Shown one piece after another: positions 1 to 64,000 of a DNA stretch of 64,000 nt. The notes beneath the pieces were generated by a model. That model was not told where the DNA came from, did not search any database, and worked only from the letters and a program-made list of their open reading frames with translations. The stretch comes from Hyphomonas sp. (GTDB lineage: Bacteria; Pseudomonadota; Alphaproteobacteria; Caulobacterales; Hyphomonadaceae), in contig CP051229.1 of assembly GCA_017792365.1 (NCBI GenBank), positions 1,364,001-1,428,000 of the forward strand, written 5' to 3'. Each line of letters begins with the position of its first letter. Within the stretch, counting starts at the first letter, position 1. The translations under genes and the position numbers were made by a program.

Positions 1-2
1 AC

Positions 3-815
3 ATTCGCAACCGCGAGGACGTCGACAGGGCGATCGCGAATTGTCAGCTGGTCATCAACCTGGCGGCAGAGCATCAGGATAACGTCCGACCGCTCTCGCT
101 CTATACAGATGTCAACGTGACCGGCGCCAGCATCCTGTGTGAGGCCGCCGAGGCGGCTGGCGTCAACCGCATTCTCTTCACCTCCTCGGTCGCCGTTTAT
201 GGAAGCCAGCCCCGGCCGATGGATGAAGAAACCAGCCACGACTACTTCAACGAATATGGCCGAACGAAGCACCTCGCCGAAGGCGTATTCCACGACTGGC
301 TTGAGCGAGGCTCCGAACGTCAGCTGACCGTCCTGCGTCCCACCGTCGTGTTCGGCCCCGGCAATCGCGGCAATGTCTACAACTTCCTCCGCCAGTTGAA
401 GCATGGACCCCGGGTGCGCATCGGCGACGGCCGCAACGTGAAGTCGATGGCCTACGTCGAGAACATTGCAGCCTTCATCGCCTTCCTCGTGCGGCGGCCC
501 GTGAGATACGAGGTCTTCAATTACGCAGACAAACCGGACTGCAACGTTCGCGAACTGATCGCTCACATCGACGCCGCGCTGGGCAGGCCGCAGAACGCCC
601 GGCTCACCATTCCCTACCCGGTCGGCCTGTTGATGGGGTACGGTTTCGACGCGCTCGGTTTCGTACTCCGCCGCCCGCTTCCGATCAGCGGCGTGAGGAT
701 CCGCAAGCTGTGCTCACCTTCAGAAATCAACGCCGAGCGCGCCTTCGCCACAGGCTTCATCGCGCCCGTTGATCTCCGCGCCGGCCTCACAGACATGATC
801 AACAATCAGGTCTAG
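3..815 (+). CDS. NAD-dependent epimerase/dehydratase (extended SDR), 5' end outside window
   Basis: Only the C-terminal ~270 residues are present: the frame is open from base 3 and runs through LAAEHQDNVRPLSLY, so the GTG at 117 is internal. It is an extended short-chain dehydrogenase acting on a nucleotide sugar in the cytoplasm. Visible motifs are the Ser strand ILFTSSVAVYG and the Tyr-x3-Lys pair in NEYGRTKHLAE, followed by the substrate-domain strand RPTVVFGPGNRGN. The Rossmann glycine motif lies off the left edge. The exact reaction (epimerase, dehydratase or reductase) cannot be told from this part. It ends 8 bp before the convergent methyltransferase gene. Family assignment is firm; substrate is unknown. 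Confidence 0.88.
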   Translation: MRNREDVDRAIANCQLVINLAAEHQDNVRPLSLYTDVNVTGASILCEAAEAAGVNRILFTSSVAVYGSQPRPMDEETSHDYFNEYGRTKHLAEGVFHDWLERGSERQLTVLRPTVVFGPGNRGNVYNFLRQLKHGPRVRIGDGRNVKSMAYVENIAAFIAFLVRRPVRYEVFNYADKPDCNVRELIAHIDAALGRPQNARLTIPYPVGLLMGYGFDALGFVLRRPLPISGVRIRKLCSPSEINAERAFATGFIAPVDLRAGLTDMINNQV

Positions 816-823
816 CGCGGCGA

Positions 824-1564
824 TCAGCGCCTCAGGATCACGACGCGCATCCAGCACTCCCGGAAGAGCCAGTAAACGCCCGGCGCAGCGTTCGCGACAG
901 CGGCGATGATCCGCCCGCGTTTCTTGGGAAAGTGTCTCAGGTACGACCGCTCCGCATACTCCATCCGCCCGAAGCGCGCGCCAAACTGCCGTTCCAGTTC
1001 CTTGCGGGAAAGATAGTTGGTCGAGCTGTCGAGATAGGCGCGGTTCTCGCTAACCACCTGTCGCCATCCAAGCCCGCGCTGCCTGCCGGTCCTGACGCCC
1101 GCGATCGCCCATAACGACAGCCAGGCCCTGCTGCGGATGATCGATGCGAGCGGAACGAACACATGCGGTTCGATCAGCATGTAGCGCGATGGAAAGATAT
1201 GCAGACACACACCGTCCGGCTTTAAGACGCGCCGCATCTCGTCGAGCACAGCCGGATAATCCTGCACATGCTCCATGACCTGATTGCTGACCACGAAGTC
1301 AAACTCCGCATCCTGAAACGGCAGCCGATAAGGCGTCTCGATCAGCCGGATACGTCCCTCATCGCTCAATTCGCCAACCAGAGGGCCGGGCTTGAAGCCG
1401 AGATCGCAGCCATAACTGTCCAGCCCGAGCGCCATCCAGTCGGCGACGGTCTCCCCATTGCCGCAGCCAAGATCAAGCAGCCGGTCGCCCGCTTGGGGCG
1501 ACCGGCCTAAACCACGACCTGCATCCGACAGGATCTGTTGCTGGAGTTTGGCGACATAGCTCAT
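824..1564 (-). CDS. class I SAM-dependent methyltransferase
   Basis: A 246-residue protein with a Methyltransf_11-type Rossmann core. The SAM-binding motif I reads LLDLGCGNGE at about residues 29-38, the acidic loop after strand 2 is at YGCDLGF, and the motif DAEFDFVVSNQVMEHV marks strand 4 around residue 86-100. Residues VLKPDGVCLHIFP follow as the usual post-motif strand. No signal peptide or membrane segment is obvious. Sitting in a polysaccharide locus beside a sugar epimerase and the initiating sugar transferase, it may methylate a sugar or lipid-linked glycan; this is inference. The ATG at 1564 is the first in frame. Confidence 0.85.
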   Translation of the reverse strand: MSYVAKLQQQILSDAGRGLGRSPQAGDRLLDLGCGNGETVADWMALGLDSYGCDLGFKPGPLVGELSDEGRIRLIETPYRLPFQDAEFDFVVSNQVMEHVQDYPAVLDEMRRVLKPDGVCLHIFPSRYMLIEPHVFVPLASIIRSRAWLSLWAIAGVRTGRQRGLGWRQVVSENRAYLDSSTNYLSRKELERQFGARFGRMEYAERSYLRHFPKKRGRIIAAVANAAPGVYWLFRECWMRVVILRR

Positions 1565-1722
1565 GAGCGGCGTCCATCGCCGGCGGCCCGAGCTTGTGAG
1601 CCATCAGACACGGCCGCCTTCGCGACACCGGTCGCAACCATACGAATGCTGGATCGGCGCGCGCCTATGTCCGGCACCTGTCGCTAGCGGGCGGCGGTGA
1701 CTGTGCTGCCTGATCCAACTGC

Positions 1723-3048
1723 CTACTTCGCCCCGTGCCCGTTCACCACGACCTTCACCGTCTTGCACAGCACCAGAAGATCAAGCCAAAGCGAGAAGTG
1801 CTTTATGTAAAAGAAATCGTACTGCAGCTTTACAGCCGCCTCCTCGAGCGTGGTGACATGCCCCTGGTTGACCTGCGCCCACCCGGTAAGCCCGGGCCGC
1901 ACCGTATGCCGGTACCTGTAGAATGGGATATGCTCGCTATACCACTGGGATAGCGGAACAGCCTCCGGGCGCGGACCGATCCAGCTCATCTGGCCGCGCA
2001 GGATGTTGAGGATCTGCGGCAGTTCATCGATCCGGGTGCGTCGGAGAATCCTGCCCATGGCGGTGATGCGCGCATCACGCTCCTGGGTCATCAGCGAGCC
2101 GATCTCCTCAGCCTCATCGACCAGCCGCATCGACCGAAACTTGTAAACAGTGAACCGCTTGCCGCCCTGTCCAATGCGCTCCTGACGGAACAGCGCAGGG
2201 CCCTTGCTCTCGATCCGGATCGCCGCCCCGATCAGCAGAAGGAAAGGCGCAGTGAACACCAGGACCGCCAGCGCGAGAATTCTATCAAGGAAGACCTTCA
2301 CGCCGGCATAAACAACATCCGGCAACAGCGACCCGAGGCGCGTCTCCGACAACCGCTCAACAACGACCCGCCCCGTCAGCGACTCCAGCAGCTGGCGGGA
2401 ATCGTAAATCGGCCGCCCGCTCAATGCGCAATCCGTGACGAAGTCCTCCCAGGCACGGTCCAGCTGCTGGCGAAGGTCCACGACAACAGGCGTCGCATCG
2501 CCCGGATCCGCGCTGGCGCTCGACAACGTGCTGCAGTTTACCAGCCCCAGGTGCTGAAGCGCCTCTGTCTCAACCCCGGGAACAATCGAGAGGTTCGGCC
2601 GCCCCCATCGCCGCGCGGCGAGAAAGATCACGTAGAAGAATGCAACCGTGAGCACAAAGCTGGTGAGAACCAGGAACCGGCTATAGTCGATCCGCATCAT
2701 GAAGAAGATCAGCATCGTGAATCCGTAGGATCCAACGAAGATCGGCAGGATGAAGCTCGACGCCCTCACGCCCGGATACTCGGAAAGCTTGCGAACGAAG
2801 AAGTAGCCAAGCGCCATCGCCCACCCCATCCCGATGAGCGAGGCTTCGACGTTGACCATCGGACCCAGCACGTCGATCAGCGCCTGATACAGCAGAGCAG
2901 GCAGGGCGACCGCCACAAACAGTCCGACGAACAACTGGACGCCGATGCCGCTCGTATAGCGAAGGAAGGCTGACGCGGCCGCAGACTTCGTGGCGACGCG
3001 TCCACGCAGAGCAGCAAGATCCAAAGTTGTCAGCTCGTTGAGGTTCAC
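1723..3048 (-). CDS. polyprenyl-phosphate sugar-1-phosphate transferase (initiating glycosyltransferase)
   Basis: A 441-residue polytopic membrane protein of the bacterial sugar transferase family (WbaP/ExoY type, PF02397). The N-terminal half has about four hydrophobic segments (roughly residues 35-60, 70-85, 95-115, 125-145), and a further one near 255-280 leads into the catalytic domain. Family hallmarks are visible: ALFRQERIGQGGKRFTVYKF, the RIDELPQILNILRGQMSWIG stretch, GPRPE, and RYRHTVRPGLTGWAQVNQG. These enzymes load a hexose- or HexNAc-1-phosphate onto undecaprenyl phosphate at the inner membrane and so start repeat-unit synthesis. Which sugar it uses cannot be read from the sequence. 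The gene is monocistronic-looking, with 195 bp before galE. Confidence 0.9.
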   Translation of the reverse strand: MNLNELTTLDLAALRGRVATKSAAASAFLRYTSGIGVQLFVGLFVAVALPALLYQALIDVLGPMVNVEASLIGMGWAMALGYFFVRKLSEYPGVRASSFILPIFVGSYGFTMLIFFMMRIDYSRFLVLTSFVLTVAFFYVIFLAARRWGRPNLSIVPGVETEALQHLGLVNCSTLSSASADPGDATPVVVDLRQQLDRAWEDFVTDCALSGRPIYDSRQLLESLTGRVVVERLSETRLGSLLPDVVYAGVKVFLDRILALAVLVFTAPFLLLIGAAIRIESKGPALFRQERIGQGGKRFTVYKFRSMRLVDEAEEIGSLMTQERDARITAMGRILRRTRIDELPQILNILRGQMSWIGPRPEAVPLSQWYSEHIPFYRYRHTVRPGLTGWAQVNQGHVTTLEEAAVKLQYDFFYIKHFSLWLDLLVLCKTVKVVVNGHGAK

Positions 3049-3243
3049 ATCAGGTCCCGCTCATCACCTGCACACTAGGAGCACTCGCCCAACGCGCGAA
3101 TTCAATCCGATCGCATTGTGTCACATGTAGCGAACTGGCTCCTGACTGTAGGTCAGTTTCACCAGACTGCCTACCGAATTGGCGCCCAGCAGGTCCGTTC
3201 GCCTGCACGTTCAGGTGCGGATTCGAAGCGCGTCAGGAGCGCT

Positions 3244-4233
3244 CTACTCGACGCCCCACGTCTTCCGGTGAAACGCCCAGGCGGACGACACGATCGTGTC
3301 GATGTCTGAAACCTTCGGCGTCCAGCCCAGCTTCTCGCGGCTCAGCGTCGTGTCGGCGTAAAGCGCGATGGCGTCCCCGGCGCGGCGCGGCGCAATCTCG
3401 TACGGAACCTTCCGCCCGGTCGCAGTTTCCACTGCCTTCAGCACCTCGAGCACCGTGCGTCCCTGCCCCGTGCCGAGATTGAGCTGCAGCTTCTGTTCGC
3501 CCTGCATCAGCTTGTCCGCCGCCAGGATATGCGCATCCGCAAGATCGGAGACATGGATGTAGTCGCGTTCGCACGAACCGTCGCGCGTCGGGTAATCATC
3601 GCCGAAGAACTTCATCGGCCCGCCACGGCCAATCGCTGCGCCGATTGCGTTCGGGATCAGGTGCGTCTCCGGGTCGTGCCGCTCGCCGGTCTCCGCATCG
3701 AGATCCGCCCCCGCCGCATTGAAATAGCGCAGCGCGGTAAACTTCAGCCCGTTCGCCTTCGATACGCTCTCGAGAATCTGTTCCGCCATCAGCTTGGAGC
3801 GCCCATAGACGCTCACCGGACGCTTCGGCTGGTCCTCGGTCAGAGGCAGTTTTTCGGGGTCGCCATAGATCGCGCAGGTCGAAGAGAACACGAACTTGTC
3901 GACGCCCTCTTCCATCATCACCCGCACAAGGTTCAGGACGCCGGCGACGTTGTTGTCGTAATACATGAGCGGCTTGGCTTCGCTCTCGCCGACCTCGATT
4001 TTGGCCGCGAAGTGCATCACCGCATCCGGCTTGTACTCCCGGATCGCCGCGCGAACCGCCTCAGCGTCGCGGATATCGCCCTCAACCAGCGGTCCCCACT
4101 TCACGCTGTCGGCATGCCCGGTCGAAAGGTTGTCGAACACGATTGGCTCGCGGCCTTCGCGGTGCAGCGCCTTGGCGGCGTGTGAACCGATATACCCGGC
4201 TCCGCCCGCAACCAGAACACGCTGTGCCTTCAT
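3244..4233 (-). CDS. galE: UDP-glucose 4-epimerase
   Basis: A 329-residue extended SDR with full family length. The NAD-binding motif GGAGYIGSH is at residues 11-19, the catalytic Ser lies in VFSSTCAIYGDP, and Tyr-x3-Lys is in YGRSKLM. The segment KFTALRYFNAAGAD is typical of GalE, as is the C-terminal pattern around TLSREKLGWTPK. It interconverts UDP-glucose/UDP-galactose (or the N-acetyl forms) in the cytoplasm and supplies galacto-configured sugars to the surrounding polysaccharide genes. ATG at 4233 is the clear start. It is followed 113 bp upstream on the same strand by glmM. Confidence 0.92.
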   Translation of the reverse strand: MKAQRVLVAGGAGYIGSHAAKALHREGREPIVFDNLSTGHADSVKWGPLVEGDIRDAEAVRAAIREYKPDAVMHFAAKIEVGESEAKPLMYYDNNVAGVLNLVRVMMEEGVDKFVFSSTCAIYGDPEKLPLTEDQPKRPVSVYGRSKLMAEQILESVSKANGLKFTALRYFNAAGADLDAETGERHDPETHLIPNAIGAAIGRGGPMKFFGDDYPTRDGSCERDYIHVSDLADAHILAADKLMQGEQKLQLNLGTGQGRTVLEVLKAVETATGRKVPYEIAPRRAGDAIALYADTTLSREKLGWTPKVSDIDTIVSSAWAFHRKTWGVE

Positions 4234-4346
4234 GTCCCACCCTTAACCATCATCGCCCCAACGCACGTCCCGGCCAGCCTGTCCCGGCGCGCCACACAGG
4301 ACAACAGACCTGACATGCAGACGGGACAGATCGCGCAAGACCTGCG

Positions 4347-5804
4347 CTAGCGTTTGGTCCGCTTTGCAACCTTTCGGCCAGCCGCCTTGACGAGTTTGCC
4401 GCTCGCCGCCGCCGTCTTGCGGGGACGAGCAGCGCTCTTTGGCTCCGGTGCGCTGTCGCTCGCCTCAAGGGCCTCGATCACCAGCGCAATGGCGTCATCG
4501 ACCTGATCCTCGGAATCCGATTGCGCCATCACCCGCAGCTTCGGCTCAGTGCCGGATTTCCGCACCAAAAGCTGACCGCGCGCGCCAAGCCGGCGCTCGG
4601 CCTCGGCGATCGCCGCCTTCACCTGCCGCCGCGCCAGCGGGTCTGAGCTGCCCTTGTATGGCCGGTTCACCAGCTTCTGCGGCGTCGGGTCGAACACATG
4701 CGCGATCTCCGACAGCGGACGCTCCTGCTCCACCATCACCGCCAGCACCTGAAGGGCGGCCAGAAGGCCATCCCCGGTCGTCGAGAAATCCGACAGGATG
4801 ATGTGCCCGGACTGCTCGCCGCCGACATTGATGCCAGCCTCTTTCATCCGGCCCACGACATAGCGATCACCGACCTTCGTGCGGTCCAGCCGCACGCCCA
4901 TGTCCTTCAGCTTCCACTCAAGCCCAAGGTTGGACATCACGGTCGCAACCACAGCCTTCTGGCTCAGCTTGCCCTTGTCCATCCAGTTCTGGGCGATCAC
5001 GCCCAGCAGCTGGTCGCCGTCAATAATCCGCCCGCGCTCGTCACACAGCACCACCCGGTCAGCGTCGCCATCCAGCGCGATGCCGATGTCCGCGCGATAC
5101 TTGTGAACCGCGTTGACCAGCGCATCCGTGTCGGTCGAGCCGACCTCCTGGTTGATGTTGAACCCGTTCGGATCAGTGCCGATCGGCAGCACTTCGGCGC
5201 CAAGCTCATAAAGAGCCTTGGGCGCCACCTTGTAGGCCGCGCCATTGGCGCAATCGATCACGATGCGCAGCCCGTTCAAGCGCAAACGCCGTGGGAACGT
5301 CGCCTTGACGATCTCCACATAGCGCGACTGAGCATCATCGACCCGCTTGGCCCGGCCGAGGTCAGGCGAAGCGGCAAGTCCCTCATCCAACGGCCGCCCC
5401 ATCAGCTCCTCGATAGCCATTTCGGCGTCGTCTGACAGCTTGAACCCGTCCGGCCCGAACAGCTTGATCCCGTTGTCGGCATAATGGTTGTGGGAAGCCG
5501 AAATCATCACGCCAAGATCGGCGCGCAGCGACCGCGTCAGCATCGCCACCCCCGGCGTCGGCAGCGGCCCGAACAGCACCACGTCCATGCCCTTGGCGGT
5601 AAAACCAGCCGTCAGGGCAGGCTCCAGCATATAGCCCGACAGACGCGTATCCTTGCCGATCACCACAAGATGGCGGCGCTGGTCGGCCTGCCGGAAATAG
5701 GTCGCAGCAGCCATGCCCAGCCGCATCCCCATTTCGGGCGTAACCGGCCATGAATTCGCCGTGCCGCGAATCCCATCCGTCCCGAAAATCTTGCGTTCGG
5801 ACAT
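4347..5804 (-). CDS. glmM: phosphoglucosamine mutase with basic C-terminal tail
   Basis: Converts glucosamine-6-phosphate to glucosamine-1-phosphate on the UDP-GlcNAc pathway. The phosphoserine loop is [18 protein letters not shown], the Mg-binding loop is [10 protein letters not shown], the sugar loop is GGEQSGHI, and the phosphate loop is [12 protein letters not shown]. Family members are about 445-450 residues; this one has 485 because of a ~45-residue tail rich in Lys, Arg, Ala and Pro (for example [20 protein letters not shown]). The ATG at 5804 is preceded by a GGGAG-type ribosome site; the TTG one codon earlier is less likely. It is divergent from glmS across 199 bp, so the two enzymes of the same pathway probably share a control region. 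Confidence 0.95.
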
Positions 5805-6003
5805 CAAACTCTACTCCCTCAACCTTCCAGCCGATTGGCGCCACATCCAGCACGCATTAGCCAGATACCGCCCTGACATTGTGAGATTCGTGACGCAGGG
5901 CGCCCGAGTTGTGCAATGTCGTAGACGACCGGGCGACGGTAAACGACCCAATTCGCGCCCGGGCAAGCCCTGTCGTTAAGCTGCTTACGTGTACGAGGCA
6001 TAA

Positions 6004-7833
6004 ATGTGTGGAATTATTGGGATTCTTGGCAACCAGCCGGTCGCGCTCGATCTCGTGGAATCCCTGCGCCGCCTGGAATACCGCGGCTATGATTCGGCTG
6101 GCGTCTGCCTTCTGCATGACAATGAACTCACCCGCCTGCGCGCGCCGGGCAAATTACAGAACCTCAATACGCTCGTTGCAAAAGCCGAGCTCCCCGGCGT
6201 CATCGGCATCGGCCACACCCGCTGGGCCACGCACGGCAAGGCCAACGAATCCAACGCCCACCCGCACGCCGCCGGCCGGGTCGCCATCGTCCACAACGGC
6301 ATCATCGAAAACTTCCGCGAACTGCGTGAAGAGCTGCAGCGCGAAGGCCGCAGCTTCAACACCGAAACCGACAGCGAAGTCATCGCCCATCTCATCGATT
6401 TCGGCCTCGAACAGGGCCTCGCGCCGAAGGAAGCGATGCACAAGGCGCTCGGCAAGCTCCGCGGCGCCTTCGCCATCGCCGCCATCATCTCCGACCAGCC
6501 CGACCTGATCCTCGCCGCCCGCAAGGGGTCCCCGCTCGTCATCGGCGTCGGCGACGGCCAGATGTATGTCGGCTCGGACGCCCTCGCCGTTGCACCCTTC
6601 ACCGACCGCGTCATCTACCTCGACGATGGCGACTGGGCTGTCGTCTCGCGCGCCGGCGCCGAGATCTTCGATGAAGCCGGCAAGCCGGCCGACCGCGCCA
6701 CCCATATCGTGCAGGGCGCAGGCGCCGCCGCCGAAAAAGGCAACCACCGCCACTTCATGCAGAAGGAAATCTACGAGCAGCCCGACTTCATCGGCCGCAC
6801 GCTCTCCGCCTACATCGACGCCTTCGCGCACACCGTCGCCCTGCCCGCCGACGCCCGCAACAATATCGACTTCGCCAAGATCGACCGCATCCAGATCGTC
6901 GCCTGCGGCACGGCCTTCTACGCAGGCCTCGTCGCCCGCTACTGGTTCGAGCAGATCGCCGGCATCGGCGCCGACGCCGACATCGCCTCCGAATTCCGCT
7001 ACCGCTCGCCGGTCCTATCCCCCAACACGCTGGCGATCTTCGTCACGCAGTCCGGCGAAACCGCCGACACGCGCGCGGCGCTCGACTATTGCAAGTCGAA
7101 AGGCGTCCAGACCGCCGCAGTCGTCAACGTGCTGACCTCAACCATCGCCCGCGAATGCGACATCGTCCTGCCGACCCATGCCGGAGTCGAGATCGGCGTC
7201 GCCTCGACGAAGGCCTTCACCGCCCAGCTCTGCACCCTGCTCGCAACCGCCATCGCCGCAGCCCGCGCTCGCCAGGCCATCACCGCCGAACAGGAAGCCG
7301 AACACGTCCAGGCCATGCTGGAACTCCCCCGCATCGTCGCCGACGCCCTGAAGACCGAAGAAGACGTGCAAGCGCTGGCCGTCGAACTCGCCAAGGCGCG
7401 CGACGTCCTCTACCTCGGGCGCGGCCACTACCCGATCGCCCTTGAAGGCGCGCTCAAGCTCAAGGAAGTCTCCTACATCCACGCAGAAGGCTACGCCTCC
7501 GGTGAGCTCAAGCACGGCCCCATCGCGCTGATCGATGAGGAAACCCCGGTCGTCATGACCGCGCCCTACGACGAGCTGTTCGAGAAATCCCTCTCAAACC
7601 TCGAGGAAGTCTCTGCCCGCCACGGCCGCGTGCTGCTGGTGTCCGACCGCCCCGGTCTCGACAAGGCGAAGGATGCGCCCTGGGCGACCCTCGAAGTCCC
7701 GACCTGCGCATCGGTCATCCAGCCCATCGTCGCGGTCATCCCGCTCCAGCTCCTCGCCTACCATGTGGCGGTCGAGAAGGGCACCGACGTGGACCAGCCC
7801 CGCAACCTCGCGAAGTCCGTCACCGTCGAATAG
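6004..7833 (+). CDS. glmS: glutamine--fructose-6-phosphate aminotransferase (isomerizing)
   Basis: A full-length 609-residue GlmS. It begins MCGIIGILG, with the nucleophilic Cys exposed after Met removal for the Ntn-type glutaminase domain; GHTRWATHGK and HNGIIENFRELR are glutaminase motifs. Two SIS domains follow, with CGTAFYAG and FVTQSGETADTRAAL in the first and the end motif NLAKSVTVE in the second. It makes glucosamine-6-phosphate from fructose-6-phosphate and glutamine, the first step towards UDP-GlcNAc, lipid A, murein and the uronic-acid sugars encoded near 54-58 kb. It is divergent from glmM. No glmS ribozyme-like leader was recognised. Confidence 0.97.
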   Translation: MCGIIGILGNQPVALDLVESLRRLEYRGYDSAGVCLLHDNELTRLRAPGKLQNLNTLVAKAELPGVIGIGHTRWATHGKANESNAHPHAAGRVAIVHNGIIENFRELREELQREGRSFNTETDSEVIAHLIDFGLEQGLAPKEAMHKALGKLRGAFAIAAIISDQPDLILAARKGSPLVIGVGDGQMYVGSDALAVAPFTDRVIYLDDGDWAVVSRAGAEIFDEAGKPADRATHIVQGAGAAAEKGNHRHFMQKEIYEQPDFIGRTLSAYIDAFAHTVALPADARNNIDFAKIDRIQIVACGTAFYAGLVARYWFEQIAGIGADADIASEFRYRSPVLSPNTLAIFVTQSGETADTRAALDYCKSKGVQTAAVVNVLTSTIARECDIVLPTHAGVEIGVASTKAFTAQLCTLLATAIAAARARQAITAEQEAEHVQAMLELPRIVADALKTEEDVQALAVELAKARDVLYLGRGHYPIALEGALKLKEVSYIHAEGYASGELKHGPIALIDEETPVVMTAPYDELFEKSLSNLEEVSARHGRVLLVSDRPGLDKAKDAPWATLEVPTCASVIQPIVAVIPLQLLAYHVAVEKGTDVDQPRNLAKSVTVE

Positions 7834-8098
7834 GTCCCGCAACACGGTTAACGCCGCCTGCGCCCGATCAGCGCCCGCAATCTGAATCGCCCGCCCGCGA
7901 CGCGTTGCGCGCCATTGGTGCACGCGCGAGACGCAACTTAACCCTATCGCATTGATGTCTGGGTGAATTCGCTCGCACCCCGCCGCCGCCCCAAGTTACA
8001 AAACGGCACATCAATTGCTCGTCACGGGCAATGGATACGATACCGTGGGGCGAAAGCTGGCCCTGCACCCCGTACACGGGAATTGAGAGAGCGAACTG

Positions 8099-9541
8099 GT
8101 GCCAAGTATGCGAGAACTGTCCCGACAGGTCGGCAGGCTGTGCCTATTTGCGCTGATCGGCGCGCTCGCCTCGATCGTCCTGACCCTCCCGCTCATTGGC
8201 CTCAACATCCTCTCTGCCTCGATCGATCGCACCCAGATCACCGCTCACGTCGAGGAGGCCTTCGCTGAGGAAGACCTCGTTTTCGAGAACTTCCTCCGCA
8301 CCAACACCCATCTGGGTTCCCACCAGTTCAACGACTGCCTGATCCTGATGCAGCTGGTCGATGACCGCTCGCCCGCCGTCCAGCGCGCCCTGTCGCCGCT
8401 GTCATGGTCGGCCCAGGGAACCGGGAGCAATCTCCCGCAGAACGCCAGCGGATCGATGTGCGAGAAACTGCACGACTTCGTCGACGGCACCAACGTGCCC
8501 GCGGTCGAGGACAAGGAGCCCTACCACCGCTACCTCCACGGCCACACGGCGCTGGCCGGCGTCGCCCTCTCGATCCTGCCGCTCAACCTCGTGCGCCATC
8601 TCTTCAGCTTCGTGATGTGCATCGCCGTCGTCGGCCTCCTCGTCGCCGCCATTCACCGCGCCGCCAGCGCTGCCACGCAGCAGACGCTGGTCCGCTCGCT
8701 CGACGTCGCAACGGTCGGCATCGGCCTCATGCTCTTCTTCGGCCTGCAATACTTCAGCCCGTCCCTGTCGCACTTCCCGTCCGACGTCATCCTCATCGGC
8801 TACATGGCGTGCGTTCTCCTGTTCGACTTCTCGACCTGGAAGCTGTGGCGGCTCGCAGCCCTCCACGGCGCCTTCGGCGTTCTCACCGCCTACTTCGAGT
8901 TTCTCACCGGCGGCATTCCGCTCGGCCTGTCGCTGATCTTCATCGGCTTCGCTGCCCACGGCCTGCGCGATCCGAGCTACGACGCGCTCTCCCGGGCGCT
9001 CGGCGCCGCCACGGCCTTCGTCACCGGCGTCGTCGGCGCATTCGTCACCAAGCTCGCCATGACCGTCGCCGTCTTCGGCCCGGCCGTCATCACCGAATTC
9101 CTTTACGGTCTCGCCCGCCGCACCGTCGGCGACGAGAGCACCGGCAGCGTCTACCCATGGGATGCGGCCCGCGCCATCGCCATCGGCGCCTACGATGTCG
9201 GCTCGGGCTGGTGGGCGCTCGGCTTCCTCATGCTGGCCGCCAGCAGCCTGATCTTCGTCTACACGCTGTTCCGCGTCTGGCAGACCCGCAAGTCAGGCGC
9301 GCCGGACTCCAGAATTATCCTTCTGATCCTCGGCGCGCTCAGCGTTTACCTTTGGTGGGCTGTATTTTCCCAGCACACGGTGCAACACTTCTTCTTCATG
9401 GCGCGGATTGGTGTTGGTCCGATTATTGCCAGTGCACTGCTGGCGGCGACGATGTTCCATAAACCACTCGTGGCGAGCCTGCGCCATGCGTTGCGCTTCG
9501 GACCACCAGCTCCGAAGCTTCAGGAGGAGCAACCCTCGTGA
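8099..9541 (+). CDS. polytopic membrane protein, possible GtrC-like glycosyltransferase
   Basis: I do not recognise a named family. The 480-residue protein has a N-terminal membrane segment (about residues 12-38), a hydrophilic extracytoplasmic-looking region of ~110 residues with the pattern HLGSHQFNDCLILMQL, and then about nine more hydrophobic segments. Its stop overlaps the start of the next gene (GTGA, 9538-9541), and that gene in turn overlaps a GtrA gene. GT2 plus GtrA plus a large unrelated membrane protein is the layout of gtr O-antigen glucosylation operons, where the third protein is the periplasmic glycosyltransferase. That role is inference from context. Start is GTG 8099 (GAGAG upstream) or ATG 8108. 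Confidence 0.6.
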   Translation: MPSMRELSRQVGRLCLFALIGALASIVLTLPLIGLNILSASIDRTQITAHVEEAFAEEDLVFENFLRTNTHLGSHQFNDCLILMQLVDDRSPAVQRALSPLSWSAQGTGSNLPQNASGSMCEKLHDFVDGTNVPAVEDKEPYHRYLHGHTALAGVALSILPLNLVRHLFSFVMCIAVVGLLVAAIHRAASAATQQTLVRSLDVATVGIGLMLFFGLQYFSPSLSHFPSDVILIGYMACVLLFDFSTWKLWRLAALHGAFGVLTAYFEFLTGGIPLGLSLIFIGFAAHGLRDPSYDALSRALGAATAFVTGVVGAFVTKLAMTVAVFGPAVITEFLYGLARRTVGDESTGSVYPWDAARAIAIGAYDVGSGWWALGFLMLAASSLIFVYTLFRVWQTRKSGAPDSRIILLILGALSVYLWWAVFSQHTVQHFFFMARIGVGPIIASALLAATMFHKPLVASLRHALRFGPPAPKLQEEQPS

Positions 9542-10554
9542 CCAGTATCGATACGCCCACACCGACGGCCCAGTCGCCAGGTGTCGACACCGGCCCCAAA
9601 ACCCCACGTCGCTCGATCGACGACCTGACGATCGCCGTCGTGGTGCCCTGCTATAATGAAGAGGTCACGGTCGCGAAGGTCATCGCCGACTTCAAGGCGG
9701 CGCTGCCGACCTGCACCGTCCACGTTTACGACAACAATTCCACCGACAAGACCGCCGAAGTCGCCCGCGAAGCCGGCGCCATCGTTCGCCACGAACGCCA
9801 GCAGGGCAAGGGCAACGTCGTCCGCCGCATGTTCGCCAACGTCTCCGCCGACGTCTACGTCATGGTTGACGGCGATGCGACCTACGACGCTTCCGCCGCG
9901 CCTGCGCTGATCGAAACCCTGATCGCAGGCGAGCACGACATGATCGTCGGCGCACGCCGCCACGAGAACGCCGCCGCCTACCGCATGGGCCACCAGTTCG
10001 GTAACCGCGCCCTCACCGGCCTCGTCGCCACGATCTTCCGCACCGACCTCGACGACATGCTCTCGGGCTACCGCGTCATGTCGCGCCGCTTCGTCAAGAG
10101 CTTCCCAGCCCTCTCCTCCGGCTTCGAGATCGAGACCGAGCTGACGGTGCACGCCCTTGAAATCGGCGCCTCCATCGAGGAAGTGCCGACCCACTACAGC
10201 GAGCGCCCGCCCGGCTCCCAGAGCAAGCTCCACTCGATCCGCGACGGCATCCGCATTGTCCGCCTCATCGGCCGGCTGGTGCGCGACGAACGTCCGATGG
10301 AATTCTTCGGCCTCTGCGCCGGTGTGCTTGCACTGGCCTCGGTCGTGCTCGGCCTCCCGGTCGTGCTGGAATACTTTGAAACCGGCCTAGTCCTGCGTCA
10401 GCCGACCTGGATCGCGGCCGTCACGCTTCTCGGCGGCGCCTTCCTCAGCTTCGCCTGCGGCCTCATCCTCGATGGCGTCGCCAGAAGCCGGCAGGAAACC
10501 CGCCGACTGACCTATCTCGGCCTCGACCCCTGCCCGAACCCCTACGAAAAGTGA
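9538..10554 (+). CDS. family 2 glycosyltransferase, polyprenyl-phosphate sugar synthase type (GtrB-like)
   Basis: A 338-residue GT2. After a ~30-residue Thr/Pro-rich N-terminus the GT-A fold begins with IAVVVPCYNEE, then VYDNNSTDKT and the metal-binding DxD in VMVDGDATYDAS. The C-terminal ~75 residues hold two hydrophobic segments (about 258-280 and 292-315), as in dolichol- or undecaprenyl-phosphate glycosyltransferases. It probably transfers a sugar from a nucleotide donor to polyprenyl phosphate on the cytoplasmic face. GTG start overlaps the previous stop by 4 bp and its own TGA overlaps the GTG of the GtrA gene, so all three are translationally coupled. Confidence 0.87.
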   Translation: MTSIDTPTPTAQSPGVDTGPKTPRRSIDDLTIAVVVPCYNEEVTVAKVIADFKAALPTCTVHVYDNNSTDKTAEVAREAGAIVRHERQQGKGNVVRRMFANVSADVYVMVDGDATYDASAAPALIETLIAGEHDMIVGARRHENAAAYRMGHQFGNRALTGLVATIFRTDLDDMLSGYRVMSRRFVKSFPALSSGFEIETELTVHALEIGASIEEVPTHYSERPPGSQSKLHSIRDGIRIVRLIGRLVRDERPMEFFGLCAGVLALASVVLGLPVVLEYFETGLVLRQPTWIAAVTLLGGAFLSFACGLILDGVARSRQETRRLTYLGLDPCPNPYEK

Positions 10555-10952
10555 CAAAAATCCCGCCTATCGTGCGCTTCGCCGGCGTCGGCGTTCTCGG
10601 CTTCTTCGTGGACGCCGCAACGCTGATCGCGATGCTGCAGTTTTTCCCCGAAGGCATCGCACGCTTCATCGCGTTCTGCGTCGCCGTCACCTTCACCTAC
10701 ATGGCCAACCGCTGGTTCACCTTCGACGCCAAGGGTCAGCCAGGCTTCTTCCGCTCTTACGTCAAGTTCATCATCGCCAATTCCGGCGGCGGCATCGTCA
10801 ACCTGATCGTGTCCACGACAGCGCTGAAGCTCGACCTGCCGGTCGTCAGCCATCCGGTGATCGCGGTCGGCATCGGCTCGATCGCCGGCATGCTGATCAA
10901 CTACACCCTGTCACGCCGCTTCGTCTTCGCCCGGCAACCAAAGCCGGACTGA
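10551..10952 (+). CDS. GtrA family membrane protein
   Basis: A 133-residue protein with four hydrophobic segments and the typical GtrA start IVRFAGVGVLGFFVDAAT and motif MANRWFTF, ending near NYTLSRRFVF. GtrA proteins are small inner-membrane proteins thought to flip polyprenyl-phosphate-linked sugars. The GTG start overlaps the preceding GT2 stop by 4 bp, which supports joint action: the GT2 makes the lipid-linked sugar, GtrA moves it and the 8099-9541 protein uses it. The gene converges on kdsB with only 6 bp between stops. Confidence 0.87.
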   Translation: MTKIPPIVRFAGVGVLGFFVDAATLIAMLQFFPEGIARFIAFCVAVTFTYMANRWFTFDAKGQPGFFRSYVKFIIANSGGGIVNLIVSTTALKLDLPVVSHPVIAVGIGSIAGMLINYTLSRRFVFARQPKPD

Positions 10953-10958
10953 CAGCAA

Positions 10959-11759
10959 TCACCCCCGATAAGGGTCCCGCCCGTCCGACAGGAATTGCTC
11001 GACGTGCGCCACGTCTTCCGGGCTGTCGATCCCCGCGCTCGGAAGCTCTGACGGCTCAACCTCCACAGCATGGATGGTCAGCCCGTTCTCCAGGAACCGC
11101 AGCTGCTCCAACCCCTCCAGCTCTTCGTAGGCCGACGGCGCCATCCCCGCGACCCGCTCCAGCGCCCCGCGCGAATACCCGTAAAGTCCGATATGCTGAT
11201 AAACCGGCGACAATCCGCCCGCCGCGCGCAGCTTGTCTTCCTTCCGCATCGCGGGAACGATGGTCTTTGAAAACCAGATCGCCTTGCCGTCCGCGCCGCG
11301 AATGCACGTCGTCCCGGAAAACGGCGTCACCTTCTTGCGCGCACGCAGCGCATCCAGCGCCTCCCAGCTCAGCTGAACCACCGGCGTCACCACATCGCCC
11401 TTCGCCGCGTTCTCGATCACCGCAGCGACCTGCGCCGGCGGCGTGAACGGCGCATCCCCCTGCAGGTTCACGACAAAGTCCGCCTCCGCCGCCGCCATCT
11501 CTGCCGCCGCGCGCACCCGGTCCGTGCCCGACGCCAGCGCGGGATCCGTCATAACCGACTGAACCCCGATTTCCGCGCAATGCGCCGCAATCCGCTCGTC
11601 ATCCGTCGCCACCAGAACCAGCGCGCCGGACGCCTCCGCCGCCCGCCGCGAAGCATCCACCGTCCGCGCCAGCATCGAAACGCCGGCAATCGGATGCAGC
11701 GGCTTGCCCGGAAACCTCGTCGAGCCAAAACGCGCAGGAATGATGATCGCCGTCTTCAT
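10959..11759 (-). CDS. kdsB: 3-deoxy-manno-octulosonate cytidylyltransferase (CMP-Kdo synthetase)
   Basis: A 266-residue cytoplasmic nucleotidyltransferase. The N-terminus IIIPARFGSTRFPGKPL is the CMP-sugar synthetase signature; VVNLQGDAPF, KTIVPAMRKED and QHIGLYGYSRGAL match KdsB. It activates Kdo with CTP for the inner core of LPS. Together with kdsA at 16-17 kb it shows that the cell builds LPS, hence Gram-negative. A GAAGG element lies upstream of the ATG at 11759. Confidence 0.92.
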   Translation of the reverse strand: MKTAIIIPARFGSTRFPGKPLHPIAGVSMLARTVDASRRAAEASGALVLVATDDERIAAHCAEIGVQSVMTDPALASGTDRVRAAAEMAAAEADFVVNLQGDAPFTPPAQVAAVIENAAKGDVVTPVVQLSWEALDALRARKKVTPFSGTTCIRGADGKAIWFSKTIVPAMRKEDKLRAAGGLSPVYQHIGLYGYSRGALERVAGMAPSAYEELEGLEQLRFLENGLTIHAVEVEPSELPSAGIDSPEDVAHVEQFLSDGRDPYRG

Positions 11760-11880
11760 GGCGAGCCTTCTAGCCGCTCAGACGAAAGCTGTCGAAGCGG
11801 AATTCACCCCCCGACACCGCCCAACTGGCGACGCGGGCAGCCTCCGCCAGCCGCGCCCACCCGAAACGCTGGCGCTAGCG

Positions 11881-13921
11881 TCAGTACTTTAGCCGCACCC
11901 CGCCATTCAGGATGAAGCCGTCATTGCGCGACCAGATATCGGTCGTCCATTGCCCGTCCGGCGCACGCGACGGCAGCAGCAACGGATGCTCCTTCGTCTG
12001 TCTTACATCCAGCAGGTTCTCGGCATTGATGAACCAGCTGGCCCTCCCCACCGTGATCTCCCCCAGAAGCCCAAGATGCCAATAGGGTTCGCTCACACTG
12101 AGATACGGATTGTCCGCCAGCCGCTGCTCGCCCGTGTAATACGCCTCGAAGCCCAAGCGCCCGCGCCCGTGCTGCTCCCACATCGCAACGAAGCCCGCCG
12201 AATGCTGCGGCGTCAGCTCGATCTCGCGCCGCCCGCCCATCGGGTCTCGCTCCGTCGCATCGAGATAGAGATAGCTGCCGGTGAGCTTCAGGTCGTTCCA
12301 GAAATACCGGAACAGCACCTCCGCCCCACGGATCTGCGTCTCCCCCGCCGCATTCACCAGCCGCACACGGTCATCCGGCCCGCCCGGCGTCGACGCAAAC
12401 GGCTCCAGCTCGGTTACAGCCTCAACGTTCGACCCGAACACGCTGACATTCGCCTCGGCCGACGCAAACCGGTAGCCGACGTCGATCGACGCCGTCTCCG
12501 CCAGCTCCTCCGAAATGCCCTGCAACGGCGCCAGCCTGACAGCCCTGCCGCCTCGATGTCCTCGACAAACGGCGTCGGCGCAAAATAGCCCTGCCCGTAT
12601 GACCCGCGGATCGTCCAGTCCCCGGACGGTACAGCACCGAAGCGCGTGGGCTGAACTGCGTCCCGAACGCGCTGTGATCGTCGAGCCGCCCGCTCAGCGA
12701 CACCGAAACAATCTCGCTCAGGTCATGATCGACCTGCGCAAACAGCCCCGGTACATCATACGAATAATGGAACGCCGGAAACTGGTCCGACTGGAACACG
12801 TCCGACTGGAACGCCGCCCCCACCAGCCAGCCCGTCGCGCCGGTCCCGCCAGCGACAGACGTCTCGAGCAGATAGCTCTCATGGCTGTCATCCTCGAGTG
12901 TCGCGCCATAGCGGTGCTCATGATCCTGCACCATCGCCGACCCGCGCACGTTCAGCGTCAGCCCATCCTGCAGCGGCGTTTCCGAGATGAAGCCGCCATC
13001 CACACGCTGCGAATCCTGGTCTTGCGGAAACGGCGTCCCATCCGGCACGGTGCGCCCCGGCAGTGTCCCGCCTTCGCGCTGCTCGGTCATGAACCCCAGC
13101 GTCGCGTAAAGACTGGCGCCGCTATCGCCCTCCCAGAACAGGCGCGGCCGCGCGGTCCAGCGCTCATGCCCCGGCATGTCGATCCAGCCGTCCCCGTCGA
13201 AGTCCTTGACGCTCTGGCGGTGCGCCCCGCCCGTCAGCGACACGGCAAAGCTCTCATTGAGCGGCGCCTCGAAATACGCCGTCACATCCTGCCCGTCCTC
13301 GCTCGTCGCATTCAGCAACACCTCGCCCGCAGGCGAACTACCGGGCCGGCGCGACACCAGGTTGATCACCCCGCCCAGCGCCGAGCCGCCATATAGCGAC
13401 GACGCCGATCCCTTGATCACCTCGACCTGCCCAAGGTCAGTCGGCGGGATCTGCAACAACCCGATCGACGCCGCCTGCCCGCCATAAAGCGGCAACCCAT
13501 CGCTCAGGAGCTGCGTGTATCGCCCATAGAGCCCCAGCAGCCGGATGTTCGCAGCCCCCAGCGCAGGAGACGTCGTCTGCACCCTGACGCCGCCAGTCTC
13601 CGCCACGATCATCGAGATATTGCCCGGCCGCATCGCGGCTTTCTCCGCGATCTCCTCGGCGCCGATGATCTCCACGCGCACCGGCTCGTCATTGACCGCC
13701 CGGCCTGAGCGCGTCGCGCTCACAACGACGGTCTCGGCCCCCTCTCCGTGTTCGTGATCATCGTGACCATCGTGATGGTCCGCATGGTCGTCATGCTCAT
13801 CCGCCGCGCTCGATGCGGCCGGCGGATCAATGGTCTGTGGTTCGGTCTGGGCCAGCGCGCGGTCAGCAGCAAGGCCATACGCAGCAAGTGCAATCGCCGA
13901 CAGGCGAAGTGGAAACGACAT
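11881..13921 (-). pseudogene. TonB-dependent metal-type outer-membrane receptor, two frameshifts as assembled
   Basis: The frame from 13921 gives a signal peptide ending near RALAQ, then a His/Asp-rich stretch (residues ~42-62, motifs DEHDDH and HHDGHDDH), a plug domain (VVVSATRSGR, QVEVIKGSASSLYGG, GVINLVSRRPG) and barrel strands. After SVLYRPG it needs one extra base in the CCCC run at 12620-12623 to continue as DWTIRGSYGQGYFAPTPFVED, and another near 12538 to continue as RLAPLQGISEELAETAS to the C-terminus at 11881. Joined, it is ~680 residues, normal for the family. The His-rich linker before the plug is common in receptors for zinc or other divalent metals. Both lesions are single-base deletions ~85 bp apart, so sequencing error is likely. 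The small secreted protein gene lies 75 bp upstream on the same strand. Confidence 0.85.
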
Positions 13922-13996
13922 CGGTTTCCGTCCTTTTCATGAGGTCTCTGAAATCAGCAGCGGACGGCGCGCCGCAACGCGCCGCATCATGCGGCC

Positions 13997-14341
13997 TCAG
14001 ACCCTCGGCGGACGGAATAGGCTGTCAGGAGAAAGAACGACCCGCACAAAGTCGGTCGCAGGATGCACCCGCGCAGGCGGCGCAGCTTCGCCTTCCGCCA
14101 GCACCTCATGGCCAATCATGTGGAAGTGACACGCGCCGCAGGAATAGGTGCACGCGCCCTCCTCACCGGCGCCATGCTCATCGTCCACATCGCCGGTCTC
14201 AAGCGCATGCTCGATCGCGCCCACCGAATCACATTCCGGATCGCACTCGCCCGCCCACGACATCGGCGCCGCCAGCAGAACCAGTCCCAGCAGGAGAACC
14301 TTCATTCGTCCAGCCAGCGAGATGAGCAGCTTCCCATTCAT
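13997..14341 (-). CDS. small secreted Cys/His-rich protein, unknown function
   Basis: About 114 residues from the ATG at 14341, which has a TAGGTGGG ribosome site; an alternative ATG at 14305 starts directly at the signal peptide MKVLLLGLVLLAAPMSWAG. A longer upstream reading exists but lacks support. The mature part holds CDPEC, an acidic/His run (DVDDEHGAGEE) and the cluster CTYSCGACHFHMIGH, and ends LFRPPRV. Paired Cys and His suggest metal binding or disulfides in the periplasm. It is immediately upstream of the His-rich TonB receptor on the same strand, so the pair probably serves metal uptake or sensing. No family name can be given. Confidence 0.65.
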   Translation of the reverse strand: MNGKLLISLAGRMKVLLLGLVLLAAPMSWAGECDPECDSVGAIEHALETGDVDDEHGAGEEGACTYSCGACHFHMIGHEVLAEGEAAPPARVHPATDFVRVVLSPDSLFRPPRV

Positions 14342-14502
14342 GCGCCCACCTATACCCACGATTCCCCCGCTGCAAAGCCAGTTCACGCCAAGGTAATCAG
14401 CAACCCCATCCAGAACCCGCACGCGCTGGTCCAAGGCCGCCGTGCATGCTTGCAGGAAACGCGATAAGGACTCCCGAGATGCCCCGCAGCCGGAGAACTG
14501 GA

Positions 14503-14817
14503 ATGTCTGACGCCCCGGTCTATCTGATCGCGAATTTCGAGATCGAGAACGCAGACACCTACCGGATCTACGAGAAGGGCTTCTTCCCGCTGCTCAGGAA
14601 GCATGGCGGCGAGTTCGTCACCTTCGATGACCGCTCAGAGACGCTCGAGGGCGACGGCGGCCTCAGCGGACGCATCGTGGTCTTCCGCTTTCCCAACGAA
14701 ACCACCGCCCGGGCCTGGTACGCCGACCCGGACTACCAGGCATTGTCGGAACACCGCCGCGCCGGCACAAAGCTGAACTTCCTACAGCTGATCCACGGCA
14801 TGCCTTCACGGAGCTGA
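14503..14817 (+). CDS. DUF1330-type small protein
   Basis: A 104-residue soluble protein beginning MSDAPVYLIANFEIENAD. The pattern VYLIA...F...D...Y..Y, then RIVVFRFPNETTARAWYADP and DYQAL matches the DUF1330 dimeric alpha-beta barrel family. Its reaction is not known. ATG 14503 was chosen because GGAG sits 7 nt upstream and the family match starts there; the frame is open further upstream without support. The next gene starts 3 bp after its stop, so they are probably co-transcribed. Confidence 0.8.
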   Translation: MSDAPVYLIANFEIENADTYRIYEKGFFPLLRKHGGEFVTFDDRSETLEGDGGLSGRIVVFRFPNETTARAWYADPDYQALSEHRRAGTKLNFLQLIHGMPSRS

Positions 14818-14820
14818 ACA

Positions 14821-15747
14821 ATGAGCAGGAACCTACTCGCCTGGTGTCTCGCCAGCCTCATCGCCCTGATGGCGTCCGCGCCGGCAGCCGCTCAAAACCT
14901 CCTCGACCGCATCGAGCATCACGAAGTCTCGAACGACGGCGTCAACATCCACTACGTGACGGGGGGCGAAGGAGAGGTCCTCCTGTTCGTCCACGGCTTC
15001 CCGCACTTCTGGTACATCTGGAACGAGCAGATGGATGCGCTGTCGGACACCTACAAGACCGTCGCGATGGACACGCGCGCAGCCAACCTGAGCGATCAGC
15101 CGGACGGCGTTGAGAACTACAAACTCGAATACCTCATGAGCGACATCGACGCGGTCATCGAAGACCTCGGCGTCGATCAGGTCACGCTCGTCGCCCACGA
15201 CTGGGGCGGCCTGGTGTCATGGTACTACGCCATGGACGAGCGCTATCGCGGAAAGGTGCAGCGGCTCGTCATGATGAACCTCACCCACCCCGTTACGTTC
15301 GCCCGCGCACTCGCCGAAGGCACCGACGCACAGAAGGAAGCAGTGCAGTACGCGTCCGACTTCCAGACGCCAGGGCTCGGCCCGAACATCGCCAGCTTTG
15401 CAGAGCGGATCGCCCAGAGCTACGCCGACCAGGGCGCGGGCGCCGTCGCCTTCGTTCAGGCAGGCTATGCAAGGTCGGACTTCGAGAAGCTACTCAACTA
15501 CTACCGCGCCAATTTCGATATCTACTGGGGGCTCGACGATGCCGAACTCCCCAAACTCGACATACCCGTCCTGCAGTTTCACGGCCTCACCGACCGCGTC
15601 ATCGACAAGGACGGTCTCAACCGCACATGGGACCACATCTCGTCCGACTACACGCTCGTCACCTACCCCGACGCCGGCCACGACGTTCAACGCGAAGCGG
15701 CCGACCGGGTCACAGCAATGATGCGCGCCTGGCTCGCCCTGCACTAG
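14821..15747 (+). CDS. secreted alpha/beta hydrolase (epoxide hydrolase-like)
   Basis: A 308-residue protein with a signal peptide (about residues 1-25, ending APAAAQ) and an alpha/beta hydrolase fold. The oxyanion motif is VHGFPHFWYIWNEQ, the nucleophile elbow is LVAHDWGG with Asp as nucleophile, a later acidic residue is in FHGLTDRVID and the catalytic His is in YPDAGHDVQ. An Asp nucleophile in the HDWGG context is typical of epoxide hydrolases and haloalkane dehalogenases, not esterases. The signal peptide places it in the periplasm. Substrate unknown; it follows the DUF1330 gene by 3 bp. Confidence 0.87.
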   Translation: MSRNLLAWCLASLIALMASAPAAAQNLLDRIEHHEVSNDGVNIHYVTGGEGEVLLFVHGFPHFWYIWNEQMDALSDTYKTVAMDTRAANLSDQPDGVENYKLEYLMSDIDAVIEDLGVDQVTLVAHDWGGLVSWYYAMDERYRGKVQRLVMMNLTHPVTFARALAEGTDAQKEAVQYASDFQTPGLGPNIASFAERIAQSYADQGAGAVAFVQAGYARSDFEKLLNYYRANFDIYWGLDDAELPKLDIPVLQFHGLTDRVIDKDGLNRTWDHISSDYTLVTYPDAGHDVQREAADRVTAMMRAWLALH

Positions 15748-15864
15748 ACCCGAACCACCGCGGGGGACTGAGCCGCCCGCCCCTGACGCCAGCAACCTCG
15801 CGCACCGAGCGACCGACGCTGTCGAACACTTTAGCCAACATTCTTGCGGCTCGTAGCGCCCCAG

Positions 15865-15982
15865 CGTCATTCCGGGCGAAGGCGCGCAGCACCAGAGACC
15901 CGGAACCCAGTCATCGCAGAAACTTCACCAGCTAGGTTCCGGCTCTCCCCGCGGACCCGTCCGCGGTTCGGCCGGAATGACG
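15865..15982. repeat. intergenic palindromic repeat element (CGTCATTCCGG ... CCGGAATGACG)
   Basis: A 118-bp imperfect palindrome with perfect 11-bp outer arms, CGTCATTCCGG at 15865-15875 and CCGGAATGACG at 15972-15982. Inner parts also pair: GAGACCCGGAACCCAG against CTAGGTTCCGGCTCTCC. The wording CCGGGCGAAG...AGACCCGGAACCCAG is familiar as a dispersed intergenic repeat of alphaproteobacterial genomes. It lies between the hydrolase and kdsA, which converge here, and could also form a strong terminator-like hairpin. No other copy was seen in this window. Confidence 0.7.
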
Positions 15983-16013
15983 GAATGGAACCACCCCGAA
16001 AGCGCGGCCCGCC

Positions 16014-16877
16014 CTAGGCCAGCCCTTTCGCCAGCGCATCGAACGACTGGATCGTCCGCATCAGCTGCTCGAGCTCGCCCAGCGGCACCATGTTCGGCCC
16101 GTCCGAAGGCGCCTTGTCCGGGTCCTGGTGCGTCTCGATGAACACCGCCGCCACGCCAACCGCCGCCGCAGCCCGCGCCAGCACCGGCACATACTGCCGC
16201 TGCCCGCCCGATGTCGCGCCCTGGCCGCCCGGCTGCTGCACCGAGTGCGTCGCATCGAACACCACCGGCGCGCCCGTCGCCGCCAGCTCCGGCAGCGAAC
16301 GCATATCGGTCACCAGCGTGTTGTAGCCGAACGACGCGCCGCGCTCGCACACCAGCACGTCCTTGCAACCCGCTTCCGCCAGCTTGTTCACGACATGCCG
16401 CATGTCCCACGGCGCAAGGAACTGGCCCTTCTTCACGTTCACCGGCTTGCCCGTCTCGGCGGCCGCAACCAGAAGGTCGGTCTGCCGGCACAGGAAGGCC
16501 GGGATCTGCAGCATGTCCACCGCCTGCGCCGCGATCGCGCACTGTTCCGGCAGGTGCACATCGGTGATCACCGGCAGGCCCGACGTCTCGCGAATCTCGT
16601 TGAACACATCCAGCGCATCGTCGAGCCCAACGCCGCGATAGGATTTCACGCTGGTGCGGTTCGCCTTGTCGAAGGAGGTCTTGTAGATGAGGCCGACGCC
16701 CAGCTTGTCGGCAATCTCGCGAAGCGCCGCCGACATCTCCAGCGCATGCGCCCGGCTCTCCAGCGCACACGGCCCCGCAATAAACGCCACCGGCAGGTCC
16801 TGCCCGATCCGCACCTTCCCGCGCGGCGCCGGCACCTCGACTACCTTGTTGACCTTCGCAACCGATCCATCAGCCAT
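16014..16877 (-). CDS. kdsA: 3-deoxy-8-phosphooctulonate synthase (Kdo-8-P synthase)
   Basis: A 287-residue DAHP/KDOP synthase family barrel. Motifs include FIAGPCALESR, YKTSFDKANRTS, DVHLPEQC, KKGQFLAPWDM and ERGASFGYNTLVTDMRSL. It condenses phosphoenolpyruvate with arabinose-5-phosphate to Kdo-8-phosphate for LPS inner core. ATG 16877 follows an AGAGG site; a longer in-frame start at 16916 looks spurious. It forms the Kdo pathway with kdsB at 11 kb. The transaldolase-like gene lies 111 bp upstream on the same strand. Confidence 0.95.
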   Translation of the reverse strand: MADGSVAKVNKVVEVPAPRGKVRIGQDLPVAFIAGPCALESRAHALEMSAALREIADKLGVGLIYKTSFDKANRTSVKSYRGVGLDDALDVFNEIRETSGLPVITDVHLPEQCAIAAQAVDMLQIPAFLCRQTDLLVAAAETGKPVNVKKGQFLAPWDMRHVVNKLAEAGCKDVLVCERGASFGYNTLVTDMRSLPELAATGAPVVFDATHSVQQPGGQGATSGGQRQYVPVLARAAAAVGVAAVFIETHQDPDKAPSDGPNMVPLGELEQLMRTIQSFDALAKGLA

Positions 16878-16988
16878 GACGACACCTCTTCCGGGACAGC
16901 GGCCCCGATTCCGCACCGCTCACGTAGTCCCGACCGTCAGCCGGCGCAATGCCGCGCCTCAGCCCTTACGGCGCACCCGGCGGAGCGC

Positions 16989-17642
16989 CTAGAGTATCGA
17001 CTGCCCGGTCGACTTCCAGTCCTTCAGGAAGGCCTCAAGGCCCGTATCCGTCAGGATGTGCTTGTAAAGAGCGGCAAAAGTCTTCGGCGGGATGGTCGCG
17101 CAATCCGCGCCGATCAGCGCCGCATCCCGCACATGCGCCGTCGTGCGGATCGATGCGGCCAGGATTTTCGTCTCGAAATGGTAGTTGTCGTAGATCTGGC
17201 GGATCTCGCTGATCAGGTCCATGCCGGTAACGCCAGCGTCATCCAGCCGCCCGATAAACGGCGAGATGAAGTACGCGCCCGCCTTCGCCGCCAGCATCGC
17301 CTGCACCGAAGAAAAGCACAGCGTCACATTCACCTTCACGCCTTCATCCGCCAGCGTGCGCGTCGCCCGCAGCCCATTCTCCGTCAGCGGCAGCTTCACC
17401 ACGACATTGTCGGCGATCCCCGCCAGATAGCGGCCCTCGGCCAGCATTCCGTCCACGTCAGTCGCCACCGCCTCGGCGCTCACCGGACCGGGAACGATCT
17501 CGCAGATTTCCGCAATCGCCTCGCCCATCTTCCGGCCGCTCTTGGCGATCAGCGACGGGTTCGTGGTGACCCCATCGATCAGCCCGCTCGCCATCGCCTC
17601 GCGAAGCTCGCCCACGTCGGCACTATCGATGAACAGCTCCAT
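16989..17642 (-). CDS. transaldolase / fructose-6-phosphate aldolase (TalC/FSA type)
   Basis: A 217-residue protein of the short transaldolase class. It starts [13 protein letters not shown], and has [14 protein letters not shown], the Schiff-base Lys in [40 protein letters not shown] and KILAASIRT. Length and motifs fit the FSA/TalC group, which moves or cleaves dihydroxyacetone units among sugar phosphates. It could feed sugar phosphates to Kdo or other glycan precursors, but may simply be central metabolism. It starts 1 bp after the stop of the ligase-acyltransferase gene on the same strand, so the two are likely cotranscribed. Confidence 0.88.
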
Positions 17643-17643
17643 A

Positions 17644-20036
17644 TCAGGCTCCCTCGCGCATCATCTTCATGTCCCGCGGCTCGGACGGGACAGCAGTCGG
17701 CTTCCGACGATACTGGAACAATTGCAAGATGTTGCCTACTTCCTTCGACGTCATCCGGTAAGCGCTGTTCGAATGCAGCATCGGCCGCTCGACCAGCCAC
17801 CACAGGCAGACCGCGGCCGCAATGCTCATCGTCACCGCCGCATACAGGTAGAACCACGGCGCATTGGCGGCGCCGCCTACTGACACCAACGCCTGCGCGA
17901 TCGGGAAGTGAACGATGTAAAGGCCGTAGGAAATCTCGCCATAGCGCGTGACGCCGAACAGCCGCGGCACAACCAGCCCGATCCAGATCACCACGCTCGA
18001 CAGCGCCAGCGGCCGCAGCAACTCGTTCTCGGGAAGCCAGATCGAAACCACCAGGAGCGCCACCCCAAACGGCGCCGCGTTCAGCATCCAGCTGCGTTTG
18101 TCGCGGATCCAGTACAGCATGATCCCGCAGATGAAGAAGCGCATCTGCCCCGGCAGCTGGTAGGACAGCGTCTCCGCCCACGGACCCGCAATCGTCCCGC
18201 CCACGCCCGTCAGCACAAACCGCCAGAGCTCGGACGCAACATAAACGCCCGCCGCGACCGCCCACTTGTACTTGCCCGCCTTCATCAGCGCCCACGCCAG
18301 CAGCGGCAGCACGGCGTAGAACATCACCTCGATCTTCAGCGTCCACAGCGCGCCGTTGACCGCCGAGATCGGCGCATCGCCAAACAGGCCCGGTAGGTTC
18401 GGCTCCATGAAGTTCAGGAAGATCAGGTTCCAGCCAAGATATTCCAGCACCTCGTCTTGGTTCGCGCGCGCCTCCGCACTGAAGATGAGCGCGCCCGCAA
18501 CGCTGGCCAGGATCACCACGGCATAGGCCGGATACAGCCGCCGCATCCGCCGCACCGCATACGACCACAGCGACGGCGTGTTCACGCAGCTCGCATAGAC
18601 CAGATAGCCGGACAGGATGAAGAACCCATGCACCCCCAGCGAGGCCAGCACCGCCAGCGCGCCATCCGGTTCCGTCAGCTCCGGCGCAACCCCGCCAAGA
18701 TAGACGATGTGATAGATTGCAACGCTGCCAGCGAAGAACAGGCGCAGCAGGTTGAAGTTGTTGGCCAGATTGTGAGACAGGGCGACCGGCGCACGCTCCT
18801 TCGGGATGTCAGGCTGCACAGCCGGCTTGCGCTGCGCCCGCGCGCGCTTCCAGGGAACGGAGATCGACGACAGGATCACCAGCATCCCGCAGACGGCCCA
18901 CCACCAGTCATTCCACAGATCGTAGGTCACGGCCGAGATCGCGACGACCGCGCCGATCACGCCAGCCAGCATCTGCCCCTGCGTCCCCATCTTGTGCGCG
19001 ACCGGCAGTCGCCACCCCGCCATGAAGATGATGATCGCCAGAAGGATCGCCCCCGTCGCGCCGAACTCTGCCCACAGCTGCACGAACATGTTGTGCGCGT
19101 GATTGGGCACCACCAGGTCGCCCTCGAACGCCCCGCCCTGGATGGTGTCCGAAATGGAACGCAACACCCTGACGCCGCCGCCATAGATCGGACTTTCGGC
19201 GACGACCTCCAGCGAGCGCGCCCAGATGCCAAGCCGCCAGTCCGCAGATGTCTCGGCCGTCGAAATATCGCTCCCGCGCGACAGGAAACCGAAAACCAGA
19301 GGCGCCGACAGGATGAGCAGCGACATGAACCCGGCGAGGATACGTGGCGCAAACCGCGGCGCCATGCGGATGACCACAACGAACCCGGCCGCGAAACGAA
19401 GGCGAGCAGGCCCGCATGCACGCCGCGCCGGGCAAGCGCAAACACCAACCCGGCCACCATCACCCAGCTCAGAACCTGGCCGACCCTGCCCGGTCGCCAT
19501 TCCTGCAGCGCGAAGAAGAACCAGGGTGCGGCTGCGGCCATGATCAGAGCGTTGCGGGTGATGTTCTGCACCCCCTCCGCCGGCGAGCTCATCAGCGGAG
19601 CAGTCAGCTGCAGCGCTTCCTGCTCGAACAGCGCCAGCAGCACAACGCTGACCCACTGCACCGAAAACGCGACCAGCGCGACTACGTTGATCCGGCTGAC
19701 GGCTTCCTTATCGAGCCGCAGGCCCGCCGCACACACGACAGCGAGCGCGACAACCAGCAGACCGATACGCAGCACCTCGCTGCGGACGTTGAAGTCGCCC
19801 GCCGCCAGATCGATATCGACCAGCTCGCGCGCGCTGGGCGACCAGAGCGCTGAGACGCCTGCATAGAGGAAGAAAACGGCCAGCACCGCCATGTAGGGCT
19901 GGAAACGGATGCCGCGCACAGCCGGCAATAGCGCCAGCGCGACCAGTCCAACGAGCGGCGAGAAACCAAGCCCGCCAGCAAACGCAACCAGCGGCCAGAG
20001 GACCAGCACCAAAGTGAATGCCGATGCGGTCACCAC
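17644..20036 (-). pseudogene. O-antigen ligase/polymerase fused to acyltransferase-3 domain, one frameshift as assembled
   Basis: The N-terminal frame (TTG 20051 or GTG 20036) encodes a Wzy_C/WaaL-like polytopic protein: many hydrophobic segments and the text ALVAFSVQWVSVVLLALFE. After LLAFVS it needs one extra base near 19391-19394 to continue as AAGFVVVIRMAPRFAPRI, then SPIYGGGVRVLRS and VPNHAHNMFVQLWAEFGATG, which is the conserved O-antigen ligase H-x-HN region. Without a stop the same frame goes through a short Lys/Arg/Pro linker into an OafA-like acyltransferase: NFNLLRLFFAGSVAIYH, VHGFFILSGYLV and RRMRRLYPAY. Joined length is ~795 residues. A ligase and an O-acyltransferase in one chain would let glycan transfer and acylation be coupled at the periplasmic face. 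No in-frame ATG was found for the start. Confidence 0.8.
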
Positions 20037-20208
20037 AGCCTCATGACGCAAAACTACTCGTTAGCCTTCTTCTATTGGTTGCATTACTGGACAGCAACAT
20101 ATGGCCTGCTTAACGAGAAAAAGACGATTCTGTGGGATATCTATGCATCACACCTAATCAGCCGGTTTCGTGACCAAAAGCGGCCGCAGGGAGGCGCGGG
20201 GGAAGTTC

Positions 20209-21765
20209 ATGCCACCAAGTCCGTTAAATGAGACGGCCGAGCGACCGGCTGCTGTCGCGTCGACTCCTGTCCCGGATCGGCACGCCCATGGCTCTGCGAC
20301 CCCGCTCATCGTCGATCTGGACGGCACACTCCTGCGTACCGACACCCTTTTCGAAACCATTGCCGACCTGCTGAAGCGGCGCCCCCTCTGGACGCTGCTG
20401 CAGATGCTTGTGCTGCCGTTCGCGATCGCGCGCACAAAGGCCAAGCTCCAGGGCGCAGCCCGGCTCGATGTCGACACTCTGCCCGAAAACGCAGAAGTCC
20501 TTGAATACTGCTACGAGGCGCGCGCCGCGGGCCGCCCGGTCTGGCTCGTGTCAGCCGCCGACCAGAAAACGGTCGAGATGGTCGCTGCGCGCTTCGGCGT
20601 CTTCGACCGCGCCATCGGTTCTGACGGCAAACTCAACAACAAGGGCGGCGCCAAAGCGAGGCTCCTCGCGAAGGAATGCCCCCAGGGCTTCGAATACATC
20701 GGCGACAGCCCGGCGGACCACAAGGTATGGGCGGCCGCATCGCACGCATCGGTGGTCGGAGGCGGCCCCTCCCGCCTCGCACGTATTCGCAAGAGCGGCG
20801 CACAGATCGTACGCCAGTTCGAACGCCCCAAACCCACGCTTCGCGTGTGGGTAAAAGCGCTGCGCATCCACCAATGGCCAAAGAACGCGCTGATCTTCGT
20901 CGCGCCGCTGCTCGCCATGACGACGCTGACGGCCGACAAGATGATCGCCTGCCTCATCGCCTTCCCGCTGCTCGGGATGATGGCGTCCGGCACCTATATC
21001 CTGAACGACCTGCTCGACCTGCAGGCCGACCGCAATCACCACTCGAAACGCCGCCGGCCCTTCGCCGCCGGCAAGCTCAAGCTGTGGCAGGGCTTCGTCG
21101 CCGCGCCGCTGCTGATCGGCGTCGGATTGCTGGGCGGCTTCCTGCTGTCGCTGCCGTTTGCAGTGACCATGCTGGCCTATCTGGTTGTTACCTGCACCTA
21201 CTCCTTCTTCCTCAAGCGCGTGCCGCTGCTCGATGCAGCGATCCTCGGCTTCCTCTTCACCCTGCGCCTCGTCATGGGCGGCGTGCTGACCGGCATCCCG
21301 GTGTCGCACTGGCTGGTCGTGCTTTCGATGTTCCTCTTCTTCTCGCTGTCGCTCGCCAAGCGCCACGTCGAGATCCTGCGCAAGGCCGCAGCCGGACAGA
21401 CCTCCGTCGCAAACCGCGGCTACACCGCCGACGACGCGCCGCTGACGCTCGGGCTGGGGCTTGCCGCCGCGACCGCAACCCCAATCCTCGTCGCGCTCTA
21501 CGTGATCGAGGCGGCATGGCCCGAAGGCGCATACTCATTGCCCCAGGCCCTCTGGGTCGCCCCTGCCGTGCTGTCGCTCTGGCTGATGCGCATCTGGCTC
21601 CTCGCCAACCGCGCAGAGCTCGATGACGATCCGGTCGTCTTCGCCCTGCGCGATGTCTACAGCCTCGCGCTGGGCGCCTTCCTCGCTGTCACGCTGGCCT
21701 TCGCAGCCTTCGGCGGCGACCTGATCCAGGGTCTGAGCCTGCCGGGAACGTTTGGTGTATCCTGA
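20209..21765 (+). CDS. HAD phosphatase-UbiA prenyltransferase fusion (DPPR synthase-like)
   Basis: A 518-residue two-domain protein. Residues ~30-205 are a HAD domain with motif I VDLDGTLLRTD, the motif II-like WLVSAAD, a Lys in NNKGGAKARLL and motif IV YIGDSPADHKVW, so it looks catalytically complete. Residues ~225-518 are a UbiA-family integral membrane prenyltransferase with the prenyl-diphosphate motif NDLLDLQADRNHHSKRRRP and SFFLKRVPLLDAAILG, plus about eight membrane segments. HAD-UbiA fusions resemble 5-phosphoribosyl-polyprenyl phosphate synthase joined to its phosphatase, giving polyprenyl-phospho-ribose. ATG 20209 follows GGGGGAAG; an upstream GTG (20170) is possible. The GtrA gene starts 36 bp downstream. 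Confidence 0.85.
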   Translation: MPPSPLNETAERPAAVASTPVPDRHAHGSATPLIVDLDGTLLRTDTLFETIADLLKRRPLWTLLQMLVLPFAIARTKAKLQGAARLDVDTLPENAEVLEYCYEARAAGRPVWLVSAADQKTVEMVAARFGVFDRAIGSDGKLNNKGGAKARLLAKECPQGFEYIGDSPADHKVWAAASHASVVGGGPSRLARIRKSGAQIVRQFERPKPTLRVWVKALRIHQWPKNALIFVAPLLAMTTLTADKMIACLIAFPLLGMMASGTYILNDLLDLQADRNHHSKRRRPFAAGKLKLWQGFVAAPLLIGVGLLGGFLLSLPFAVTMLAYLVVTCTYSFFLKRVPLLDAAILGFLFTLRLVMGGVLTGIPVSHWLVVLSMFLFFSLSLAKRHVEILRKAAAGQTSVANRGYTADDAPLTLGLGLAAATATPILVALYVIEAAWPEGAYSLPQALWVAPAVLSLWLMRIWLLANRAELDDDPVVFALRDVYSLALGAFLAVTLAFAAFGGDLIQGLSLPGTFGVS

Positions 21766-21800
21766 GCGTTCCGATTCGGGGCTTCAGGACTGGGCGATAA

Positions 21801-22232
21801 ATGACCAAGGCTTTGGCTGCAGCCGCTCCCTCATCGGGGAATTTCGTTGAATTTGCACGTTTCGTATCCGTAGGCGCCATCGCCGCCGTCGTTAACCTGC
21901 TGACCCGCTACCTTGTGGATTACTACGTCAGCTTCGAAGCGGCGGTTCTGGTCGGCTATCTGGCCGGCGCGGTGTTCGCCTTCGTCCTCTTCCAGCGCGC
22001 CATCTTCGGCGACCCGGGCACTCCGATCCGGCGCCAATTGAGACGCTTTGCGACCGTTAACCTGTTCGGGCTCGGTCTCACGCTGGCTATCAGCTCATTC
22101 CTGGCGCGCATCGCCTTCCCGGCGATCGACTGGACCTTCCACCCCTACTCGATCGCCCACTTCATCGGCGTCTGCGCCCCGGCCTTTACCAGCTACATCC
22201 TGCACAAGCGCTACACCTACGCCGGCAACTGA
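21801..22232 (+). CDS. GtrA family membrane protein
   Basis: A 143-residue protein with four hydrophobic segments: FARFVSVGAIAAVVNLL, AAVLVGYLAGAVFAFVLFQ, ATVNLFGLGLTLAISSFL and AHFIGVCAPAFTSYILH. The start FVEFARFVSVGAIAAVVN and end YILHKRYTY are typical of GtrA, the presumed polyprenyl-phosphate-sugar flippase. It is the second GtrA in the window and lies between HAD-UbiA and a GT-C-like protein, suggesting it flips the lipid-linked pentose made upstream. Confidence 0.85.
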   Translation: MTKALAAAAPSSGNFVEFARFVSVGAIAAVVNLLTRYLVDYYVSFEAAVLVGYLAGAVFAFVLFQRAIFGDPGTPIRRQLRRFATVNLFGLGLTLAISSFLARIAFPAIDWTFHPYSIAHFIGVCAPAFTSYILHKRYTYAGN

Positions 22233-22351
22233 GCGGCGCGGCTTGATATCTCTGCTCATGCGGACAGATTTAACGTTGATACGGCACGACTTTCGCATGC
22301 CGCTGGGCTAGCAACACCGCCTGAGCCAAGTCCCGCTTTTCCAGATTCACC

Positions 22352-23862
22352 ATGCAAAGAGACGCTTCCCCGCCGCGATCATTGCCCATGGCTGTCGCGG
22401 TCTTCTTCTTGGTCGCCACGATCGGCGCGATCATCGCCTCGTTCACCCGCGGCGCCTGGCTCGACGAATACATCACGCTCCGTCTGTCCGACGCCGACTT
22501 CTCGATCGAACAGCTCTTCGTGGAGCGCTGGGTCTTCGACACCAACCCGCCGCTCTATTTCTTCTTCGTCAGGGTCGCAGCCGAATTCACGGGATGGATT
22601 ACACCGTCCTGCGCCTCACGAACCTCGTCCCGCTGCTCGCCTTCGCCGCCTTCGTCGCCGGCACATATGTAAAGCTACCGGCCGCCCGCCACTTCCTGCT
22701 CGCGTTCACCGTTCTCTGGTGCGCCTCGATGTGGTTCGGCGACTTCTTCCCCGAACTCAGGAACTACTTCGCACAGCACGCCTTCGGCTCGATCTTCCTC
22801 CTCGCACTCGTCGTCCTCCACGGCTGGAAGGAAGCCACCGAGCGCGCCAGCACATGGCTGTGGACCTGGATGTTCGTGTCCCTCACGATCATCGTGAACC
22901 TGCACATGATCTCGACGCTGTACGCCGGCGCCCTGATCGCAGCCTTCGGCGCCTACAACCTCATCTTCCCACAATACAGAATGCGCGCGGTCTGGCTTGC
23001 TGTCGGCGGCATCCTGTCGATCGTACCGCTCGCCGCCTTCGTGGCGGTGACCTTCAACTACCTCTCTGACCAGTCCGAGACCTTCTGGATCACGACCTCC
23101 ACGATCAGCGCCATCCGCCGTCACTTCGAGGCGTTTGCACAAGGCTCAGGCTTCAGCGTCATCGGCTGCGTGATCTTCCTCATCGCGGCAAACACGATCG
23201 TCAGGGAATGGCTCACCGCAAAGGCGGCCGGCAAGGACGCCCTTGCGACCCAGTTCGCCAAGGACCGCCCGCTCGTCTCCGGCGCCGTCCTCTTCGGCGG
23301 CCTCGCGCTCGGCTCCATCGCGCTCCTCATCATCAATGCGCTGACGCCGATGGTGATCCTGCGCTACCTCAACCTCCTGTCGGACGGCCTCAACATCATC
23401 ATTGCGCTGGCCTTCTACGCCCTGCCGCGACATCGCGCGATCTGGCTTGGCGCACTCATCGCCAACGCTCTGCTTGCGCTCGCCCACTTCCTCATCGACG
23501 CGGCAACCCAGCCGCGCTGGCGTGAATCCGCCGAGATGGTCATCGCCGAACTGGAAAAATGCCCCGGCGCGCCGGTCTACTCCACCGACTGGACCGTCAC
23601 CGAAAGCGGCATGGGCAAGTACCGCCTCGCAAAGCAGTACGGCTTCGAGATTGAGCACAACCTGATCTCGGGCCCGCCGCTCGCCATCACGCCCAACGAA
23701 TGCGGCGCCATCCTCTGGCTCGAGCACGTCACCCGCTTCAAGGAGCCCGCCGAAACCGTCGAAGGCCTGATCGCCAACGTGAACGTCACGGTCGACCCAA
23801 GCCTCACGGTCGAAAGCTACCAGCGCACCGAAACCGGCGCCGTGGTGACCTTCAAGCGTTGA
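22352..23862 (+). pseudogene. polytopic GT-C/GT39-like glycosyltransferase, one frameshift as assembled
   Basis: ATG 22352 opens MQRDASPPRSL, then a first membrane segment and FTRGAWLDEYITLRLS, where the Asp-Glu after the first loop is typical of GT39/GT-C enzymes; NPPLYFFFVRVAAEF follows and also fits. After EFTGW one base is missing near 22596-22597; restoring it gives DYTVLRLTNLVPLLAF and a continuous frame to 23862 with about eight more membrane segments and a ~120-residue C-terminal soluble part (MVIAELEKCPGAPVYSTDW). Joined length is ~503 residues. These enzymes use polyprenyl-phosphate sugars in the periplasm, matching the HAD-UbiA and GtrA genes just upstream. Confidence 0.78.
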
Positions 23863-23868
23863 GAACAC

Positions 23869-24919
23869 TCACGCGCCAGCGACCAGCTCCCTGACGTCCT
23901 GCGCCCGCGCGCGCGGCAGCACCAGTACACTGTCCCCGGTCGCAATCACGACTACGTCGGAAAGCCCGCAGACCGATACCCGCACGCCGTCGCCGCTATG
24001 CACCAGCGCATTGCTGACATCGCTGAGCGTGACCGTGCCCCGGGTGGCGTTGCCCAGCGCATCCTTGTCGGCAAGCCGCCAGTATTCCGACCAGCACCCG
24101 ACATCCGCCCAGCCGATCGAACACGGGATCACCGCGCCCCGGCTCGTCCGCTCCATGATCGCAATGTCGAGCGGCTGACCCGCAATCCTTCCAAACGCTC
24201 CGGCATCCAGCCTCACCTCGTCGCCATCAGCATCCGCCGCCGCGAGCGCCGCGCGCACCAGCGCCAGCATCTCCGGCTGGTGAACCTCGAATTCGGCAAG
24301 CAGCACCTCCGGCGCAAACAGGAACATGCCCGAATTCCAGCTGTACTCACCCGACGCCAGAAACCGCTCCGCCGCCGCCCGGTCCGGCTTCTCCGTGAAC
24401 GATGCAATCTCGAACACGCCATCACCGATCGCGTCGCCCCGCCGGATATACCCAAGCCCCGTCTCCGGCTCACTCGGCGAAATCCCGAACGTGATGATCG
24501 ACTGCTCGACATGATCACGAGCCAGTCCGATGGCCGCACGGAACGCCGCAGGATCGGCGATCACGTGGTCAGACGGCAGCAACAGGACCTTCGCCCCCGG
24601 CGCCTTCTCCTGCGCCACCAGCGCAGCCGCAGCAGCAGCCGCAGCAGTGTTCCGCCCCACAGGCTCAAGGATCGTCGCCAGCGGACAAACGCCCGCCTCC
24701 GCGAACTGGCCGGCAATGATGTCGCGATGCCCCGCGCCCGCCACAACAATGGGCTGCAGGAAGGAACATCCGTCAGACGCGCCGCGAAACCGCTCGACGG
24801 TTTCCACGATCATGGGCTTGTCGGACAACAGCCGATGAAACTGCTTCGGCAGCGCGGCCGTCGACACCGGCCACAGCCGCGACCAGCGCGCCCGACATGA
24901 CCGCCGGAATGATGTCCAT
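23869..24919 (-). pseudogene. manC: mannose-1-phosphate guanylyltransferase, two small deletions near the start as assembled
   Basis: ATG 24919 begins MDIIPAVMSG; the expected nucleotide-binding loop GGAGSRLWP is broken by two single-base losses within 24881-24892, after which the frame reads SRLWPVSTAALPKQFHRLLS to the end. Motifs include LEPVGRNTAAAAAAA, LLPSDHVIAD, ETGLGYIRRGD, FTEKPDRAAAERFL, WNSGMFLF and WADVGCWSEYW. At 350 residues it is the short form without the phosphomannose isomerase domain. It makes GDP-mannose. The lower part also reads in one frame with the upstream rfbC, but that apparent fusion is an artefact of the indels. Confidence 0.85.
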
Positions 24920-25021
24920 CGTGACGTCCCCCAATCCCCAACAGCTCCGCATAAGGAGCCCCACACCGGGGACCATATGCTGGCGGGCGCATCCAAGGCA
25001 GCCCGAAGATCGCGCCGCCTC

Positions 25022-25608
25022 TCATCGCGCCCAGCGCCAATCGCCGCCGCGCTTCCCACGCAAACCCGCCAAGCTGGTCTGTGACGTCGGTAAGCACGGG
25101 ATTGCCCCGGTCCTTGTCCGACATCACGCTCGGCTCCGCGCACCCCACTCAATCCCCAGCGCCGGATCATCCCACGCAACCCCAGCTCGTGCTGCGCCGA
25201 GTACGGGCGATCCACCTTGTAGCTGATCAGCGTATCAGGCGCGCGCGTACGGAACCCGTGCGCAAACCCCGCCGGGATGTAGAGCACCAGACCGTTGGCC
25301 GCAGACAATTCCTGGCTCACATGCTGGCCATACGTCGGCGACCCCGGCCGCACGTCCACCGCCACATCCAGTAGCGCCCCCGCCACGCACCGCACCAGCT
25401 TCGCCTGCGCGAACGGCGGCAATTGCAGGTGCAGCCCCCTCAGCGTGCCGGCCTGCCGCGACAGCGACTCGTTATCCTGCACAAAAACCGGCAATCGCCC
25501 GGCCTCGCTCATCTTCTGATTGAAGGTCTCGGCGAAATAGCCGCGCTCATCGCCATGACGCACCGGCGCGAATAACAGGACGTCCGGAATCGAACACCGC
25601 GTGATCAT
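25022..25608 (-). pseudogene. rfbC: dTDP-4-dehydrorhamnose 3,5-epimerase, frameshifted as assembled, 3' end uncertain
   Basis: ATG 25608 overlaps the rfbA stop (ATGA, 25605-25608). Residues read [39 protein letters not shown] with the catalytic His, LDVAVDVRPGSPTYGQ and YIPAGFAHGF. After HELGLR, one base is missing near 25173 (continuing WDDPALGIEWGA) and another near 25135-25141 (continuing EPSVMSDKDRGNPVLTDV). RfbC proteins end soon after that, but the frame stays open to 24810, so a third error probably hides the stop; a TGA in another frame lies at 25022-25024. It makes dTDP-4-keto-L-rhamnose. Confidence 0.82.
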
Positions 25609-26477
25609 TCCTTGCCCTCGGCGACCTGCGCCTTGAGGTAAGCTCCGTACTCGTTCGGTATCGTCTCCGCCAGCGCCATCAATGCGCCATCGTCGATCCA
25701 GCCCTTCCGCCAGGCCACTTCTTCGGGACACGCAATGCGAAAGCTCTGCCGCTGCTCCAGCGTCTGCACATAGGCCGACGCCTGCATCAGGCTGTCGAAC
25801 GTCCCCGCATCCAGCCACGCCGTCCCGCGCGGCATCTGCACCACATTTAGGTCGCCGCGCTTGAGGTAGACCTCATTGATGTCCGTGATTTCCTTTTCAC
25901 CGCGCGCAGAGGGCTTCACGTTCCGCGCAATCTCGACGACATCGCTGTCGTAGAAATAAAGCCCCGTCACCGCCCAGCGGCTCTTTGGCGATTTCGGCTT
26001 CTCCTCGATCGACACCGCGCGCCCATCCGCGCCGATCTCCACGATGCCGTAACGATGCGGGTCCTGAACCTTGTAGGCGAATACCGTCGCGCCGGTCTCC
26101 TGCGATCCGGCCTGCGCCAGCTGCTGTGATAGCCCGGCCCCATGAAAGATGTTGTCGCCCAGCGCCATCGCACAGCCTTCGCCGTCGATGAAGTCCGCCC
26201 CGATGGTGAAGGCTTCGGCAAGACCCCGCGGCGCGTCCTGCACCGCATACGCAAACCGCATCCCCCAGCGCGCGCCATCGCCAAGCAACCGCTCGAAACT
26301 CGGCAGCGCTTCCGGCGTCGAAATCACCAGCACCTCGCGGATGCCCGCCAGCATCAGCGTCGTGATCGGGTAATAGATCATCGGCTTGTCGTAGACCGGC
26401 AGCAATTGCTTCGAGACCGCGCCCGTCAGCGGGTAAAGCCGCGTCCCATGTCCGCCCGCGAGAATGATGCCTTTCAA
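25605..26477 (-). CDS. rfbA: glucose-1-phosphate thymidylyltransferase
   Basis: A 290-residue enzyme with the signature [15 protein letters not shown] and [15 protein letters not shown], then [27 protein letters not shown] and [12 protein letters not shown]. It catalyses the first step of dTDP-rhamnose synthesis, glucose-1-phosphate plus dTTP. Full length. Its stop overlaps the rfbC start by 4 bp, and rfbB lies 60 bp upstream on the same strand, giving the order rfbB-rfbA-rfbC. rfbD is 34 kb away at 60.7 kb. Confidence 0.95.
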
Positions 26478-26537
26478 GGAACAAACTCCAACTCGATCCG
26501 GCGCGACGTCACGCGCGCGATCGCCAGGGTGAAACGA

Positions 26538-27575
26538 TCAGGTCGTCCGCGGCAATCTCAAAGCCGTCCGCACCGGCGCCCACCATTCCGGGTTCGCCAG
26601 ATACCAGTCCACAGTCTCGCGAAGCCCCTCGTGGAATTCACGCTCCGGCTTCCAGCCCAACTCGCTCTCAATCTTGCTGGAATCGATCGCATACCGGCGA
26701 TCATGACCCGGCCGGTCGGTCACATACTCGATCAGCTCGGCATGCAGAAAGCCCTTGGGCGCAACCTCATCTAGCCGCGCACAGATCGTCTGCACCACGT
26801 CGATGTTCTTTTCCTCCGACCGCGCGCCGACATTGTATGACTGGCCCACCGCGCCCTTGCGCAACACGAGGTCGAGCGCCGCAGCATGATCCTCGACATG
26901 GATCCAGTCGCGCACATTCAGCCCGTCGCCGTAAACCGGAAGGCGCAGCCCCTCCAGCGCGTTCAGGATCATCAGCGGGATCAGTTTTTCCGGATGCTGG
27001 CGCGGCCCGAAATTGTTCGAACAATTAGTCATCACGATCGGCAGGCCGAACGTCCGCCCCCAGGCCCTGACAAGATGGTCAGACGCAGCCTTCGACGCCG
27101 AATACGGAGAGGAGGGGTCATACGGCGTCGTCTCGCTGAACGCGCCCGTCTCCCCAAGGCTGCCATAAACCTCGTCGGTCGAGACATGCAGGAAGCGGAA
27201 TTGCTCGCGCGCCGCGCCCTTCAGCTTGTTCCAGTGCGCCCGCGCCGCCTCCAGCAGCACATGCGTCCCGATCACATTGGTCTCGATGAACGGCGTCGTA
27301 TCCATGATCGACCGGTCGACATGGCTTTCCGCCGCCAGATGCATCACCGCGTCCGGCTGCTCCACCTCGAACAAGCCGAAGATCCTGTCCCGGTCGGCGA
27401 TATCCATCCGCGCGATCCGAAACCGCGCATCGGCCTCAAGCGGCAGGATCGAAGCCGGATTGGCCGCGTAGGTGAAATTGTCGACGACAACCACCTCATC
27501 CTCGCTCGTCTCCAGCAGGCGCCTCACCAGCGCCGAGCCGATGAAACCAGCCCCGCCTGTCACCAGGATCTTCAT
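26538..27575 (-). CDS. rfbB: dTDP-glucose 4,6-dehydratase
   Basis: A 345-residue extended SDR starting [20 protein letters not shown]. Family marks are [27 protein letters not shown] with the Thr-Asp-Glu catalytic group, [15 protein letters not shown] with Tyr-x3-Lys, [18 protein letters not shown] and [14 protein letters not shown]. It converts dTDP-glucose to the 4-keto-6-deoxy intermediate. ATG 27575 is chosen because the Rossmann strand begins there; an in-frame start at 27632 would add 19 residues with no family match. Confidence 0.96.
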
Positions 27576-27650
27576 GCCCGCGCCGAACTCCTCACTCCGC
27601 CCACCGAATACGGCCCGGCCGCACCCCGCCACCCGGCTTGTGCGGCCCCA

Positions 27651-28712
27651 TCACTCGTCCTGCAAGCCCCCTCCGGCATTCTCGGGGAAAGGCCGCACAC
27701 ACGGCTTGCGCTGCAGGAAGGTCAGCGGATTCCAGCACAGCACCCGCGCAATGTCCGCCGCGCGCGCCACACGCAGCCTGCGGATTTCCCTGCGCTTTTC
27801 AAGCTGCGCCCCCAGCCCGCCAACGGCCGCGACCAGCCCCCGGAACGTCGCCGGAAACCGCCCCGTCCACAGCCCACGCAACAGGATCGCAGCCGTTCCC
27901 GCCAGCCACATCGGAAACCCGACAACCAGCAGCGGCCCCGGCATGTTCTTCACATAAGTCCACAGCCCGTTCCGCGCCCCGTGGAACACCGCAAAATCGC
28001 TAGCCCGCCCGGTGATGGCCGATCCCGCATGGCTCACCCGGCAGCGCGGATCGAACTGGCACCGCTCCCCGGCCAGCCACATGCGAAACCCGATATCCAC
28101 GTCCTCGTGGTAACAGAAATAGTCCTCGTCGAACCCGCCCAGCTCCAGAAACAACTCGCGCGGGTACATTGCCGCCGCCCCGCACGGCGCAAAGCATTCC
28201 CCGGCCTCAGGCGACACCGCCTCGCCATGCCCGAACCCGCCGCGCCAACCATACCCATAAGCCAGGTAGCAATCGCCCACGCCATCCAGCTTGCCCGGCT
28301 CCAGCAGCGCGCCCTGCCAGCACGCCACGACACGATGCGTCGGCCGCTCCCTGACCGCACGCATCAGGTTCGCGAGCCAGTCCCGCTCGGCAATCGCATC
28401 CGGGTTCAGAAGGACCAGCCATTCCCCGGACCCTCGCCGCGCCCCGATATTGTTCCCCCGCGCAAACCCGTGATTTTCCGGCTCCCGCAGGATTTCCGTC
28501 CGCACCGGCATGCGCTCCAGCGTCTCAAGCGATCCATCGCTGGAGGCGTTGTCGACAAGGATTGTCTCGAAATCCGCGAACGTCTGGGCAGCAAGCGAAT
28601 TGAGGCAGCGCCGCAGGTAATCGCCGCCATTGTAGTTCACCACCACCACGGTGATGGCCGGCGCAGCGTCGCGCGGGATCTCCGAACTGGTCTCCGCTGC
28701 GCTCATCGCCAT
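27651..28712 (-). CDS. family 2 glycosyltransferase, rhamnosyltransferase-like
   Basis: A 353-residue GT2 of the WbbL type. The GT-A core starts ITVVVVNYNGGDYLRRCL, then LVDNASSDGSLETLE, ENHGFARGNNIGARR and LLNPDAIAERDWL in the DxD position, and ends with GGFDEDYFCYHEDVDIGFRM, where the ED pair is the probable base region. Such enzymes add rhamnose or similar sugars in the cytoplasm; proximity to rfbBAC fits, but the substrate is inferred. C-terminal hydrophobic stretches (about residues 255-285) suggest membrane association. The gene lies between rfbB and wbpD on the same strand. Confidence 0.87.
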   Translation of the reverse strand: MAMSAAETSSEIPRDAAPAITVVVVNYNGGDYLRRCLNSLAAQTFADFETILVDNASSDGSLETLERMPVRTEILREPENHGFARGNNIGARRGSGEWLVLLNPDAIAERDWLANLMRAVRERPTHRVVACWQGALLEPGKLDGVGDCYLAYGYGWRGGFGHGEAVSPEAGECFAPCGAAAMYPRELFLELGGFDEDYFCYHEDVDIGFRMWLAGERCQFDPRCRVSHAGSAITGRASDFAVFHGARNGLWTYVKNMPGPLLVVGFPMWLAGTAAILLRGLWTGRFPATFRGLVAAVGGLGAQLEKRREIRRLRVARAADIARVLCWNPLTFLQRKPCVRPFPENAGGGLQDE

Positions 28713-28772
28713 CCAGAAAGTTCAACGCGGATCATCGCACCGGACGCTGAGATCGCGACCGGCAAGGCGCTC

Positions 28773-29375
28773 CTATTCCGCCGGCCAATTCACCGTCCGC
28801 GCGCCGCGCTCGGTCCGCACCAGCGCGCCATCGCGCACCTCGTACTTGTCGCCCGACCACGAGCAGACCATGTCATCGCGCAGCACTTCGCCCGCATGGC
28901 TCACCCAGCCCATCTGCCTGGCAGGCACGCCGCCAACCATCGCATGCGCCGGCACATCCTTCACCACGACCGCCCCGGCCGCGACGAAGCAGTATTCGCC
29001 CAAGGTCACGCCGAGCCGGATGGTCGCATTCGCCCCGATCGAAGCCCCGCGCTTCACCAGCGTCGGCTCGAAGGCTTCTTTCCGCGACACAAACGCCCGT
29101 GGATTGCGCACATTCGTGAACACGCAAGACGGACCGCAGAACACGCCGTCCTCCAGCGTCACGCCGTCATAGACGCTGACATTGTTCTGGATCTTGCAGT
29201 CATCGCCAATCGACACGTTCGGCCCGACGACCACGTTCTGCCCCAGCGAACAGCGCGCCCCCAGCTTCGACCCCTTTAGCACATGGCTGAAATGCCAGAT
29301 CTTCGTGCCGTCCCCGACCTCGACGCCATCATCGACATAAGCCGATTCATGGGCGGACCACTTGTTGCCGGACAT
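28773..29375 (-). CDS. wbpD: UDP-2-acetamido-3-amino-glucuronate N-acetyltransferase (WbpD/WlbB type)
   Basis: A 200-residue left-handed beta-helix acyltransferase. The N-terminus SAHESAYVDDGVEVGDGTKI and WHFSHVLKGSKLGARCSLGQ is characteristic of WbpD/WlbB, with repeated hexapeptides (VVVGPNVSIGDDC, CKIQNNVSVYDGV) and FCGPSCVFTNVRNPRA. It would acetylate the 3-amino group on the route to UDP-GlcNAc3NAcA, using acetyl-CoA. ATG 29375 has a GAGGAG site 6-7 nt upstream; a longer frame from 29567 is not supported. Its pathway partners wbpB, wbpE and wbpA lie 25 kb away at 54-58 kb. Confidence 0.88.
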   Translation of the reverse strand: MSGNKWSAHESAYVDDGVEVGDGTKIWHFSHVLKGSKLGARCSLGQNVVVGPNVSIGDDCKIQNNVSVYDGVTLEDGVFCGPSCVFTNVRNPRAFVSRKEAFEPTLVKRGASIGANATIRLGVTLGEYCFVAAGAVVVKDVPAHAMVGGVPARQMGWVSHAGEVLRDDMVCSWSGDKYEVRDGALVRTERGARTVNWPAE

Positions 29376-29507
29376 GCTGCGCTCCTCTCGAACGCGCGGT
29401 TCTACGGCGTGGGGCCAAAAACAAGCGCTGCGCCGCCGCCAACGGCCAAATCTCTCCGCCCCCCTGGGCCCGCGCCGAAAATGGCCGTTTTCAGCCGGAG
29501 AACCCTC

Positions 29508-30635
29508 ATGTCGAACTCGACCAACCTCGCCTTGCCCTACCTCGCCGAAGGCCAGTCCCAGAAGCACGTCACCCTCAACGAAACGATTCGCAGGCTCGAC
29601 GCCATCGTCCAGCTCACGGTGGAATCGTCCACAACCTCAACAGAGCCGGGCGCGCCAGCCGACGGCCAGCGCTTCATCCTGCCCGCCGACAAGAGCGGCG
29701 GCGCCTGGTCCGCCTTCGCAAGCCACGCCATCGCCTACTACCGCGACGGCTCATGGGAGCAGGTGACGCCCAAAGAAGGCTGGCTCGCCTGGACGAAGGA
29801 TGAAGATCAGCTCCTTGTCTTTGACGGAACCTCATGGACCGAGGTCAGCACAGCCGGAGCCACGGCACGCCAACAACTCTCCGCGCCACGCACCTACTAC
29901 GTCCGCACCGACGGCTCGGACAGCAATGACGGCCTCACAAACACATCCGGCGGCGGCTTCCTGACCATCCAGAAGGCGATTGATGCTGTCTCCGCCCTCG
30001 ACCTCGGCGTCCACGACGTCACCATCGCGGTCGCCAATGGCACCTACGCCGACCCGATCCAGCTCAAATCGCTCGTCGGCGCAGGACAGGTCACCATCAG
30101 CGGTGACGCCGCCACCCCCGCCAACGTGCTCATCTCCACCGGCGCAAACACCTGCATCAACGCCGCCAACATCACCGGACGCTGGCGGCTGAGCGGCCTC
30201 AAGCTTCAGGCGACCTCCGGCGGCGCGACCTGCATCGCAGCGGACGGAACTACCGTGACGCTCACGATCGGCAATCTCGACTTCGGCGCCGTCACAACCG
30301 CCCACCTCTTCGTCCAGAACGGCGCACAGATCGCGGTGGACGCCGCCTACACGGCCTCAGCCGGCGCGGCCTACCACTGGGACATCATCAACGGCACGCT
30401 CCAGCTAGGCGCCGTCACGCTCACCATGTCCGGCAGCCCCGCATTCGCCAGCGCGTTCTGCCTCTGCACCCGCCTCGGCTACATCCGCTGCAACGCCGCC
30501 GCCTTCTCCGGCGCCGCCACCGGCAAGCGCTACGACGCCTCCGCCAACGGCGTCATCTTCACCGGAGGCGCAGGCGCGACCTTCCTCCCGGGCAGCATCG
30601 CCGGAACCGCATCGACAGGGGGCCAGTATCTTTAG
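29508..30635 (+). CDS. DUF2793 / parallel beta-helix protein (phage tail-spike or GTA-like)
   Basis: A 375-residue protein. The N-terminal ~110 residues match DUF2793, a domain met in alphaproteobacterial phage and gene-transfer-agent structural proteins: LALPYLAEGQSQKHVTLNE, then RFILPADKSGGAWSAFASHA and WLAWTKDEDQLLVFDG. From about residue 125 comes a right-handed beta-helix region opened by TYYVRTDGSDSNDGL and GGGFLTIQKAIDAV, a DUF1565-like start. No signal peptide. ATG 29508 follows GGAG; the frame extends upstream without support. No other phage genes are nearby. A glycan-binding or cleaving role is inference. Confidence 0.75.
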   Translation: MSNSTNLALPYLAEGQSQKHVTLNETIRRLDAIVQLTVESSTTSTEPGAPADGQRFILPADKSGGAWSAFASHAIAYYRDGSWEQVTPKEGWLAWTKDEDQLLVFDGTSWTEVSTAGATARQQLSAPRTYYVRTDGSDSNDGLTNTSGGGFLTIQKAIDAVSALDLGVHDVTIAVANGTYADPIQLKSLVGAGQVTISGDAATPANVLISTGANTCINAANITGRWRLSGLKLQATSGGATCIAADGTTVTLTIGNLDFGAVTTAHLFVQNGAQIAVDAAYTASAGAAYHWDIINGTLQLGAVTLTMSGSPAFASAFCLCTRLGYIRCNAAAFSGAATGKRYDASANGVIFTGGAGATFLPGSIAGTASTGGQYL

Positions 30636-30680
30636 GGCGGGGATCAGCCAGTGGATCGCTAGGGCCGGCTCCGCCCAACC

Positions 30681-31734
30681 TCACAAATAACCCGACAGGT
30701 CCACCTTGTCGGCATGCCGCGCCATGCACGCCTTGATCCGGTCGAGATTTTCGCGGGTCCATTCCACCGTCCGCCGCACCCCGTCCTCGTGCGAGACCCT
30801 GGCCTCGAAGCCGATGGTCTCGCGCGACTTGGCCGGATCGCCGAGCCGCCTGCCTGAGCGATCCCAGTCCCGCGCCGGTTTCAGGTCATGCGGCGTCGTA
30901 TTGCCCGCGGCCGCATTGATGCGGTCGGCCAGCTCCCGGATCGTGACCTCGCGGCCCGTTGCCAGATTGTACGCCTCGCCCGGCTCCCCATTCAGCGCGC
31001 AAGCAATCAGGCCCTCAACTATGTCATCGACGAAGATGAAATCGCGGCTGGTCTCACCCGCATTGTCCAGCGGCAGGGCCTCGCCATGCAGCGCCTTGAA
31101 GACAAACACCGGCGTCACATTCCGCCACACCGTATGCACCGTGCCGCGCCATTCGCCTGCGCCGAGCAGTTCACCCGGCCCATAGACGTTCTGGAACCGC
31201 GCCTTCACGAATGGCAGTCCATGCTGCGCAAAATAGTAATTCCCATACATCTCGCCGACGAGCTTGGAGATCGAGTAGGGGCTGTCCTGAAACAGCGAGA
31301 CCGGCGCATCCTCCGCCGTGGCCGCCGCCTCGCCATAGGTCTTCTCGGCCACCGCACAGCCGGCGGCGGCATAGACCACCTTCCGCAGCGAACCGAAATC
31401 CTTCAGCCGCTCGAAGAGCTTGAGACTGGTCAGCGTATTGTTGGCGTGATCCGCCAGCGATCGAGGACTGATTGCCGTGATAGCACGACAGGTGCCAGCA
31501 CAGCGCAGCGTCCCGCGATATCCGGTCCAGCACGCCATCATCCGCTACCGACCCCTCGATGAAGACCACCCGCTCATCCTGCGGAATGTTCGAACGATCG
31601 GCAGAGAGCAGGTTGTCGACGATCTCGACACGCCCGACCCCGCGCTCCAGCAAAGCCCGCACAAGGTTCGACCCAACGAACCCCGCGCCGCCAACCACCA
31701 GCGCCTTCGCGCCTTCAAGCGATATCTCGCTCAT
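30681..31734 (-). pseudogene. NAD-dependent epimerase/dehydratase (extended SDR), frameshifted as assembled
   Basis: The ATG at 31734 overlaps the upstream SDR stop (ATGA, 31731-31734). The N-terminal frame reads ALVVGGAGFVGSNLVRALLE and LSCYHGNQSSIA; near 31455-31462 the frame is lost and the remainder, ADHANNTLTSLKLFERLKDF to DLSGYL, is in another frame. Net shift is two bases lost or one gained (or a larger indel, since relatives usually have a few more residues here). The second half has KVVYAAAGCAV, YSISKLVGEMYGNYY with Tyr-x3-Lys, RFQNVYGPGELLG and DFIFVDDIVEGL. Likely a nucleotide-sugar epimerase or dehydratase; substrate unknown. Confidence 0.82.
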
Positions 31735-32672
31735 GTTCCGCTCTTTCCCGGCGCCCGCAGATGGCTGTAGATCGCCCGCACGCCATGTTCGTCATACCAT
31801 GCGACCATGCGGGCGATGCTCTCCTCGAACGACACCTGCGCCCGCCAGTCAAACGCCGCCTCGGTCCGCGACGGATCCAGCACCACCGCCGCCACATCAT
31901 CCGCCCCCGGAGGCACGACCGGCGCATCCGCCACATCCATGCCGAGAGCCGATGCGACCGCGCGATAGACATCAAGGATCGAGTGCCCGCGCCCCGTCGA
32001 CACATTGAACACGCCCTGCGCAGCGTCCGGCGACATCGCCTTGTCCAGCAGCGCGAAGAAATCCTCCATGTCGAGGAAATCCCGCACGGTGTCCGAGCAG
32101 AAACAGTCCTTCCCGGCCTTCAGGCGCGTATAGAAAGCCGGGATCGGCCCGATCGACAGCCGCGGCCCGGTCACATTCGCCAGCCGCAACGATACGGCGT
32201 TCAGCCCGCTCGCCAGCACGATATGCTCGCCCGCCGTCTTCGAGACGCCATAGCTCGTGAACGGCCGCACCGGCGCCTCTACCGGGATCGGCGTCTCATC
32301 AGGGCGACCATAGCAGAGCGCCGTCTGGAAGTTCACAAGCCTGCCGGCGCCCGCCTCCCGCGCCGCTTCCACCACGTTCAGCGTTCCCTGCGCATTCGTC
32401 TCCAGATCGCCCGACCAGTCGTCCGGGTCCTTGTACGACGCCGCCGAGTGGATCACGACCTCCGGCCCGAACCCATCGAACACCCGCCGCACCAGCGCCC
32501 GGTCCACAACCGAGCCCTCAACCACTTCAAGCTGGCCGGACGCATCCGGCAGCGCATCGCGCGCCGACGTCGCATAATTGTCCAGCGTCAGGACATCATC
32601 GCCGCGCGCCAGCAGCCGCTCCACGATATTCGCTCCAAGACATCCGGCGCCGCCGGTAACGAGGACACGCAT
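31731..32672 (-). CDS. NAD-dependent epimerase/dehydratase (extended SDR)
   Basis: A 313-residue extended SDR beginning MRVLVTGGAGCLGANIVERL. It has VIHSAASYKDPDDWSGD, the active-site strand FQTALCYGRP, SYGVSKTAGEH with Tyr-x3-Lys and RLANVTGPRLSIGPI. The same features (AASYKDPDDW, FQTALCYG, RLANV.GPR) occur in the neighbouring upstream protein, so the two are paralogs from a tandem duplication. ATG 32672 is used because the Rossmann strand starts there. It overlaps the next SDR by 4 bp and follows the previous one by 19 bp. The reaction on its nucleotide sugar is not predictable. Confidence 0.87.
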   Translation of the reverse strand: MRVLVTGGAGCLGANIVERLLARGDDVLTLDNYATSARDALPDASGQLEVVEGSVVDRALVRRVFDGFGPEVVIHSAASYKDPDDWSGDLETNAQGTLNVVEAAREAGAGRLVNFQTALCYGRPDETPIPVEAPVRPFTSYGVSKTAGEHIVLASGLNAVSLRLANVTGPRLSIGPIPAFYTRLKAGKDCFCSDTVRDFLDMEDFFALLDKAMSPDAAQGVFNVSTGRGHSILDVYRAVASALGMDVADAPVVPPGADDVAAVVLDPSRTEAAFDWRAQVSFEESIARMVAWYDEHGVRAIYSHLRAPGKSGT

Positions 32673-32691
32673 ATCGGATCGCTCCTGCCGG

Positions 32692-33636
32692 CTAGTCTTT
32701 GACCTTGAGGTGTGTGTATTCGCCCAGCACGCCGTGCTCGCGATAATACTCGATGGCCTTCGGGATGAACTCGGACATCGGCGTGAACTCCACCTCGCCA
32801 AAATCCTCGAACGTGCGCGAGGGATCTAGCAGGATCGATTGCGCGTCATCCGGGCCCAGCGGGCGAATGTCTGGCTCGGGATAATCGTTGAACTTCATCC
32901 CCGCGACCACGGCGTCATACAATTCCTTGATCGCGACATCCCGCCCGGTCGAAAAGTGATACGCCCCGCTGCCCGTACCGCCGACCGCCTTCACCACCGT
33001 CCGCGCCAGGTCGCCAGCATAGACAAAATCGCGGCGCGCCTCGGTCACGAAGCATTTCTTCCCGTCCCGCAGCCGCGAAAAGAAGATCGGCAGCGGCCCC
33101 GACACGTTCCGCGGCCCGATCACATTCGCCAGCCGGAAGGTCACATAATCCAGTCCCGACAGCTCGAGGTAATCCTCCGCCGCCGTCTTGGAGATCGCAT
33201 AGCTCGAATTGCCGGGGTTCTTGGCATGCGACAGCGTGATCGGCTGCTCCACGGGGCTCACGCCATAGCACAGCGCCGTCTGGAAATAGATGAACCGGCC
33301 AACCTTGTGCGCCTTGGCCGCCTGAATGACGTTCACGCTGCCGACCACGTTCACCGACGCATCCGACTGCCAGTCGTCCGGGTCCTTGTAGGACGCCGCC
33401 GTATGCACCACTACGTCGGGTTTGAAGTCCTCGACCAGCGCATCAACCGCCGCGCCGTCAACGATCGAGACCTCCTCGAAGCGGAAGCGATCCTCCGTCT
33501 CCGGCAGGTGTTCGCGGCGCCCCGTCGTAAAGTTGTCCACACCCAGGATGCTCGCCCCTCGCGCCAGCAATTGCTCGGCGACATGAGACCCAACCTGTCC
33601 GGCGGCTCCGGTAATCAGTACGCGTGTTCCGTTCAT
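32692..33636 (-). CDS. NAD-dependent epimerase/dehydratase (extended SDR)
   Basis: A 314-residue extended SDR, first of three in a row. It begins MNGTRVLITGAAGQVGSHVA and has VVHTAASYKDPDDWQSD, FQTALCYGVSPVE, SYAISKTAAEDYLEL and RLANVIGPRNVSGPLPI. It is clearly a paralog of the next gene. ATG 33636 starts the Rossmann motif; an upstream in-frame start at 33933 would add 99 residues that overlap the divergent glycosyltransferase and do not look like protein. Three consecutive SDRs suggest a multi-step conversion of one nucleotide sugar, which is inference. Confidence 0.87.
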   Translation of the reverse strand: MNGTRVLITGAAGQVGSHVAEQLLARGASILGVDNFTTGRREHLPETEDRFRFEEVSIVDGAAVDALVEDFKPDVVVHTAASYKDPDDWQSDASVNVVGSVNVIQAAKAHKVGRFIYFQTALCYGVSPVEQPITLSHAKNPGNSSYAISKTAAEDYLELSGLDYVTFRLANVIGPRNVSGPLPIFFSRLRDGKKCFVTEARRDFVYAGDLARTVVKAVGGTGSGAYHFSTGRDVAIKELYDAVVAGMKFNDYPEPDIRPLGPDDAQSILLDPSRTFEDFGEVEFTPMSEFIPKAIEYYREHGVLGEYTHLKVKD

Positions 33637-33727
33637 GGGATGGCGTCTTAGACGTTCGCTCCCGACCCGCCAACCAGCATTCTTCAGATTGACCACAGGG
33701 CGATCCCCACTCGCCATTTGGCCTGTC

Positions 33728-35155
33728 ATGTCCCATACAGCCACTGGTCTTTTCGAACGCAAAGTTGCCTGTTTGTCACCCGCCCGCCGCCAATGCCGCC
33801 TGCTTGCATGGTCCCCGATTGCTGACGACCCACGGGTGCGGCGAATGGGCGATTCGCTGCAGGCAAACGGCTGGGATGTCACCGGAATCGGCCTGCCCGG
33901 CGCGCGATCCGCCCCACCTTCATGGCCGATCATCGAAGCGCCGCCCGCACCGGTCAGGGCGCCCGCTTCCTCCGGCCACGCACTCGCCGCACTGGAAAGG
34001 CTGGCGGCCCGTGGGTTGTCGACAGGCCTCTTGCCCGCCCAACTCCTACTGCGCCGTGCCGGATCAGCCTACGCCGCGCCGCTATCCCAGATCCGCACGC
34101 GCCTGGTCGAGACCGACCGGCCCGTCGCCAGCTTAGCCAGAACGGTGCAGAGGGCGGTCACACGCCGCGCCCGCGCACGGTCCCAGTCGCCCGACGAACG
34201 CGCCCTCGACCAGTACTGGCGCCTTTCCGTGCACCTCGACGAAATGCGCCGCCTCGCCGTCGAACAGCCCGGCCCGGCGCTGTGGATCGCCAATGACTGG
34301 TGGATGCTGCCGATCGCCAGCGCAGGGCAGGAGGCGCACGGCGGCGTCATCGCCTACGACAGCCACGAGCTAGCTACGGAAGAATACGCCGAGCTGCCCG
34401 AGTGGGTGAAATTCCAGAAACCCGTCGTCGAATCGATCGAGCGCAAGTTCATCGACAGGGCCCGTGTCATCACCAGCGTCTCGCCCGGCATCGTCCAAGA
34501 CCTGCAGCGCCGCTATGCGCCCGACGCAACGTGCCTCACTCTGCGTAATGCGCCGCACTACGCGGCCTCGACCTTCCGGCCAGCCGGCGAGACGATCCGG
34601 GTCCTGTATCACGGCCTGGTCACGCACGGCCGCGGCCTCGAGGCGATTATCGACAGCCTGACGGACTGGCGGTCAGAATTCTCCCTAACGGTGCGCGGCC
34701 CGTCCTCGCCCCCCGACTATATCGACACCCTGAAAGCCCGCGCCGAGCGCAATGGCGTCCTCTCCCGCGTCACCTTCGCCCCGCCGGTCCCGACAGCAGA
34801 CCTGGTGGCGACCGCACGCGCCTACGACATCGGCGTCATGGTCCTGCCCGGCCATTCCCGCCACGCAGAACTCGCCCTGCCCAACAAGATCTTCGAATAC
34901 CTCATGGCCGGGCTGGCGCTGGTCGTCACCGATCTGCCCGAGATGGCTGCGCTGGTCCGCTCCAGCAGAACCGGCCGCACGATCCCCGACCATTCCCCAG
35001 CAGCGATTACGGCTTGCATCAACGCCCTGTCTCGGAAAGACATCGACGACATGAAACAGGCCGCACTCACCGCCGCGAAGCTCTACAACTGGGAGACGGA
35101 GTCCGCTCCCGTCCTTGCGGCGTACGACGCATGCTTCGCGCCGCAGCAGGCCTGA
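33728..35155 (+). CDS. family 4 glycosyltransferase
   Basis: A ~475-residue GT-B enzyme. The N-terminal domain starts with LLAWSPIADDPRVRRMGDSL, and the centre has ALWIANDWWMLPIA, AYDSHELATEEYAELPEWV and RARVITSVSPGI. The C-terminal domain has VLYHGLVTHGRGLEAIIDSL and LPNKIFEYLMAGLALVVTDL with the donor-binding E-x7-E-like region. It shares these signatures with the GT4 proteins at 39.1-40.3 kb and 42.9-45.1 kb. It acts in the cytoplasm on a lipid-linked glycan; sugar unknown. ATG 33728 was chosen; the frame is open upstream to 33635. AsnB begins 7 bp after its stop, indicating an operon. Confidence 0.85.
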   Translation: MSHTATGLFERKVACLSPARRQCRLLAWSPIADDPRVRRMGDSLQANGWDVTGIGLPGARSAPPSWPIIEAPPAPVRAPASSGHALAALERLAARGLSTGLLPAQLLLRRAGSAYAAPLSQIRTRLVETDRPVASLARTVQRAVTRRARARSQSPDERALDQYWRLSVHLDEMRRLAVEQPGPALWIANDWWMLPIASAGQEAHGGVIAYDSHELATEEYAELPEWVKFQKPVVESIERKFIDRARVITSVSPGIVQDLQRRYAPDATCLTLRNAPHYAASTFRPAGETIRVLYHGLVTHGRGLEAIIDSLTDWRSEFSLTVRGPSSPPDYIDTLKARAERNGVLSRVTFAPPVPTADLVATARAYDIGVMVLPGHSRHAELALPNKIFEYLMAGLALVVTDLPEMAALVRSSRTGRTIPDHSPAAITACINALSRKDIDDMKQAALTAAKLYNWETESAPVLAAYDACFAPQQA

Positions 35156-35161
35156 TCCAGC

Positions 35162-37063
35162 ATGTGCGGCATCTACATATCTGTCGGCTTCCCGCCCGAC
35201 CCGGCCCACATCGACGTCGTCGCCCATCGCGGCCCGGACGGTCGCGGCTGGCGCGTCTTCGACAGCCCGGCTGGTCCGGTCGCGCTCGGCCATCGCCGCC
35301 TCAGCATCATCGATCTCGACGATCGAGCGTTGCAGCCCATGTCGGCAGGCAATGGCCGCTACTGGCTGTGCTTCAACGGCGAGATCTACAACTATCTCGA
35401 ACTGCAGGCCGAACTGCGCGCCGCGGGCGAAACCTTCGAAACCACCTCGGATGTCGAAGTCCTGCTCAAGGCCTGCATCCTATGGGGCAAGGGCGCGCTC
35501 GACCGGCTCGTCGGCATGTTCGCCTTCGCGTTCTGGGACGATCACGAGAAGACGCTGCTGCTGGTCCGCGACCGCATGGGCGTCAAACCGCTCGTCTACC
35601 ACGCCAGCGATCGCGGCGCGGCCTTCGCCTCCGAGATCAAGCAGCTGATCGACCTTCCGGGCTTCCAGCGGCGCATCAACATGTCCCGCGCCCACAACTT
35701 CCTTGCAACCGGCGTCACCGACCACCTCGACGAGACCATGTTCGCCGACGCCCGCAACCTCGGCCCCGGACGCTTCATCGAGCTCGACCTCAAGACATGG
35801 CGCCCCAGATCAGCCATCGAGGTCCGGGAATACTGGAAACCGCCCGCGCCTGCAGACCGCCGATGGTCGGAAGCAGAGGCGGCGGACCGCTTCCGCGAGC
35901 TCTTCTTCGACTCGATGAAGCTGCACACGCGCGCCGACGTCCGCGTCGGCTCGTGCCTCTCCGGCGGACTGGACAGTTCATCCATCGTCGCCGTCCAGTC
36001 GAAGATACGACCGGCCGACGCCGAACCAGTTCAGGCCATCAGCGCCGTCTTCCCGGACACGCCGGTCGACGAAACGAAATTCATAGACGCCGCCATCGAA
36101 AGATCGGGCGCCCAGTCCACGCGCGTGACCCTGTCGCCCGACCATGTCTTCGAAGACGTCGAAGCGATCGTCCGTACGCAGGACGAACCCTACGGCTCGA
36201 CCAGCATCCACGCGCAATATCACGTCTTCCGCAAGGCGCGGGAGATCGGCGTCAAGGTCATGCTCGACGGTCAGGGCGCCGACGAGATTCTCGGCGGCTA
36301 TCACGGCTGTTTCGACTTCCACTACATGCGCCTCATCCGGCAGGCCCAGCTCCTGTCGCTGATCCAGACGCTGCAGGAGCGCAAGAATTGGCATGGCGTA
36401 TCCCGCCGCCAGCAGCTCTGGCTGTTCTCGCAGCGCCTGCCGCCGCCCTTCCGCCAGCTGCTTCGTCCTCCAGGGCGCGGCGCACCCTCGCCGCCGGCCT
36501 GGATGGCGACAGACCTGCTACAGCCGCACGCCCCGGTCGAAGGCGGCGTGGCCGCCCAGGCCTGCGCCCGCGAGGGACTGCCGGTCGCGCGCACCCTCGG
36601 CGACTACTGCGTCACGCTTGCGCGCACCACCAACCTTCCGATGCTGCTGCGTTATGAGGACCGCAATTCGATGGCCCACAGCATCGAGGCGCGGGTACCG
36701 TTCCTCGACCACCGCCTGGTCGAGTTTGCGCTCCAGTTGGGCGACCAGCACAAGATCGTCGGCGGCGACACCAAGAGGGTTCTCAGGTCGGCAATGGCGG
36801 ACATCCTGCCAGACCCGATCCGTTTCCGGCGCGACAAGCTCGGCTTTGCCACCCCGGAAGAACTCTGGTTCAAGGGACCGTTGCGATCGAAAGTGGAGGC
36901 GGGCGTCGAGGAGACGCTCGCCCTCTATCCCGGCCTACTCGACCCGGCCGAAACACGTCGGCTGACACGCCAGGTTTTGGACGGGGAACGGCCATTCGAC
37001 TTCACGCTCTGGCGCATCCTCGTATTTGGGGTATGGGGTCGCCAGTACCGGATGACCATCTAG
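35162..37063 (+). CDS. asparagine synthase-like glutamine-dependent amidotransferase
   Basis: A 633-residue AsnB-family protein. MCGIYISVG gives the N-terminal Cys nucleophile of the class II glutaminase; HRGPDG, GHRRLSIIDLDDRALQPM and CFNGEIYNYLELQ are glutaminase motifs. The synthetase domain has the PP-loop SCLSGGLDSSSIVAVQ and GQGADEILGGYHG, plus YEDRNSMAHSIEARVPFLDH. In polysaccharide clusters such enzymes (WbpS-like) can amidate uronic acids rather than make asparagine; that role is inferred from position between a GT4 and a second copy. Confidence 0.88.
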   Translation: MCGIYISVGFPPDPAHIDVVAHRGPDGRGWRVFDSPAGPVALGHRRLSIIDLDDRALQPMSAGNGRYWLCFNGEIYNYLELQAELRAAGETFETTSDVEVLLKACILWGKGALDRLVGMFAFAFWDDHEKTLLLVRDRMGVKPLVYHASDRGAAFASEIKQLIDLPGFQRRINMSRAHNFLATGVTDHLDETMFADARNLGPGRFIELDLKTWRPRSAIEVREYWKPPAPADRRWSEAEAADRFRELFFDSMKLHTRADVRVGSCLSGGLDSSSIVAVQSKIRPADAEPVQAISAVFPDTPVDETKFIDAAIERSGAQSTRVTLSPDHVFEDVEAIVRTQDEPYGSTSIHAQYHVFRKAREIGVKVMLDGQGADEILGGYHGCFDFHYMRLIRQAQLLSLIQTLQERKNWHGVSRRQQLWLFSQRLPPPFRQLLRPPGRGAPSPPAWMATDLLQPHAPVEGGVAAQACAREGLPVARTLGDYCVTLARTTNLPMLLRYEDRNSMAHSIEARVPFLDHRLVEFALQLGDQHKIVGGDTKRVLRSAMADILPDPIRFRRDKLGFATPEELWFKGPLRSKVEAGVEETLALYPGLLDPAETRRLTRQVLDGERPFDFTLWRILVFGVWGRQYRMTI

Positions 37064-37081
37064 AGTTGGGCAGTAGCGTTC

Positions 37082-38986
37082 ATGTGCGGTATCGCAGGCA
37101 TCGTCTCGTTGACCGGTCAGCCAATTCCCCGGCTGAAAAAGCGCCTGCGCGCAATGTCGAAAATGCTCGCCCACCGTGGCCCGGACGGCGACGGTATCTG
37201 GACTGACGAGAACAAGCAGGCCGGCTTCGCCCACACCCGCCTCGCAATCATCGACCTCCGCGACATTGCCGCCCAGCCGATGCAGGGCGAGACCGGCGAC
37301 GTCATCGTCCACAACGGCGAGATCTACAATTACATCGAACTGCGCGAGCAGCTGTCCGGCAAGTGGAAGTTCCGCACCGCCAGCGACACCGAAACCATCC
37401 TCGCCGCACACCACCGCTGGGACGACGCCGCCAACCTCCATTTCCGCGGCATGTGGGCGTACGCGCACTGGAATCCGCGCAAGCGCCGCCTCTTCGCCTC
37501 CCGCGACCGCTTCGGCGTCAAGCCGCTCTACTACACGACCGCCAACGGCATTCTCTATTTCGCATCGGAGATGAAGGCGCTCCTGCCATTCCTCGACAAG
37601 TTCGAGGTCAATGCGCAGGCGATGGCCGAATACCTGACGTTCCAGTTCACCCTCAACGGCGACTGCCTGCTGAAGGGCGTCCGCCAGCTCCCGCCCGCGC
37701 ACAATCTCATCATCGAGGACGGCGCGGTGAAGGAACAGCGCTACTGGGACGTCAGCTACGCCATCGACAAGGAGCACACCGAGCGCTTCTTCCGCTCCCG
37801 GCTTCAGGAGCTGATGGACGAGTCGATCCGCCTGAACCTGCGCAGCGACGCGCCGCTCGGCGCCTATCTCTCCGGCGGCATCGACTCCAGCCTGGTCTCC
37901 ATCCTCTCGGCCGAACACATGAAGGACGAGGCCCACTTCTTCCACGGAGGCTTCAAGGGCAAGGCGGGCTACGACGAAAGCCACTACGCCGAGATCGCCG
38001 CCAGCCGCGCCGGCGGCCGGCTCCATGAAGTCGACATCACCGCCGCCGACTTCCGCAACTCGATCTTCGACATCATCCGCCACCTCGACGAGCCGATCGC
38101 CGGCCCCGGCGCATTCCCGCAATACATGACCTCGAAACTGGCCTCACAGCACGTCAAGGTCGTGCTGGGCGGACAGGGCGGCGACGAAATCTTTGGCGGC
38201 TACGCCCGCTACACGATCGCCTATCTCGAGCAATGCCTGAAGGCCGCCATCGACGGCACCTACCAGAATGGCAACTACGTCGTCACCATCGAGTCGATCA
38301 TCCCCCAGCTGCGCATGCTGCAGGAATACAAGCCGCTGATGCGCACCTTCTGGAAGGAGGGCCTCTTCGACGAACTCGACGCGCGCTACTTCCGCCTCGT
38401 CAATCGCGCCGCCGACATGGCCGATGAAGTCCACTGGGACGACCTCCCGATGGACAACGTGTTTGAATCCTTCCGGTCGTCCTTCAACGGCTCGAACGTC
38501 GGCAAGAACGCCTACTTCGACAAGATGACCCACTTTGACTTCAAGCACCTCCTGCCGGCGCTGCTCCACGTCGAGGACCGCATGAGCATGGCGCACGGCC
38601 TCGAGGCGCGCGTGCCCTTCCTCGACCATCCGCTGGTCGAACTGGCCGCCACCATCCCCGCCGACATCAAGTTCTCCGGCGGCCGCGCCAAGCACATGCT
38701 GAAGGAAACCTTCGCAACGCGCCTGCCGCCGGAAATCGCCAACCGCCGCGACAAGATGGGCTTCCCCGTGCCGCTGGCCGAATGGTTCCGCAACGACCTC
38801 TCGGACTTCATCCGCGAGATCGTGACCGACCCCGACGCGTTCGACCTGCCATACTTCAACCGCGCCAGCATCTCCCAGTCGTTCGAAGAGGCCGCCACCT
38901 TCTCCCGCAAGACCTGGGGCCTCCTCAGCCTCGAACTCTGGCGCCGCCAGACAAAGGACGCGATCGGCTCGTTCAAGGCGGATTGA
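37082..38986 (+). CDS. asparagine synthase-like glutamine-dependent amidotransferase, second copy
   Basis: A 634-residue AsnB-family protein starting MCGIAGIVSLTGQPIPR, Cys nucleophile at residue 2. Glutaminase motifs are HRGPDGDG, THTRLAIIDL-like HTRLAIIDLRD and VHNGEIYNYIELR; the ATP-pyrophosphatase loop is AYLSGGIDSSLVSIL, then GGQGGDEIFGGYARY and VEDRMSMAHGLEARVPFLDH. It is only 18 bp downstream of the first copy but clearly diverged from it, so the two probably use different acceptors. Either could be the cell's asparagine synthetase; with both in a glycan locus I favour sugar amidation for at least one. Confidence 0.88.
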   Translation: MCGIAGIVSLTGQPIPRLKKRLRAMSKMLAHRGPDGDGIWTDENKQAGFAHTRLAIIDLRDIAAQPMQGETGDVIVHNGEIYNYIELREQLSGKWKFRTASDTETILAAHHRWDDAANLHFRGMWAYAHWNPRKRRLFASRDRFGVKPLYYTTANGILYFASEMKALLPFLDKFEVNAQAMAEYLTFQFTLNGDCLLKGVRQLPPAHNLIIEDGAVKEQRYWDVSYAIDKEHTERFFRSRLQELMDESIRLNLRSDAPLGAYLSGGIDSSLVSILSAEHMKDEAHFFHGGFKGKAGYDESHYAEIAASRAGGRLHEVDITAADFRNSIFDIIRHLDEPIAGPGAFPQYMTSKLASQHVKVVLGGQGGDEIFGGYARYTIAYLEQCLKAAIDGTYQNGNYVVTIESIIPQLRMLQEYKPLMRTFWKEGLFDELDARYFRLVNRAADMADEVHWDDLPMDNVFESFRSSFNGSNVGKNAYFDKMTHFDFKHLLPALLHVEDRMSMAHGLEARVPFLDHPLVELAATIPADIKFSGGRAKHMLKETFATRLPPEIANRRDKMGFPVPLAEWFRNDLSDFIREIVTDPDAFDLPYFNRASISQSFEEAATFSRKTWGLLSLELWRRQTKDAIGSFKAD

Positions 38987-39081
38987 GCGCACCATCAGTC
39001 CGGCCCCAAGATGCAATTCTTTAGATCACATGGCACGGGCGCCCGGTCGCCGTTCACTGTACGAACCGCACAGCGTCAACC

Positions 39082-40315
39082 TCAACTCGATACCCTGATT
39101 CCGCCAATCGCCTGGGCGTAGGCCGCGATCAGTCGTTCCGACTCAGTTTCCCAGTTCAGCTGGTCTGCAGCCTGTGCTGCTTTCGCCTTGTGGTGCGCGA
39201 TCCGCTCCGGCGTCAACGCGCGTATGGCGGCCGCGATGTCCGGGGGTGAATGCGTCTTGGCGAGCACGCCGAGGTCGTACCGCTCGACCAGCCCCGCCAT
39301 CTCGGGGAGGTCTGCCACGCAGAGAGCCAGTCGCGCCTGGATGTACTCGAAGAACTTGTTGGGAAGCGTGAAGCGCTTCTGCACAGAATCGCCACTCTGG
39401 ACGAACAGTCCTATGTCCGCCTTGTTGGCCTCCGGGATCATTCTGTCGAACGCCACCGGTTCCTCTACGGAGACACGCTCAGCGAGCCCCGAACTAGAGG
39501 CTTGGTCGATCAACGCAGCGCGATAGGTCCGGCCCGGGCCCCCGAATGATCAAGTCGTATGTGTCCGGCCACATCGGCACGCTAGCGATCGCCTCCTCAA
39601 GCCCGCGGGTCGGCGCAAGGATACCGTGATAAAGCACCTTCACTCGTTGGGACGGCGGCGAAGGATCGATTCTCTGAAATCCGGGAGTGGATCGGACAAC
39701 GGTTGGACGCGACATTCGGGGGTAGGATCTGGCGTAGGCGTCCGCGATGCCGTCGCATACCGTCGTCACCACATCGGCCTTGGGAAGCAGCCTACGCTCA
39801 AGCGACCTGACCCAGGGTCGCTCCCTGCGAACCCACACCGGATCGTGCATGTACTGCTCGGCTGCGAACTCGTGGCAATCGACGCTGAATGGGCAACCCG
39901 CCCCGCGAGCGATGCGCGCGGCGATCGGAGCTGTGTACCAATCATGGGCGATCACGAAGTCCACCGGCTGCTGCAAGCGCTCAGCGATAACTCGATACGC
40001 GCCCTCGAAATGCGCATAACCCCAGTAGTAGGCCTCTGCAGCAGCGCCGGAGTGCGATGAGATGGCTTTTAGCAGAGCCAGTCTAACGTGGTCCCGCAGC
40101 CGCAAAACCCGACTATTGGGTTCCAGCAAGATTACCTGCCAGAAATCTGGGGGCGGCCTTGCGCCTTCGTAACCCGCGACGATGACGTGGAAGCCTAGGC
40201 GGTGGAGCGTTTCAGCCTGCCGGATCAGTCGCGGCTCATCCGCGGCGGGCGTTGCTGTGATGATACAAACAGTGCGCGCTGAACCCGCCAGGGTGTCGGA
40301 AATGGTTAGTTGCAA
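39082..40315 (-). pseudogene. family 4 glycosyltransferase, one frameshift as assembled
   Basis: The N-terminal frame carries VCIITATPAADEPRLIRQAE, FVIAHDWYTAPIAARIARG, SVDCHEFAAEQYMHDPVWV and KADVVTTVCDGIADAY, then VLYHGILAPTRGLEEAI and LIIRGPGPD. One extra base near 39525-39529 breaks it; removing it continues as YRAALIDQASSSGLAERV and LPNKFFEYIQARLALCVADL. It is a close relative of the GT4 part of the 42.9-45.1 kb protein. The ATG at 40363 would overlap the Wzm start codon in the 4-mer CATG and lacks a ribosome site; TTG 40315, with AGGA upstream, is a better start. Sugar unknown. Confidence 0.8.
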
Positions 40316-40361
40316 TACCAAAATTCCTGCTGCATGAACCTCGGCTTCAGGAGCCAACGAC

Positions 40362-41245
40362 ATGTCGACATCGTCCGTTGCGGTGAAGAAAAACGCCGCT
40401 CCGACCAGCACGCTTCTTTCGCGCCTTATTCGCGGTTTGACCACCCTGAACTATTTGGTTTTGGGGGCTTCCAGACGATCGCGAAGCACAGGACGATTCT
40501 GTACCGCACCACCGTCGCCGAGATCCGAAACATCTATGCCGGATCGCTATTCGGCACCTTATGGCTGATTTTCGGTCAGATCATAATGCTCGGCATTTAC
40601 GCGGTGACGTACGTGCTGATCTTCAAGATCCGTCCGGTCGACATGACGATCTTCGAGTATATTCTCTACGTTTTCTGCGGACTGACGTCGTTCCTTGCTT
40701 TTTCCGGCGCGCTGACGGCCGGCACCACGTCGCTCGCATCCAACCGGTCTGTCCTGCTCAATACTGTTTTTCCTGCTGAACTGATCCCTATGCGGAGCGT
40801 GCTGGTGGCCAGCGCAGGGATGCCGGTCGGCGCATTGATCCTGCTCGTCACAGACTTTTCGATCGGTCACGTGACCTGGACGACCGCGCTCATCCCGCTC
40901 GTGATGCTCATGCAGATCCTGTTTGTGGTCGGCCTGACCTGGGTGCTTTCACTTCTGGCGCTTGTGTTCAGGGACATTCAATACTTCGTCTACTACGGCA
41001 TCATGATGCTCATGTTTCTCACACCTATCGCCTATACCCCCCAAATGATGCCGGAGGGGCTGAAGTTCATCATTACAGTTAATCCTGCAGCGTACTACGT
41101 GATGAGCTTCCAGTACCTCATCATGCTCGACCAGCTGCCGCCCGCTGGGATGATCTACTGGATGACCGGCATCAGCTTCGGGATGTTCGCCGTCGGCTAT
41201 TTCATATGCAGGCGCGTCAAGGGGTCCTTCTATGACTATGCATGA
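40362..41245 (+). pseudogene. wzm: O-antigen/polysaccharide ABC transporter permease, one frameshift as assembled
   Basis: ATG 40362 has an excellent AGGAG site at 40350-40354. The start MSTSSVAVKKNAAPTSTLLS leads to LTTLNYLVLG; the G run at 40463-40467 has five bases where six are needed, after which GFQTIAKHRTILYRTT and the rest of an ABC-2 permease follow. About six membrane segments are visible, including GTLWLIFGQIIMLGIYAVTY and YFVYYGIMMLMFLTPIAYTP. It forms the channel that exports completed lipid-linked polysaccharide across the inner membrane. Its end overlaps the ATPase gene by 14 bp. Confidence 0.88.
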
Positions 41246-42676
41246 GGGCGTCCCGGCGGATCTGATCAAGCCCGCAATCCGATTCTCCAACGTCTCGAAA
41301 CAGTACCGCCTCTACGGGAAACCCCATGAGCGGATGCTGGACCAGATCGGCTGGTATGCGCTGACGTTTTGGCGCAAGCGCCCGCCCTTCCAACGCTTTC
41401 AGGCCCTGAAAAACCTGGACTTCACAATCGCCAAGGGCGAGCGAGTGGGCATTGTGGGCCGGAACGGCGCCGGCAAGACGACGATGCTGAAGCTGATCAC
41501 CGGAAACTTCGCTCCGACGACCGGGTCACTCGAGGTGGACGGTAGCGTGCAGGCCCTGATGCAGCTGGGCATTGGCTTTCATCAGGAATTTTCCGGACTC
41601 GAGAACATCAAGGCGGCGCTGCACTACAACGGCCTGACCGGCAAGACGTTCAAGGACGCGCTGGATGATGTGATCGATTTCGTGGAGTTGGGCGATTTCC
41701 TGCACCAACCCATCAAGACCTACTCGCTAGGCATGAACGCACGCCTGCAGTTCGCCGCCGCAACTGCTGTCCGGCCCGACATCCTCATTATCGATGAAGT
41801 CCTGAGCGCGGGCGACGGCTACTTCGCAGCCAAGTCGGCCCACCGGATGACCAGACTCACAGAATCAGGCTGCACCTTGCTACTGGTTTCGCACTCGATA
41901 CCGCAGGTCGTACAGTTCTGCGAACGAGCGATTTTCATCAATGAAGGCGCGGTCGTGGTCGACGGCCCCACGCTCGAAGTGGTGAAACTCTATGAGGAGT
42001 ATCTCGCGGCCTTGAACGCTCGGGAAGCGCAGGCTCGGGAAGACGCGAAGGTCATCGGCGTCAATCACAGGCAGAGCGATTACCCCACGCCGGCATTCCA
42101 GAAGGACCTATTGGCCGAACTTCTCGCCACTCACGAGCAGGCGGCAGCGTCGAAGGCCGCCGAGCGTATATCGCGCTGGAAGAGCGAAAAGGACTGAAGG
42201 CGAAGCGGGTCGAGGTCCTTGACGAGCATGGCCGGGCAGGAGGGGTTATCGAGGCTTCGAAGCCTTGCACGATCGAGGTCGAGGTCGTTGCCGAGGAGAC
42301 AGATGACTTCACGCTGACGATCGCAATTCTTGTCATGACCCTGCAGGAAGGGGTTGGTCTGGTCAGACAGCTCAGCCCTGAATTCTCGTTTCATCTCGAC
42401 AAGGATGAAACGCGGACATTCCGAATGCACATCGACAATCTGCTTCTCGCAAAAGGCGAGTTCGTCTTTTCGGTCGCGTTGTTCAAGACTTACGACCCAG
42501 ACGACACATCAACCGCTGTTCGCTACGACTTGCTCTCGCGCAGCTTCAAGCTGACAGTGAACCCGAAGATGAGAAGCGAACCAGCTTACCTGCATCATCC
42601 GGCAAATTGGGAGCAACTTGAGGATTCCGACCAGATGCTGCTCGGACGGACGAGGCAGGTTGCCCAGGCGAAGTAG
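41232..42676 (+). pseudogene. wzt: polysaccharide ABC transporter ATPase with C-terminal glycan-binding domain, one frameshift as assembled
   Basis: The ATPase part has Walker A GIVGRNGAGKTTMLK, signature TYSLGMNARLQFAAA and Walker B ILIIDEVLSAGDG, followed by the H-loop LLVSHSIP. Just after residue ~310 the frame is lost near 42165; one added base continues as YIALEERKGLKAKRVEVL, then a beta-rich region with TIEVEVVAEETDDFTLTIAI and FSFHLDKDETRTFRMHIDNL to 42676. That is the Wzt C-terminal domain that reads the finished O-antigen. Joined length is ~481 residues, typical for such two-domain Wzt proteins. It works with Wzm, whose gene it overlaps. Confidence 0.87.
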
Positions 42677-42875
42677 GCTAGGCCTCAGGCGGGACTGGGG
42701 ATAGATCGACAAATAACTGCGGGGGATTGATCGACGACTTCGTGCAACGCCTTGCCAAGGCAATGGCTTTGCCTTCATTAACCTCTTCGAAAAATCGCGA
42801 GTCCGGCGGCTGCCGTGACTTGCGCGAAACACGCTCGAGTATCAGTTTGACCGGCCGCAAGTGGAGGCGGTTTCT

Positions 42876-45068
42876 ATGTTTGTGAAATTGGGAACCTGGC
42901 TATGGATCGTTGCGGCCAGCCTCTTGTCGTACCCGGTCGGCGTTTTCCTGCACGACGTGGCAACTGCGGCAGTCGGGATGGAGCAGTCCTTCGCCACCGG
43001 TACTGAATTCGCAGCAGCCTACACCATTCCTGCCGTCATATTGGGTCTGCTGGCGGCTCAGAAGTTCGCGCGTGCCCCAGACGTCCGTTATCTGAAGCTG
43101 GCGGTCGTATGGACGATCGCGACAGCCATTAGCGCGATTACCGTTCACTATGCGCTGTATAGCACAGGCGTGACGCCGCCGACCAAGCTCGCGGCGATCA
43201 TGGGAAGCCAGTTCTTCCTCACTGGAATTGGCTTGATCCTGCGGCGGCGCTGGCTGCCCTTTTTTGTCGCTGTCGCTGCCGCCGCTGGATTGGCGGCATA
43301 CGCATTCTTGCCGGGACTGTTCCAGCTCAGCGAAACCGTCCTGCCGCTGGATCCCCTCTCCGCGCCGGAAGTGTTGAATGCGCTGTCCGTCGCGGCCGAA
43401 AACGGGCGGCTGGCATTAGCCCTCTTCGTGTTGTCTGCACTGGTGATATACGCCGTTCTCCGCTCAAGGATCGCCCGCGCGTCATCCAACTGGTCGCGTA
43501 TTTTCTATAGCGGCGTCTGGAGCGTCAGCTCGGTACTGGTATGGCTCTTTGCAAGCGGCCTGGCGTCCCTGCTCCACCAGATTCCTCGCGTGCTTCCGAT
43601 CGCAATGGTTGTCGCGATGCTGTTTTTCGTCGTCGCCCTGCCGTTGGTGGCCCTTCGCCTCAAGCGTCAGCTGGAATTCGGCAGCCTGATCTACAATCCC
43701 GCCCTCCGCGGCGAGAAGCAGGCTTGGGCGGAACTCCATCGCGGCGCCCAGAAGTCGGCCCGCCGCGCGTGGATTATTTCGTATACCGGCGTGTCCAACG
43801 AACCTCGCGTCCTTCGCCAATGTGAAGCTCTGCTATCTCAGGGATGGGAAGTGATTGTCTGCGGATTTGACGGACATTCGGCCCGCCCGGCAGCCTGGAA
43901 TTTCGTGCGACTGCCGACGACAGATCCGTTCCTGCCCTGGTTCCGCAACCTGCTGGTCACGCTCAATCGCTGGGCCCTGCGGCTGACCGTCCACGGTCGA
44001 CCCCGCTTCGCCTTCAAGTGGGCGCAACACGTCGCCCACGGCACCAACCCCACCTGGTTACAGATCCGGCTACAGGTCCTGCGCGTTGCGCGCGCCAACA
44101 TGGATCTGCGACCCGACATGGTGATCGCCCACGATTATCACACCGCAGATGTGGGCTATGCGCTAGCCAAGGAATTCAAGGCGAAGTTCTCGATTGATTG
44201 CCACGAATACGCCGTGATGCAGTACTCGAACGACCCGAACTGGGTCCGCTGGTCACAGCCAGTCATTCGTACGGTGCAGAACCACTACCTGCAGAGGGCC
44301 GATCTCGTGACCGTGGTCGGAGCGGGCATCGCGGAATTGATCGCGGCCGAGAGCGAGTTGCAAAGGCCGCCGATCGTCATCAGAAACGTGCCGTTCAGCG
44401 ATCCGCAAAAGTTTCGCCCGGTGGGTCAGAAGATCAAGGTTCTCTATCACGGGGACTTGTCGCGCCCTCGCGAAATCGACATGGCGATCAAGTCTTTGCC
44501 GAAGTGGCGACCAGAGTTCGAGCTTGTCCTTCGAGGAGGCGGCGACGTCGCGTACATCGCTGATCTCAAGCGGCTTGCCGACAGCCTCGGCGTCGCTGAA
44601 CGGGTTTCCTTCGAGCCGGCGGTCCCGTTCAATAAGATCGTGTCCAGCGCAAATAGCGCGGACATCGGTTATTTTGCCTACAGCGCCTACTCTCCGCAGA
44701 TCCAGTATGCGCTTCCGAACAAGTTCTTCGAGTACGTGATGGCGGGCCTGGCAATTTGCGTCAGCGACCTGCAGGAGGTCGGACGGCTCGTGAAGCACTA
44801 TGGACTGGGCTCCCTGATACCGCTCCACACCCCGGAATCGATTGCAGACACAATCAACAGCTTCACCCGGGACTCCATTGAAACGCACAAGAAGGCCGCA
44901 ATCGCCGCCTCCAAGGAATTGTGCTGGGAGTCAGAGCGGGAGGCCCTCATCCAGGGGTACGAGTCGATGTGGACGCCACATGCGAACGTGCGCGTATTCC
45001 GGAAGGCCGAGCGCGACACTGCGCTGGCCAGATCGATGCGCGGAACCCAGCTCGGCAACAACCGCTAG
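42876..45068 (+). CDS. polytopic membrane domain fused to a family 4 glycosyltransferase
   Basis: A ~730-residue protein with two parts. Residues ~1-265 contain about eight hydrophobic segments, for example LGTWLWIVAASLLSYPVGVF, PFFVAVAAAAGLAAYAFLPG and IAMVVAMLFFVVALPLVALR. Residues ~290-710 form a GT-B glycosyltransferase with WIISYTGVSNEPRVLRQCEA, MVIAHDYHTADVGYALA, SIDCHEYAVMQYSNDPNWV, RADLVTVVGAGIAELIAAES, VLYHGDLSRPREIDMAIKSL and LPNKFFEYVMAGLAICVSDL. ATG 42876 has GGAGG 8 nt upstream; the GTG at 42861 is less likely. I know no named family with this membrane-GT4 arrangement; a membrane-anchored transferase working next to Wzm/Wzt is a reasonable reading. Confidence 0.83.
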   Translation: MFVKLGTWLWIVAASLLSYPVGVFLHDVATAAVGMEQSFATGTEFAAAYTIPAVILGLLAAQKFARAPDVRYLKLAVVWTIATAISAITVHYALYSTGVTPPTKLAAIMGSQFFLTGIGLILRRRWLPFFVAVAAAAGLAAYAFLPGLFQLSETVLPLDPLSAPEVLNALSVAAENGRLALALFVLSALVIYAVLRSRIARASSNWSRIFYSGVWSVSSVLVWLFASGLASLLHQIPRVLPIAMVVAMLFFVVALPLVALRLKRQLEFGSLIYNPALRGEKQAWAELHRGAQKSARRAWIISYTGVSNEPRVLRQCEALLSQGWEVIVCGFDGHSARPAAWNFVRLPTTDPFLPWFRNLLVTLNRWALRLTVHGRPRFAFKWAQHVAHGTNPTWLQIRLQVLRVARANMDLRPDMVIAHDYHTADVGYALAKEFKAKFSIDCHEYAVMQYSNDPNWVRWSQPVIRTVQNHYLQRADLVTVVGAGIAELIAAESELQRPPIVIRNVPFSDPQKFRPVGQKIKVLYHGDLSRPREIDMAIKSLPKWRPEFELVLRGGGDVAYIADLKRLADSLGVAERVSFEPAVPFNKIVSSANSADIGYFAYSAYSPQIQYALPNKFFEYVMAGLAICVSDLQEVGRLVKHYGLGSLIPLHTPESIADTINSFTRDSIETHKKAAIAASKELCWESEREALIQGYESMWTPHANVRVFRKAERDTALARSMRGTQLGNNR

Positions 45069-45085
45069 TAGCGTAGGCTTTCATC

Positions 45086-45691
45086 ATGATTGTGATCGTC
45101 GATTACGGCGTGGGTAACTTGCAGTCGGTCGAGCGGATGCTGAACAAGGCCGGAGCGACCTGCGAGCTGTCCGCCGACCCCGACAAGATCACGCAAGCTG
45201 ACAAATTGATCCTTCCGGGGGTGGGAAACTTCGGACACTGCGTGGATACATTTCGCGCCAGTACGGCCTTTGAAGCGGTGAACCGTTTCGCGTTGGAAGC
45301 ACGAAAGCCACTGCTCGGCATCTGTGTCGGCGGGCAGATGCTCGGCCGATCCAGCGAAGAATCCCCCGGATCAGAAGGATTGGGATGGCTCGACTTTGAA
45401 TGCCGAAGATTCCCGGCCAGCGTCGGCCGCGTCCCACACATGGGATGGGGCCATATCACCCCGCAGCGCGAGTCCGCTCTGCTCCCGGAACTGACTGATG
45501 AATCGCGGTTCTACTTTGTCCACTCATACTACATGGACTGCGCTGATCCGGACATCACGCTCGCAACGGTAGAGTATGGGATCACCTACTGCTGCGCAGT
45601 GAACAAGGACAACATCTATGGCGTTCAGTTCCACCCTGAAAAATCACTGCGCCACGGGCTTGCCCTGATGAACGCATTCGCGACGCTATAG
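45086..45691 (+). CDS. hisH2: HisH-type glutamine amidotransferase (acetamidino sugar synthesis)
   Basis: A 201-residue class I glutaminase of the HisH family: IVIVDYGVGNLQSVERML at the start, the nucleophile in LLGICVGGQMLGRSSEES, and the His-Glu of the triad in GVQFHPEKSLRHG. Usual HisH length. There are no other histidine genes in the window, and its neighbours are a HisF2-type protein and an N-acetyl sugar amidotransferase, the arrangement known from Pseudomonas aeruginosa O5. It therefore most likely supplies ammonia from glutamine for sugar amidation and not for histidine synthesis. It starts 17 bp after the membrane-GT4 stop. Confidence 0.9.
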   Translation: MIVIVDYGVGNLQSVERMLNKAGATCELSADPDKITQADKLILPGVGNFGHCVDTFRASTAFEAVNRFALEARKPLLGICVGGQMLGRSSEESPGSEGLGWLDFECRRFPASVGRVPHMGWGHITPQRESALLPELTDESRFYFVHSYYMDCADPDITLATVEYGITYCCAVNKDNIYGVQFHPEKSLRHGLALMNAFATL

Positions 45692-45718
45692 CATCCATAC
45701 CTAACCAGTGTTGTTCTG

Positions 45719-46476
45719 ATGAAAACCCGCGTCATCCCAGTCCTCCTATTGAGAAACAAGGGTCTGGTAAAATCGGTCAAGTTCAAGTCGGCCCGGTATA
45801 TAGGCGACCCGATCAATTCGGTCCGATCTTCAACGAGAAGGAGGTCGATGAACTCGCCTTCATCGACATTACCGCAACACCGACGGGCCAGGGGCCTGAC
45901 TTCGAAATGATCGAGCAGATCGCTGGCGAAGCGTTCATGCCAATGGCGTATGGCGGCGGCGTTTCGAACTTTGAGCAGGTTCAGAAGATTTTCTCTCTGG
46001 GGTTCGAGAAGGTGATCTTCAACGCCGCCATGTTCGACAACCCTGCACTGATCGAACAGACCGCCAAGGTGTACGGATCACAGTCGACTGTTGTCTGTCT
46101 CGACGCCAAGAAAGCGATGTTCGGCAAGCACGAACTCTACACCCACTCAGGGGCAAAAAAGCGCCCCACAGCACTCCTCGATCATGTCGCCGCCGCCGAA
46201 CGGGCTGGCGCTGGTGAACTGATCATCAATTCAATCGACCGGGACGGCGTAATGACGGGATATGACATCCAGTTGACCAAACTCGTCACCGACGCCTGCA
46301 ACCTACCGGTGATCGCCCTTGGCGGCGCCGGAGAACTTGTACATCTGGCTGAGGCGGTTACCGAAGGCGGCGCCTCGGCTGTCGCAGCTGGAAGCATGTT
46401 CATCTACAAGGGGGTTCATCGGGCTGTGCTGATCAACTACCCTGAGCGCAAGTCACTACAGACCCTGCTGCCGTAA
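45719..46476 (+). pseudogene. hisF2: AglZ/HisF2 family acetamidino-sugar modification protein, one frameshift as assembled
   Basis: ATG 45719 begins TRVIPVLLLRNKGLVKSVKF; after GDPINSVR a base is missing just after 45825, and restoring it gives IFNEKEVDELAFIDITATP and a continuous frame to 46476 (~252 residues, normal for HisF). Further motifs are PMAYGGGVSNFEQVQKI, TVVCLDAKKAM and VIALGGAGELVHLAEAV. True HisF proteins start IPCLDV with a catalytic Asp; here the position reads IPVLLL, so that Asp is absent. This is typical of the HisF2/AglZ group that partners HisH in sugar amidation. It lies between hisH2 and the amidotransferase. Confidence 0.88.
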
Positions 46477-46523
46477 TCACATCACCAGACGTTCAATCCG
46501 TTTAGTCCACGAGCGAGTGCCAG

Positions 46524-47699
46524 ATGCTTCCATTTCGCAGTGAAGCCACAATTCATGAAACGCCCTACCAGATCTGTACCCGATGCATCATGGATTCTAC
46601 CGATCCGGAGATCGTCTTCGACGAGGAAGGGGTGTGCAATCATTGCCACTATTTCGAGCGTCAGCTGAAATACTACTGGTACCCTGATGAGCGCGGAAAA
46701 CCGCTGCTTGATGAAATGATCGCCGAAGTCCGGGCCTACGGCGCAAACAAGAAGTACGACGCCATCATCGGCCTCAGCGGCGGTGTCGATAGCTCCTATC
46801 TTGCCGTCAAGGTTGCTGAATGGGGACTTCGCGCGCTGGCGGTCCATGTTGACGGCGGATGGAACTCGGAACTGGCCGTCAAGAACATTGAGCAGATCGT
46901 CACGAAAGCCGGACTGGACCTGGTTACCCACGTCGTCGACTGGGACGAGATGCGCGACCTTCAGCTTGCATTCCTGAAGTCACACGTAGCCAACCAGGAT
47001 TCGCCTCAGGATCACGCGTTCTTTGCGGGACTCTATCATTTCGCGGTCAAGGCCGACATCAAGTACGTGATCAGCGGATCCAACTACGCCACTGAAAGCA
47101 TCCTGCCCGTATCATGGGGGTATGACCCCATGGACATCCGCCATCTCAAGCATATCCACAAGCGCTTCGGAACTCAGCCGCTCAAGACATTCCCACTCGT
47201 CGATTTCTATCAGTTCCATATTTATTATCCGCGCATCAAGAACATGACGGTGCTGCGGCCGCTTAACCTGATGCCCTACAGCAAGTCTCAGGCGATTGAT
47301 TATCTCGAGAAAGAATATGGCTGGCGCTATTATGGCGGCAAACACTACGAGTCGCGCTGGACCCGTTTCTTCCAAGCTTACTACCTCCCGAAAAAATTCG
47401 GATACGACAAACGGAAAGCTCACCTCGCGAGCATCGTGGTGTCGGGAGAGATCACGCGCGAAGAGGCGCTGAAGGAACTTGAGAAGCCGCTTTATTCAGG
47501 AAACGAGCTGGCCGAAGACCTGGCGTTCGTGGCCAAGAAGCTCGGCATTTCGGTCGCTGAACTGCACGGCCTGGTAGACGCTCCTCCGAAACACTACTCG
47601 GAGTATCCCACCAACGAACGACGCGCCCGAAGGTTGGCCAGTATAGACACCTGGATCAGAAACAAGCATTACCAGTTCGACCGATACATGCAGTCGTAG
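46524..47699 (+). CDS. wbpG: N-acetyl sugar amidotransferase (WbpG type), copy 1
   Basis: A 391-residue protein of the WbpG/PseA-like family. A zinc site is expected from QICTRCIMDST and GVCNHCHYFERQ (two CxxC pairs); the ATP-pyrophosphatase loop is IIGLSGGVDSSYLAVKVAE. Further conserved stretches are HVDGGWNSELAVKNIE, WDEMRDLQLAFLKS, YVISGSNYATESILPVSWGY and WRYYGGKHYESRWTRFFQAY. With ammonia from HisH/HisF2 it would turn an N-acetyl group into an acetamidino group on a diacetamido-uronic acid. It sits 47 bp after hisF2. A second copy is at 51.6 kb. Confidence 0.9.
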   Translation: MLPFRSEATIHETPYQICTRCIMDSTDPEIVFDEEGVCNHCHYFERQLKYYWYPDERGKPLLDEMIAEVRAYGANKKYDAIIGLSGGVDSSYLAVKVAEWGLRALAVHVDGGWNSELAVKNIEQIVTKAGLDLVTHVVDWDEMRDLQLAFLKSHVANQDSPQDHAFFAGLYHFAVKADIKYVISGSNYATESILPVSWGYDPMDIRHLKHIHKRFGTQPLKTFPLVDFYQFHIYYPRIKNMTVLRPLNLMPYSKSQAIDYLEKEYGWRYYGGKHYESRWTRFFQAYYLPKKFGYDKRKAHLASIVVSGEITREEALKELEKPLYSGNELAEDLAFVAKKLGISVAELHGLVDAPPKHYSEYPTNERRARRLASIDTWIRNKHYQFDRYMQS

Positions 47700-47739
47700 G
47701 CAGTATCGGATCGCGTTAACAGTTGAGTAATGCTGACCG

Positions 47740-49059
47740 ATGCCCGCCAGGAAAATACTTGTTGTCCACAACGTGTCGGACTTACGCGACGCGCGTGCGA
47801 GCAGTCTGAATCACATCTTCAGTTTTCAGCGGTACGCACCGGACAACTACTACCTGTACCAAAACTTCATGCTGCCGGTCACCGATGCAATCCGGACGAC
47901 CGACTGGGACGCGGTGATCTTTGACTCGACCTCGCTCGGGACTGTGACCCTGCGCCCCAGATACCGCTTTCCGCGACTTTGCGAGGGTTGGGCCTTCCTG
48001 CGCGACCACACGGCCCACAAGATCGCGATGCCGCAGGATGATGCATCTCACGGCGCGCTACTGGATCAGTTCTTCAACTGGCTGAAAATCGACACCGTAC
48101 TGACGGTCCGCCCGGAGTTCGCAGAACTCATCTACCCCCGAACGAAGAAGCACGCTGCATTTATTTCAACCTGCTCAGGCTATGTCGATGACCTGAGCCT
48201 CGAGAGAATGCAGCGGTTCAGCAAACGCTTCGGCGCGCGCCGTTATGTCGTCGGACAGCGCTCGACCATGTACCCAATCTGGGGCGGCCGGTTCTCGAGG
48301 AGAAAAGGTCTGGTGGCGAAGGAGATGGCGCTTGAGTGCGCCCGCCGCGGAGTGACCGCCAACATCTCTACAGATCCGAAAGACACCTTCAACGGCGACG
48401 CCTGGTTCGAATTCCTCGGCGATACGCAATTCGTGGTCGGAGCCGAAGGCGGCCACAGCCTTTGGGACCCGTACGGAACCATACAGGACGACGTGAACGA
48501 CTATCTCGCCAGGTTCCCGAACGCCTCCTTCGATGAAGTCGAGTATTTCTGCTTCGACGGCCTGGACCAGAACCACATCTTCGCGGGTTTTGCGCCAAGA
48601 GCGCTTGAAGCCGCCGTCATGGGATGCGGACAAGTGCTCGTCGAGGGCGGCTACCGCGGATTTATCGACAAGTGGCGGCACTACATTCCGCTCAAGCCAG
48701 ACTTCTCCAACTTTGATGAGGTGTTTCAGGCGATGTCCAACCAGGAGCTGGTCTTCGACATGATCGAAGCGACCCGCCGCGACCTGGTTGAGTCACCCAA
48801 GTTTCGCTACAGCAACTTTGTCTCGCGCGTGATGGGCATCATAGGTCAGTCACCGAAAGCGCGCGTCGGTCGCGGCAAGAAAACGGACTGGAGCAAGACG
48901 CTCGCCCAGCACAGCGTCGAACTGGTTTCGATGACGACGCTCCAGGGCATGCATGTGGAAAAACTGGCTGGCGAAGCGCTCATGGAGTGGGTCATCAAGA
49001 CCACGACTGGCCAGTTGCTGTCTGCAGCCGAGCTCGGCCTCGTTCCGCACGAGGGCTGA
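47740..49059 (+). CDS. uncharacterised protein, possible glycosyltransferase
   Basis: I do not recognise this 439-residue protein. It is soluble, starts RKILVVHNVSDLRDARASSL as a Rossmann-like strand, and has WDAVIFDSTSLG, KIAMPQDDASHGALLDQFFN, VLTVRPEFAELIY, VVGAEGGHSLWDPYGTIQDD and APRALEAAVMGCGQVLVEGG. The order of a N-terminal strand domain and a late A-x-E-A-x-G-C-G-x-V-L-V-E-G region resembles the donor-binding half of GT-B enzymes, where a family-1-type transferase keeps an E-x-xG motif. Position between two amidotransferase genes suggests a transferase for the modified sugar. Functional call is tentative. Confidence 0.55.
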   Translation: MPARKILVVHNVSDLRDARASSLNHIFSFQRYAPDNYYLYQNFMLPVTDAIRTTDWDAVIFDSTSLGTVTLRPRYRFPRLCEGWAFLRDHTAHKIAMPQDDASHGALLDQFFNWLKIDTVLTVRPEFAELIYPRTKKHAAFISTCSGYVDDLSLERMQRFSKRFGARRYVVGQRSTMYPIWGGRFSRRKGLVAKEMALECARRGVTANISTDPKDTFNGDAWFEFLGDTQFVVGAEGGHSLWDPYGTIQDDVNDYLARFPNASFDEVEYFCFDGLDQNHIFAGFAPRALEAAVMGCGQVLVEGGYRGFIDKWRHYIPLKPDFSNFDEVFQAMSNQELVFDMIEATRRDLVESPKFRYSNFVSRVMGIIGQSPKARVGRGKKTDWSKTLAQHSVELVSMTTLQGMHVEKLAGEALMEWVIKTTTGQLLSAAELGLVPHEG

Positions 49060-49069
49060 AGCCTTGGGC

Positions 49070-50094
49070 TCAGCCGGCCCTCCGTATGATTTTCGCAATT
49101 TCGACTGACGCCTCGCCGGTCCCATAGTCGTCAATATCGCGGCGCGGCAGGTAGTCAGTGGTGGTCCATAGACGGTTCCATCCCGCCTCGATCGTTTCAG
49201 TCCACTCGGTCTCATCGCGCACCGTCACGCAGGGCACGCGATGGAAATAAGCTTCCTTCTGCAACCCGCCGGAATCCGTCAGCACCATGGTGGAATTATG
49301 AACGAGCCAGTTCATGTCGAGGTAGCCAATGGGATCGATCATCCTGATCGACGGATAGGAGATGCCTGCATCGGCAAGCTTCTTGCGCGTGCGCGGATGG
49401 ACAGTCATGACCACAGGAACATCGCCAGAATTCGAAGCGATGAAATCCATCACACGGGCGAAGCGCTCCGGCTCATCGGTGTTTTCCGCACGGTGAATTG
49501 TCGCGACTGCATATGACTGTGGTTTCAGCCCCAGTTCGTCCAGGATCCGCGAAGCGCCTTCGGCGCGTTTTGTGGCGTCAATTGTGGTATCGAACATCAC
49601 ATCACCGACTTGGTGTACGCCCTTGGTGATGCCCTCCCGCGTCAGATTTTCGATAGCGGTGGCCACAGCAGTTCGCTCAGGTGGTCCGCAACAACCCGGT
49701 TGATCTCTTCGGGCATCTTACGGTTGTAGGAACGTAGTCCGCTTTCGACATGCGCGATGCGGATGTGTAGCTTCGCGGCGCACAGCGCGCCTGCCAGCGT
49801 CGAGTTGGTGTCGCCATAAATGAGGAACCAGTCCGGCTTCTCCTTCAACGCAACTTCTTCAAGAGCTTCCAGCATCCGACCCGTCATGGCCCCATGACCA
49901 AGACTGTTCACATGAAGATTGTACGCCGGCTTGGGGATCGACAGTTCGTCAAAAAAGACGTCAGACATTCGCTCATCAAAGTGCTGACCGGTATGCACGA
50001 TCACTTCGTCCAGCCCCTCGCGAGCGAGTGCGCGACTGACCGGTGCGGCTTTGATGAACTGAGGGCGTGCGCCCACCACTGTAAGAATCTTCAC
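49070..50094 (-). pseudogene. wbpI: non-hydrolysing UDP-sugar 2-epimerase (WbpI/WecB family), frameshifted as assembled
   Basis: ATG 50094 begins MKILTVVGARPQFIKAAPVS, then VHTGQHFDERMSDVFF, LIYGDTNSTLAGALCAAKL and HVESGLRSYNRKMPEEINRV. After DHLSELL the frame is lost near 49665-49668 and resumes as ATAIENLTREGITKGVHQVG, with AVATIHRAENTD, VMTVHPRTRKKL, LTDSGGLQKEAYFHRVPCVT to 49070. Joined length is ~340-350 residues. WecB-family members epimerise C2 of UDP-GlcNAc; WbpI does so on UDP-GlcNAc3NAcA. With wbpA, wbpB, wbpD and wbpE all present I favour WbpI; sequence alone does not exclude WecB. Confidence 0.85.
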
Positions 50095-50130
50095 TCTGGC
50101 TCCTCTTGAATTGCAATCGACGGCGCACGC

Positions 50131-50820
50131 CTAGACCTTGTTCGTCAGCGCCTCGGTACAGCAGGAAATGACGCGCGGCCGCATCAAGCCGTAATACACA
50201 GCGTGCCCGCGTTCGTTGAGATGAATACCATCATCGAGCAGGAAGTCTTCGATGGCGGCACCCTCGGCCTGACAAAGCTCGTCCAGGTGGCGCTCCGAGT
50301 CCACAAGCAACACGCTCCCGCCGTACGCCTCGGATACTTCGCGGACAATGACGTTGTATTCGCGATTGTGGGCCTCGTAATCGTAGGCGGCCCCTCGGAT
50401 TTCGATCACCCCGCGCGATGTAGGATGGTTGGTGTTCAGCAGCACAGCACGCGCACCAAAGCGTTGTCCCCGCTCTATGATCTCGCAAAGGTTGGCGCGG
50501 AACGCCGCCTTGGATACGCGGGGCCCACCCGCATCAGTAACCCAGTAATTGCAGTCGTTGAGACCGAACTGGATGAACAGGACTGCGACGCCGTCGGCCT
50601 GCACGTCCTTGGGCATGCGTTCGAGCGCCTGCCGCGTCGTGTTGCCGTTCACCGATCGGTTCGCAGGCACAAGACGGACCCCGTCGACAAGCGGCATCCG
50701 CCGAATGTCCTTCGACACGAGGTCGACCCAGGTCGCCGCACGTTCGACATGCTGGCCCACCGCGATCGAGTCGCCGAAAAAGACGACACGAGCCTCTGCT
50801 GGCGCATTACCGTCAGCCAT
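50131..50820 (-). CDS. SGNH/GDSL hydrolase
   Basis: A 229-residue SGNH-fold enzyme. Block I is VVFFGDSIAVGQHVER with the Ser nucleophile, the Gly/Asn blocks are VNGNTTRQALERM and IQFGLNDCNYWV, and block V is LDDGIHLNERGH with the Asp-x-x-His pair. No signal peptide, so it should act in the cytoplasm. SGNH proteins in glycan loci can add or remove O-acetyl groups or cleave thioesters. Its start overlaps the methyltransferase stop by 8 bp, pointing to coupled translation. It is followed by the wbpI gene on the same strand. Confidence 0.85.
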   Translation of the reverse strand: MADGNAPAEARVVFFGDSIAVGQHVERAATWVDLVSKDIRRMPLVDGVRLVPANRSVNGNTTRQALERMPKDVQADGVAVLFIQFGLNDCNYWVTDAGGPRVSKAAFRANLCEIIERGQRFGARAVLLNTNHPTSRGVIEIRGAAYDYEAHNREYNVIVREVSEAYGGSVLLVDSERHLDELCQAEGAAIEDFLLDDGIHLNERGHAVYYGLMRPRVISCCTEALTNKV

Positions 50821-51517
50821 CGTGATACAGATCGCCCTTCATCTCCAGCGTCACCACCTGCCGGCCATTCGGAAACAGCGACGGGGCGCCAGGGTCGAAT
50901 ACGGTCCAGTCAGGCTCAATGATCCTGTCCTGGTGCCTTTCAAGCACGCCCCTTGTCCGGTCCCCATCCCAGGCGAGGATCCACATTGTCTCGTCTGCCC
51001 CCACCCGTTTCACATGATACACCCGTTCCGACTCATAGAACGTCAGAGAGAGACGGACTACCTTGCTGACTGGAAGGGCCGTCGCCAGAAAGCTGTCCAG
51101 CCGCTGGTCGACGTTCGGAAACAGATCGTTCGCCACCACAACATCGTAGGTTTCGCGCCAGGGTAAGTCTGTCCATCCCGTCCGGCTCAAGCGCATCGAA
51201 AGATCACTCTCGATATACATGGCGATCAATTCATCGCTGTCGTGCACAAGCGGATCAACGAGATGATAGCTGTGGGAACGGCTCAGCACCCGCGTGAGCG
51301 CCGACAAACCGCCTCCGACATCACATATGCTCAGCCCTGCGGACTTCAGAAGGTCGCCGTATAGCTCCTCGAAACACACCCGCTTGGCGGGTGTTTCCCG
51401 TAACCAGCGCTGGCTGGTGAGGCGGTTGTCGAAATCGCGCGACACGGCGTCCAATTGAGCGCCCATGGAGTCTTCCACGAGGTACGCCGCCCGGAAATCC
51501 TCGGTCAACCTGCGCAT
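50813..51517 (-). CDS. probable SAM-dependent methyltransferase
   Basis: A ~234-residue protein with a degenerate class I methyltransferase core: SICDVGGGLSALTRVLSRSH is motif I, YHLVDPLVHD the acidic strand 2 end and YDVVVANDLFPNVDQRLDSF the strand 4 region. The C-terminal part carries WILAWDGDRTRGVLERHQDR and a beta-rich end. The match is by motif pattern only, so confidence is moderate. ATG 51517 was chosen as the first Met with a purine-rich upstream stretch; a start at 51583 is possible. It overlaps the SGNH gene by 8 bp, so methylation and acyl handling may act on the same sugar. Confidence 0.68.
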   Translation of the reverse strand: MRRLTEDFRAAYLVEDSMGAQLDAVSRDFDNRLTSQRWLRETPAKRVCFEELYGDLLKSAGLSICDVGGGLSALTRVLSRSHSYHLVDPLVHDSDELIAMYIESDLSMRLSRTGWTDLPWRETYDVVVANDLFPNVDQRLDSFLATALPVSKVVRLSLTFYESERVYHVKRVGADETMWILAWDGDRTRGVLERHQDRIIEPDWTVFDPGAPSLFPNGRQVVTLEMKGDLYHDG

Positions 51518-51630
51518 AGGTCCGCCCACGCCCTCCAGCCGTCGCTCGCGGCACCTTATCCTCGACACTACCTGCCAACGCAACTATCAAAACAGGCTTG
51601 GATCTGCCGAACCGAGACACAAGAATCAGT

Positions 51631-52845
51631 ATGTCAGCCAGCGTCGCCGCTAATCTCAGGACGAGCTCCAAGGCCTACCAGCAGTGTGTCTGCTGCGTGA
51701 TGGATACGACCGATCCGGACATTGCCTTCGACGACGAGGGCGTCTGCAGTCACTGCGCCTACTTCGAGCGCGAAGTCGTCCCCGCATGGCCCCGCGGCGA
51801 AACGGCGAGCCGCAACCTGTCGGCGATGATCGACGGGATCCGTTCCGCAGGAAGGGGCCGCCAGTATGACTGCATTCTCGGCATGTCGGGCGGCGTGGAC
51901 AGCTCGTATCTCGCTCTGCTGGCCTCACGCTGGGGGCTACGTCCGTTGGTCGTACATGTTGACGCCGGCTGGAATTCCGAGCTGGCGGTTCGCAACATCG
52001 AGCTGATGGTCACGAAACTCAACTTCGACCTCCATACGGTGGTCATTGACTGGGACGAAATGCGTGACCTCCAGCTAGCGTTCCTGCGCTCGAATACATC
52101 GAACCAGGACATCCCCCAGGATCACGCGTTCGCTGCGGCGACATTCAAGCTGGCGATGAAGCATGACATCAAGTTCATCGTGAGCGGCACAAATTACGCC
52201 ACCGAAAGCATTCTTCCCCAGTCATGGGGCTACGACGCGATGGACGTCACCTATCTCAAATCGATCCATAATCGACACGGCGCGCGCCAGCTGCGTTCCT
52301 TCCCGTTGATCTCGTTTCCGAGGTACTACCTCATCACGAGGGGCCTGTTGAACATCCAGACGGTCTGCCCTCTGAACTATATTTCCTATAGCAAAGAAAT
52401 GGCGATCGACGAGTTGGAGCGCGAGTTCGGCTGGCGCTATTACGGCGGCAAGCACTACGAATCCCGATGGACCCGCTTCTTCCAGGCTCACTACCTTCCC
52501 AGGAAGTTCGGGTTCGACAAGCGCAAGGCCCATCTATCCAGCCTGATCTTGTCAGGAGCGATCACTCGCAACCAGGCTGTGCAGGAGCTGAAGAAGCCAT
52601 TGTACACGGACAACGAGCTCGCAGAGGACAAGGCATTCGTAGCGAAAAAACTTGGCCTGACTGCCGATGAGCTGCAGGCGTTCATTGATGCTCCTGCCGT
52701 GGCCGATGACGAGTACGCAATGCACACCAGCCAGCTGGCCGCCCTTCGTTACGCGATCGGGGCGCAGCAACTGATGACCCGTGCGGCTAACCTTCCCCGT
52801 CGTGTCGCATCGAGGATTATCCGCGGTCATGCCGCCGCCAAGTAG
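51631..52845 (+). CDS. N-acetyl sugar amidotransferase (WbpG type), copy 2
   Basis: A ~404-residue paralog of the protein at 46524-47699. It keeps the CxxC pairs (CVCCVMDTTDPDIAFDDEG and VCSHCAYFERE), the pyrophosphatase loop ILGMSGGVDSSYLALLAS, HVDAGWNSELAVRNIE, WDEMRDLQLAFLRS, FIVSGTNYATESILPQSWGY and WRYYGGKHYESRWTRFFQAH. All catalytic elements look intact, so it is probably active. A C-terminal extension (~40 residues, Ala/Arg-rich) is specific to this copy. ATG 51631 is used; the frame is open to a TTG at 51598. No second HisH/HisF2 pair lies beside it. It converges on the sulfotransferase gene, 6 bp away. Confidence 0.9.
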   Translation: MSASVAANLRTSSKAYQQCVCCVMDTTDPDIAFDDEGVCSHCAYFEREVVPAWPRGETASRNLSAMIDGIRSAGRGRQYDCILGMSGGVDSSYLALLASRWGLRPLVVHVDAGWNSELAVRNIELMVTKLNFDLHTVVIDWDEMRDLQLAFLRSNTSNQDIPQDHAFAAATFKLAMKHDIKFIVSGTNYATESILPQSWGYDAMDVTYLKSIHNRHGARQLRSFPLISFPRYYLITRGLLNIQTVCPLNYISYSKEMAIDELEREFGWRYYGGKHYESRWTRFFQAHYLPRKFGFDKRKAHLSSLILSGAITRNQAVQELKKPLYTDNELAEDKAFVAKKLGLTADELQAFIDAPAVADDEYAMHTSQLAALRYAIGAQQLMTRAANLPRRVASRIIRGHAAAK

Positions 52846-52851
52846 ACAGCC

Positions 52852-53788
52852 TTAGTCAGCTGCCGGACGTCCCGGATAGCTATGGCATCCAAGACGCGCA
52901 GGATCGGTCTGGATATAACGCTTGAGGTTCTCGACCAGCTCAGCAGGCAGTTCGCGGTCCTGCTTCGCCGCGCTGGACGCCGTCTCGGGGATTTGAGCCA
53001 TCGAAATCGCCTTCAACGCTGCGATTTGGGCGCCAATCTGTTCGCATGTGTCCGACGGGCGGGCCACGACATCCTCATACCAGACCTCAACGAAGCGGTC
53101 GCTTTCCAGTCGTTCGGCCGCCTCGGAAATCGCTCTGGCAAACTCAACTGTTCTCGACCACCTGCTCCCAGACCGGCAGCTTTCGCAATTCATCCAGATT
53201 TCTGGGAGAGGCGGAATTCCACACATCGGGCGATCCCTGTACCAGCACCCGAGCCTCAAGATCCGACAGCGCGCAGGCCTCGATATCCCGACGTATCCAG
53301 ATGAAGCAGGCCCCGGGAAGCAGTTCGGCCAGCGCCGATACCCGGAAGCAGTTCCATGCATTCTTGATCAGGATCGGCGTAGACTGAAGCAACTGGGCTG
53401 CCGCAAGTGTGCGTCTCAGGTGCGCGCGTTGGTCGGGAAGCACGCCGGAACTCGTCAACTCGCTTGGATGCCCTCCGCCGCACCAGCGCTGCATGATCGC
53501 CGACCCTTCTGACGGCGCAAGCGCACCTCTGGTTTTGCCGAATGCGCTCTCGAAGGCCAATTCGGGTTCCGGCAGTCCACGCGCAATCGCCCAGCCGAGG
53601 ATCGGCGCGTCTGCGAAGTGGTCATTGGTAAGGTTCGAAATATATCCCAGTCGGTACGCGGCAATCAGACACTGATAGAGAAATGTGCTGCCGGTCCGCG
53701 GCGCTCCGAGAATGAAGACCGGCGTCGGCTCGGGGGGGCTGCCTCGGCCGACAATCTGCTCGATGACGATATTTTCTGTTTCATGCAT
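52852..53788 (-). pseudogene. sulfotransferase family protein, one frameshift as assembled
   Basis: ATG 53788 leads to PVFILGAPRTGSTFLYQCL, the 5'-phosphosulfate loop, then ACFIWIRRDIEACALSDLEA, the 3'-phosphate region with Arg-Asp. After WEQVVEN the frame breaks near 53149-53152 (one extra base or two lost) and continues as VEFARAISEAAERLESDRFV, WYEDVVARPSDTCEQIG to 52852. Joined length is ~311 residues. It would transfer sulfate from PAPS to a sugar or lipid in the cytoplasm or at the membrane. A sulfotransferase suits a marine or surface glycan, which is inference. It lies tail to tail with the second amidotransferase. Confidence 0.82.
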
Positions 53789-53924
53789 TCGTCTGAATAC
53801 TCACCAAACGCGATCTTGCGCCGACGTAACCCAATGCGGGCGATTCTGGGCGCCCAGTCCCACTTTACCCTACCTGATGATCTGTTAGATCACCGCCATT
53901 CGCTCGACTCGTGGGAGACTTTGG

Positions 53925-54287
53925 ATGTCTGGTCTGGTGATCCTGCACGCGCCGGCGGATGAGTGGCTGGCGATCGAGGTCGAGCGGCGCTGCGGGGTCG
54001 ATTTCACGGTGAAATGTTCGTTCGATAGCGCGCAATCTCTGTCTTTCGGGCGCCACCTGACCATCGGGGTGGTCTGGTCGAATTCGACCGACACAGTCGC
54101 ACTTGACCAGTTGTCGTTCGTCCATTCGGTCAGAAATCTGATGGTGCTGTTGTTCGACAAAGCATCACTGCCCTCGCCTCTGTCCGACAAGATCATCTAC
54201 GAGATCCCCACCGAGAACGAAATTGAAGCCTCCGACGTCCTCAAAAAAATGACAGAGTGTCGCGCGGAAGCAATGCTGACCGCGTAG
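53925..54287 (+). CDS. small uncharacterised protein
   Basis: A 120-residue soluble protein with no family I can name. It starts SGLVILHAPADEWLAIEVER and has HLTIGVVWSNSTDTVALDQ and LMVLLFDKASLPSP, an alternating beta/alpha pattern that recalls a small flavodoxin-like or TIR-like fold. ATG 53925 follows GGGAG 8 nt upstream, so translation is plausible. It lies between the sulfotransferase (divergent) and wbpB, with 56 bp before the latter, and may belong to the wbpB transcription unit. Confidence 0.55.
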   Translation: MSGLVILHAPADEWLAIEVERRCGVDFTVKCSFDSAQSLSFGRHLTIGVVWSNSTDTVALDQLSFVHSVRNLMVLLFDKASLPSPLSDKIIYEIPTENEIEASDVLKKMTECRAEAMLTA

Positions 54288-54343
54288 TCACTCACACTTG
54301 GCCCAACGGGGCCCTATCGACGATCGAATACACAGGAACGAGC

Positions 54344-55303
54344 ATGAACACGAATGTGCCTAAAGTCGCGCAGGTCGGTTGCGGATACTGGGGCAAGAAC
54401 CTCGTCCGGAACTTTGCGGAGCTGGACGCACTCGCCGCCGTCGTTGATCCCGATCCCGCCACAGCGGCCCGCGAAGGCGAGAAATACGGCGTTCAGGCCC
54501 TGTCCTACGAAGACGCCCTCGCCCATCCCGACGTCTCTGGCGTCGCCATCGCCGCGCCCGCCGAACTGCACGCCGATCTGGCGCTCAAGGCGTTCGCCGC
54601 CGGCAAGCATGTCTACGTCGAGAAGCCCATCGGGCTCACCATCGCCGAAGGCGAAAAGATGAAGGCGGCGGCCAGCGAAGCCGGCCGCGTCCTGATGGTT
54701 GGCCACCTCCTGCAATACCACCCCGCCTTCATCGCGCTGCTCGGCGCGGTCCGCGACGGCGTCCTCGGCGACCTGCGCTACGCCTACTCAAACCGTCTCT
54801 CGCTGGGTAAGTTCCGGGTCGAGGAAAACGCGCTGTGGAGCTTCGCGCCCCACGACGTCTCCATGCTCCTCGCCTTGTTCGGCGAAGAGCCGGAAACCGT
54901 CACCGGCAAGGGCGGCGCCTACGTCACCCCCGGCATCGAGGACGAGTGCCGCCTCGACCTCACCTTCGCCGGCGGAAAACGCGCCCACGTCTTCGCCTCC
55001 TGGCTACATCCGTTCAAGGAGCACCGGCTCGTCGTGGTCGGCGAAAAAGCCATGGCGGTGTTCGAGGACTCGGCTCAGGGCGCCGAGAAACTGCGGCTCT
55101 ACAAACACACCATCGACGCTTCCGGCCATACCCCTGTGCCGACCAAGGCCGACGCCGAGCCCATCCTGTACGGAACCGACGAGCCCCTGCGCAGCGAGTG
55201 CGCCCACTTCCTCGACTGCTGCGCGACCGGCGCAACCCCGCGCACAGACGCGGACGAGGCCCTGAGGGTGTTGAAAGTCCTCGTGAAAGCCAGCGCCGGC
55301 TGA
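54344..55303 (+). CDS. wbpB: UDP-N-acetylglucosaminuronate 3-dehydrogenase (WbpB/WlbA type)
   Basis: A 319-residue Gfo/Idh/MocA oxidoreductase. The dinucleotide fold starts AQVGCGYWGKNLVRNFAEL and the catalytic Lys lies in VYVEKPIGLTIAEGEKM; the substrate domain has GHLLQYHPAFIALLGAV and SFAPHDVSMLLALFGEEP with the conserved His. The GCGYWGKN start and the neighbours point to the enzyme that oxidises C3 of UDP-GlcNAcA. ATG 54344 follows AGGAACGAGC; an in-frame start at 54257 overlaps the preceding gene and is unlikely. A 274-bp gap to wbpE holds no recognisable element. Confidence 0.88.
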   Translation: MNTNVPKVAQVGCGYWGKNLVRNFAELDALAAVVDPDPATAAREGEKYGVQALSYEDALAHPDVSGVAIAAPAELHADLALKAFAAGKHVYVEKPIGLTIAEGEKMKAAASEAGRVLMVGHLLQYHPAFIALLGAVRDGVLGDLRYAYSNRLSLGKFRVEENALWSFAPHDVSMLLALFGEEPETVTGKGGAYVTPGIEDECRLDLTFAGGKRAHVFASWLHPFKEHRLVVVGEKAMAVFEDSAQGAEKLRLYKHTIDASGHTPVPTKADAEPILYGTDEPLRSECAHFLDCCATGATPRTDADEALRVLKVLVKASAG

Positions 55304-55577
55304 TCTGGATCAGAGCTCGCCCGGCCATGATTAAGCGCGGTTCACCAACCGCCGCACGGCTAGCAGTGGATAAGGCCCGTCCGCGACTGACACGGTCTGT
55401 GACAATACGAAAGAATCAGCACGTTTGCATCTCGACGACTAGCATCCCCTTAGTCATTCCTCTAGAAGACGCCTCGTTTGGCGAGACGAGTTCGGGTGGA
55501 GACAGTTCGGGGGGCGTCCGCCGGCGGCACGCCAGTTCAGCCATCAAAGCCCCGTCCGGTTCCGGGCGGCGACAACA

Positions 55578-56756
55578 TTGGACATTTGCGCCTTGAGCAT
55601 CGCATTCATCGACCTGCAGGCCCAGCGACACCGCATCTCCGACAAGATCGATACCGCCGTTCGCAGCGTGATCGAGAGCGGCGCCTACATCATGGGACCG
55701 CAGGTCCGCGAGTTTGAAACGAAACTCTCCGAATTCTCCGGCGCGAAACACTCCCTCGGCTGCGGCAACGGCACGGACGCGCTGGTCCTCCCGCTGATGG
55801 CCTGGAATGTCGGCCCGGGCGACGCAGTCTTCTGCCCATCCTTCACATTCGCCGCCACCGCCGAAGTCGTACCCATCGTGGGCGCAAGCCCCGTCTTCGT
55901 CGATGTCCTGCCAGACACCTACAACATGGACCCCGACCACCTCGAGAAGACGATCGAGGCGGTAAAGGCCGAAGGCAAGCTGACGCCCAAGGTCGTCATC
56001 GCCGTCGACCTGTTCGGTCAGCCCGCCGACTACCCGCGCATCGCCGAGATCGCCAAACGCCACGGCCTGAAACTGATCGCCGACAGCGCTCAGGGATTCG
56101 GCTGCACGCTCAACGGCAAGCACCCGGTAGACTGGGCCGATATCGTCACCACCAGCTTCTTCCCGGCCAAGCCGCTCGGCTGCTACGGCGACGGCGGCGC
56201 GGTCCAGACCAACGACGATGACCTCGCGGAACTCCTCGACAGCCTCCGCGTCCACGGCAAGGCGACCAAGTCGGACATCGAAAGCCGCAAGTTCGAACAC
56301 GATCCGAAATACCTGAACATGCGCGTCGGCGTGAACAGCCGTCTCGACACCATCCAGGCCGCAATCCTGATCGAGAAACTCGCCATCTTCGCCGACGAGA
56401 TCGAGAAGCGGAACGAAGTCGCCGCCCGCTACAATGAAGGCCTCAAGGGCTATGTCGCCGCCACGCCCTTTGTTATCAAAGGCGGCGTCTCGACCTGGGC
56501 CCAGTACACGATCGAAGTCGACGACCGCGCCGGCCTCGCCGCCCACCTCAAGCGCGAGAACGTGCCGACCGCCGTCTACTATCCGATGCCGATCCACACG
56601 CAGGACGTCTACTCGGTCTATCCGCTGGGCCCGGGCGGCCTGCCGGTCACGATGGAGAAGGCCGAGAGGGTCATCAGCCTGCCGATGCACCCGTATCTCG
56701 AACCGGCCGTGCAGGACGACATCATCGCCAAGATTCGCGCATTCAACCGGGGATAA
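55578..56756 (+). CDS. wbpE: UDP-3-keto-GlcNAcA aminotransferase (WbpE/WlbC type, DegT family)
   Basis: A ~392-residue PLP enzyme. It opens with IAFIDLQAQRHRISDKIDTA, then IMGPQVREFETKLSEFSGAK, LGCGNGTDALVLPLMAW, PSFTFAATAEVV, the PLP Lys in TSFFPAKPLGCYGDGGAV and RVGVNSRLDTIQAAILIEKL. It adds the 3-amino group from glutamate to UDP-3-keto-GlcNAcA. No ATG fits; the start is TTG at 55578 or 55593. Its TAA overlaps the ATG of wbpA by one base (56756), so the two are translationally coupled. Confidence 0.9.
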   Translation: MDICALSIAFIDLQAQRHRISDKIDTAVRSVIESGAYIMGPQVREFETKLSEFSGAKHSLGCGNGTDALVLPLMAWNVGPGDAVFCPSFTFAATAEVVPIVGASPVFVDVLPDTYNMDPDHLEKTIEAVKAEGKLTPKVVIAVDLFGQPADYPRIAEIAKRHGLKLIADSAQGFGCTLNGKHPVDWADIVTTSFFPAKPLGCYGDGGAVQTNDDDLAELLDSLRVHGKATKSDIESRKFEHDPKYLNMRVGVNSRLDTIQAAILIEKLAIFADEIEKRNEVAARYNEGLKGYVAATPFVIKGGVSTWAQYTIEVDDRAGLAAHLKRENVPTAVYYPMPIHTQDVYSVYPLGPGGLPVTMEKAERVISLPMHPYLEPAVQDDIIAKIRAFNRG

Positions 56757-58258
56757 TGCCAATGGACAGCCTTCGCGGAGGACAGGACGTGCTCGCTGCT
56801 TCTCAGGCCGCCGAAACGGAACCAGAGGCCAAGGCGCGAAAGCCGCGCCGGCGCAAGACGGCGAAGCGCGCCCGCTCCGCCCCGCTGAAATCCGCAGGCT
56901 CGACGATCCGCAAGCCCGCCTCCGCCAAGGCGATGGCTGAAGACTTCGTTGCACGCGGCAAGGCCCGCGACCTGACCATCGGCATTCTGGGTCTCGGCTA
57001 TGTCGGCCTGCCCCTGGCCGAAGCCTTCCTCGCGTCCGGCTTCCGCGTTCTCGGCTTCGACGTCGATGAAACCAAGGTCAACAAGATCAGGAAGGGCCGC
57101 ACCTACATCGAGCACATCCCGAATGCGCGCATCGCCGCGATGATGAAAACGGGCCGCCTCGAAGTCACCACCGACCCCAAGCGTCTCTCCGCCGCTGACG
57201 CCCTGCTCATGTGCGTTCCGACCCCGCTCAACATCCATCGCGAGCCCGACATCTCCTACGTCGAGCAGACGACGAAAGTCATCGCCGAGCATCTCCGTCC
57301 GGGTCAGCTCGTGGTCCTAGAATCGACCACCTATCCGGGCACCAGCGACGAGGTCGTGAAATCGATCCTCGAAACCACGGGCCTCACGGCCGGCCGCGAC
57401 TTCGCGATCGCCTATTCGCCCGAGCGCGAAGATCCCGGCAACATCAACTTCTCGACCTCCAGCATCCCGAAAGTCGTCGGCGCCAACTCCAAACCTGAAC
57501 TCGACATGGCGACCGTAGTCTACGCCGCCATCACGCAGGTCGTGCCCGTCCCCAACATGAAGACGGCCGAAGCGGTCAAGCTCACCGAGAACATCTTCCG
57601 CCTCGTCAACATCGCCTTGGTCAATGAACTGAAAGTCGTCTTCCAGGGCATGGACATCGACGTCTGGGAAGTCATCAACGCCGCCAAGACCAAGCCGTTC
57701 GGCTACATGGCCTTCTACCCCGGCCCCGGCCTCGGCGGGCACTGTATCCCGATCGACCCCTTCTACCTGACATGGAAGGCGCGCGCCCACGGCGAAGCCA
57801 CGCGGTTCATCGAACTCGCGGGCGATGTCGTCACCCGCATGCCGAACTACGTCATCGAAACGCTGGCGCTGGCCCTGTCCTCGCGCAGCAAGAAGGCCGT
57901 CGCCGGCTCGAAGATTCTCGTTTCCGGTCTGGCCTACAAGAAGAACGTCGACGACATGCGCGAAAGCCCGTCGCTGCACCTCATCGAGATGCTGCGCGAT
58001 CGCGGCGCCAAGGTCGATTTCCACGATCCGCACATCCCGGTTGTGCCCGTCACGCGTGACCACCCGGAATTCTCCGGCATGAAATCGGTAAAGCTGTCGC
58101 CGAAGAAGATCGCCAGCTACGACTGCGTCCTGATCTCCACCGACCACGACGCCGTCGATTACGCAGAGCTGGTCCGCAACGCCAAGGTCGTCGTCGACAC
58201 GCGCAACGCGACAGCGAACCTGCCGAAGGCGCTGCTCAAGAAGGTCGTGAAGGCCTGA
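56756..58258 (+). CDS. wbpA: UDP-N-acetyl-D-glucosamine 6-dehydrogenase with basic N-terminal extension
   Basis: A 500-residue UDP-glucose/GlcNAc dehydrogenase family protein. The NAD motif LTIGILGLGYVGLPLAEAFL begins only at about residue 72; before it is an extension rich in Lys, Arg and Ala (KARKPRRRKTAKRARSAP). The core has ESTTYPGTSDEV, YSPEREDPGN and the catalytic Cys in GPGLGGHCIPIDPFYLTWK. It oxidises UDP-GlcNAc to UDP-GlcNAcA, the entry to the diacetamido-uronic acid route. The ATG overlaps the wbpE stop; a Met two codons later would shorten it little. The basic tail echoes the one on GlmM. Confidence 0.92.
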   Translation: MPMDSLRGGQDVLAASQAAETEPEAKARKPRRRKTAKRARSAPLKSAGSTIRKPASAKAMAEDFVARGKARDLTIGILGLGYVGLPLAEAFLASGFRVLGFDVDETKVNKIRKGRTYIEHIPNARIAAMMKTGRLEVTTDPKRLSAADALLMCVPTPLNIHREPDISYVEQTTKVIAEHLRPGQLVVLESTTYPGTSDEVVKSILETTGLTAGRDFAIAYSPEREDPGNINFSTSSIPKVVGANSKPELDMATVVYAAITQVVPVPNMKTAEAVKLTENIFRLVNIALVNELKVVFQGMDIDVWEVINAAKTKPFGYMAFYPGPGLGGHCIPIDPFYLTWKARAHGEATRFIELAGDVVTRMPNYVIETLALALSSRSKKAVAGSKILVSGLAYKKNVDDMRESPSLHLIEMLRDRGAKVDFHDPHIPVVPVTRDHPEFSGMKSVKLSPKKIASYDCVLISTDHDAVDYAELVRNAKVVVDTRNATANLPKALLKKVVKA

Positions 58259-58309
58259 CGTGCGGACACCGGCTCAGCGTCAGCTGGGTCGGTCCACTGG
58301 CAGGGCGTC

Positions 58310-59452
58310 ATGAAACGACTGCTGATACTGGCCAGACACTATCCGCCCGCCATATCCGGCGGCGCCCGCCGCCCTTTCCTGCTCGCACGTGAACTTCGCA
58401 GGCAGGGCGTCGACGTCCGCGTCTGTGCGCCATCGCTCCCCGACGGAGAACCCGGCTGGGCTGTGCCGCACCCCAACCGCGATCCCGCAACCGCCTCCGG
58501 CCCACCGGCATTCGACCTCCGCAAGATCGCAAGAGACCTCCTGCTCTGGCCCGACCCGGACATCCGCTGGTGCCAGCGCGCGGCCCGGTCGGCTGCAGAG
58601 CACGCACGCGCTGAAGGCTGGCGCCCCGACTGGGTCCTCTCAACCAGCCCGCCGGAATCGATCCACGCCGCCGGCCGCAGCCTCGCCGCCAGTCTCGGCG
58701 CGTGCTGGATCGCAGACTTCCGCGATCACTGGCTGACCAACCCTCATCGCCACGAACGCCGCCGCATCCACCGCCAGATCGGCGAACGCCTGCAGGCGTC
58801 GCAACTCCTCAAGGCCGCCGACCTCATCCTCGCCGTGGACGACAACATCGCCGACGAAATGCGCACCCTCGGCGGCGCCAGCGTCCACGTCCTCCCCCAC
58901 TTCGCGCCCGACATCGACCCCGAGCCCGTCGCGCTCGATCCTCAGCACATCAATATCGTCCACGCGGGATCGATCGCCCTGTCCGACCCGGATGCCTCGA
59001 TCACCGACCTGCTCATCCCCTTCGCCGAGGCAGCCGCCGCGCGCCCACAGCTCCGGCTCCACCTCGTCGGCCGCCTCAGCGATGCAGAGCAGGCGGCAGT
59101 CTCCGCCTCGCCCGCCGCACACGCGATCACCATTCATGGACCGGTGCAGTACGAGACAGCCCTCGGCATGATGGCCGCCGCCGATGGCCTGGCGCTGGTC
59201 GCCTCCGGCAAGATGCACGTCCCGCCGAGCAAGATCGTCGACTACGCGCGCGTCGACGTCCCGATCCTCGCATTCGGAGCTGGCCCCTGGCGCAGCGACA
59301 GCCGCCTGCCCGCAGAACGTGCTGAGACAAGCCTCGCCAGTCTCAAGCGCGGCGATCCGCGCAACTACGCATGGCGCGCGCCGACAGTCGCTGAAACAGC
59401 GAACAAATTGCTCGAGATTACAGAAAGCGCAGCCGCGCGCCCGGCGACCTAG
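58310..59452 (+). CDS. family 4 glycosyltransferase
   Basis: A 380-residue GT-B protein starting [20 protein letters not shown] with the usual glycine-rich acceptor loop, then [61 protein letters not shown] and [20 protein letters not shown] with the donor-site Glu/Lys region partly replaced. It differs from the three DCHE-type GT4 proteins. It would add one sugar to the growing lipid-linked unit. Its TAG stop and the metK TAG stop share the palindrome CTAG at 59449-59452. Confidence 0.84.
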
Positions 59453-60632
59453 TTCAGCCCGCGCAGCTTGTCGGCAAGATCGGTGCGCTCCCACGAGAAC
59501 CCGCCGTCGGCATCAGGCGTCCGCCCGAAATGGCCATAGGCCGACGTCCGCGCATAGATCGCCTTGTTCAGCCCAAGGTGCGTGCGGATGCCCTTCGGCG
59601 ACAGGTTCATCAGGTCCATCAGGGCCGTCTCGATCTTCGCCTCATCCACGCGGCCCGTGCCGTCCGTGTTCACATAGATCGACAGCGGCTTGGCGACGCC
59701 GATCGCGTAGGCAACCTGGATGGTGCAGCGATCCGCCAGCCCGGCGGCCACAACGTTCTTCGCAAGATAGCGGCAGGCGTAAGCCGCCGACCGGTCCACC
59801 TGGTCGGGTCCTTGCCCGAAAACGCGCCGCCGCCATGAGGCGCCGCGCCGCCATACGTGTCCACGATGATCTTCCGGCCGGTCAGGCCAGCATCGCCATC
59901 GGGTCCGCCAATCACGAAATTCCCGGTCGGATTGACGTAGAACTCGTCCTCAGGCGGGAACCAGCCTTCCGGCAGCACCTCTTTCACGATCGGACGAACG
60001 AGCTCGCGAATGTCCGCAGGAGAGAACCCCTCCTTGTGCTGCGTCGACACAACGACCGACGTCACGCCAACCGGACGGCCATTCTCGTACTTCAGCGTCA
60101 CCTGCGATTTGGCGTCCGGCTCGAACTCGCTGCGCTCGCCCGATTTCCGCAACTGCGCCATGCGCTGAAGGATCTGGTGCGAGTAAAGGATCGGCGCCGG
60201 CATCAGCTCCGGCGTCTCGTTCGTCGCATAGCCGAACATGATGCCCTGGTCGCCCGCGCCCTCTTCCTTGTAGGTGCCCTCGCCCTCATCAACGCCCTTG
60301 GCGATGTCGGCGGACTGTTCGTGCAGCAGGTTCAGGAACTTCGCATTCTTCCAGTGAAATCCGGCCTGTTCATAGCCGATGTCGCGGATCGCTTCGCGCA
60401 CGGCGGTCTCGATCTCGCCATCGGCAAACTCGCCCGCGCACCGCACTTCACCGGCCAGCACAACCTGGTTGGTCGTCGTCAGCGTCTCACACGCCACCCG
60501 CGCCACGGGATCCTTCGACAGGAACAGGTCGACGACCGTGTCCGAAATCCGGTCGCACACCTTGTCCGGATGTCCCTCGGAAACGCTCTCGCTGGTGAAG
60601 ATGTAATCCGAACGAGCCACTGACTTCTCCAT
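59449..60632 (-). pseudogene. metK: S-adenosylmethionine synthetase, one frameshift as assembled
   Basis: ATG 60632 gives [20 protein letters not shown], then [66 protein letters not shown] and [17 protein letters not shown]. One base is missing at 59798-59801 (GG for GGG on the coding strand); restoring it gives [20 protein letters not shown] and [13 protein letters not shown] to the end. Full length ~394 residues. It makes SAM from ATP and methionine and is a housekeeping gene, so this frameshift is almost certainly an assembly error. The palindrome at 60666-60687 probably controls it. Confidence 0.93.
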
Positions 60633-60665
60633 CTATGCCGTAGGGCCACCGATAGGCTGAAAAAT

Positions 60666-60687
60666 CACATAAAGAAAGCTTTATATG
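60666..60687 (-). promoter_or_regulatory. palindromic operator upstream of metK (SahR/SamR-like)
   Basis: The 22-mer on the + strand has arms CACATAAAG and CTTTATATG separated by AAAG; the arms match at 8 of 9 positions. It lies 34 bp upstream of the metK start. Its 9-4-9 layout and ATAAAG core recall the operators of ArsR-family methionine-cycle regulators (SahR/SamR) in Proteobacteria. The regulator is not in this window, so identity is by resemblance only. Confidence 0.5.
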
Positions 60688-60742
60688 AATATCCCACAGC
60701 TAAACCCACAGGTGAACGACGCTCCAGCCCGCCCGCATCCGG

Positions 60743-61621
60743 CTAACCTCTGACAATCTCGTCCAGACAGGCCTCCAGCCGCTCTTCCCACGGCGCGACG
60801 CTGATCCCGGGAAGCGAGCGCGCTCTCGTCGTATCCAGCGCCGAATAGCTCGGCCGCGGCGCCGCCGCCCCAAACTCGGCCGCGCTGATCGGCGTCACGC
60901 TCGCCGAAGCAAGCCCCCGCGCACGCGCCCCGGCAAAGATCGCCTTGGCAAAGGCCGCCCGGCTCGTCTCGCCGCCGCCGCTATAGTGCATCAGCCCCGC
61001 AAACCGCTCATCGCCCGCCGCCAACCCCTTCAGGCTGACCATGCAGGCATTGGCGAGGTCGGCCGCATAGGTCGGACTGCCCACCTGGTCCTCGACAACC
61101 CTCAGTTCCGAGCGCCCGCCCCGCGCCAGCTCCAGCATCATCGTCACGAAATTCCTGCCCGAGGCGGAATAGACCCAGCAGGTCCGGATCACGGACGCCG
61201 AGCCCCCCGCCGCAATCACCCCATTCTCGCCCTCCAGCTTGCTCTGCCCATACTTGTTCATCGGCGCCGGCGGATCGCTCTCATTGTATGGCGTCCGCTT
61301 CCCATCCCCGAACACGTAGTCGGTCGACACATGCACAAACGGCGCGCCGATCTCGGCGCACACCTCGGCCAGCGCCGTCGGCCCATCCCGGTTCACCGCA
61401 AAGGCCTCAGCAGGGTCCTCCTCGGCCGCATCGACCAGGTTGTAGGCCGAGGCGTTGATCACGCCGTCAGGCCGCAACCGGCGAACCTCATGCTTAACCG
61501 TGCCTGAAGACAGATCGAGCTCGTCACGCCCCACCGCGCGGATGCAGATCTCATCATCCCCGAGCCGCGCCAGCGCCCGCGCCAACTGCCCCGACCGGCC
61601 GATGACCAACACATCCTTCAT
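60743..61621 (-). CDS. rfbD: dTDP-4-dehydrorhamnose reductase
   Basis: A ~292-residue reductive SDR. It has DVLVIGRSGQLARALARLGD, the family phrase DGVINASAYNLVDAAEEDP, FVHVSTDYVFGDGKRTPYNE, PMNKYGQSKLEGENGV with Tyr-x3-Lys, VIRTCWVYSASGRNFVTMML and DQVGSPTYAADLA. It completes dTDP-L-rhamnose; rfbB, rfbA and rfbC are at 25-27.6 kb. ATG 61621 starts the Rossmann strand; an in-frame start 11 codons earlier is less likely. Divergent from the small transporter gene. Confidence 0.93.
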   Translation of the reverse strand: MKDVLVIGRSGQLARALARLGDDEICIRAVGRDELDLSSGTVKHEVRRLRPDGVINASAYNLVDAAEEDPAEAFAVNRDGPTALAEVCAEIGAPFVHVSTDYVFGDGKRTPYNESDPPAPMNKYGQSKLEGENGVIAAGGSASVIRTCWVYSASGRNFVTMMLELARGGRSELRVVEDQVGSPTYAADLANACMVSLKGLAAGDERFAGLMHYSGGGETSRAAFAKAIFAGARARGLASASVTPISAAEFGAAAPRPSYSALDTTRARSLPGISVAPWEERLEACLDEIVRG

Positions 61622-62014
61622 CGTCCCGAAAACTCCCGTCGCCAGCGAAACCACCGCGCGCCGCTGTTTGACCAGTCGCCGGCCAACCGATCAAGCACCC
61701 GCCAACCCCCATGCGCCAGATCGGGACTCCTGTGACCCGCCACGGCGCCATCGTGCGCTCGCGCAACAGGGCAGTCAGCTGTCGCCACCATCCCGAACAC
61801 TGCTATTCCCGCACCGCGCGAAAACGTCCGCCAGCACACCGCCTGGCAACGCTAGTTATTGTGGCGCCTCACCAACAGAGCGATCAGAATCCCGTCTCGC
61901 GTCTGCATCCGTAATGGTGACAGTTTGGAAAGGGTCACCTATGGTTCGATCCTTGCTAGCGTCTTCCAACAAGACATACCGGGATCCCTTCTGGACCTGC
62001 GGGGGCAGCGCAAA
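61622..62014. other. 393-bp intergenic region between divergent rfbD and the transporter gene
   Basis: No gene is supported here unless the transporter starts at TTG 61859. The region should hold the promoters of both flanking genes. The only structure seen is the inverted repeat at 61916-61939, listed separately. Confidence 0.5.
61916..61939. promoter_or_regulatory. inverted repeat GGTGAC-N12-GTCACC, possible operator
   Basis: Perfect 6-bp arms, GGTGAC at 61916-61921 and GTCACC at 61934-61939, lie ~75 bp upstream of the proposed GTG start of the 4-TM transporter. The size and spacing would suit a dimeric regulator or a leader hairpin. No regulator can be named. Confidence 0.25.
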
Positions 62015-62449
62015 GTGCTTAAGTTCGTTCCACTCATTCTCTTCGTCGTCACGACCAATGCGATCTCGCAGGCTCTGCTCAAGCAGGGCATGGTTACGAT
62101 CGGCCGCTTCGAGGTTAACTCTAACACCGCCCTCGCCACTGGGCTGCGCATCGCCACGGACCCGTGGGTGATCAGCGGCCTGGTCGTCATGGCGATCTCG
62201 ATGGCCGCCCACCTCTACGTACTCTCGCGCGTACCGCTGACCTTTGCGTTCCCCTTCATCGCACTGTCCTACGTCGTCGTGCTCGCAATTGGATATTTCA
62301 TCTTCCACGAGAGCCTGAATTTTTACCATTTCGCGGGTACAGCTTTCATCATGCTGGGAATTTCGTTCATCGGCTTCGCCGGCGACTACTCAGCAAGCAC
62401 GCCCAAAGCGGTTCCTCTCTCGGCGCAGGAAAATTCCAGTGATGCATAA
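62015..62449 (+). CDS. four-TM transporter of the EamA/SMR type
   Basis: A ~144-residue protein with four hydrophobic segments: VPLILFVVTTNAISQALL, WVISGLVVMAISMAAHLYVL, LTFAFPFIALSYVVVLAIGY and FAGTAFIMLGISFIGFAG. The order and the FPFIALSYV...F...E motif in segment 3 match half-size EamA/SMR proteins such as ArnE/ArnF, which move lipid-linked sugars or small cations. GTG 62015 follows a GGGGG run and starts just before TM1; an upstream TTG at 61859 would add a non-conserved N-terminus. It overlaps the next SDR gene by 11 bp, so a lipid-linked sugar substrate is possible. Confidence 0.75.
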   Translation: MLKFVPLILFVVTTNAISQALLKQGMVTIGRFEVNSNTALATGLRIATDPWVISGLVVMAISMAAHLYVLSRVPLTFAFPFIALSYVVVLAIGYFIFHESLNFYHFAGTAFIMLGISFIGFAGDYSASTPKAVPLSAQENSSDA

Positions 62450-63611
62450 CGCGCAGGACAACGCTCCCAGCAAGACCACCGGTCGCCACATCATCTTCGG
62501 GGGCGACGGCTTTGTCGGCCGCTACATTGCGCGCGACCTGCTCGCGCGCGGCGAAACAGTGATCATCGCCGACAAGAACAAGAGCGACATGCCGATCTAT
62601 CAGCATGCCCGCTACATCAAGGTCGACGTCCGCAACGCTGACGAAGTGAAGTCGGTCGGCCTCCAGAAGGGCGACATGGTCTACAACATGGCCGCGCGCC
62701 TGCTGATGCCGCCGGTCAAGCGCAAGGACCGCTACGACGCCTTCTTCCCCGTCCACGTCGACGGCACCCGCAACATCCTGAACGCCATGGTCGACGCCGG
62801 CTGCGACCGCCTCGTCCAGTTCTCGACCGATATGGTCTACGGCCGCAGCATCATGCCGCCGCCGATTCCGACCACCCACCCAAAAGACCCGATCGACGCC
62901 TACGGCCAGTCCAAGAAGGCCTGCGAAGACGTCTGCGAGGAATACCGGGAAAAAGGCATCAACATCTCGATCTTCCGCCCGCGCATGGTCATGGGTCCGG
63001 GCCGTCTCGGCCTCCTGGCCAACCTGTTCAAGCTGGTGAAGGCCGGCCTTCCCGTCCCCACCATCGGCTCGGGCGCCAACCGTTACCAGTTCGTATCGGT
63101 CTTCGACTGCGCGAGCTTCGCGATCCAGGCCGGCGATGAAGGCTGCCCGAACGGCGCGTGGAACCTCGGTTCGGTCAACAACCCCTCGACACGCGACGTG
63201 CTCAAGGCGCTGATCCGCCACGCCGGCTCCAAATCCACCGTCATCCCGACGCCCGCCTTCGCCGTGAAGGCCGTGCTCGGCACGCTCGACGCGCTCGACA
63301 TGACGCTCCTCACCCGCGAGCAATACGCCATCGCTGACGAGGACTATGTCGTCGACGTGGAAGACCTTCGCGAAGCCTTCGGCCGCGTGCCGTCGGGCTC
63401 GGACGAAGAGATGATCCTCGAGACCTGGGATTGCTGGCTCGAAAACCCCGATCCCAAGCACCTCCAGTCGCTGTTTGTAACGACGCCGGAATGGGAAGCC
63501 TTCGCCGGACCGTCCTCCAAGACGCCGTCCACAAAGCCCGCTCCCGCCGCCGACAACGACGCCGGTCAGGACCCCGCCCGGAACATGGCGCAGGCCGTCT
63601 CCACCAGCTGA
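62439..63611 (+). CDS. NAD-dependent epimerase/dehydratase (extended SDR)
   Basis: A 390-residue extended SDR with HIIFGGDGFVGRYIARDLLA, RLVQFSTDMVYGRSIMP, DAYGQSKKACEDVCEEY with Tyr-x3-Lys, IFRPRMVMGPGRLGLLANLF and AWNLGSVNNPSTRDVLKALI. Unlike most relatives it has a ~40-residue C-terminal tail rich in Pro, Ala and Ser after TTPEWEAFAG. Start is GTG 62439 or ATG 62442; both fit the AGGA upstream, and the overlap with the transporter (11 bp) suggests coupling. It resembles proteins that act on lipid-linked or nucleotide sugars; substrate unknown. Confidence 0.83.
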   Translation: MMHNAQDNAPSKTTGRHIIFGGDGFVGRYIARDLLARGETVIIADKNKSDMPIYQHARYIKVDVRNADEVKSVGLQKGDMVYNMAARLLMPPVKRKDRYDAFFPVHVDGTRNILNAMVDAGCDRLVQFSTDMVYGRSIMPPPIPTTHPKDPIDAYGQSKKACEDVCEEYREKGINISIFRPRMVMGPGRLGLLANLFKLVKAGLPVPTIGSGANRYQFVSVFDCASFAIQAGDEGCPNGAWNLGSVNNPSTRDVLKALIRHAGSKSTVIPTPAFAVKAVLGTLDALDMTLLTREQYAIADEDYVVDVEDLREAFGRVPSGSDEEMILETWDCWLENPDPKHLQSLFVTTPEWEAFAGPSSKTPSTKPAPAADNDAGQDPARNMAQAVSTS

Positions 63612-63637
63612 TCGCTGCAGACAATCAAACGTTCAAT

Positions 63638-63673
63638 GCGGCGGCCCATGCACCTGAAGCATGAGGCCGCCGC
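63638..63673. terminator. strong hairpin between convergent genes, probable bidirectional terminator
   Basis: Arms GCGGCGGCC (63638-63646) and GGCCGCCGC (63665-63673) pair over 9 bp, and inner CATGC/GCATG extends the stem around a 7-base loop. The T tract after it (GTTTTGG) is short, so termination strength is uncertain. It lies 26 bp after the SDR stop and upstream, in the opposite sense, of the 63836 stop. Confidence 0.6.
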
Positions 63674-63835
63674 TGACGTTTTGGGCGTTAGTTGACGCGT
63701 CTCCACCAAAGCCCGTCACGCTTCACGCGAGCCCGCACGAACCGAGGCCGACGGCGCACGCAAAGCGCCGCCAACACCTGAGACTTGATTCCGGGATTTG
63801 AAGCAGCCGGCGCGCAGACGCAGCCTGCGCGGCCG

Positions 63836-64000
63836 CTAGAGCGCCTCTGCAGGCTTCACTTCAACGGCCTTGCGGGCCTGGGCCGACGACGACTTCAGGC
63901 CAAAGATCTCCTTGGCGAGATACGGCCCGAACACCTTCACCGACGTCGGATCCGCAAGGTGGTCGTCATCCAGATAGATCGGTTGCCCATCCAGTTCGAC
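63836..64000 (-). CDS. C-terminal end of an OafA-type acyltransferase/SGNH protein, 5' end outside window
   Basis: The last ~54 residues of a protein that runs off the right edge: the frame ends at TAG (revcomp of 63836-63838). The text DGQPIYLDDDHLADPTSVKV carries the Asp-x-x-His pair of a periplasmic SGNH domain, as found at the C-terminus of OafA/AcT3 acyltransferases. The N-terminal membrane part lies beyond 64000. It would O-acetylate surface glycan. Family by motif only. Confidence 0.7.
   Translation of the reverse strand, partial: VELDGQPIYLDDDHLADPTSVKVFGPYLAKEIFGLKSSSAQARKAVEVKPAEAL

Follow-up and report, generated by a model that had tools for sequence, protein, structure and literature searches.

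The locus analysed here raises the question of why two N-acetyl sugar amidotransferases (NASATs) are encoded beside a single HisH2–HisF2 pair. It lies in the window, i.e., the whole 64,000-nucleotide stretch of the Hyphomonas sp. contig CP051229.1 (positions 1,364,001 to 1,428,000) that was analysed. The reading we prefer, with a probability of roughly 0.55, is that a single HisH2–HisF2 supplies both NASATs, which would modify different sugars, or different positions, of one ABC-exported polysaccharide. Directly seen are two intact, diverged NASATs, one HisH2–HisF2 set, pathway-type genes and a 2:1 ratio that recurs elsewhere; that the pair is shared by both copies, and that their acceptors differ, is what we infer. 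A polymer bearing two differently amidinated sugars, one of the two options of the first-pass annotation, remains the best reading, and the recurrence makes the case less special.

The first copy, W1 (46524..47699, plus strand), is a WbpG/WbuX-family protein, and the second, W2 (51631..52845, plus strand), has an alternative in-frame TTG start at 51598. Both score above the curated cut-off of TIGR03573, the NASAT family (301.8 and 295.9 bits, respectively, against 203.2), and both reading frames are open end to end, so the earlier description of two intact-looking paralogs holds. No third NASAT was found in a genome-wide search of the 3.4-Mb contig that makes up the genome. Excerpts of PMC10607449 describe the role of WbpG and the two NASAT motifs, a PP-loop SGGxDS and a tetracysteine CxxC-(n)-[GN]xCxxC. 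The PP-loop residues S86, G87, G88, D90 and S91 and the zinc tetracysteine C19, C22, C39 and C42 (W2 numbering) do not vary across the 36 rows of an alignment, W1 among them. A comparison with 34 other NASATs gave 101 columns conserved in 85% or more of them; W1 retains 96 of these and W2 95, and two of the six departures of W2 fall in its first CxxC, which reads CVCC. A fold test on the predicted structure of W2 (model pLDDT 91.2) gave the Legionella pneumophila NASAT 8wex as best PDB match (E 8e-14, TM 0.62/0.65, 20% identity in the structural alignment), a type with the zinc tetracysteine and PP-loop according to the same excerpts (PMC10607449). As NASATs, W1 and W2 would form acetamidino groups on sugars.

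The two proteins are about 58–60% identical (60% across 347 gap-free positions), their DNA contains one detected repeat of 208 nt at 72%, and their aligned codons differ by 0.36, 0.28 and 0.56 at first, second and third positions, by which W1 and W2 are, as judged from their sequences, old and constrained paralogs. A recent duplication, which the first-pass annotation had named as refuting its reading if the copies were near-identical, is ruled out by the single short repeat and the protein identity. The alignment and tree that it suggested bore out diverged, conserved paralogs and neither showed nor rejected a sister relation. W1 and W2 fall within one 13-row clade of weak support (84/89). 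Inside it, the closest grouping of W1 is not W2 but Accumulibacter and two betaproteobacterial copies, at modest support (87/84); an AU test does not reject W1 and W2 as sisters (p 0.111). The tree omits one weak NASAT of genome G373, which scored 96 bits with the profile made for this analysis although, at 337.5 bits, it exceeds the TIGR03573 cut-off.

Since W1 and W2 sit in one clade and the sister pair is unrejected, they may share an acceptor, and both could act on the same sugar as redundant or dosage copies, giving one kind of amidinated residue. Their identity and their place in a single gene cluster fit with this, but the grouping of W1 away from W2, for what its support is worth, speaks the other way, and both copies stay conserved despite a long divergence, which pure redundancy would not favour. 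We regard this as unlikely, albeit the strongest of the rival explanations.

The ammonia supply is predicted to consist of hisH2 (45086..45691, plus strand), a class I glutamine amidotransferase representing the glutaminase half (TIGR01855, 224.6 bits, cut-off 105.4), and an AglZ/WbuZ-type hisF2 (45719..46476, plus strand). The latter lies in two frames, with positions 1–36 of the NF038364 profile at 45719–45826 and positions 37–247 at 45826–46458; because of the frame break near 45826 in the assembly, neither piece (283.1 and 50.0 bits) reaches the HisF2 cut-off of 310 alone. The genes hisH2, hisF2 and W1 are consecutive on one strand, and W2 sits outside this string, between minus-strand genes. 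The single pair noted before was confirmed genome-wide: the genome has one HisH2 and one HisF2, and its other hisH/hisF set occupies a histidine-operon-like place near 2.48 Mb.

We then asked how often the arrangement recurs. In a draw of 398 genomes from its own phylum, taken to be Pseudomonadota, where NASAT counts per genome are lower bounds because no more than 5 candidates were scored in each, more than one NASAT was counted in at least 11 of the 41 NASAT-bearing genomes; of the 40 that remain when ours is set aside, 30 have one above the cut-off, so that "normally single" is mostly true on these lower-bound counts. Candidatus Accumulibacter regalis (a MAG), Bordetella trematum and Sulfurospirillum cavolei each have, genome-wide, two NASATs and one HisF2 above the cut-off. 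Among the best 80 of 180 confirmed loci, a second NASAT match occurred in 15, and three of these were dropped (L009, L010 and L054), probably being other PP-loop proteins (603–605 aa, 23–24% identity, branch length 5.3). Seven named loci carry two NASATs and one HisH/HisF set, and this 2:1 ratio spans at least four phyla among these best 80. In four of the seven (L008, L016, L029 and L031) the NASATs belong to clearly separate parts of the tree, as expected if acceptors differ; in the other three (L053, L076 and L083) they pair closely or fall together in a broader clade. Of the remaining loci, L055 lacks HisH/HisF within its stretch despite its two NASATs, L022 combines two HisH with one HisF and is cut near the locus end, and L043, L063 and L068 have two HisH/HisF sets each.

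The search for HisF and HisH covered nine of 61 genomes, namely those in which at least two NASATs exceed the cut-off. Six genomes have at least two NASATs and a single HisH/HisF set (G434, G446, G453, G485, G490 and, from the own-phylum draw, G061 with two NASATs); G413 and G320 have close NASAT pairs with one HisH/HisF set per NASAT. The first five of these six, from the Campylobacter showae family group, each combine two to three NASATs with one HisH over the cut-off and one HisF of more than 100 bits. In this group and in G373, G388 and G330 no HisF exceeds the HisF2 cut-off, and "dedicated" there refers to position beside a NASAT only. Two other genomes encode HisF2–NASAT fusion proteins, consistent with a direct hand-over of ammonia. 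The arrangement is thus real but recurring and not unheard of; a unique arrangement is rejected. The titles and abstract openings of the literature searched contained no statement that two NASATs share one HisH/HisF.

W2 could alternatively draw its ammonia from the histidine-operon HisH/HisF, from an AsnB-like protein or from free ammonia. The second HisH/HisF set of the genome would be available for this, as would two AsnB-like amidotransferases (35162..37063, plus strand, TIGR01536 410.3 bits, cut-off 267.1; and 37082..38986, plus strand, with 31% identity to the first along its length), and both the position of W2 outside the hisH2–hisF2–W1 string and the six genomes with a single set for several NASATs are compatible with it. 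However, W2 keeps about as many conserved columns as W1, and the three named genomes with two NASATs and exactly one HisF2 are explained simply by sharing. Another ammonia source for one copy, already offered as an alternative earlier, gains from some genomes that carry NASATs without a dedicated pair, but sharing is preferred, and we consider this alternative improbable.

The frameshifts of hisF2 and the 2-epimerase were overlooked in the first-pass annotation. The epimerase, a WecB-type UDP-N-acetylglucosamine 2-epimerase (49070..50094, minus strand), is spread over two ORFs covering positions 1–148 and 151–319 of 366 in wecB. Also apparently split are a glycosyltransferase at 39082–40444 and a sulfotransferase (52852..53788, minus strand; PF13469, 50.2 bits on 53144–53788), the latter judged from ORFs only, with no family match for the overlapping ORF 52855–53361. 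The single metK detected genome-wide is broken by a frameshift too, so the breaks in hisF2 and the epimerase are likely sequencing errors, and because a TonB receptor outside the cluster is also split, the errors look assembly-wide. Decay of the locus, with hisF2, the epimerase and perhaps others as true pseudogenes and amidination lost, would account for these breaks; the open, conserved W1 and W2 and the splits in metK and the TonB receptor speak against it, and it is very unlikely.

Between the two NASATs, the SGNH/GDSL hydrolase was recovered as annotated (50131..50820, minus strand; PF13472, 76.3 bits, cut-off 32.9), beside the epimerase in its two frames. The "unknown protein" (47740..49059, plus strand) has no NCBIfam or Pfam match; its predicted structure (pLDDT 69.5; best PDB matches PimB', E 1.7e-6, and BshA, E 8.3e-6) looks like a GT-B glycosyltransferase, and four relatives lie near a NASAT in Bradyrhizobium L014. 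The methyltransferase (50813..51583, minus strand) has a glycine-rich motif, recognized by eye, and neither an NCBIfam or Pfam match nor a significant PDB sequence match; it stays a possible SAM-dependent candidate, and the idea of a PtmH-like N-methylase gained no backing from these family and PDB sequence comparisons.

Candidate homologues of WbpA, B, D and E and the 2-epimerase, the last in two pieces, represent all five gene types in the window, with the 3-dehydrogenase, aminotransferase and acetyltransferase assigned by matches below equivalog cut-offs or via one relative. They include a nucleotide-sugar dehydrogenase (56756..58258, plus strand; TIGR03026, 413.4 bits, cut-off 189.8), a Gfo/Idh dehydrogenase of the UDP-GlcNAc 3-dehydrogenase type (54257..55303, plus strand; NF040723, 133.6 bits, below the cut-off of 450), a DegT-type sugar aminotransferase (55578..56756, plus strand; TIGR03588, 236 bits, below 423.5) and a WbpD/WlbB-like N-acetyltransferase (28773..29567, minus strand), which is 63% identical over residues 2–163 to its counterpart in the Sulfurospirillum locus and has hexapeptide acyltransferase matches, none above cut-off. 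A Wzm/Wzt-type ABC exporter (40310..42197, plus strand) comprises a permease (40310–41245) with weak sub-cut-off matches (NF050109, 28.7 bits; PF01061, 21.7 bits) and an ATPase (41232–42197) whose best matches are polysaccharide/teichoic-acid exporters (209.8 bits, below their cut-offs). This ATPase and weak permease precede the NASAT module, and no Wzx/Wzy export adjoining it was found among the scanned window ORFs; a Wzy_C domain occurs at 17644–19656. A GT4 glycosyltransferase (42861..45068, plus strand; PF00534, 39.6 bits), with an N-terminal half hydrophobic by eye, immediately precedes hisH2, and a 42% relative stands immediately before hisH in Accumulibacter L008.

Going by these families, the cluster product would be an ABC-exported surface polysaccharide with sugars of the 2,3-diamino-uronic-acid type, the nucleotide sugar being built by the dehydrogenase, 3-dehydrogenase, aminotransferase, acetyltransferase and 2-epimerase homologues. 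HisH2 would free ammonia from glutamine and HisF2 would hand it on; each NASAT would activate an N-acetyl group via its PP-loop, and both would use the HisF2 ammonia to convert acetamido groups to acetamidino groups, each on an acceptor of its own. These acceptors could be two nucleotide sugars, or one such sugar at two positions or in two epimeric forms. More tentatively, HisH2–HisF2 could be a shared hub that docks two different NASATs in turn, yielding one ABC-exported polysaccharide with two chemically different amidinated (and AsnB-amidated) sugars, with second NASATs gained independently in several lineages; added NASATs could then be a quick route to new surface chemistry. If sharing is true, the glutaminase/tunnel pair dedicated to sugar amidination can serve more than one synthetase, and hisH2/hisF2 counts cannot tell how many amidinated residues a polymer has. 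Sharing is testable through the natural 2:1 genomes (S. cavolei, A. regalis and B. trematum) and the HisF2–NASAT fusions.

By gene type, the NASAT with HisH/HisF and the nucleotide-sugar enzyme set are similar to the wbp cluster of Pseudomonas aeruginosa O5 (WbpG, HisH, HisF and WbpA/B/D/E/I), which serves the UDP-ManNAc3NAmA pathway. P. aeruginosa O5 has one NASAT and Wzx/Wzy export, whereas the window has two NASATs, two AsnB-like proteins and an ABC exporter. What looks like a published precedent for the arrangement is found in Campylobacter jejuni, where two amidino-forming enzymes for different sugars, PseA (Cj1316c) and PtmG (Cj1324), both of which we take to be NASATs, have one HisH/HisF nearby (Cj1315c/Cj1314c). 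Excerpts of the literature give the PtmG reaction (PMC3766260) and the names of these genes (PMC12102941, which assigns HisH/HisF to histidine synthesis). The C. jejuni products, nonulosonic acids destined for flagellin, differ from a 2,3-diamino-uronic acid polymer.

The polysaccharide locus of B. trematum LMG 13506 (L031) shares the Gfo dehydrogenase, acetyltransferase, aminotransferase, 2-epimerase, HisH2, HisF2 and two NASATs; it differs in that its NASATs come from different clades, a WbpM-like and a WecA-like gene lie beside it, and no AsnB occurs among its 10 scanned ORFs. A published O-chain structure for this species was found neither in the literature search nor in the portion of one review. 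The A. regalis locus (L008) is similar in gene order (ABC ATPase, AsnB, GT, HisH, HisF, NASAT, GT, NASAT), and its first NASAT is 65–66% identical to W1; its second belongs to another clade than W2, which suggests an independent gain. Polysaccharide "cluster B" of Sphingomonas, which is cell-associated, shares the WbuX NASAT, HisF2, HisH, an amidotransferase (exosortase-associated), sugar dehydrogenase, aminotransferase and acetyltransferase, but only one NASAT appears in its table; in the excerpted text, the cluster B genes listed were all hit in a colony-morphology screen (PMC11340318).

If the sharing reading is right, placing each NASAT on a tree would be preferable to counting for glycan prediction. 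For Vibrio vulnificus, a figure legend shows three NASATs, strain not given (PMC10607449), and excerpted sources report one acetimidoyl sugar in the polymer of YJ016; therefore, the number of NASATs need not equal that of amidinated residues per polymer. Two of the V. vulnificus proteins, WP_011149293 and WP_011149294, might be neighbours, judging by their accession numbers in the excerpt.

From position 45086, the plus strand of the module (window 45086-52845) carries hisH2, hisF2, the N-acetyl sugar amidotransferase (NASAT) W1 (46524-47699) and a glycosyltransferase-like gene; a 2-epimerase, an SGNH hydrolase and a possible methyltransferase follow on the opposite strand, and the second NASAT, W2 (51631-52845), closes the stretch on the plus strand. 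W1 and W2 both exceeded the curated TIGR03573 cut-off and kept 96 and 95, respectively, of the 101 well-conserved NASAT columns, with two of the six columns at which W2 departs lying inside the first CxxC. The AlphaFold model of W2 (pLDDT 91.2) had the solved Legionella NASAT 8wex as its top PDB match (E 8e-14). No third NASAT was seen in a search of the whole genome, a single contig of 3,398,407 bases, which contained one HisH and one HisF beyond those at a histidine-operon-like site near 2.48 Mb. The first-pass annotation, which had described two intact-looking paralogs with one HisH2-HisF2 pair, was thus right on both points, the motifs being intact in both proteins and the fold being matched for the W2 model.

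The same annotation had also proposed a candidate for an undescribed variant of a known pathway. The observation stands, with corrections: two NASATs with one pair is a recurrent variant, found in other genomes and loci. Of 398 genomes drawn from the phylum to which the window belongs (taken as Pseudomonadota), 41, counting the window's own, encoded a NASAT over the cut-off; at least 11 of these 41 had two or more, and at least six had two within 15 kb. Three of the five other close pairs (genomes G373, G388 and G330) were accompanied by one HisH/HisF set beyond the histidine-operon-like one, and the remaining two (G413 and G320) by one set for each NASAT. Among the best 80 of 180 confirmed loci, with three doubtful double loci (L009, L010 and L054) left out, 12 contained two NASATs, and seven of these (L008, L016, L029, L031, L053, L076 and L083) had a single HisH and a single HisF within the stretch. 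Genome-wide, Candidatus Accumulibacter regalis (L008), Bordetella trematum (L031) and Sulfurospirillum cavolei each had two NASATs and one HisF2 over the cut-off; by HisF2 count only, the genomes of L029, L076 and L083 also had one over the cut-off, and that of L053 had two. Of the 61 genomes grouped with Campylobacter showae (L072) at family level, nine had at least two NASATs over the cut-off; four of these (G443, G463, G468 and G488) had two NASATs, one HisH-HisF pair adjoining one NASAT, a second, histidine-operon-like set, and HisF scores below the HisF2 cut-off.

The single HisH2-HisF2 pair would feed both W1 and W2, which would act on different acceptors. HisF2-NASAT fusion proteins were found in two genomes (L130:15521-17602 in G330 and L114:202-2619 in G048), each matching the WbuZ profile and then WbuX, with the WbuX part over its cut-off and the WbuZ part under its own; judged from sequence, these fusions would be evidence from nature that HisF2 and NASAT partner directly, and they are consistent with direct hand-over. 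G330 is an informative natural case, having the fused NASAT, a second NASAT and no HisF beyond the fused and histidine-operon-like ones. The NASATs at L016:8750-11128 and L130:2685-4592 were extended at the N terminus by about 417 and 261 residues, with no other NCBIfam match. Alternatively, W2 may draw ammonia from another source. The other five of the nine C. showae-group genomes (G434, G446, G453, G485 and G490) each had two to three NASATs over the cut-off with one HisH over its cut-off and one HisF scoring more than 100 bits, which suggests that NASATs may work without a dedicated HisH/HisF pair; together with G061, an own-phylum genome with two NASATs and a single HisH/HisF set, they keep such a source a candidate for W2.

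An older example of two amidinating enzymes with one HisH/HisF pair nearby is suggested by Campylobacter jejuni, in which PseA and PtmG, both of which we take to be NASATs, would stand beside one HisH/HisF much as W1 and W2 do with one HisH2-HisF2. PtmG (Cj1324) is reported to convert CMP-Leg5Ac7Ac to its 5-acetamidino form (PMC3766260); PseA (Cj1316c) is listed with HisH (Cj1315c) and HisF (Cj1314c) in a source that ascribes the latter two to histidine synthesis (PMC12102941), and an alignment legend includes two Campylobacter NASATs (PMC10607449). Acetamidino sugars are on record in Pseudoalteromonas, Vibrio, Plesiomonas and Flavobacterium polymers (PMC3210612). For the V. vulnificus YJ016 polymer one acetimidoyl sugar is reported (PMC3210612), whereas a figure legend gives three V. 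vulnificus NASATs, strain not stated (PMC10607449); two NASATs therefore need not mean two amidinated residues per polymer.

In a 31-row tree, W1 grouped with the Accumulibacter copy and two betaproteobacterial copies (support 87/84), and W2 was placed nearby without resolution; forcing the two together cost 3.64 log units (AU p 0.111). W1 and W2 share 60% identity, so that alignment and tree point to old paralogs within one subfamily rather than the near-identical recent duplicates that the first-pass annotation had considered. In a 131-row tree, the two NASATs fell in clearly separate regions for L008, L016, L029 and L031 and within one broader clade for L053 and for L076; the L083 NASATs formed a close pair. 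The stretch 39082-53788 looks horizontally acquired, because its G+C content is 58.6% against 63-65% in the surroundings and none of the 24 searched genomes of the same family bore a NASAT.

The product of 47740-49059 (439 aa), formerly labeled an unknown protein, had no family match in NCBIfam and Pfam scans. Its middling model (pLDDT 69.5, built on a five-sequence alignment) had GT-B glycosyltransferases as closest PDB matches, such as PimB' (E 1.7e-6) and BshA (E 8.3e-6), and four relatives lie around a NASAT in Bradyrhizobium (L014:7111-15904); it is taken as a putative glycosyltransferase. The window also encodes a nucleotide-sugar dehydrogenase that scored over its family cut-off. A DegT aminotransferase and a Gfo/Idh dehydrogenase (UDP-GlcNAc 3-dehydrogenase type) scored below the equivalog cut-offs, and a WbpD/WlbB-like acetyltransferase (28773-29567) shares 63% identity with its Sulfurospirillum counterpart. 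Together with the 2-epimerase, this set presumably covers the kinds of enzyme by which P. aeruginosa O5 makes UDP-ManNAc3NAcA. A 450-aa plus-strand ORF (29283-30635) overlaps the acetyltransferase ORF and, by eye, seems reminiscent of DUF2793/tail-like proteins. Two AsnB-like proteins (31% mutual identity; the family scan covered the first) might make uronamides. Upstream of the module lie an ABC ATPase and an ABC permease, the latter a weak match.

Several genes appeared split. The hisF2 profile was matched in two frames (1-36, then 37-247), as was the epimerase (wecB 1-148, then 151-319). A glycosyltransferase (39082-40444) has a second piece with a weak match only, a sulfotransferase (52852-53788), judged from ORFs, has a family match for one piece only, and a TonB-dependent receptor (11881-13921) is spread over two ORFs. 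These frameshifts are probably indel errors of the assembly, because metK (59461-60632), which is normally essential and was the sole copy found in the genome, is also split (profile 1-266 and 261-374 of 377). Two merged ORFs, a dTDP-sugar epimerase with a nucleotidyltransferase (23869-25818) and Wzy_C with Acyl_transf_3 (17644-19656), possibly each reflect another indel.
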